A stretch of DNA of 29,762 nt, from IMG/VR virus record IMGVR_UViG_3300028025_004660, positions 1 through 29,762 of that record, one strand, 5' to 3'. Within the stretch, counting starts at the first letter, position 1; every line of letters starts with the position of its first letter. The stretch comes from a virus. Below the pieces are notes generated by a model. The model saw nothing but the letters and a program-made list of their open reading frames with translations. It was not told the origin of the DNA and did no database searches. The position numbers were made by a program, and so were the translations under genes. Of the stretch, positions 1 to 29,762 are shown piece after piece.

Positions 1-1
1 C

Positions 2-433
2 TCTCCGCCCCCTTCTCCTGATCCCAGCCCTGTACCTACTGACACACCTGGACCAATTGATCCGGGCGCTGCAGTAGAAGCTGTTACGGAAGCCGTGGGA
101 GAGGCTGTCGCGGCAGTCGGAGAGGCAGTAAGCGCTGCTGTTGACACTGTTGCCAACCTTGGTAATGATATTACCGAAGAAGAAAAAGAAGAGGCCCGCA
201 CGGTTGTTGGGCCCGCAGTAATCATGACGACTATTGCACAGGCCGCAGTGTCAGCTGCTGCCGCAAGAAGTGCCACCAATTCTGGTGGTGGCTTTAGCGG
301 TAGCGGTGGCGACGGTGGCGGCAAGGGTCGTGGCGGACGCGGCGGAGCAAAGCGCGTCAATGGAGCAAAGCTACAGCAGGCCAAGGCGCAAGGAAAAGTT
401 GCCCAGAACGGGCAGAGGAGAATTGTAAAATGA
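2..433 (+). CDS. Pro/Ala/Gly-rich protein of unknown function, C-terminal part (5' end outside window)
   Basis: The reading frame is open from the left edge to a TGA at 431-433, so only the C-terminal 143 residues are seen. They start with a Pro/Ser-rich linker (PPPSPDPSP, then TDTPGP), followed by an Ala/Val/Glu-rich helix made of short repeats (EAVTEAVGEAVAAVGEAV), an acidic patch (EEEKEEA), a hydrophobic stretch (VVGPAVIMTTIAQAAVSAAAA) that might be a membrane or buried helix, a Gly-rich segment (GGGFSGSGGDGGGKGRGG) and a basic tail. A GTG at 95 could be read as a start, but the frame upstream is clearly coding-like and no ribosome site precedes the GTG. The stop overlaps the next gene's start (ATGA), so the two are probably translated together. 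Low-complexity composition prevents a family call; a structural or envelope-associated protein is possible. Confidence 0.6.
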   Translation, partial: SPPPSPDPSPVPTDTPGPIDPGAAVEAVTEAVGEAVAAVGEAVSAAVDTVANLGNDITEEEKEEARTVVGPAVIMTTIAQAAVSAAAARSATNSGGGFSGSGGDGGGKGRGGRGGAKRVNGAKLQQAKAQGKVAQNGQRRIVK

Positions 434-630
434 GCAAGTGGAAGAGCCTGTTGGCGCAGGCAATTAACGATGTGGTAAGCCAGTCGTGGACCATCTTCGG
501 TCTTCTGGTTGGCTGGATTGTTCTGCCAGACGGCGAGACGCGCAACTTTGTAGGGGCAACCCTTGCGGTTTTGACGTTGGCCTGGGCAGTAACCATGCCG
601 CTCCGCGTGTCGTTTGACGACGAAGAGTAG
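430..630 (+). CDS. Small two-helix membrane protein, possibly holin-like
   Basis: 66 aa. The start ATG (430) overlaps the TGA of the previous gene and is preceded by a GAGGAG ribosome site at 415-420 with 9-base spacing, which supports this start. Two hydrophobic segments are visible: about residues 17-32 (WTIFGLLVGWIVLP) and about 40-58 (FVGATLAVLTLAWAVTMPL), joined by a short polar turn (DGETRN). The C-terminus is acidic (FDDEE). Size and topology resemble class II holins or other small phage membrane proteins, but there is no diagnostic motif. It is on the opposite strand from the lysin cassette, only about 0.9 kb from it, so a second holin or antiholin is one possibility. Function is otherwise unknown. 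Confidence 0.7.
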   Translation: MSKWKSLLAQAINDVVSQSWTIFGLLVGWIVLPDGETRNFVGATLAVLTLAWAVTMPLRVSFDDEE

Positions 631-632
631 TG

Positions 633-638
633 TATAAT
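633..638 (+). promoter_or_regulatory. -10 box (TATAAT) for a leaderless transcript of the FmdB-type gene
   Basis: A perfect TATAAT sits with 6 bases between its end and the ATG at 645, so transcription would start at or next to the A of the ATG. No Shine-Dalgarno sequence lies between them. A TTGACG occurs at 614-619, but the spacer is only 13 bases, so the -35 contribution is doubtful. Leaderless starts with this geometry are common in Actinobacteria. Confidence 0.5.
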
Positions 639-644
639 CGCCGT

Positions 645-848
645 ATGGCGACGTATGACTACGCATGCAAAGAGTGTAAAGTAGTGGTGGAGATCGTTCA
701 CCCAATGTCCGATGAGTCGGAGCATCTCTGCCCGCGTTGCGAAAAAGCTATGCGCAAAATCATTTCCCTCAGCGGCGTCGTGTTCAAGGGAGAGGGTTGG
801 TCCAAGATCGACCGCAGGGGCACAGGCACCGACATTTATCTTGACTAA
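645..848 (+). CDS. FmdB-family zinc-ribbon protein
   Basis: 67 aa starting MATYDYACKEC. FmdB/Zn-ribbon_8 proteins typically start M-[PA]-x-Y-[ED]-Y-x-C-x-x-C, and that agreement decides the start; an in-frame GTG at 630 would add five residues and spoil it. Two CxxC knuckles (residues 8-11 and 30-33, CKEC and CPRC) would bind one zinc. The C-terminal part has the family's GVVFKGxG signature (GVVFKGEGW). The family is widespread and was first named as a putative formamidase regulator, but its true role is unclear; phage copies may regulate transcription or act as protein adaptors. It ends just before a strong hairpin and seems to have its own promoter. Family assignment is firm, function is not. 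Confidence 0.85.
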   Translation: MATYDYACKECKVVVEIVHPMSDESEHLCPRCEKAMRKIISLSGVVFKGEGWSKIDRRGTGTDIYLD

Positions 849-903
849 AGAGAAACGCCCCGCACATGCGGGGCGCTCTCCGTATCAGCCGTCCTAGTTG
901 GCG
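849..903. terminator. Hairpin terminator between convergent genes
   Basis: The space between the FmdB-type gene (stop at 848, rightward) and the H1-like gene (stop at 904, leftward) holds a perfect 8-bp GC-rich stem, cgccccgc at 856-863 and gcggggcg at 868-875, with the loop acat. Short flanks (gag/ctc) can extend it. There is no long T tract on either side, so efficiency is uncertain, but the position between two gene ends suggests a bidirectional terminator insulating the two blocks. Confidence 0.65.
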
Positions 904-1113
904 TTAACGCTTAAACCAGGACCCGACCTTCCCAAGAAGGGACTTCTTTTCAACCTTTGGGGCCACAACGGCCTTCTTGGCAGGAGCCTTCTTCACCGGC
1001 TTTGCAGCTGCCTTAACGGCAGGCTTCGCAGCTGGCTTAGCGGCAACCTTCGCAGCAGGCTTTGCAGCCGGCTTAACTGGGGCCTTTGGGGCCACCTTGT
1101 TATTCTTGACCAT
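904..1113 (-). CDS. Histone H1-like Ala/Lys/Pro-rich basic protein
   Basis: 69 aa, made mainly of imperfect repeats of the type KPAAK/KPAVK/KKAPAKKA, strongly basic and like the C-terminal tail of histone H1 or bacterial H1-like/Hup tails. A distinct C-terminal segment (SLLGKVGSWFKR) could form an amphipathic helix. The start ATG (1111-1113) follows an AAGGAGG ribosome site at 1120-1126 in the leftward strand with 6-base spacing. It is the last gene of the leftward block and appears to have its own extended -10 promoter. Likely roles are binding nucleic acid or anionic surfaces. The amphipathic end next to lysis genes also allows a membrane-active role, but nothing proves it. Low complexity makes database matches unreliable. 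Confidence 0.7.
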   Translation of the reverse strand: MVKNNKVAPKAPVKPAAKPAAKVAAKPAAKPAVKAAAKPVKKAPAKKAVVAPKVEKKSLLGKVGSWFKR

Positions 1114-1153
1114 TACTGGCCTCCTTGTACTTGCGGCTTTCTGCCGTAAGACA

Positions 1154-1159
1154 ACTATA
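1154..1159 (-). promoter_or_regulatory. Extended -10 box upstream of the H1-like gene
   Basis: On the leftward strand the sequence reads TGGTATAGT, an extended -10 (TGn + TATAGT), just after the holin-like gene's TAA. The start of transcription would be near 1147, giving an untranslated leader of about 34 bases with the AAGGAGG ribosome site. No clear -35 is seen, as expected for extended -10 promoters. Confidence 0.4.
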
Positions 1160-1164
1160 CCACA

Positions 1165-1560
1165 TTACTTTGCGGCTTCGTCTTCCCATGCGGTCTCGCC
1201 AGCAAGGCTGCCAGCAAGCTCATCAGGGATGCCATCGCCGTCAGTGTCAATGGCGGAGCCGGCAATGTGGGAGGTATCCGCAAGGGCGGCCTTCTCCTCA
1301 GCCTTTGCGGCCTTTGCCTTGCCGACACCAAACTTCGTGTCCTCTGGGTTGAGGGCGCGGACGATCACCTGGAGGGTTGCCGCAATGGCACCCGAAGCAA
1401 CCGTTCGGAAGTCGTCGTTGGTCATGTCGAGGATTGGTGCACCGGTGGCAAGCATAACGGCGATACCCGTTGCAAGGCCAACGCGGAACGCTTCGAGAAG
1501 CGCCTCGTCAATGCCCGTGTTGTCAAAAATCCACTTAATCTTTGAAAAAATTGCGCTCAT
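1165..1560 (-). CDS. Holin-like protein with a C-terminal calcium-loop motif
   Basis: 131 aa. I chose the ATG at 1558-1560 (MSAIFSKIKW) because a GGAGGT site at 1566-1571 lies 5 bases upstream; the longer frame to 1611 lacks this. Two hydrophobic segments follow an acidic N-terminal helix: about residues 26-45 (FRVGLATGIAVMLATGAPIL) and 53-72 (FRTVASGAIAATLQVIVRAL), separated by a DMTNDD turn. This arrangement is common in actinophage holins. An Ala/Lys/Glu-rich helix comes next, then DTDGDGIPDEL, a DxDxDG loop like those of thrombospondin type-3 repeats and dockerins. It starts 14 bases after the endolysin stop, which supports the lysis role. Holin is inferred from size, topology and place; no family was confirmed. 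Confidence 0.6.
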   Translation of the reverse strand: MSAIFSKIKWIFDNTGIDEALLEAFRVGLATGIAVMLATGAPILDMTNDDFRTVASGAIAATLQVIVRALNPEDTKFGVGKAKAAKAEEKAALADTSHIAGSAIDTDGDGIPDELAGSLAGETAWEDEAAK

Positions 1561-1565
1561 GTTGT

Positions 1566-1571
1566 ACCTCC
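1566..1571 (-). promoter_or_regulatory. Ribosome-binding site deciding the holin-like start
   Basis: Leftward-strand GGAGGT, 5 bases before the ATG at 1560. It selects the shorter 131-aa product over the upstream ATG at 1611, which would lie inside the endolysin gene. Confidence 0.75.
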
Positions 1572-1574
1572 AAA

Positions 1575-2312
1575 TTACTTCTTGATGCCAGTACCGCCGC
1601 AGGCAGGGCACGGAACCGGGACAACCGGAACTGGCGCTGGGGCTGGGGTTGGTGCTGGGGTTGGTGCAGGCGCAGCAGCCACAACGGTGCCCGCCTCAAT
1701 AATGATCGTGTGCTTGAATGCTGGGGCAACGTGCTTCTTTGAGAGGCGCTTGCTGTCGCAAAGCTTCAGCAGGGTCTCCTCGCTGATTCGCACGCCGAAC
1801 TGCTCCTTGCCCTTGCCGGATCGCGTTGGGCATGCCCACTGCCATCCAAGCTCTGGGTCCCACACTGCGGCAGTCATGTGGCCATACGTGCGGGTAGGTT
1901 GCTTTTGCTTGACCCACCACCAACGCTTCCACTTTTCATGCCACTCGGACACTTCAAGGTCCTTTGGGTAGCCAAACGGCTGCTCAACCCAAACGCCAAT
2001 AGCCGCGCCCTTCTTGGCGCTGGTGATGACGTCGTTCCAGTCCTTGGCCCAGCGCGCCTTTGCGCCAAGCTGACGTGCCGTAAGAATGAGGTCGCCAAGG
2101 GTAGAGCCGTTGTCGCTCACGCCCTGCTTGTCAATCTTGCCTGTTGCCTTGGTCTTGGCCGCAATGCCCTGTGCCGCAGAGAAATCTCCACCCGGGGCGT
2201 ACTTGTTTACCCAAGAAACGCATGCTGCAACTGACGATGGGCCGCAATCATCAAGAATGCCGCCCTTCTCTTCGTGGTCAAGCTGTGACTTAACCCTAAA
2301 CTGAACTCCCAT
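1575..2312 (-). CDS. Putative endolysin, C39-like cysteine peptidase with Pro/Ala linker and Cys tail
   Basis: 245 aa. The start (MGVQFRVKSQL) follows a GGAGGT site with 4-base spacing. The N-terminal domain has DCGPSSVAACVSW (about residues 22-34), the hallmark of C39-like/papain-fold peptidases with the catalytic Cys in DCGP, and a later YGHMTAAVW (about 144-152) that supplies the His; a downstream Asp (WDPELGW) may complete the triad. Actinophage lysins often carry such a peptidase, which would cut peptidoglycan cross-links. A Pro/Ala/Thr-rich linker (about 215-233) leads to CPACGGTGIKK at the extreme C-terminus, a CxxCxGxG knuckle like one repeat of the DnaJ zinc finger. No glycosidase or known wall-binding domain is present, so the tail may replace it. 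The next gene is the holin-like one. Endolysin is well supported by context and fold; substrate is inferred. Confidence 0.75.
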   Translation of the reverse strand: MGVQFRVKSQLDHEEKGGILDDCGPSSVAACVSWVNKYAPGGDFSAAQGIAAKTKATGKIDKQGVSDNGSTLGDLILTARQLGAKARWAKDWNDVITSAKKGAAIGVWVEQPFGYPKDLEVSEWHEKWKRWWWVKQKQPTRTYGHMTAAVWDPELGWQWACPTRSGKGKEQFGVRISEETLLKLCDSKRLSKKHVAPAFKHTIIIEAGTVVAAAPAPTPAPTPAPAPVPVVPVPCPACGGTGIKK

Positions 2313-2316
2313 AAGA

Positions 2317-2322
2317 ACCTCC
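2317..2322 (-). promoter_or_regulatory. Ribosome-binding site deciding the endolysin start
   Basis: Leftward-strand GGAGGT 4 bases before the ATG at 2312. It favours the 245-aa product over a 12-residue longer frame beginning at 2348. Confidence 0.75.
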
Positions 2323-2327
2323 ATGCT

Positions 2328-2347
2328 AAAATGCCCGCTAGGGGGCA
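2328..2347 (-). terminator. Weak hairpin with T run between fibre and endolysin genes
   Basis: On the leftward strand TGCCC-CCTAGC-GGGCA forms a 5-bp stem with a 6-base loop, followed by TTTT. It could end part of the tail-gene transcription. It also lies just downstream of a possible -10 box, so it may instead form the 5' end of a lysis transcript. Confidence 0.35.
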
Positions 2348-2354
2348 CAGCAGT

Positions 2355-2360
2355 ATTTTA
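2355..2360 (-). promoter_or_regulatory. Possible -10 box (TAAAAT) for the lysis genes
   Basis: TAAAAT on the leftward strand in the 63-base gap before the endolysin, placing a start near 2348. No convincing -35 was found. It would allow separate control of endolysin and holin-like genes. Confidence 0.3.
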
Positions 2361-2375
2361 CCTGGAGGTAGTTAT

Positions 2376-5300
2376 TTATTCACGCCCTTCGAGTTCTGCG
2401 ATTCGGGCTTCAAGCTCATCAATGCGAGACCGAAGCTTACGCATGGCGGAGTGCAGAGGCACACCTAGGCGGCTGTATTGAATAGCCTCTGGCGTTCCAT
2501 CTTCGTTGAACACAGTAAAGTCTCTACCGTCAAAGTTTCCCGCCATATCCTCTGCAAGGAACCCGTATTGGCGGGGAGAGGTCTCATCATGTTCTTCGTA
2601 ATGTGCCTTGTCGTGGTAGGCCACTGGCCGAACGTCAAGGATTGCGTCTGAGTCATCCATGTATACAATGTTTGTCTTGTACCGCTCCGACGAAGAGTCT
2701 TGGAACACGCGCCATTGCGCAAGCCCTCCACCTGTTCCAAAGAAAATGCGCACGTCCCGCGAGTTAGTAATGTTCGATGTCGCGGAAAGGCTTGTAGCAG
2801 AAACATTTGAGTTGAGGTCAATGGCACCAGAAAGCTCTGCGCCCGAAGTTGTTGTAATGCTAGTAAATGATGGCGTTGTGTCGGCAGTTAATGTAACTGC
2901 CGCGCCCGCAGCGCCGGACCCGCTAACGGAAATAAGTGAGTTTGCCGAGGTAACTGTGGCAACATAGTTACCAGTTGTGTCGGTCCCAAGGGTAATGCCT
3001 GAAAGCGTTGTTCCAGTGTGGCTGTGGCTATCGTTGTTAACCGCAACGCTCAGGCTGTTTGCTGCACCAACAGTTATTGCTGTCGCCGCCAGGGTCAAGT
3101 CGCCAGTAAGCGCCAAAGTGGTGCCGCTATGCGCATGGTTTCCCGCAGCGGCCTGTGTTGCACTTGTGCCGATTGTGTGGTGCAAAGAGGCTGTTGCAAC
3201 GTCAGTGTCTGGTGCGTTGTGCGACTCTGCTTGGGTATGAGTATGGCCAACGGTGCTCACGGCGGTCCCGTTTTGAGTAATTGTTGAGGATGCGGCAAGC
3301 GCCCCAGAGACGGTTAGGGAGTTACTGTTGTCCGAAGTCTGATAAATAGAAACCGGAGTGTTTGTTCCAAAGTTTAGACCGTTTGCTCCAAGCTGAACAA
3401 TGTCGCGAGCGGTAGCGGAGGACCCGCGAAGGCGCATTTTTCCGCCAGCAGCCGCGTCGATCTGAACGCCCATCCCCTCAACAACGGCTGGGGAGTTAAC
3501 AGTTCCCGGGGTGTAAGACCGGATAACCGAGCCCTCTTCGACAAGGGCTCCGTCAACAAAAATAATTTTTCCGTTTGTAAAGTTTGTGCACTCTACTGCT
3601 GGACGAATAACAGAATTTCCACCACTGCTAAATGTAACCGACATTCTTCTCCAGCCAATGCCTGTTGCTGGGTCCTGGTCAACGGCCAAGAAAGATGTGT
3701 GCGAATCAGAGGTAACAAGTAAATCAGCAGCCGATAGAGCCGCGTTTGACCCGGAGCCCTGGAATACTTTTAGCTTGATAATTCCAGTAGTTCCAACTCC
3801 GGCATCGCCGTTGTCGTAAACATAGCAAGAAAAAGTGTAAACAGTGTCTGGGCTAACCGGAACACCATCACCGGGGGAATTGCGATAGGCGCTAATTGAC
3901 CCCGATGCAGTGATACCAGGGCTTGAATTGACGGTAAATTTTGCAGCCCTGGTTCCAAATCTTTTGTGCGAAGGGCTTAGCGCAAGTGTGTGGGCGCCAT
4001 CCGTGGTGTCAATTGCCCATCCGTCTGGTTGCGTTGTGGAGGAATTCCAAGATGCATCAAGGCCAGAAACTGATGGGGCTCCCGTTGCATTTGCGTTTTG
4101 CGCAAGCCTTACCAGAACCCACATGTACTGATTGCCTGCTGGCGTTGCTGCGGTAAGCGAAGAGTACCAAACCGTCGGAACAACCGTAGAGGAAGAACTT
4201 GACGCGTACAGGCGAACAGCCTGAGCTCCGCCAGTAGCTGAGTTAATAGTTGTTTGGTGTTCGGCGGTGCTTGCGTATGAAGCGCCAAGGTCAAAGTAGT
4301 ATGCTTCCTGGCCCCAGCGGACTTTAAATGGATATCTAGTGGTAGCGGTGCTCGTCAAGTTTGCTGTGCTAGTTACCTCGACGTGCCACCAGTACTGAGT
4401 ACCGCCGACAAGACCATTGTACCCGCTTGCCCATAGGCCGCCGTTGTCATCAAGGCCACCACCAGGGCAATACTCGGCAACTACTTCACCTGCTGCGCCA
4501 GAGTTACGCCTTGGAACGTTTAGAGATGTTGCGGTTTGAAAACCGGAAGCCGTAACGGTCCCGGAATCAAAGATGGTAGACCCGCCAGTAGAGTTGTCAT
4601 AAATTCGAACCCGCCAAGACTTTTGATTGCCACCACCGTTAGCAACGTAAGACCAGGCAAGAACCGGAAGCGCTGTTTTGCTTGTCTCGCTCCAAGTAAG
4701 TTCTGTGTCGCCAAGGTTGTAAATTGACGCGACTTCACCAGTAGTTGTTGGTTCTGATGGAGTTGCAGTTGGCGCAGTCGTAGAGTCATAAGTGAGAACA
4801 ATGAAGGCCCCCGCATAGGAGGAGCCGCCGTTGATTGCACTGTCTTCTTTTGTTCGGAACTCAACGCCACCGCCGTTAGCTGATGTTTCGTTTACCATTT
4901 TCAGTGTAATGCCATGGTTCGCAGAGCCGCTGCCGCCAGTTACAGTAACTGGTGCCCAAGATCGAACAATGTCCGTAACATCCAGTGCGTAAACGTCGCC
5001 CAGGTCCGGGGTTGCGTTTGGAATTTGCGCAGTAGTAATACGCTTAAATCCTGTAGAGGTGTAAGCAGGCTTGTTTGCCCAGGTAACAGCGTTTGTGCTA
5101 TACCAAACCCCATCTGCGCCCCTAGTCCCCTCAGACCAAGCAGATGTGTTGCGGTAAATGTCCATACCGCTACCCATTTCCCAGATTGTATTGTTTTGAC
5201 CAGGGCGATTATATGCCTGCACGTAAAGCGTTGCGCTGGTAATGGCGGTTACGCCAGAAAAGTCTAGGTTGAACTCCATAAGGCCGCGCATCAGCCAACC

Positions 5301-5417
5301 GGTACTGCTGATATAACCAACCGCGACGTTGTCCCCTGCGCCCTGGCCAAGGTTTTGGCCCGAGCTGGTATAAACCACTGAAGCGTCCTTAGAAATAGTA
5401 AAGTTTTTAGTAGCCAT
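2376..5417 (-). CDS. Tail fibre / receptor-binding protein with S74 self-cleaving chaperone
   Basis: 1013 aa. Residues 1-200 look like a DNRLRE-type beta domain (start FTISKDASVVYTS, later MRGLMEFNLDFS and SATLYV). A fibronectin-like stretch follows (about 240-370), then a carbohydrate-binding-like jelly roll (about 460-635, from PDGWAID to VRSYTPGT). Between about 720 and 805 there are H-x-H motifs (GHTHT, GNHAHSG, DSHSHTG) like the metal-binding shafts of trimeric fibres. The C-terminus is the intramolecular chaperone of Peptidase_S74: SSSERYKTNI at 908-917, with Ser909 and Lys914 as the likely dyad, then ILDVRPVAY and QYGFLAED, ending in a heptad coiled coil (LRSRIDELEARIAELE). The chaperone should fold the trimer and then cut itself off. 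The ATG overlaps the previous gene by 11 bases without a clear ribosome site, which points to coupled translation. Confidence 0.85.
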   Translation of the reverse strand: MATKNFTISKDASVVYTSSGQNLGQGAGDNVAVGYISSTGWLMRGLMEFNLDFSGVTAITSATLYVQAYNRPGQNNTIWEMGSGMDIYRNTSAWSEGTRGADGVWYSTNAVTWANKPAYTSTGFKRITTAQIPNATPDLGDVYALDVTDIVRSWAPVTVTGGSGSANHGITLKMVNETSANGGGVEFRTKEDSAINGGSSYAGAFIVLTYDSTTAPTATPSEPTTTGEVASIYNLGDTELTWSETSKTALPVLAWSYVANGGGNQKSWRVRIYDNSTGGSTIFDSGTVTASGFQTATSLNVPRRNSGAAGEVVAEYCPGGGLDDNGGLWASGYNGLVGGTQYWWHVEVTSTANLTSTATTRYPFKVRWGQEAYYFDLGASYASTAEHQTTINSATGGAQAVRLYASSSSSTVVPTVWYSSLTAATPAGNQYMWVLVRLAQNANATGAPSVSGLDASWNSSTTQPDGWAIDTTDGAHTLALSPSHKRFGTRAAKFTVNSSPGITASGSISAYRNSPGDGVPVSPDTVYTFSCYVYDNGDAGVGTTGIIKLKVFQGSGSNAALSAADLLVTSDSHTSFLAVDQDPATGIGWRRMSVTFSSGGNSVIRPAVECTNFTNGKIIFVDGALVEEGSVIRSYTPGTVNSPAVVEGMGVQIDAAAGGKMRLRGSSATARDIVQLGANGLNFGTNTPVSIYQTSDNSNSLTVSGALAASSTITQNGTAVSTVGHTHTQAESHNAPDTDVATASLHHTIGTSATQAAAGNHAHSGTTLALTGDLTLAATAITVGAANSLSVAVNNDSHSHTGTTLSGITLGTDTTGNYVATVTSANSLISVSGSGAAGAAVTLTADTTPSFTSITTTSGAELSGAIDLNSNVSATSLSATSNITNSRDVRIFFGTGGGLAQWRVFQDSSSERYKTNIVYMDDSDAILDVRPVAYHDKAHYEEHDETSPRQYGFLAEDMAGNFDGRDFTVFNEDGTPEAIQYSRLGVPLHSAMRKLRSRIDELEARIAELEGRE

Positions 5418-7485
5418 AATTGCTTAGCACCATTGTAAATCCTGTTGTTGTATTTCCTGTTTCTGTAATATTGAACGTTGTCCCGACCCCTGCGGTGTTG
5501 TTTGGAGTTCCGTTTGCTCCCAGTGAAAATGGAGCAAACTCAAAAGAGGAGTTTGGGATTAAATTAGAACCGCCAGGAAGTGCGCCAAATCTAATGGTGC
5601 TTGCATTAATCCCCTCTGCGGTAATGGCGTTTAGTGTTTCGCCATCAGCGCCAAGAATTTGAATTTGACTACCGTTAATATATAGCCTGTTGGAGTTTGT
5701 GATGTCTCCATCAGAAATCTGCAAGCCGTCCTCATTCCATTGAGCAGCTACTCCGTTAAGATCGCTAGTCAAAACCTGAAAGGATTGAAGCCGGCCGTTG
5801 GTTGTGCCAAACCTAATGCGACCATCCATTCGCAAGGAGTCAACGCTTAAATCGGTAATGGTTGCATTATTTGCAAGGATAGATCCGTCCAAGTTAACCC
5901 TAAATGGGGCCTGCTCAATGTCGGCGTTTCCTATCCACATTCCTTGCTCGTCGTCAATATAGAAAACGTTGTTGCCGGTGGTCACTCCGTCCTGATTGGT
6001 AATTTCGGCGGAGTTACCAATCTGCAGCCGCCCGCCGTTTGCAAGATAAATAGACGAGCTATACAGCTGGGTAGCGCCAATAGTCCATCCGCCGATACTG
6101 CCAGCGGCTGCCTGAATAGTTCCGCTAATGTTAGCGTTGCTTGCCACCAGATTGCCGTCAAGGTCAACAGAGAACTCAGCGGAGTTTGGATTAGCGTTAC
6201 CGGCCCAGATTCCTTGGAACGCAGGGCTAACGTTGGTGCCGACGCGAACAATCTGGTTTGGATCAATGTCGCCACCCACGGTGATCTCGTCCGCCGTGAC
6301 CGTGCCAATGTCAATAAAGGAGCCGCCAGCGGTTACGCCCAGCAAGATTGTGCCGTCTGGCTTGCGGATAACAATGCTGTCGTTCAACACCTGGAAGACT
6401 GGCTCTCCGCCGTCTTGGGTCTTAGCGGTGCGGATGTTCAATGAGGCAGAAGTCAAGTCGCCGTTTGACGTGACGGAGTACGCCTTGCGCACGCGGATTG
6501 CCACGGGGGCGTCAATGGACGGCAGGGAATCAGAAGAAATTTGCGCACCAAAATCAAGGTTAAAACGGTGGCGGAATACAAACTGCCTAGTTGACGGAAC
6601 GCTAACAATGTACCAGACGCCCGAGTAGACAGGGCCACACGAAGCAAGCTCAGCGTAATCGCCAACGACAAGGTCGTGCTCTTTTACCGTTGTGACAAAT
6701 ACAGAATATATCCCTGCAGGGTTGGGTCCAGAGATTCTTTGCGCATCAATAGAGAGAACCTGGTTTGCTCTGGACATTGTTGGTATGTACTGTTGCGTTT
6801 GTGCAACCAAACTAGATTCCAAAAGGCTTTTTCCGGTATCGCCAACCGTGTAGGTAACGCCAGTTCCTACGGTATCGACCGCAACAATCTCCCCATAGCC
6901 AAGCGGGCCATCATTCTGGTCAATAATTCCAACGTTAGCGTTTTGCCCAATAGATCGGGTAAGGTTGTCTGGGTCACCAAAATAGGCGCCAGTAACGCGG
7001 ACGTAATCGCCAACTTCAAACATTGCGCTTGCCCCAACGGTAGCCGTAGTGGTGCCAGACTCGTAGGTTCCCCATGGGGCAAACTCTGCGTAGACCGTGT
7101 TCTCCGAGACCGTTGACCAGTCTTGCAGGTAGACGTAGCCACCCGTAAAGCCCTGCTGCGCCTCAATGGCATCAAAATCAGAGCCGTAAGAGCGACTGTT
7201 CCAAGAGGCAATGGTTTGTATTTGCCCCGTGCGCATAAGGTTGGCATCAAGGACGCCTGTTTTAATGTACGAAGCATTAATCGTTGCGCTGTTTGGCCCC
7301 ACAGACATAATGGAAGATCCTGGGGGGACGATGTTTCCCGAGGAGTCCTGCGTTGTGGAGGGGTTGACAATACTTATGTTTGGGCCGTCAATTGAAAATC
7401 CTGAAACTGATTGCCCCGCAGCCGCAACGGGATCGCTGCGAAACTTTGTTCTCCTCTTATCTCCAGATCTTCTTTTTATTGCCAT
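5407..7485 (-). CDS. Tail-tip / fibre-base protein with duplicated beta module
   Basis: 692 aa. The start at 7485 (MAIKRRSGDKRRTKF) has a GGGAG site about 9 bases upstream and lies one base after the hub gene's stop; an alternative start at 7524 would lie inside the hub gene. A short basic N-terminus leads to beta-rich modules. One near residue 269 (KEHDLVVGDYAEL) is the same H-x-x-x-x-G-D module that recurs in the hub protein. A second unit occurs twice: QGIWAGNA...FSVDLDGNLVASNANI and QGMWIGNA...FRVNLDGSILANNATI, with SIGGWTIG between. The C-terminus starts what looks like a carbohydrate-binding module (NLIPNSSFEF) but stops about 50 residues later, which is short for that fold. Location between hub and fibre suggests it joins the fibre to the tip. 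No enzyme motif was seen. Confidence 0.65.
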   Translation of the reverse strand: MAIKRRSGDKRRTKFRSDPVAAAGQSVSGFSIDGPNISIVNPSTTQDSSGNIVPPGSSIMSVGPNSATINASYIKTGVLDANLMRTGQIQTIASWNSRSYGSDFDAIEAQQGFTGGYVYLQDWSTVSENTVYAEFAPWGTYESGTTTATVGASAMFEVGDYVRVTGAYFGDPDNLTRSIGQNANVGIIDQNDGPLGYGEIVAVDTVGTGVTYTVGDTGKSLLESSLVAQTQQYIPTMSRANQVLSIDAQRISGPNPAGIYSVFVTTVKEHDLVVGDYAELASCGPVYSGVWYIVSVPSTRQFVFRHRFNLDFGAQISSDSLPSIDAPVAIRVRKAYSVTSNGDLTSASLNIRTAKTQDGGEPVFQVLNDSIVIRKPDGTILLGVTAGGSFIDIGTVTADEITVGGDIDPNQIVRVGTNVSPAFQGIWAGNANPNSAEFSVDLDGNLVASNANISGTIQAAAGSIGGWTIGATQLYSSSIYLANGGRLQIGNSAEITNQDGVTTGNNVFYIDDEQGMWIGNADIEQAPFRVNLDGSILANNATITDLSVDSLRMDGRIRFGTTNGRLQSFQVLTSDLNGVAAQWNEDGLQISDGDITNSNRLYINGSQIQILGADGETLNAITAEGINASTIRFGALPGGSNLIPNSSFEFAPFSLGANGTPNNTAGVGTTFNITETGNTTTGFTMVLSNYGY

Positions 7486-7486
7486 A

Positions 7487-10400
7487 TTAAAGTACTCCCT
7501 TGCCACCAATAGTGATGGCGTCATCAGCCATTGGGTATTGTACCCACTCCGAGTAAGTATCTACTTTTGTCTGCCCCGCCCCAGTTCTTGAAATAGCGCG
7601 AATGCGGAATTGATAGTCTTGATCAACGTTTTCATTTCCAATGGTATCCGATGGGTCCACGGCAAGCTTAGACGGGTCCCACGCCGCCCGGGTGGCCGCG
7701 CCGCTGACCGACAACGTCTTGCTGGTATCTGTTAGCCATGGCCCAAAGCTTCCTTTTTGTTCCTTTTTGTACGAAACGGTAAATGCTGCAGTGAGTGCTT
7801 TATTGAGATAATACCCCGCAGGAGTGCTTACAAACGTCTCTTCGGTCGCCTCGTTTGTTTCTGGCGGAGTCATAACGTAATACTTAAATCCTACCACAAG
7901 TGTTTCATTTGCGTCACCGTATATCAAACTGTGAACTCTGAATGTACCATTAAAGCTTATGCCGCTAGGAGTAATTTTGTTTTTTGCGCTATTTTCCGGA
8001 ACCCCTGTAATCTTTACAGGATTCCCAATCTCAATGCCTGCAAATTTACCATACATTGAAACAAGAGTTTGCGGCTCTCCGTTGGAAGCAGACCAAGCCA
8101 CCGTTTTTCCCTTTCTTTCTGTAGTTCCTATTTGCTTCTTGCTTAATGTTACTAAGGCGCGTGAGCGCTTACGAACCTGGACCTGGAAGCCGCCAACCTC
8201 CACTCCCTTAGTTGTTGCATCGCCAAATGGGTACGACCAAGTAAGGTCAAACACTGTGTCAATAGTGCTGGCAAAACCGTCAGGGTCTTTTGCTTCAACA
8301 TTAAATCTTTGTGGTGCTGGTGGCCTTTCGGAAGCGGGCGCGGCAGATGCAAGATCCACCGATATGGTTCGCCTTCCAATTAGCACAAGCGCATTCTTTT
8401 GATAGTCTGGCTCTTGCTGCAGGGTAACCGTGTGATACATTTCTGGGCCAATTAGCTTGGTGCTCTGGCTCTTTACGATCATTGGCTCCCAAATGTCAAC
8501 TTCTGACCAGAAGTATGGAACCACAGAACCGGGGGTGAGAAGGCCGGGTAGGCCGTTGTTTGGATGTTCAAATTGATAACTTGCAGAAGATTGACCACTT
8601 TCGCTAAAGAACGCACTTGCTTTTCCAGAAACTTCTTTCAAAGTTCTTGCCGCCTCCTCTGCCTTGCTACCCTCAACAATCTTTCCGTGAGAGTTCCACA
8701 CGCCCTGAACGTGGTCAAATGTATATTCCATCAGCTCTTGATTAGAGGAAATGGCAGTAGTTGTTATCCCGTTTTCGTCAGAGTCTGGGATAGTGGTGTA
8801 CAAATACAGCCTGTTTGCCGAGGCGCCAGCGCTGCGGATATTGTCAGGGGCCTCGAACGGGTAGGTTGCTATTGGCAAATCCGCGCTAGTGTCACCGTTG
8901 TTGAGCAGCAATACGTTGGGGCTGTAGTTTCCTTCGTCGGCAAAACCAAATTCGCCAGTTAGCTTAACGGCACGAATGTCTGTCCAGTAGTGTGTTTCAG
9001 AGGTGGCCCCAGAAAGGGCAAGAAGGCCTACGGTGAACTTAGAGCTACCGACTGGAATTTGAACAATCTTCCATATCTTTCGCCATTCGTTGTTATTGCA
9101 CCAGCCGTCATATAGGTCTTCGTAGCTAGTGGAGTATCCTGCGCCAACTGTGTTTGTCGCTGAAGAGTAAAAATGCACGCGGACTGCCATGCGCGTAACG
9201 TCAGAAGATTTTACATATGCGGAAACAAAAAACTTGTCACCAGCCGCAAGAGTTTCTTCTGACGGACCAATATTAATAAAGTCTGAATAGACTGACGTTG
9301 CGGAAGTTCCAGACGCCTCCATTGCATATCCATATCCCCACGGTCCTGCGGTCCGATCAAATTCAAGAGCGAGATTTTTTTTCAAGGTATGACCCACAGC
9401 AGTGCCGTTCCATCTTTTAACACTGCCAGTTCCGCGATCATTCTCAAACATGGGGTTTTTCACCAGGTTTGTTGTGCTAATTTTTCGGTATTCTAATTCT
9501 TTATTCTTGTTAACCCAGAACTGCGCCCCGCTGGCTTTTGAAATGTAGTCAAGAACCTGTCGCAGTGTTCTACCGCCAAATTGCGTGTCTTTTACTTGCG
9601 ACGCTTCAGACAAACGTTGATTTGGGACATTGTTAATGTCCCTGTAGTCTGGCTCATAGTCCGGGTCAATCAGCGAAGCGAGGCCGTACTTGTGCAATAG
9701 CCAGGAGCGTAGCAGCTCGGATTCTGGCTTTGGGCTTGTTGCTGGCAGTCGATCAAACCCAATAATTTCTGCAATGTACCCATCAAATGGCTCTTCGTAT
9801 GTGCTAACAGATTTAATTCCTGCCCCTACGACAACAGTTCCCGGTCCATAGCCAAGGGTGTCTAGGCTGCTGTGATCAATCTCCAGTCCGCTGACCTGAT
9901 ACAGAGCACCGCTTACCGCCGTGCCGCTTTCGTCAAAATTTTTGTAGGCAGTTATAGATGCCGTTCTGTACACGGAATCGACGTCAACTACGAATTGCAA
10001 AACGCACTCTTCTTCGTCCTCGATGGTAATGTCGTCAATTGAATATTTTGTAAATGTGGCAGTGTTGCCTACGCACAACTCAACAAACGGATGGTTAGAT
10101 GAGTTTATGCCAAATGCCATGTACGTAGATTTATCTCCGCGTTGCAGTATCTTCATGTCAGACGTGGTGGTATTTGGCCTAAGAACGAATGTCCACCATT
10201 GGTGGTAATCAAGGCTTGGACTAAAAAAACCCTCAACAGCATTGTGCTTAAATGATGGGTACGCTGTATCTGTTCGCAGGAGACTCCATTTACTCTTTAC
10301 AAAGTTTAGCCCCTTTCTCCCGCCCACAAAAACATCTGGGTTTCTAGGCATGGTTGGCCGCGTCGGACCGGGAACGTATGCCGCCCTAGTTTGCACCGTG

Positions 10401-13400
10401 CAATCCGCCGCAGTGGAAACAGTTGCGCTCCCACTTATAAACTTAAACGTATTACTCCCCGTAACAGTCATTTGCAATTCTTCATCGGCAATTGCGCTAA
10501 CGTTAATTGCACTTCCGCCATTGGGCGTAAACACAATTTCGGGCTGTCGATCACCAAGGTTGTGCGGCTCATCGGTTGTAACGTAGTAATGCCCAAGACT
10601 TGATGTGTAAGATCCGTTTTTTACTTTAGCAAGGTACTCGTAGTAATACATTTGAGCAAAAGCGCCACCGTTGCCTTTTGGTATTTTTAAATCGTTAACG
10701 TAGTTTTTTTCTGAAGTGCCATCTGTTGCTGTTTGTTTAAAAGGAGAATCAATATTTATCTTAGACCAATCCGAAGTGGATGTTGAGCTTGGTCTTATTC
10801 CCCTAAAAAATGCTTTCAGGTTTGTAGCAAAAGCTGTTTTAATTTTTTCTTTAAACGTTATTGTTGCACCGGCGTTTACAAATACTTTTCCAGCAGCAAG
10901 TATTCCCGAGACGGGGAACTGTGTCTCAAACACAAACTTCCTTGCACTAACTCTGGAAGCGCCAGAAAGGTTATTGTTATTCATCAGGCTTCCCAATGTT
11001 CCCTTAAGGGCAAACCCAAGGCTAGGGAAATCAAGCTCCGCGCAGTCTTCTGATAGCTCAACCTCAAAAGCGTCCTTGTCCGTTGTTGGATTGGTACAGC
11101 GGATAGACTTAATCTTGTACGAACCGTCTCCTACAGAAATGCCAAATACATTGCCCGCAGTTCCAACAATGGTGATTTTCTTTTTTGCGCTCGTTGGAGA
11201 AATGTTATTAAAGTTCCATTGCCCATTTAGAACCATGGACCCAATTGAAGAGAAGTACACCGTGTCCCCGGCTTTTCTTTTATGCTTTTTTGTTGTGGTA
11301 AATCTAAACACGCCATTGAGGTAGCTCCAATGACTAATTGGCACATTGCTAAGATTGGCAATACCTTTGTTTTCCGGGTTTGGCTCAGCGACCTCATAAT
11401 CTTGCGAGTCCTTTGTTTGCGTGTCTACGTACTCAATAACGTCGGCACTAACAACAGATCCTGGGCGAACAGCGTATGCCCCAACCTCTGATGCGGCGGG
11501 GGCGTCTTGCTTCCATTGAATGTATCGGTCGCCAACTGCCCTGCCGCGCAAATCATCGTGCTCATCATGCTCTTTCACCGCACCAGAATTTATCAATGTG
11601 CGGATACCGGCAAACTTGTTTTCATATCCAGACTCGGCAGAGCTAATGTCCAGGTATACAGATCGGCCCTGCATAAACGCGCTTTCAAGCTCCGCGCCTA
11701 ATGACTCGGCAAAATACAACGTCACCAAGCCGTTTGCTTCCCACCAGATCGACATGGCATTCTCTGCGTGAGTTACGCCACGGTGCTTAATCCCGCCAAT
11801 TCTCCTTGGGAAACTTGTGTCAAAGATTGAACCGCCAACGCCGCTAACGGTAATAGCCTCATTTTCAACCATACCTTCGCCCACCCTAGACATAACAATA
11901 CCTAGGGCAGAAGAAGTTTCGGCGCCAAAATTACCAACATTTTTATCAATAATCATGTCAAACGGCGTCCCAGCAGATGTTAGCGATCCTGTTGAGTCCG
12001 CTCCAACAACAAATTCCCGAGCGCTAACAACTTGCAGGATAGTGGCAATGCCGCCTTCTGATTCCAATTCCTCAATGACGTCAAGCGGGACAATGTCGAT
12101 CAAAGAGGCCGGGTTTCTAACAAACCCGTGGCTATCAGTTGTTGTAATTTGCAAAACGTCGCGTTTAAAATTTGCATCAAAATATCTTGTTAGACTAGAT
12201 GCCGTTGTTCGGGCTGGGACTTCCCCAAGCACCAAAGTTCCGCTTGCAACCCCGACGTCTGCACCCGTGCTTACAACAACGGTATCCTTAGTAACAAGAG
12301 TCACCTCAGCGTTTGTGCAATAAACATTTCCGGGAATAGAAACTTTATCCCCCAGCGCAAACGGGTGGGCGGCGGCGGTGAACGTTGTTTTTAGGGTTCC
12401 CGCGCTATAAGATTGGGCGGTGAATGCGCAGAGGTAACCAGAAGCTGCTCGGCATCCAGTGAGAGACCCAAGACTTGGGTTATACGGCCTATGGATAGTA
12501 AATGTGTTGTTTGTTTTATCAACAATTTTTTCTCTGTAGATGATAGGGTTAGTGCCACCGCTGCTTTGATAAATGTTTACATACTCTCCAACTGAAAAAG
12601 GATGCGTTGCGGATGTAATGGTTAGCCTCTTTGTTGAGCTATTCCATGTTGGAGTTCCGGATACCGCAGCGCTTGCTGACCTAAAAATAGTATTGTTTGA
12701 GTACGATGCCAGAGTAATGGTCTTTCCGCTTACGGCAACAACGGAATAGAGGGCAGAAAGAGGGGGTATTAAACCAAGTATCCGGACAACCTGATTTGTT
12801 GAAAACGAGTCGGCTTCTACATTAAGCGTTATCTTGATTTGCTTATCGTCAACAATTTCGTATGCAACAATGACTTCTGCAATGACAACAGTAAGCTCGG
12901 CAACGCCGCTCTGCTTTCGGGCGTGGATAATTCGGTATCGGTTTGACCTGGTGCCAAGAGACTTTTCGCTCTCCTCAAAAGTTGTTGCGCTGCTCGGAGT
13001 TTCTCGATTAGGGAATATCTGCATTCCAGGGTCTTCTGAGCCGACGCCAATGCTAATGCTGCTAAATGACTTGGTGGCGTCTTCAAGCTTTGAAGAAACT
13101 TCCTCAACAACAAACTCATTGTCAAGCCCACCTTCGTATTGTTGGCTTTCTGTAATATCGTAATTATTTATTTTAATTGTTTCTCCAATTCTTATGGCGT
13201 GGTGCCTGCTGGTGTAGAGCTTCAGCCTTCCAGTTTGCTCGTTGTGAACTGGAAGCAAAACAACTTCTGCCGTTCCGCCAGCCGCCATGTCAAACGTCGC
13301 GTTTTCTGGTTCAATAGTTGCCCGTATTTCAGTTGCGCTTGTATTTTCATTGGCGGTGAATGTTTTAAACGCTGGACTTGCGCCGCTAGTAATGCCTTCT

Positions 13401-15433
13401 ATTTTCTTCAAATAGAATTTATCTCCCTCAGCGCAATCGTTAAAAGCGGTAATAATAAGCTCTCCTGCCTCAATGTAAACAGGCAAAACAAGCGACTTCT
13501 GCAAGAGGTGCTGCTTTGGGGAGCCCTGGTTAATGACCACTTTTGGCATGTGCTTAACGTTGCTAGTGTTTGTTGAAACAATAGGGTCGTAAGCATAAGA
13601 GTTTAAAGTTGGCGAAAGCTCCGCAACAAAATCTGCAACTGTTGTAATTCGATCAATAGCGTCACTGTCCTCGTAGGCTTTTGCTGGGTAACCAGGCAGC
13701 CATTGCCGAAGGATGGGGTTGTAGCGCACGTTTTCTACGTGGTCAACGTTGTCTACATAGTTGATTCCGAGACCGTCGTAGTCTTCGTTGTATGGGTCCG
13801 TGGATCGAATAGATTCAAAGATAGAAGTAGTAATTGCTTGAATTTCAAGAGGGTATTCCTCATCGTAATACAGCAAACGCGCCTCTGCCTCTCCGCCAGA
13901 GCTTGCATACAGGACCTGAAAATTGTTTGCGTCCGCAACGTCTGAAACTGTTCCTGTGTACCAAGTTCCATCGGCGGTCGCAACGGCACTAAAGCCACCA
14001 GTCCAGGGTGCAAGCTGATTATAAGTTTCGGGAGATATTAATACGACATCCGCGCCAGAGAGGCCATGTGGTGTAGCCGTTGTAAATGTAGCCTTATCTG
14101 TGCTCTCTTTCTTGCGGACGGGATCATATCCAGAAGCAAGGAATGGGGAAACAATATTTGCGTTAGTAAACGGGGTGGAGGCGGTTGCGGATGGAGTCGC
14201 TACGCGGTGAACAAAGAAAAACTTGCGAGAGTTTTCAATGATGTCAACAATGTATTTTGTGTTTGCAAGTTTAGCGATGCCGTTCCATAGGCTTGTATCC
14301 GTATGCGATTGATTGTTTACCTTGAACGCCTGCCCAACCTGCAGCTGGTGGTCTTCCGCGCTGTCAACTACGACCTCATGATTCCACAGCTTGAACTGCT
14401 GGCCATTCGCAATCATGGCACCAGCATTTACGGAATTGCACACCTGATAGTAAATTCCAGAAGAGTTTGTGCCCTCCCAAAGCCCAACAACTTGATACTC
14501 ATAGCCGCTGCTGCTGTATTTAAATCTTTCGTTACGGCGGATTCCGTGAGTGGTTGTGGTTTCGGCTTTTTGCACTCCGTTCTTTGAATTATATGAGACC
14601 TGGGTGAACGTGTGCAAGGCAACATCGGGCGTGCTAATAGAGATTCTATTGACGCCTATTCTTCCCGCTTCATACAGCTCGCCACCAACAATCATCTCCC
14701 AGCCGTAGGTATCCTGCGGCACGCGGTAGCGGTCAATAACGCGCTCGTCAAGCAGGGCCGTATAGTCCGCACACGTGACCTGCTGCAGGATTACCCCGCC
14801 AGCGCGCTTCTCCTCAACAGACATCATGATGCCGCCGAAGAGCAGTTCGGTTACCTGCTCATACAGAGCAGCAGAGTTTGTCCCAGAAACAACGGCGGTC
14901 TGAGAGATGGTTCTGGACGTGGCCTCTGCGTAGCTAATAGTCGTGCTGGTAACGGCGGTAATCGTTCGTTGACCGCCAAGCATTAAGGGGTCTGGCGAGC
15001 GCGCTGTGTCCCCAGCCAGGGTAACCACCAAAGAGTCGCCCACGATAAGCGTGTGGGACTGATCGAGCGTAAGCGTTACCGTAGTGCCGCTTTGGCTGTA
15101 GTGTGTGACGGCGTAGTACTTAGATAGGTCGCCATACGACTGAGATATCTTTATCTCGCTGCGTAGCGGGATCTCAAACCTAAACGTTGGGTCTAGCAGC
15201 GCTTCGGCAATCGACTCAGCTTCAGTTGCGGCGTACTCGTTCCAGCGCTTGCCAGAAAAGGGAAATAGCGTATACAGGCCAATGTCCGCATTGGCGGTTG
15301 ATCCGTCGGCACTTGATGTAAATTCAAAAGCGTTGGCGTCTACGCGACCCGTGACGTCGTAAAACGCCAACGGGTCGGTAGCACCTTCAAACCTGGGCTG
15401 TATTTCTACTTTCAGGTCTTTTGTTATATTCAT
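7487..15433 (-). CDS. Giant tail hub / tip protein with lectin-like and carbohydrate-binding inserts
   Basis: 2648 aa. The ATG at 15433 shares its A with the TGA of the tape measure gene, with GAGG about 8 bases upstream; a TTG one codon earlier is less likely. Residues 1-250 look like the first hub half (DYTALLDERVIDRYRVP). About 120-1650 holds many copies of a beta module with H-x-x-x-x-G-[DE]. About 1700-1920 is a LamG/concanavalin-like domain (WWTFVLRP ... DGYIAEIIGFDR ... LRSWLLHKYGL). At about 1955-1983 LRQVLDYISKASGAQFWVNK resembles the second half of gp27-type hubs. About 1990-2160 is a carbohydrate-binding-like domain starting NPMFEND, and about 2205-2345 returns to hub-like sequence (PEMYHTVTLQQEPDY). 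The C-terminus (from about 2368) is fibronectin-like. It likely closes the tail tube and binds cell-surface glycans. Domain edges are approximate. Confidence 0.7.
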   Translation of the reverse strand: MNITKDLKVEIQPRFEGATDPLAFYDVTGRVDANAFEFTSSADGSTANADIGLYTLFPFSGKRWNEYAATEAESIAEALLDPTFRFEIPLRSEIKISQSYGDLSKYYAVTHYSQSGTTVTLTLDQSHTLIVGDSLVVTLAGDTARSPDPLMLGGQRTITAVTSTTISYAEATSRTISQTAVVSGTNSAALYEQVTELLFGGIMMSVEEKRAGGVILQQVTCADYTALLDERVIDRYRVPQDTYGWEMIVGGELYEAGRIGVNRISISTPDVALHTFTQVSYNSKNGVQKAETTTTHGIRRNERFKYSSSGYEYQVVGLWEGTNSSGIYYQVCNSVNAGAMIANGQQFKLWNHEVVVDSAEDHQLQVGQAFKVNNQSHTDTSLWNGIAKLANTKYIVDIIENSRKFFFVHRVATPSATASTPFTNANIVSPFLASGYDPVRKKESTDKATFTTATPHGLSGADVVLISPETYNQLAPWTGGFSAVATADGTWYTGTVSDVADANNFQVLYASSGGEAEARLLYYDEEYPLEIQAITTSIFESIRSTDPYNEDYDGLGINYVDNVDHVENVRYNPILRQWLPGYPAKAYEDSDAIDRITTVADFVAELSPTLNSYAYDPIVSTNTSNVKHMPKVVINQGSPKQHLLQKSLVLPVYIEAGELIITAFNDCAEGDKFYLKKIEGITSGASPAFKTFTANENTSATEIRATIEPENATFDMAAGGTAEVVLLPVHNEQTGRLKLYTSRHHAIRIGETIKINNYDITESQQYEGGLDNEFVVEEVSSKLEDATKSFSSISIGVGSEDPGMQIFPNRETPSSATTFEESEKSLGTRSNRYRIIHARKQSGVAELTVVIAEVIVAYEIVDDKQIKITLNVEADSFSTNQVVRILGLIPPLSALYSVVAVSGKTITLASYSNNTIFRSASAAVSGTPTWNSSTKRLTITSATHPFSVGEYVNIYQSSGGTNPIIYREKIVDKTNNTFTIHRPYNPSLGSLTGCRAASGYLCAFTAQSYSAGTLKTTFTAAAHPFALGDKVSIPGNVYCTNAEVTLVTKDTVVVSTGADVGVASGTLVLGEVPARTTASSLTRYFDANFKRDVLQITTTDSHGFVRNPASLIDIVPLDVIEELESEGGIATILQVVSAREFVVGADSTGSLTSAGTPFDMIIDKNVGNFGAETSSALGIVMSRVGEGMVENEAITVSGVGGSIFDTSFPRRIGGIKHRGVTHAENAMSIWWEANGLVTLYFAESLGAELESAFMQGRSVYLDISSAESGYENKFAGIRTLINSGAVKEHDEHDDLRGRAVGDRYIQWKQDAPAASEVGAYAVRPGSVVSADVIEYVDTQTKDSQDYEVAEPNPENKGIANLSNVPISHWSYLNGVFRFTTTKKHKRKAGDTVYFSSIGSMVLNGQWNFNNISPTSAKKKITIVGTAGNVFGISVGDGSYKIKSIRCTNPTTDKDAFEVELSEDCAELDFPSLGFALKGTLGSLMNNNNLSGASRVSARKFVFETQFPVSGILAAGKVFVNAGATITFKEKIKTAFATNLKAFFRGIRPSSTSTSDWSKINIDSPFKQTATDGTSEKNYVNDLKIPKGNGGAFAQMYYYEYLAKVKNGSYTSSLGHYYVTTDEPHNLGDRQPEIVFTPNGGSAINVSAIADEELQMTVTGSNTFKFISGSATVSTAADCTVQTRAAYVPGPTRPTMPRNPDVFVGGRKGLNFVKSKWSLLRTDTAYPSFKHNAVEGFFSPSLDYHQWWTFVLRPNTTTSDMKILQRGDKSTYMAFGINSSNHPFVELCVGNTATFTKYSIDDITIEDEEECVLQFVVDVDSVYRTASITAYKNFDESGTAVSGALYQVSGLEIDHSSLDTLGYGPGTVVVGAGIKSVSTYEEPFDGYIAEIIGFDRLPATSPKPESELLRSWLLHKYGLASLIDPDYEPDYRDINNVPNQRLSEASQVKDTQFGGRTLRQVLDYISKASGAQFWVNKNKELEYRKISTTNLVKNPMFENDRGTGSVKRWNGTAVGHTLKKNLALEFDRTAGPWGYGYAMEASGTSATSVYSDFINIGPSEETLAAGDKFFVSAYVKSSDVTRMAVRVHFYSSATNTVGAGYSTSYEDLYDGWCNNNEWRKIWKIVQIPVGSSKFTVGLLALSGATSETHYWTDIRAVKLTGEFGFADEGNYSPNVLLLNNGDTSADLPIATYPFEAPDNIRSAGASANRLYLYTTIPDSDENGITTTAISSNQELMEYTFDHVQGVWNSHGKIVEGSKAEEAARTLKEVSGKASAFFSESGQSSASYQFEHPNNGLPGLLTPGSVVPYFWSEVDIWEPMIVKSQSTKLIGPEMYHTVTLQQEPDYQKNALVLIGRRTISVDLASAAPASERPPAPQRFNVEAKDPDGFASTIDTVFDLTWSYPFGDATTKGVEVGGFQVQVRKRSRALVTLSKKQIGTTERKGKTVAWSASNGEPQTLVSMYGKFAGIEIGNPVKITGVPENSAKNKITPSGISFNGTFRVHSLIYGDANETLVVGFKYYVMTPPETNEATEETFVSTPAGYYLNKALTAAFTVSYKKEQKGSFGPWLTDTSKTLSVSGAATRAAWDPSKLAVDPSDTIGNENVDQDYQFRIRAISRTGAGQTKVDTYSEWVQYPMADDAITIGGKGVL
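10400..15090 (-). repeat. About nine diverged copies of a beta module in the hub protein
   Basis: Protein-level repeats of about 60-80 residues with the core [ST]-x-x-H-x-[hydrophobic]-x-x-G-[DE]-x-[hydrophobic]: near residues 127 (SHTLIVGDSLVV), 362 (DHQLQVGQAFKV), 456 (PHGLSGADVVLI), 745 (HHAIRIGETIKI), 944 (THPFSVGEYVNI), 1023 (AHPFALGDKVSI), 1103 (SHGFVRNPASLI), 1385 (KHKRKAGDTVYF) and 1624 (PHNLGDRQPEIV). Each is followed by short strands ending in a T-[IF]-x-[hydrophobic] type strand. DNA identity between copies appears low. Confidence 0.55.
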
Positions 15434-18400
15434 CAACTTGGCCTCATGAAGCCTGCCGCACGGAGGGTGCGGACCTGTGCCGAACTTACCTTCTCGGCAA
15501 GTTTATCAATATCTGCGGCATCCGACACAACAGGGTTGTTAATGGTGACGGACGCATTGATTGTCGCGCCTCCGCCAGCCATTCGCAAGTCCCCTGGAGC
15601 CTGCAACGCCCGCAAGCCGGTATTTGGCAACATGTAGCCACTGCTGTCAGGGATCATGAGCTCTGGCCCACGCTCACCAACAAGGTATGGCATGTTCTTG
15701 CCAATTGACCCACCAAAGGCTCGCTGCTCTGGCAGGATTTTGGTAATATCTGGCATGTTCGGACCAGGGTTATATACACCATATTTTCCGCCGCCAACCA
15801 TTACGTTTGGCTTTGAGGCTGCAGCTGGATTTATAATATTAGTATAAATCGCGTCAGACAACGCGCCGCCAATTATGCCGCCTACAAATCCGCCAAGCCA
15901 CGGCATGCCAATTGGGGCAAGCGCCATGGACCCAAGGAATTCGCCAAGCAAAGAGCCAATCATGCCGACTCCGGCTCGGCCAACGTCGCCACCGCTAAGT
16001 AGCGTTGTAGCAAGACCAGCAATAACCGAAAGCTTGCCGCCAATCATTGGTATCGCGCCAAGCAAATCAAAGATTCTGTTAAAGATAAGTCTGCCGAAAT
16101 CCCACTGGCCAGATGCTGCCATTTGACCAATATCAGCAGCAAGAGAGGCAAAGACGTTGCCCTTCTTTGTGTTCATATTTTTGTCAAATACTTTTAGCCC
16201 AGCGCCTACTGCGCTAGATCCCGAGCTGGACCTATAGGTTGGCGTAAAGGAATCTGGCCGCTGTCCTCCAGCCACATCCCTATACGCAGCGTCTTTTCCG
16301 TCAACGGGGAAAGTTGACTTTCTGTTTATGCTGTCGTGAATGTTTTGCCATCCCTCTCTTACTGCTAAGATTTTAGAAGTTCCGGCAACGGCTCTTCTTT
16401 TTCTCCATTCCAGCAACTCTTTTTTATATTGTGCTTCTGGGTCATTTATTTGAACCTGATCCCATCCGGTTCCAGACTTGAATCTTGGTTCTTCCAGGCG
16501 GGGCTCGGAACCAAGAATGGATTCCCCAAGGGTTTCCCCATGCCTCCCCGGAGCTTGATCCAATACGTGATACTTAAATGAATCTGCGTAATTTTCTGCT
16601 GGCGAACCCATTCCATAGAAACTTACAGCAGGACTCTTTCCAGAAAACTCTGCCCAATTTAGAACATCTCCGCCCTGGTCCGCCGCCGACCGCACAAAAG
16701 CGTCCCTATTCAGGTCGGCAAGCCGGCCCTGAGTATTTACCGCAAGCCCGGGAAGTCGGAACACCCTTGCCAGCGCTAACGCTAGGGTTGGATTTTTCTT
16801 TTCAATTCTCTCTAGGATTCCCATAGGCAAGCCTATGCCGCCCTGTGTTCCAAGGCTCAACAAGCTAACAAGCGGAGAAAAGATTCCTTGCCCCCTGAGT
16901 AGCGGCGTCCCGTGTTTTCTTGAATGAACTAAATGGCCGGTTTCGTGGGCAATTGTTTCTAAATACCCGCTAGTGTTGGCATCTCCGCGCTTGTTAAAAT
17001 CCCATGATTGGCCCTGAGAGGTGGTCCCCTGAGGGCTAAGGTAAATGTGGTTTTTTCTTGGTCCGGTCGGGTATTTTACTCGACCCACTACCCCATCCCC
17101 TAAATCTGGCACAACAACGATTGTGACTCTTTTTGTTCTATCGCTTGGGTCAAACATGTCTTCTGGGGCCGATGCAAGCGATAGCCTTGCAGCTTCTGAT
17201 AGGGCTGCTAGGTCAACCGTCTGACCGGTCCTTGCGTAATCATCTGAGATAATTACGTCGCCCCAGTCAAAACGAATTTTATTTCCGCTTCCGCCAACCT
17301 TCCCACTGTTTGGACCAAGTTTGTTCCAAATTTTTTGAATAGGGTCTAGGTCGCCGAGGAAATGAACTCTTCCAGCGGGGATACCCTTAACAAGATTTTC
17401 GTCTGCGATTGGCGCGCCCCAGCTATCTATTCCGTGGCCACCCGTTGTGTCCGGAATTGGCGTCTCGGTTGGCTGTGGCCTATCCCAAGAATCCCATCCC
17501 CCAAGATATCCGCCATCGGCTCGACCCGTGACTGGGCTCCAACCTCTTGGACCGCCACTGCGAATCTTTCCTGCTACATAGCGAGCGTATTGCTTTGGGA
17601 ACCTACGGGCTAGTTCATTCTTCTGAGCTTTTGTGTTGCTTTGACTATTCATAAACTCGTTAAACGCGTACTGCTCAAAGCCTGTAGGATCGCCAATGAA
17701 GCCCAAGCTTCTAGTAAAGCTCTCTGACGGGCTGTCATAGTTCCAGGTGTCTCGGTTTGGACCGACGTAGCCGCCGCCAGCTCGACCAGTTACACCAACC
17801 AGGCCGCCGTAGTATCGTCCCCGCTTGCCCGCCTTAAGCGCGCCAGACGAAGACTGAATGCTACTTGGAAGCTCATGGTTTGGCGTGACATAGCCACCGC
17901 CGTCTGGGAACATTGTGAGCATTTCTGGCCCACGCTCCCCGACAAGATATTGACCGGCGCCAACTGGCCCACCCTTGGCGCGTTTTTCAATCAAAGTGCT
18001 CGTTAGATCGTAGAATCCCCATTCCACATCGCCAAGTGGATACCATGCTCCGGTACTTGCGCTGTGTCCAACTGGGTATGTCGTTGGCTTTGGCGGTCTC
18101 GTTCTGATTACTGGCTGCGTTGGGTCGGTTCGATCACGGCTATCACCGTAAGTCGGGTTAATTAGTTGCAATGGACCAAAGGTCTTGTAAATGTTATCCA
18201 TGACGCTGTAAATGCGGTCAAACTCTGTACCAAACTGAGCCCTTGTTAGGTACTCACCGTACTGGGAGAAGTTCATTTTGCTTAAATCGTCAATCAGCGA
18301 TACAAGGCTTGCCGATGCGGCGTTGGCCTTTTTGCCAGCTTCTGTGCCAAGAACACCCTCGCTAATTGAGTATGCATCAAGAGAGGCCCGAGACTTTATA

Positions 18401-21400
18401 AGGACTTGCTTCATCCGGTCTCGTTCGGCTTCGACATCCTTTTTCTTAATCTTATCTTTCTTGTTTTCAATTTTGTCAATCTGTTCTACGATGGCGTCGA
18501 CGTTTGCCTCAGCTGCTGCCGCCGCAATACCAGCCCTGACAACATCTGCCATTGTGGTGGCAATAATGTCGCCAAGCTCTTGGAATCGCGTGGCAAATGC
18601 GGTACCCATAATGTCCGCAAGGGCTTCGCCTTGGAAGTTGCCTGTTTCAAGAATAGATTCAAGCGGAAGTCCGGCATCGCCAAACATGGCCATAAACTCT
18701 TCCTGAGCTGCGGCCACGGTAATCTTGCCTTCTTGAATATCCTTAAGAAGCTGCTGCGCGCGCTCTTCTAGGCGCCTGGATCGCTCTTGCTGATCCGCAG
18801 TAAGGGTGGCTTTCTTCTCGTCATAGTACGTAGTTGTCTGCTGATACTGAACACTGCCCTTGGCCTGCTCAATAGACTCAGACATCTGCTGCATCTGATA
18901 GTTTTGCTCTTCTTTTTGCAGCTTCTGAGCAGCTTCTCGCGCTGCAATCGCAGCCTGAATCGGGTCTTGCTGGGCGTCAAACAAGCCAAGCGTTGCCCGT
19001 GCAGCATTTTCTTGCGCGTCATTGAGAGCATTAAGTTTTTCCTGTTCCGCTCGCTGCTCTTGCAGCAGGGCGTATTGCTCTTCAAGGACTCCAAGGCGCA
19101 TGGTCTCGCCGTTGTATAGCGCGTCAACGTTATACAGAGCATCTTCCATTTCAGCGTTTAGTTGCTGCTGCTCTAGCTCAAACTCTTTTTGCAGGAGCTC
19201 TTTAGCCCTACCCATCAACTGCTCAAATGCAGTTGCAAATGGATCAAACAGCTTAGAAAGTTTTTTCTTTGCTTCGTCTAGCGCTTTGCTTGCGTCGTCT
19301 AGGCTATCATTAAGCAGCTTTAAAGATTCAGACGTTGAGAAAATTGCCTCGTTTGGCACGCCTTCTTTTCCATACTCTCCAGAGAACGAGTATTGGCTGA
19401 GTCCATGCTTATTAAGGATTGCCCGGTCTGTGTTTTCCGATTTCAAGATTTCGGTCATAAAATCTTTTGGATCGAACGTGCTGAACAGACCAAATGCCTG
19501 CTCATCAAAAGCGTTGCTATAGGCAGAGCCATATCTTAGGCGAGACTCCTCACTCCTGGGCTCCCCTAGACGGCCAAGGATCAAAGCGCTTCCAAATGAT
19601 GCACTGTCTTCGCGCCTAATATCTTTAACAAGTTGATTAATGAAATCTTCGCTAACAACTCCCATTGCAAGAAGCTCTTGCAGCTTATCTGCATTTTCTT
19701 GTCCCATTCTTTCCGCTGGCGTGGCTTCCATAATTCCGCCAGTGGAGCTGACAAGAAGGTCGTCTACTCTGTTAACAGCCGCAGTTGGGGCAGAACCAAA
19801 CGTCGGAGTTGCAGCTTGCGTCAGCGCCTTTGCGCTAATGTATCCCTTTGCTCTACCCGCCTCTGTTGGGGTGTAGGTAAATCTTCCCGGGATTGCCCCG
19901 GCCTCCTTCTTAAACAGGCCCTGCGCAACCAACTCTTCAATCTTGGATTGACCCATATTTCCACCAAGGGTCTTTCCATCGGAGAAACCATAAAGATCAT
20001 ATTGCGCTTCGCCGCCAGCCATCAGCGGAACTTGATATCCAAGCCCGCTTTCGTTCCAATTGGTCTTGATTGTTTTTTCTCGCTCTTTGTCTGCTGCCCG
20101 TTGATCCTTATAGGCTTTGGCCTCCGCTTCGTGCTTAGAAAGCTCGGACGCAACAAATACTGCTCCCGCCACGGCGGCCATAATTGATGCACCGATTGGC
20201 CCGCCCATTGAGCCAAGTAGACCACTAAGGGCGTTTTTTAGGCCGCCAGCGGCACTAATTCCCGCCATTGCAGCAGCAACGCCCTTTGAAACAATAGCCA
20301 TGCCCATAAGGGCCGTTGAGAAGCCTTGCATTTCCTTGCTGCTAATCCCAACGGTAGAGCCAAGAGCCTCAAAGCCCATCAGCAATCCGCTTGTGGCCAT
20401 GGCAAGGCTGCCAAACTTATCAGCTGCCGTGCCAATCATTTCGGTTTGTCCGCCCATGGCGAACATGTCGCTTATTGTCTTAACGGTAGCAACGCCTCGC
20501 GCTCGCAGTTTTCCTGTAAGTCCAAGGTTTGGGATTTCTGATCCGTCCAGGCCGGTTCTATACCTGCCCGCCGCTCTGGCTTCGGCATGGCGCCTAGAAA
20601 GCTCTGCCGTATAGTTATAATTAAACCCTTCCTTAAAGGTTCTTCCCTTTAGCCCACGAAGCGCTTGCAGCTCCTCTTCAGGAGTTAATTGCGCTGGGGT
20701 TATTGCATAATCAGGAATTGGCTTTGGCACATAGCCAAGAACTTTTTGGCCCTCTTTATTGGCTTGCCTAATGCTTGCAGCCTCTGCCTGGTCACGCTTT
20801 ACCTGCTCCTCTACTGAAATATCATTATCAAATGCTCGGCGTTGACGTTCGTTTTCAAGTTTTTCTCGAAGGAACCTTCTCCCTCGCTCGCTTGGGGTAA
20901 CTTCTCCAGTTTCACTTACATCAACAAGGCCTGCCTCTTGAAGTGCTTGGTCTCCCCTTAGCTGCTTTCTTGCCTCTACAATTTGCTCTATCGTAACTCG
21001 TCCTGATTCGGCTAGAATCTCTTCCATACTTCTTGATCGCAAAATTTTATTTTCCGGGCGCGCACCCTGCGCAGTACCGGCTTGCTCATCAAGACCGGCC
21101 AGCTTCCTGGTTGCTGGGTTAATAATCCCTTCGTTAGACAAATATTGCAATCGAACTTTTGCAAGCTCTGGCGGTAGGGCATACATTTTCTCAAACGGCA
21201 TGTGCCCAGCAATGGCGCCTCTAGCCTTGTCCGTATCGCCAATTGAAACACCCTTAGAGATTGCACCCGGCCCCTCTTCTGGGGCGGCAGACCTATATAC
21301 AGTTACCGGTCCATCTTCTGTCTCCACGGTTTCTGCTCGGACAGGGATTTTCTGTGAGTAGTAGGTTGCCCCAGGCTTGCCCCACGAAGACATCTGAACC

Positions 21401-24400
21401 CCAGCAACACCAGCAGCCATTGCGGCTGATGCGGCTGCATTCTGCAGTTTGGTAAATAGAATAGCCATTCCTTCAATGGCAACCTTCTTTACAATCCACG
21501 CCCCCATGAATGCACCAATGAGCGGGGCTAGTTTTTCAAGGATTCCAGCCATGCCGCCAAGAGCGGCGGCAAGAGCGGAGATAATCGGCAATGCCGCCTT
21601 TAGCGCAAGAACCAAACCGCCGCCAATAACCTGAGCCGCAGCAGCAATAAGTTCTTTGAGCGCCGGGATAATAGACTCGGCAATATCCGGGCCCATCTCC
21701 GCAAGCGGTGCCATTGCGTTGTCTACTGTATCCGCAAAGCCAAGGAAGTTACTTTCGTAAGCTTGACGGAGGGCCCCAAGGGCCGCAAGAACAATGCCAA
21801 TAGTCGCAACAAGCGGGTTTGCCGAAACAACTGACATCATTGCCTTTAGTGCAACGCTTGCCAGGATAGCGGCTCTTACTACATTATTAGAAAGGAGATC
21901 CCCTATTGTCTGTAGGCCTGACCTTAGGAGGTCAACAGCGCTTGCGGTGCCAGATCCACCAAAGACCTTAGCAATAATTCCGCCAAGATAGGTAAATGCA
22001 TTAACAATTGTAGCAACTGTTGCAGGAATTGCTTCTTTTATCGTAGCAGCAAAACCTTGCAACTTTTGGCTCATTGTAACAAAAACGGCCAAAGTTTCTG
22101 GTCTTTGCAAAACGCCCGCAAACTCAACAACTAGGTCTCTAATTGCGTTGTACAGAGGCCCAGTCAATGTTGCAACAAGCGATTGAGACATGTCGGAAAC
22201 GGTACTCAACGCACCTGTCATCGTCTTGGACAGCCGCTCCATTCCGCCGCCGTACTTTTCGCCAAGTCCAGAAAGAATGGCAGCAGCCGAAGCCTTACCA
22301 GAGATTCTTCCTGAAGTTGTCAGCTTTCGAATTGCCTCTACGCGGTTTGTGTACAGGTCGTTGAGGATCTTCTTATCCTCATTAGTCATGTCCTTGCCCT
22401 TGGCTTCAAGCTCATTAATAAGAGCCTCAGCAAGGATTTCGTATCCAGCAATACCGGCGTTTGCCAGCTGCATCATGTCGTTTTGATATACGCGACCAGC
22501 AGAGTTCATCTGACCAAGCGCATACGTAATGCGCATGATCTTTTCATCGCCACCACCGAGTGCGGCTACTGCGTCTCCGATGTTCTTAATGTAACCAACA
22601 AGCTCGCCCGTATTTGGGTCTCTCTGCAGAACCTGCCCGATGTCAAGACCGAACGCCTGCATTCGGACAGCTGCTTCTTGCAGCTGCGTGAAATAGAACG
22701 GCGTGACGTTAGCAAATTCCTTCAAGCGCTCGATCATTCCAGTTGCGCGACCTTCGGCCACGCCCATGGAATCGCCAGCGTTGTAGAACAGTGTCGAGAA
22801 GCCTACCTTGGCGTCTTCAAGCGACTGGTTAAACTGGATAAAACCTGAGGAGAGGTGGCTAATAGATCGGTAAATAGCATTAGCAGCGTTCTGCGTAAGA
22901 ACGAATGCAACGGCAAGCTTTACCGTTTCTTTCAGCTGATTTACCAACCCACCGCTACTCGCGGTTGCCGCATCAAGTGATTTACTGAAGTCCAATGACC
23001 CGTCTGCCGCCCTAAGCACCGCATCATCAAAGTCCTGCATCAAACCAACTACGGGCTTGGAGCTCAGGAAGGCGTCTTTCATGGTTGCGCCAAACTGCTT
23101 AAGCTTGTCTATGCCTCCCTGAAGTTGATCTTCTGGCATTACGTCCAATAGGACGTTCATATGGTTGCCTAATCCCCGTGGCGAATAGCCAAGGCCGCCC
23201 TGACCGCCAAGCATGTTGAAGGCATCGGTAACTCGGGAGCTAAAGATTGCATCGGCCTGATTCTGGTAATAGTCTGGGTCCATGGTGTCAACGTATGGCT
23301 GCACCGCCGTTGAGCCAGACCCGGTTGGGCCCACTGGGCCGCCACGTCGGCCACGCTTTGTGGCGGGGACCCTAGAGCCTGGCTGCGCGCCAAGGAGAGG
23401 ATGATCTGGTCTGTACTCTCGTACAAATGGCAGAAGCTCTGGGAACTGCTCTGCAAGCGCAGCAATGCCAGAAGAAGTCAGGCTATCCGTGGCAAGCTGC
23501 GTTCCAGTAAGCGGGCGATCAGGTAGGCCGGCTTCTTTACGAAGGACCTTGCGCAAAGGAATATTTTCCTTGCCGCCACCAGAAAGACCCATGGACAAAA
23601 TCTCTGTGAGCTTGCTGAGTAAGTCAGCGCCCTTAGGGGAAATGACTGCAACCCTGTCTGGTGGCAAAGATCCAAGTCCGGGTCCTGCGCCTGGGGTTGG
23701 GGCCGGTCCGGGCGCTGGCTTTCCTCTGCGAGACCCCCTTCCTCCTCCCCGGGCAAGTTCTCGGTTAATTCTTTGTACGTCTGCGTCTGATTCCGCGTCT
23801 GAACCCAGAATGCCATGCGGGCTTGAAACTGCAGGAACTGCCCCGCCCGCATCAATCATCCGCGTCAACGCCGGAATATTTTTTGCTCTACCGATGCTGT
23901 CAAGAATGACAGCTGCGTCAAGCATTCTCTCCGGGCGTATTGCCGAAAGAACGTTAGCTCGCTCGCCCTTCGGCGTTGCCTCTATTGCCTTAGCAAGAGC
24001 CTTTGTGAACATCCCGCCAAGATCCTTGGGGTCAAGTCCGCCAGCGGCTGCTGAGTCAGTCATCTGAGCAGACATGTTTCTTTGGAGCGCTCCAAGGAAT
24101 TCCGCAACTGGCTTCATTGCCGTCCCAACGCCAAGCGTTGGCGACAGGTCAAACGCCTTCAGCAGGCCGCCCTGGAATGGATTCAAGACCCCCGCAACCC
24201 CTGGGGTTGCCGCAGAGAAGCTAGTTATGTTTGCTCTGGACCCAGCATTCATTTGTGCCGTAGACCTGAGCAGGCTTGCTTCTGTTTCCCCTGGCTGCAG
24301 GATTCTTGTAGATGCTGCAAGTAGCTGTGCGTATTCCGTGACCCCAGCGCCAAAATCGTCAAGCATTGCTGCTTGTGGCCCAAAGTGTCCAGGGACGTTA

Positions 24401-27400
24401 ATGTGTTGCCCACCTGCATTAGAGTCAATTGCCCTTGCTTGATCTGCAGTTACGTAGCCCGGCTCGTAAGATGCTTTGGCTTTGGGGCTTAACGCCTTGT
24501 ATTGCGATTCTGTAATTGACCCCTTTGGCAGCTCCATGTAGCTGTAGCCCTCTGGGTTTTGTTCGCTGCCCAGCGGTATTGGGCGTGCGCCAATTGGGGC
24601 ACTGCCCTTTGGCACAAACATGTATTCCCCGGAAATACCAGAGTATGCCCTATACTTATCTTTCTGCGGTACGCCCCTGGCGGCCGTAACCTTTTTGAGA
24701 ATTTCTTCTTTTTCTGCGTCAGTTTTTCCAATAGAAAGTTTTGCGGCTTCCAGTTGTGCCTCATCAACCATTTTGTGCGTAATTTCATGTGCCGTCGTTG
24801 CCAGTAGCTTGCCAATGGTTACTGTGCTTCTGTCCAAACCGTTTCGCCGCATGCCCCCCTGGCTACCAAGGTCAAGAGAAATCTGTCCAACGCGATCATC
24901 TGGGTATGCCGTTCCCGGCCCAACCATGCCCGCACCCCTACTTGGCATGTAGTTACCCCAAGAACTTCGACCTTCTGCGTCTGGGGTGAGCGTGTCTGTG
25001 AACCTAAGTCCCGAAGGGAGGCCTGGGCTGCTTGGTATATATTTTTGCACTAGGTCGGTAACAAGTCCGGCCCTGCCTCGATAGTTTTCTGGGTTAAACC
25101 CTTGATCCAATAGGTGCTGATCAAGCGTGGCGGAGCCAGCAAGGCGCAATCCTGGGGCTATTGGAACTCCGCCGAGCTGCTGTAGTCCACCGGCGTATTT
25201 ATTTATCCCAGCAATTCCTGGGATTCTGTCTCTTCGACCACTTGGCTTCTTCCCCTGCAACGCTGGATTTGCGGCAATCTGCGCAATGTCTGGCGCATAG
25301 GTTGAGGCAACTGACCCAAGCATGCTGAATAGCACCTTGCGAAGAGGAATGCCCTTCAGGTCGCCCCTCTTAAATGCTGCGGTGCCCGTGTCTTCGATAT
25401 CCTTAAGGATGCCGCCGAACATGCCCATGATGGACTTGCGTGCCTTTGGTGCAATGCCGCGCAGCGCCTTCTGCATCGAGCCGCCAGCAAATTCTCCTTG
25501 GCCCGTAGCTGCGTCAAGAATGGTCTTTTGGAACGACTCAATACTCTGTCTAAAGAGCGCTGGGCTTATCTTTTGGCCAGCAAGGGATACCTTCAGGTTC
25601 TTGATGGCAGTCAGGGTGACCTGCTCAAAGGCGGTCTGCAAGGATGTATATGGATCTTTTGTGGCTGCGCCGCCGCTGCGCTTGCTGTATTGGGCAAAGG
25701 GGTTTGTCAGGCCGTTCATACTGCCACCCCCTGATCTTCGTGATAGTTCCCGACCGTCCGGCCGGGCTGCGCCCCGCGATTCAGCCATGCGACTCCTAAA
25801 CGCTTCACGTGCGCGTCTGAAGATAGCATCGACTGTTGCGAGTGCTTCCTGCTCACTATATCCCCCTGCTCGCAATGCTTCAAGCAATTGCGGCTCTATA
25901 ACTTTTCGCCGCGTCATAACGCCCGCAAGGGTAGCGGCTTCTTCCCTTGCAAGTTTCATCTGGTCTCCCTGGAATGCACCAGGGATACCAATTTGCCCGC
26001 CACCACCAGTGACTTTCCTTCCGCCCTTGCCCGGCGGGCGAAGGGTCAGATCGTGGTCAATGGCAGTAACGCGATAATTTCCAGGCTGACCAACGCCAGC
26101 CTGGGGATTAACCAAATTGAGAAGGTAGTTAAGTCCGTGGCGGTCGTATGTTTGCGCAAGGTGGTCAAGGATTTGCATGCGCCTTCCGCCCCTGCTTGCA
26201 AGCCACGGCTGCTGTGCGAGGGATGGATCAGTTGCTCCTGCGCCAAGCGGGCGAGAGAAGTGACCAATAATTTCGTCGTCTTCCCACACTGGAACCCTTG
26301 TCGATGGTGGGGCACTCAATCTATTGATAAAGTCAATTGCGGTTTCCCCTGGAGCCATTGGCTGAATCGCCATTCTCCTGCCGCCAATGCTGCGCTCCAG
26401 AATTGTTGGAGTATCCACCCCAAGAAGGCCAGCAAGAATCTCCATTGCTTTGTTTGGGAATCGACCGCCCTGTGAAGCATCGCCCCCTATTGGCTGCGCA
26501 AGAACCTGCCTAATTTCTCCAGCCATGGTCTTCAGGTTGAGAATTTGTTTTCCAGATCCGCCAGACCAGTGGCCGATGCTGTGCGAGCCCATGCCGGTAA
26601 TGTCTCCGCCCAGCAGGTCCTGCAGCGTCATTCCATAGGTTTGCCCACCCGTGATCTGCTGCATGATGTTTGGTCTTCCCCCACCAAGGAGACCGCCAAG
26701 CATTCCACCGATGCCACCCGAGCGCTTGCTGTATTCAGCCCATTGGTTGTTTCTTGCCAAAATGCGCGCAACTCGATAGCCAAGTTTATTTTTTGCGTCT
26801 ACATCGGGATGCCCGCCAAGGGCAGCGTCTGGCGCCCCCCATGCGCGACTGCTCCATTTTGCAAACATTTGAGCCATCCACTCGGTCCCAACATGCATTT
26901 GCCCCCTAATAGAGCCATATCCGCCAATTTTCCACAATGCCTGCATTGCTTCATCAATATTTTTATATTGCTTTGGCAGAACACTAGAAAGCGGACCCTG
27001 CTTCCCCATCAACATCATTTCGCCAATTTTTCGCATTTGGAGTTGCTCGGTAACATCCTCTACAAAAAATCCTGTTTTGTTACTTCCATACATTGTTTTT
27101 TGTTTCTTACTGCCAGGATGGAAAAAGCCACTGTAAGCGCCTCCCTGCGGGTTGCTTTGGCGGTCTACTTCTCCAGGCAAATAAAAATCTTCTGGCTTTA
27201 ATCTTCCGCCAGTAGTCTCTCCAACATTTGCAAGCGCGTCCATCTGCGCCATGCCCTTTTTGTAGTCATAATGGAAGCCCCTGGCGCCGCGACCCATGCC
27301 ATCTCTTCTGTTTCCGTATACAAACTCATCATATGGCCGATACCCGTAAAGATTAATACCTTTTTGCTTCATTGCTTCTTGATATTTGTCAACAGCCATT

Positions 27401-29762
27401 ACGTGACCGAGCTCATGGGCAAAGACGCCGTGTATGCTCTGCGCCCTGCCGGCAAGGCCATCCTTGCTCGCAAAACGAGGATTCTTTGACTTGTAGTAAT
27501 CAAAGTATGCATTCTTGTCGTGTGCTGAATCTGGCGTAAGCAAATAGTCCATCAGGTTTATTGGCCCAGAACCAATACCTGCCGTGCCTACAGCGCCCGA
27601 ATGCAATTTTGCGTATGAAAACCCTATCCCGCTACTTCTTGGACCAGCAAGCTCTTGCATTTGTTCTGGATACTTCTTGTGGAAGCTTTCTACAGTTGCA
27701 ATAATTTCTTGCAGTCGCTTTCGGTGGGCATCAGCCGGAACATTGTCAATTCGCAGACCGCTAGGTGTCACTACTTGGTAATACGGAATGCCTCGGTGCC
27801 CTGCTGGCCTTGGGATTGGCTGTCCTTTACGGGGTCCAGCTACATACGTTTCGTTCTGGGGGTAGAATCTTGTTCCGCGCGTAAATGGCCCAAGCAAATC
27901 TTCTTCGCCTAATCTAAAAGCGGTTTGCCCTAGGTAATTTGAATCTCCTGGACCCATCCGCCTAACAAGTTTTTCCTGCATTGGGTACGATGTCTTGCCA
28001 GACCTTCGCGCAAACTCCATTGGACTGTAGGCAATGCCCTGTTCTGCAAGGCGAGCTTCTACCCTCTTGATCTCTGCACGGATTTTTCCGTACATGTCAA
28101 CAACCTTGTCCCCGCCCATAGACATATAGCGGGTGTCCATGTTTTCCGGATCACTAAATTCGAAGCCAAGCGCCTCGTACAAGCCCATTCCTGCGCCGCT
28201 GGCCTTTAGGCTAAGGCCGCCAGGAGATCCTGGTCGCATATTTAAGCGAGGAAGATCCGCTGGGGACACGCCGTATTTTGCCTCTAGGGCACCGGGATAC
28301 CGCCTGCGGGCTTCCATTGTTGCCCGCGCATGTCGACGAAGCTCGTAAGCCATGAGGCTAGTCCCAACACCTGGAACCCCAAGACCGGCTAGTGCACCAA
28401 GCTTTCCCTGCTCGTGTGTGCCAGGCATTCTGTGGGTCATTGCCCCTACAACAAAATTCCTCAACCCAGCAGCGTCGTCCATTCCCGGAACGTAGAATCT
28501 ATTAGGCGCAGTGGCAATGAAGCCGCCCTTTAGGCCAATTCTTCTGTTTCCGCTTTGACCTGACCTTCTGTCTCTTCGGGCTCCGCTTGTTCCAGCACTG
28601 ACCTCGCGGAATGCCTCAAAACCGCTCATTTCATCTAGGGCTCCAGCAAGAAGGTCTCTGCGCATACCCTGATCTCCACCAGGGCTCATCAAGAATGAAC
28701 TTAGACCAACTGATCCCGGCGCGAGAGAGGCAATTGAGCCAAGGCCCGCCTGCTGCCTTCTAAGAAGCTGATATGCGCGCGCTGCGGTCATTTGATCGCG
28801 TCGGGAAACAATTCTTTTGCCGCCAACGTCATACGGGTCGGTAACACCCATGGCGCGGAGCTGCGCCTTAACCAGTCTCTCTGGGTCCGCCCCAATCTCT
28901 CGAACTCTTACGCCAGCGTTGTGCGAGGCAACAAGCGCTTCTGCAAAAATCTGCTCTGGGCTTCGGCCAGCGAGGTTCTGGGGAACTATGCGGCCAGGAC
29001 CCTTGCTTGCTCGGCCAGGAATAAACTCTTTTCCTGAAGCCAAAGACGACCTGGTTTCATCTTCAAAAACTACTGGCCGGGCTATCCTGCCCCTGTCTTT
29101 TCTTTGCAACATTTCGCCAAGCAGGCGCATTGGCCTTGGAAGATCAGAGAAATCATCGCCTCTGAAGTCTTGCGGGAGCATGACCCCGCGCCCAGTTGCT
29201 CTGGTTCTTGAAGCAAGCTTTCTCTGCGCCCCAGAACGGCGCGACATCTGCAACATTTTGTTATAATTGCCAGCGTCGCTATGCCCAGAAGCTGCCTCTG
29301 ATTCTCTTGTAATTGCAGCAGCCTCTAGCCTTGTCCTGAGGGTTTCCATGTACTTATCTGTGTCTCTCTTGGAGTAGCCAGCAGTCAAGAAAGATTCTTC
29401 AACAATCTTCATTGACCTCTTGCCGCCAAGGATTCCCCTTAAGGCTTTTGCTTCGCGCGCAGATGCATCTTGCTCTTGTTTTGTTAATTTAATTCTTGAA
29501 AGGCTAGAGCCGCTCCCTTTTGTCATCCACGGCAGCAATGTTCCGCCGCCCACAGGAACATCTCTTGGCATATAGCGTGCAGAGAATGACGAGAATTGCG
29601 GCGTATTGTTTAACTGCCTATCAAGATCTGAGATAGGCCTATTTAGGCCCCCCATGCTAAACATATGCTCGTTATCAATTCCAAGAATTCTTCGCTTTCC
29701 GCCGCGCCCCTTGCCAACCATCATGTTTGAGCCGTGTCGATCTGTCTGGCCAAGGATCTGAT
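15433..29762 (-). CDS. Giant tape measure protein carrying kinase-, acetyltransferase- and protease-like domains (N-terminus outside window)
   Basis: The frame is open from the right edge to a TGA at 15433-15435: 4775 residues are visible. An ATG pair at 29724/29721 is not the start, because the 12 codons before it have no stop, encode a recognisable kinase motif (DRHGSN) and no ribosome site is seen. Numbering below starts at 29724. Tape-measure identity: a classic N-terminal ruler domain at about 2290-2437 (ALGQMNSAGRV, then QLANAGI), long helical and hydrophobic stretches (about 2500-3200), a Gln/Glu-rich coiled coil (about 3480-3650), and VGERGPE motifs at 3928 and 4682. Added enzyme-like domains: PI3/4-kinase-like (right edge and about 1040-1290), GNAT-like (about 395-540), HExxH peptidase-like (770, 1646, 4260). 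The protein sets tail length, lines the tube and probably enters the cell with the DNA. The extra domains suggest delivery of effectors; that is inference. Confidence 0.85.
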   Translation of the reverse strand, partial: QILGQTDRHGSNMMVGKGRGGKRRILGIDNEHMFSMGGLNRPISDLDRQLNNTPQFSSFSARYMPRDVPVGGGTLLPWMTKGSGSSLSRIKLTKQEQDASAREAKALRGILGGKRSMKIVEESFLTAGYSKRDTDKYMETLRTRLEAAAITRESEAASGHSDAGNYNKMLQMSRRSGAQRKLASRTRATGRGVMLPQDFRGDDFSDLPRPMRLLGEMLQRKDRGRIARPVVFEDETRSSLASGKEFIPGRASKGPGRIVPQNLAGRSPEQIFAEALVASHNAGVRVREIGADPERLVKAQLRAMGVTDPYDVGGKRIVSRRDQMTAARAYQLLRRQQAGLGSIASLAPGSVGLSSFLMSPGGDQGMRRDLLAGALDEMSGFEAFREVSAGTSGARRDRRSGQSGNRRIGLKGGFIATAPNRFYVPGMDDAAGLRNFVVGAMTHRMPGTHEQGKLGALAGLGVPGVGTSLMAYELRRHARATMEARRRYPGALEAKYGVSPADLPRLNMRPGSPGGLSLKASGAGMGLYEALGFEFSDPENMDTRYMSMGGDKVVDMYGKIRAEIKRVEARLAEQGIAYSPMEFARRSGKTSYPMQEKLVRRMGPGDSNYLGQTAFRLGEEDLLGPFTRGTRFYPQNETYVAGPRKGQPIPRPAGHRGIPYYQVVTPSGLRIDNVPADAHRKRLQEIIATVESFHKKYPEQMQELAGPRSSGIGFSYAKLHSGAVGTAGIGSGPINLMDYLLTPDSAHDKNAYFDYYKSKNPRFASKDGLAGRAQSIHGVFAHELGHVMAVDKYQEAMKQKGINLYGYRPYDEFVYGNRRDGMGRGARGFHYDYKKGMAQMDALANVGETTGGRLKPEDFYLPGEVDRQSNPQGGAYSGFFHPGSKKQKTMYGSNKTGFFVEDVTEQLQMRKIGEMMLMGKQGPLSSVLPKQYKNIDEAMQALWKIGGYGSIRGQMHVGTEWMAQMFAKWSSRAWGAPDAALGGHPDVDAKNKLGYRVARILARNNQWAEYSKRSGGIGGMLGGLLGGGRPNIMQQITGGQTYGMTLQDLLGGDITGMGSHSIGHWSGGSGKQILNLKTMAGEIRQVLAQPIGGDASQGGRFPNKAMEILAGLLGVDTPTILERSIGGRRMAIQPMAPGETAIDFINRLSAPPSTRVPVWEDDEIIGHFSRPLGAGATDPSLAQQPWLASRGGRRMQILDHLAQTYDRHGLNYLLNLVNPQAGVGQPGNYRVTAIDHDLTLRPPGKGGRKVTGGGGQIGIPGAFQGDQMKLAREEAATLAGVMTRRKVIEPQLLEALRAGGYSEQEALATVDAIFRRAREAFRSRMAESRGAARPDGRELSRRSGGGSMNGLTNPFAQYSKRSGGAATKDPYTSLQTAFEQVTLTAIKNLKVSLAGQKISPALFRQSIESFQKTILDAATGQGEFAGGSMQKALRGIAPKARKSIMGMFGGILKDIEDTGTAAFKRGDLKGIPLRKVLFSMLGSVASTYAPDIAQIAANPALQGKKPSGRRDRIPGIAGINKYAGGLQQLGGVPIAPGLRLAGSATLDQHLLDQGFNPENYRGRAGLVTDLVQKYIPSSPGLPSGLRFTDTLTPDAEGRSSWGNYMPSRGAGMVGPGTAYPDDRVGQISLDLGSQGGMRRNGLDRSTVTIGKLLATTAHEITHKMVDEAQLEAAKLSIGKTDAEKEEILKKVTAARGVPQKDKYRAYSGISGEYMFVPKGSAPIGARPIPLGSEQNPEGYSYMELPKGSITESQYKALSPKAKASYEPGYVTADQARAIDSNAGGQHINVPGHFGPQAAMLDDFGAGVTEYAQLLAASTRILQPGETEASLLRSTAQMNAGSRANITSFSAATPGVAGVLNPFQGGLLKAFDLSPTLGVGTAMKPVAEFLGALQRNMSAQMTDSAAAGGLDPKDLGGMFTKALAKAIEATPKGERANVLSAIRPERMLDAAVILDSIGRAKNIPALTRMIDAGGAVPAVSSPHGILGSDAESDADVQRINRELARGGGRGSRRGKPAPGPAPTPGAGPGLGSLPPDRVAVISPKGADLLSKLTEILSMGLSGGGKENIPLRKVLRKEAGLPDRPLTGTQLATDSLTSSGIAALAEQFPELLPFVREYRPDHPLLGAQPGSRVPATKRGRRGGPVGPTGSGSTAVQPYVDTMDPDYYQNQADAIFSSRVTDAFNMLGGQGGLGYSPRGLGNHMNVLLDVMPEDQLQGGIDKLKQFGATMKDAFLSSKPVVGLMQDFDDAVLRAADGSLDFSKSLDAATASSGGLVNQLKETVKLAVAFVLTQNAANAIYRSISHLSSGFIQFNQSLEDAKVGFSTLFYNAGDSMGVAEGRATGMIERLKEFANVTPFYFTQLQEAAVRMQAFGLDIGQVLQRDPNTGELVGYIKNIGDAVAALGGGDEKIMRITYALGQMNSAGRVYQNDMMQLANAGIAGYEILAEALINELEAKGKDMTNEDKKILNDLYTNRVEAIRKLTTSGRISGKASAAAILSGLGEKYGGGMERLSKTMTGALSTVSDMSQSLVATLTGPLYNAIRDLVVEFAGVLQRPETLAVFVTMSQKLQGFAATIKEAIPATVATIVNAFTYLGGIIAKVFGGSGTASAVDLLRSGLQTIGDLLSNNVVRAAILASVALKAMMSVVSANPLVATIGIVLAALGALRQAYESNFLGFADTVDNAMAPLAEMGPDIAESIIPALKELIAAAAQVIGGGLVLALKAALPIISALAAALGGMAGILEKLAPLIGAFMGAWIVKKVAIEGMAILFTKLQNAAASAAMAAGVAGVQMSSWGKPGATYYSQKIPVRAETVETEDGPVTVYRSAAPEEGPGAISKGVSIGDTDKARGAIAGHMPFEKMYALPPELAKVRLQYLSNEGIINPATRKLAGLDEQAGTAQGARPENKILRSRSMEEILAESGRVTIEQIVEARKQLRGDQALQEAGLVDVSETGEVTPSERGRRFLREKLENERQRRAFDNDISVEEQVKRDQAEAASIRQANKEGQKVLGYVPKPIPDYAITPAQLTPEEELQALRGLKGRTFKEGFNYNYTAELSRRHAEARAAGRYRTGLDGSEIPNLGLTGKLRARGVATVKTISDMFAMGGQTEMIGTAADKFGSLAMATSGLLMGFEALGSTVGISSKEMQGFSTALMGMAIVSKGVAAAMAGISAAGGLKNALSGLLGSMGGPIGASIMAAVAGAVFVASELSKHEAEAKAYKDQRAADKEREKTIKTNWNESGLGYQVPLMAGGEAQYDLYGFSDGKTLGGNMGQSKIEELVAQGLFKKEAGAIPGRFTYTPTEAGRAKGYISAKALTQAATPTFGSAPTAAVNRVDDLLVSSTGGIMEATPAERMGQENADKLQELLAMGVVSEDFINQLVKDIRREDSASFGSALILGRLGEPRSEESRLRYGSAYSNAFDEQAFGLFSTFDPKDFMTEILKSENTDRAILNKHGLSQYSFSGEYGKEGVPNEAIFSTSESLKLLNDSLDDASKALDEAKKKLSKLFDPFATAFEQLMGRAKELLQKEFELEQQQLNAEMEDALYNVDALYNGETMRLGVLEEQYALLQEQRAEQEKLNALNDAQENAARATLGLFDAQQDPIQAAIAAREAAQKLQKEEQNYQMQQMSESIEQAKGSVQYQQTTTYYDEKKATLTADQQERSRRLEERAQQLLKDIQEGKITVAAAQEEFMAMFGDAGLPLESILETGNFQGEALADIMGTAFATRFQELGDIIATTMADVVRAGIAAAAAEANVDAIVEQIDKIENKKDKIKKKDVEAERDRMKQVLIKSRASLDAYSISEGVLGTEAGKKANAASASLVSLIDDLSKMNFSQYGEYLTRAQFGTEFDRIYSVMDNIYKTFGPLQLINPTYGDSRDRTDPTQPVIRTRPPKPTTYPVGHSASTGAWYPLGDVEWGFYDLTSTLIEKRAKGGPVGAGQYLVGERGPEMLTMFPDGGGYVTPNHELPSSIQSSSGALKAGKRGRYYGGLVGVTGRAGGGYVGPNRDTWNYDSPSESFTRSLGFIGDPTGFEQYAFNEFMNSQSNTKAQKNELARRFPKQYARYVAGKIRSGGPRGWSPVTGRADGGYLGGWDSWDRPQPTETPIPDTTGGHGIDSWGAPIADENLVKGIPAGRVHFLGDLDPIQKIWNKLGPNSGKVGGSGNKIRFDWGDVIISDDYARTGQTVDLAALSEAARLSLASAPEDMFDPSDRTKRVTIVVVPDLGDGVVGRVKYPTGPRKNHIYLSPQGTTSQGQSWDFNKRGDANTSGYLETIAHETGHLVHSRKHGTPLLRGQGIFSPLVSLLSLGTQGGIGLPMGILERIEKKNPTLALALARVFRLPGLAVNTQGRLADLNRDAFVRSAADQGGDVLNWAEFSGKSPAVSFYGMGSPAENYADSFKYHVLDQAPGRHGETLGESILGSEPRLEEPRFKSGTGWDQVQINDPEAQYKKELLEWRKRRAVAGTSKILAVREGWQNIHDSINRKSTFPVDGKDAAYRDVAGGQRPDSFTPTYRSSSGSSAVGAGLKVFDKNMNTKKGNVFASLAADIGQMAASGQWDFGRLIFNRIFDLLGAIPMIGGKLSVIAGLATTLLSGGDVGRAGVGMIGSLLGEFLGSMALAPIGMPWLGGFVGGIIGGALSDAIYTNIINPAAASKPNVMVGGGKYGVYNPGPNMPDITKILPEQRAFGGSIGKNMPYLVGERGPELMIPDSSGYMLPNTGLRALQAPGDLRMAGGGATINASVTINNPVVSDAADIDKLAEKVSSAQVRTLRAAGFMRPS
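15661..15681 (-). repeat. Second VGERGPE copy (tape measure C-terminal motif)
   Basis: Encodes residues 4682-4688 in a GGSIGKNMPYLVGERGPE context followed by SGYMLPN. This is the usual near-terminal signature of many siphovirus tape measure proteins and supports the identity of the whole gene. Confidence 0.75.
16554..17395 (-). other. HExxH zinc peptidase-like domain 3 near the tape measure C-terminus
   Basis: HETGH at residues 4260-4264 (16933-16947) in LETIAHETGHLVH, preceded by strands (VTIVVVPDLGD and NHIYLSP). SPAENYADSF with Glu4377 gives a full ExxAxxF third-ligand motif 117 residues later, resembling lethal-factor-like and related gluzincins. It sits between the two VGERGPE motifs, so it looks inserted into the tape measure C-terminal region. 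Confidence 0.65.
17923..17943 (-). repeat. First VGERGPE copy (tape measure C-terminal motif)
   Basis: Encodes residues 3928-3934 in a GGPVGAGQYLVGERGPE context followed by GGGYVTPN. The same motif ends the protein at 15661-15681. Its DNA resembles that copy (about 17 of 21 bases). Confidence 0.7.
18750..19290 (-). other. Gln/Glu-rich coiled coil of the tape measure protein
   Basis: Residues about 3479-3659 are rich in Glu, Gln, Lys, Leu and Ala with few helix breakers (for example LQKEFELEQQQLNAEMEDAL and AAREAAQKLQKEEQNYQ). This is the type of long helix that measures tail length. Confidence 0.6.
22415..22860 (-). other. Canonical tape-measure N-terminal domain
   Basis: Residues about 2289-2437 match the widespread tape-measure domain (TIGR02675-like): FIQFNQSLEDAKVGF, FANVTPFYFTQLQEAA, ALGQMNSAGRV, then QLANAGIAGYEIL. 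In most phages this lies close to the N-terminus; here it follows about 2300 residues of extra sequence. Confidence 0.75.
24324..25170 (-). other. HExxH zinc peptidase-like domain 2 in the tape measure protein
   Basis: HEITH at residues 1646-1650 (24775-24789) within LLATTAHEITHKMVDEA, preceded by a strand (GQISLDLGS). Glu1797 in VTEYAQLL is a candidate third ligand, although this motif is one residue shorter than the ExxAxxF of domains 1 and 3. It is not similar enough to domain 1 to be a recent duplication. Confidence 0.5.
25855..26607 (-). other. PI3/4-kinase-like domain, copy 2, complete in the window
   Basis: Residues about 1040-1290. Visible in order: ILNLKTMAGE with Lys1065 as a candidate ATP-binding Lys; LAGLLGVDTPTI (about 1098) and MAIQPMAPG, typical of the N-lobe and hinge in bacterial PI3/4-kinase-like proteins; DRHGLN (1194-1199), the catalytic loop; AIDHDLTL (Asp1223), the metal-binding motif; then helices. 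There is no HRD or DFG, so it is not a Hanks-type kinase. Substrate is unknown; protein phosphorylation or an inactive scaffold are both possible. Confidence 0.6.
26844..27801 (-). other. HExxH zinc peptidase-like domain 1 in the tape measure protein
   Basis: HELGH at residues 770-774 (27403-27417) in a helix, GVFAHELGHVM. A Glu at 948 in GTEWMAQMF fits the ExxAxxF helix that provides the third zinc ligand in gluzincin-type peptidases, 178 residues downstream. The two motifs make an active zincin plausible; the family is not assigned. Confidence 0.6.
28105..28542 (-). other. GNAT acetyltransferase-like domain in the tape measure protein
   Basis: Residues about 395-540. VPGVGTSLM (450-458) matches the acetyl-CoA pyrophosphate loop and following helix of GNAT enzymes ([RQ]-x-x-G-x-[GA]-x-x-L[ML]), preceded by a strand (LGALAGLGV). 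Then come a helix, a strand (LSLKAS), LYEALGFEF (515-523), the standard GNAT motif B, and a final strand (RYMSM). The usual Arg/Gln at the loop's first position is not obvious. An insert of about 20 residues lies between the helix and the LSLKAS strand. Confidence 0.55.
29665..29762 (-). other. PI3/4-kinase-like catalytic loop, copy 1 (cut by window edge)
   Basis: At the right edge the leftward frame reads QILGQTDRHGSN and, 22 residues after the Asp, ILGIDNEH. DRHxxN is the catalytic loop and the following I-D motif the metal-binding site of PI3/4-kinase-like folds. The match to copy 2 (QILDHLAQTYDRHGLN ... AIDHD) shows that the two are related. The ATP-binding lobe must lie outside the window. 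Confidence 0.5.

Follow-up and report, generated by a model that had tools for sequence, protein, structure and literature searches.

A conserved terminal CxxCG tail on a putative C39/papain-like phage endolysin, with possible zinc-mediated dimerisation

Genomic context of the lysin gene

The analyzed window corresponds to the whole of a 29,762-base virus sequence (IMGVR_UViG_3300028025_004660). Along its minus strand, a very long tape-measure-like ORF (15433-29724, 4763 aa) is followed by further large ORFs (7487-15436, 5407-7524 and 2376-5417), then by the lysin gene and a holin-like gene. The end of the ORF at 2376-5417 matched Peptidase_S74 (Pfam, E = 1.3e-4) and a PHROG tail protein. Three HExxH motifs of zinc-metallopeptidase-like appearance (27403-27417, 24775-24789 and 16933-16947) were found within the tape-measure-like ORF.

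The lysin gene (1575-2312, minus strand) encodes a protein of 245 aa starting with MGVQFRVKSQ. A longer form of the ORF reaches position 2348 and opens with GTG, which is not common to the relatives; these begin at the equivalent of MGVQFRVKSQ, and the GTG is not likely to be the lysin start. The product comprises a catalytic domain with a papain/C39-like fold (residues 1-206; 1695-2312), which contains the invariant C23 (DDCGPSS) and H145 (YGHM), a Pro/Ala/Val-rich linker (residues 207-234; 1611-1694) with a pLDDT of about 50 in the structural model, and an 11-residue tail formed by the terminal C-x2-C-G knuckle CPACGGTGIKK (C235 and C238; 1578-1610). The minus-strand ORF reads ...APAPTPAPTPAPAPVPVVPVPCPACGGTGIKK up to its stop codon (1575-1577), so that the 245-residue protein terminates in VPVPCPACGGTGIKK; the codon of C235 lies at 1608-1610. 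A sequence-only reading of this DNA had pointed to the segment 1575-1640, which covers the tail and the last part of the linker, as a DnaJ-like CxxCxGxG knuckle at the end of an endolysin.

The holin-like gene (1165-1560, minus strand) encodes 131 aa with two hydrophobic stretches, no Cys, and a DTDGDGIPD loop near the C-terminus. No Pfam family was matched above cut-off by this protein, and its designation as a putative holin is based on these features and on the homology seen in fused relatives. It adjoins a 69-aa ORF of Lys/Ala/Pro repeats (904-1113, minus strand) terminating in SLLGKVGSWFKR, a cationic product that possibly has a lysis-related or DNA-binding role; a similar 61-aa ORF was present in L009, a close relative. 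Further along, an FmdB-like Zn_ribbon_8 protein (645-848, plus strand; E = 5.9e-11) belongs to a family represented in 12 of 18 related records.

Catalytic domain and structural similarity

Neither Pfam nor PHROG had a family matching the lysin of the window, NCBIfam and PADLOC yielded no name that could be used, and a sequence search of the PDB returned nothing useful. An AlphaFold2 monomer, built from a 35-row alignment, was mostly confident over residues 1-210 (blocks of 70-98), with pLDDT values of about 50 beyond residue 210 and a disordered end. Fold comparisons by Foldseek and VIA-align assigned a papain/C39-like fold to the model, the best structural match being the pseudomurein endoisopeptidase PeiR (8z4h; Z = 13.9, rmsd of 3.3 Å over 152 residues, within residues 2-208), followed at Z values of 10.8-11.7 by the peptidase domains of PCAT1 and ComA (10.8 for ComA) and by the B. 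anthracis C39-like protein 3erv (11.5). PeiR, whose title describes an endopeptidase acting on a wall polymer, has the same fold as the lysin but only 16% identity to it, and its Foldseek E value (1.2e-3) was the best obtained, with none below 1e-3. Peptidase_C39_2 (PF13529) matched just one of 35 family members, and weakly (E = 0.027). C23, in a DCGP context, and the later H145 were invariant in 102/102 aligned sequences, and we take them to be the catalytic Cys and His of the peptidase. Both the fold and this conserved pair bear out the earlier description of the enzyme as a Cys peptidase. Two BFVD models from uncultured Caudovirales phages were close to the lysin (47% and 60% identity), indicating that public databases already contain members of this unnamed family.

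The gene product is best read as an endolysin, its lytic activity being predicted from the fold, from the place of the gene between tail-type and holin-like genes, and from the holin-like fusion found in nine relatives. A single-domain C39/papain-like peptidoglycan peptidase with a presumed endolysin role is the best explanation of the protein. No C-terminal wall-binding domain was found with Pfam, PHROG or the model (pLDDT of about 50 after residue 210); the tail lies, as originally proposed, where lysins usually carry such a domain.

Relatives, end states and phylogeny

Relatives were collected from five viral-contig scans and from the window's own record, yielding 234 loci, several of which share one contig; the resulting 235 sequences (window included) collapsed to 105 distinct lysins. 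Among these, 43 ended in the knuckle (counting the window and the 5'-cut L097), 51 were bare, 9 were fused to a holin-like domain and 2 were cut off, frequencies that are not representative since the two largest scans contributed the best 80 of 315 and the best 80 of 446 candidate loci. Two scans of species genomes gave no relative, and the cultured-phage collection held no match for the lysin, for a 2649-aa tail-type protein or for the tail alone. Neither WhiB (18 records) nor TerL_ATPase (12 records) was detected. A freshwater source is a guess.

A quickly computed tree of the lysins, with 102 rows and stars on 23 of its 97 inner branches, required 7 changes among the three end states, compared to 39.6 with shuffled labels, and the starred branches force at least three such changes. 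The knuckle occurred in three places. The main knuckle clade comprised 38 sequences, with the bare L009 and L038 nested inside. L040 and L041 carried a knuckle within a bare group; their tail, CPACGGTGVKK, also occurs in the main clade, which makes recombination likely. L053 and L055, located within the fused group, had a sequence of their own, CSSCGCIIHP(T/S)(R/K), and this tail form looks like a separate origin. The tail is therefore gained and lost over evolution.

In the nine fused lysins (L049, L051, L052, L069, L083, L095, L096, L099 and L101; 9/105 distinct sequences), a single reading frame starts with the peptidase and ends with a homologue of the holin-like protein. The two parts are joined by a linker, P/A-rich in most cases, and by a small helix of partial conservation that mostly reads ALGxVDWxxVG; within 1.9 kb downstream, none of the nine was found to have a holin gene of its own. 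A natural holin-endolysin fusion has been described in Clostridium sporogenes, according to an excerpt of that report (PMC9527704); it likewise holds holin and endolysin in one chain, but in the reverse order, the endolysin following the holin there and the peptidase coming first in the fused relatives.

The DTDGDGIPD loop of the holin-like protein is EF-hand/TSP3-like (TSP3_bac, E = 0.054, below cut-off), and in some relatives a second copy of the loop is present, such as GWVDVDGDGIND. Considering relatives with a downstream holin and excluding L053-type lysins, a loop of this type was found in 39/40 knuckle rows, the lone miss (L026) being cut at a contig end, vs. 13/50 bare rows. A link between loop and knuckle was rejected, as only three independent contrasts on starred branches underlie this difference, with no significance.

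Conservation of the terminal tail

The element C-x-x-C-G was invariant in all 43 distinct tail-bearing sequences, window included, and was the last element in every one, with 1-7 residues following the Gly. Both cysteine codons and three glycine codons were used among these tails. The position after the first cysteine was occupied by P (34), S (8) or Q (1) and the next one by A (20), R (10), T (8) or S (5), and the net charge after the Gly was +1 or more in 42/43. The shortest tails were CPTCGK, CPACGK and CQACGK. The linker measured 16-43 residues, of which 50-71% were Pro+Ala. When mapped onto a tree built from just the catalytic domain (42 sequences, a single 5'-cut one being excluded), the C, C and G positions showed no amino-acid changes vs. 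2, 3 and 7 changes of codon. The residues lying between the cysteines changed 6 and 9 times at the amino-acid level, and tail length changed 10 times. Conservation extends to C-x2-C-G and an end that is basic in most cases, and the tail is real and under purifying selection on C/C/G. In the window and in L002, the Shine-Dalgarno-like GGAGG of the next gene sits past the lysin stop, so signals of that gene do not account for the tail; together with the conservation and the codon changes, this excludes a chance or frame artefact.

The terminal knuckle after a Pro/Ala linker was thus confirmed, CPACGGTG being a literal CxxCxGxG, whereas the suggested DnaJ-like kinship did not hold: the literal CxxCxGxG was present in 29/43 tails, GxG was missing in 14/43, and only CxxCG was conserved. 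A DnaJ-type zinc finger consists of four CxxCxGxG motifs with two zinc sites; the lysin has a single motif and no four-cysteine module. The Anti-TRAP profile gave weak matches in 7/35 members (best E = 0.014).

The earlier reading had held that absence of the tail from close relatives would speak against it. Leaving aside L039 and L233, whose records are cut before the tail, and the 5'-cut L097, distinct complete relatives were sorted by their catalytic-domain identity to the window: the tail was present in 30 of 31 at 80% or more, in 4/11 at 70-80% and in 7/59 below 70%. The close relative without it, L009 (88% identical), stops cleanly at the position expected for the beginning of the linker.

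The columns of C235 and C238 were occupied in 42/42 sequences, and no other cysteine column of the lysin tracked the tail (C31 in 14/42, C185 in 11/42). Each chain therefore offers one conserved CXXC, with no further Cys pair, and completion of a zinc site by another Cys of the same chain was rejected. The remark that a single knuckle cannot hold zinc alone in the usual way agrees with these two ligands per chain.

The L053-type tail differs from the others in that CSSCGCIIHPTR contains C-x2-C-x-C-x2-H, three Cys and one His, giving four possible ligands; it might hold zinc within a single chain and is no argument for a hook. The holin-like gene of this type lies upstream of the lysin, not downstream, and its product has no DTDGDGIPD-type loop. 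A thioredoxin gene directly adjoined the lysin only in this separate type: in L054 (6010-7049), where the lysin bears the L053-type tail, it starts 26 nt past the lysin stop. Overall, thioredoxins were found in 20/47 records, many of them fragments (11/25 with and 9/22 without the knuckle), at least 2 kb from the lysin in the 16 records other than the L053 type, and a link between thioredoxin and tail was discarded.

Short ParB-like proteins with a similar end

Similar ends were searched in ten records, of which three were covered in full and seven over their first 80,000 bases. Among 773 predicted ORFs with a homologue in another record, 26 had CxxCG in their last 35 residues; six were lysins and seven were a ParB_N protein of 151-172 aa, the other 13 having several CxxC, extra cysteines or being likely spurious (three of these, of 52, 54 and 95 aa, had a single CxxC). 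The ParB_N protein, present in this form in 7/10 records, bears a lone CPxCG with 8-25 residues after the second Cys; four were scanned against Pfam, giving ParB_N matches with E values between 3e-6 and 2e-5, of which a single one exceeded the curated cut-off. Such short proteins, with a lone CPxCG and a basic stretch, were located in L243 (7783-8292, minus strand), L252 (14467-14931, minus), L271 (12720-13175, plus), L277 (17951-18466, plus) and L280 (9248-9760, minus). No CPxCG-bearing ParB was present in the portions of G009, G010 and G016 covered. Longer ParB-like proteins without CPxCG are also found in these phages.

Five ParB-like homologues from cultured phages were translated, of which three had CPNCG near the end, one had CPNCA and one had neither. 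Those of Arthrobacter phages Martha and Zartrosa end in CPNCGHTFEPTTRSELA, that of Salinibacter phage B2_17 ends in CPNCGHEFTA, that of Abba has CPNCA, and the partial protein of Salgado has no such end. In Martha and Zartrosa, one gene separates the ParB-like gene from a Mom-like DNA modification gene. The ParB-like matches came mostly from actinobacteriophages (344 of 422 records named Mycobacterium, Gordonia, Arthrobacter or Microbacterium); that the host of the window's virus is actinobacterial is only a guess. The ParB-like CPxCG was present in 4/6 records with knuckle lysins and in 3/4 of the others, that is, with knuckle, bare and fused lysins alike, so the protein is unlikely to be a partner of the lysin.

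Possible roles of the tail

Since there is one Cys pair per chain and no other Cys that tracks the tail, a second chain is the simplest completion of a zinc site. Our tentative preference, held at somewhat less than an even chance, is a zinc-hook-like homodimer in which two CxxCG motifs would share one Zn(Cys)4, both the zinc and the dimer being what we infer by analogy. The flexible Pro/Ala arm would carry a minimal zinc half-site, made of C-x2-C-G and a short basic end, and two lysins would join tail to tail in the fashion of the Rad50 hook, without coiled coils. Two catalytic heads would be displayed on tethers of 16-43 residues, and the dimer might raise avidity for the wall polymer, or else form a cytosolic assembly able to leave only through the holin. 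The dimer tail would then stand in for a folded wall-binding domain as well as for the in-frame holin-like fusion.

A glycine following the second cysteine suits a metal knuckle, and rubredoxin-type knuckles read CPxCG. The invariant Gly and the Pro present in 34/43 tails consequently fit a metal knuckle better than a redox CxxC. The invariance of C, C and G in 43/43 tails, against a background of varying neighbours, linkers and tail lengths, is consistent with the homodimer, as are the recurrence of the tail in three places of the tree and the lone CPxCG of the unrelated ParB_N protein. On the other side, the AlphaFold2 monomer leaves the tail disordered, the lysins can do without the tail, as in 51 bare relatives that include one with 88% identity to the window, and the four-ligand L053-type tail might hold zinc in one chain.

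Precedents are offered by two known systems. Short CXXC peptides of Rad50 form intermolecular homodimers in which two chains share one Zn(II), and one CXXC per chain is common to Rad50 and the lysin, as far as the excerpt of the source goes (PMC9569753). The Rad50 motif, however, sits at the apex of a coiled coil, whereas that of the lysin is C-terminal on a Pro/Ala arm and its dimer hypothetical; in the strict sense, the tail is not a Rad50 hook. The endolysin CTP1L acts as an oligomer through its C-terminal domain, a state linked to its activity, while blocking one mode of dimerisation left the activity of the related CD27L undiminished, according to the part of the paper available (PMC4777826). 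In both, to judge from the same excerpt, the C-terminal part sets the oligomer state, as the tail would in the hypothetical lysin dimer, but this is achieved with a folded cell-wall-binding domain and an internal translation start instead of 11 residues (PMC4777826). The Rad50 peptides and CTP1L, as excerpted, together with the missing intrachain and holin Cys, are what favours the zinc-clipped homodimer.

A basic end with a free CxxC would suit docking to another molecule equally well, and an unlikely but not negligible alternative is that the half-site, with the basic end, would supply the missing part of a zinc site on some other molecule of phage or host (in the holin complex, the membrane or the wall) and so hold the lysin in place until it is released. 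That the enzyme needs to be attached to something is plausible given that relatives fuse the same catalytic domain to a holin-like protein (9/105) through a similar P/A-rich linker, and the net charge of +1 or more at the tail end in 42/43 would agree with it. Candidates for the partner have fared poorly: the window's holin-like protein has no Cys and was rejected, and the ParB-like CPxCG accompanies all lysin types.

Redox control, also put forward in the sequence-only reading, we consider improbable. The CxxC would be oxidised to a disulphide, either inside one tail or linking two lysins, upon leaving the reducing cytosol, or else it would shield the catalytic Cys; the fold of a Cys peptidase and the thioredoxin gene 26 nt past the L053-type lysin would be in line with this. 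In thioredoxin-like proteins, CxxC sits at a helix start within the thioredoxin fold, and an invariant Gly after the second Cys with variable intervening residues (here P/S/Q and A/R/T/S) is atypical; in the lysin model, the tail is a brief terminal stretch without ordered structure. Thioredoxins are widespread irrespective of the tail (about equal with and without it), and no positive evidence for redox control came from the window's clade. It is quite improbable that the tail is a weakly constrained decoration spread by recombination and contributing little beyond solubility or stability. The tailless L009 and L038, both lying within the main knuckle clade, and the main-clade-like tail of L040/L041 inside a bare group are what such spread would give, but no amino-acid changes vs. 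12 codon changes at C, C and G (42 sequences) are hard to square with neutrality. Least probable of all is an intramolecular lock, in which the tail would fold back onto C23/H145 and zinc would silence the peptidase in the cytosol until it reaches the zinc-poor surroundings beyond the membrane and becomes active. A flexible linker of 16-43 residues could plausibly reach C23 and H145, with which the tail would make a Cys3His site; against this, 51 bare relatives manage without a tail and linker length varies nearly threefold. The homodimer thus ranks ahead of docking, redox control, decoration and lock, in that order, each being conditional from zinc onward.

A broader reading, which we consider doubtful, is that a lone CPxCG, placed on a flexible arm at the C-terminus or close to it, is a minimal and portable zinc clip by which these phages make pairs of proteins as unlike as the endolysin and a DNA-associated ParB-like protein, and that in the lysin it is evolutionarily interchangeable with holin fusion. 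If so, lysins would be built as zinc-clipped dimers or as membrane-tethered chains, without a wall-binding domain.

C39-fold peptidases, oligomeric lysins, zinc hooks and holin-endolysin fusions are all known already. Among the matches listed from the open-licence PMC literature searched, no conserved lone CxxCG tail replacing the wall-binding domain of a lysin was recognised, and the oligomeric lysins known to us all use folded domains. Should the zinc-clipped homodimer be correct, the tail would be the smallest endolysin oligomerisation module that we know of, with 11 residues, or 6 as CPTCGK; lysin assembly would depend on zinc, and this would account for an environmental lysin family that does without a wall-binding domain.
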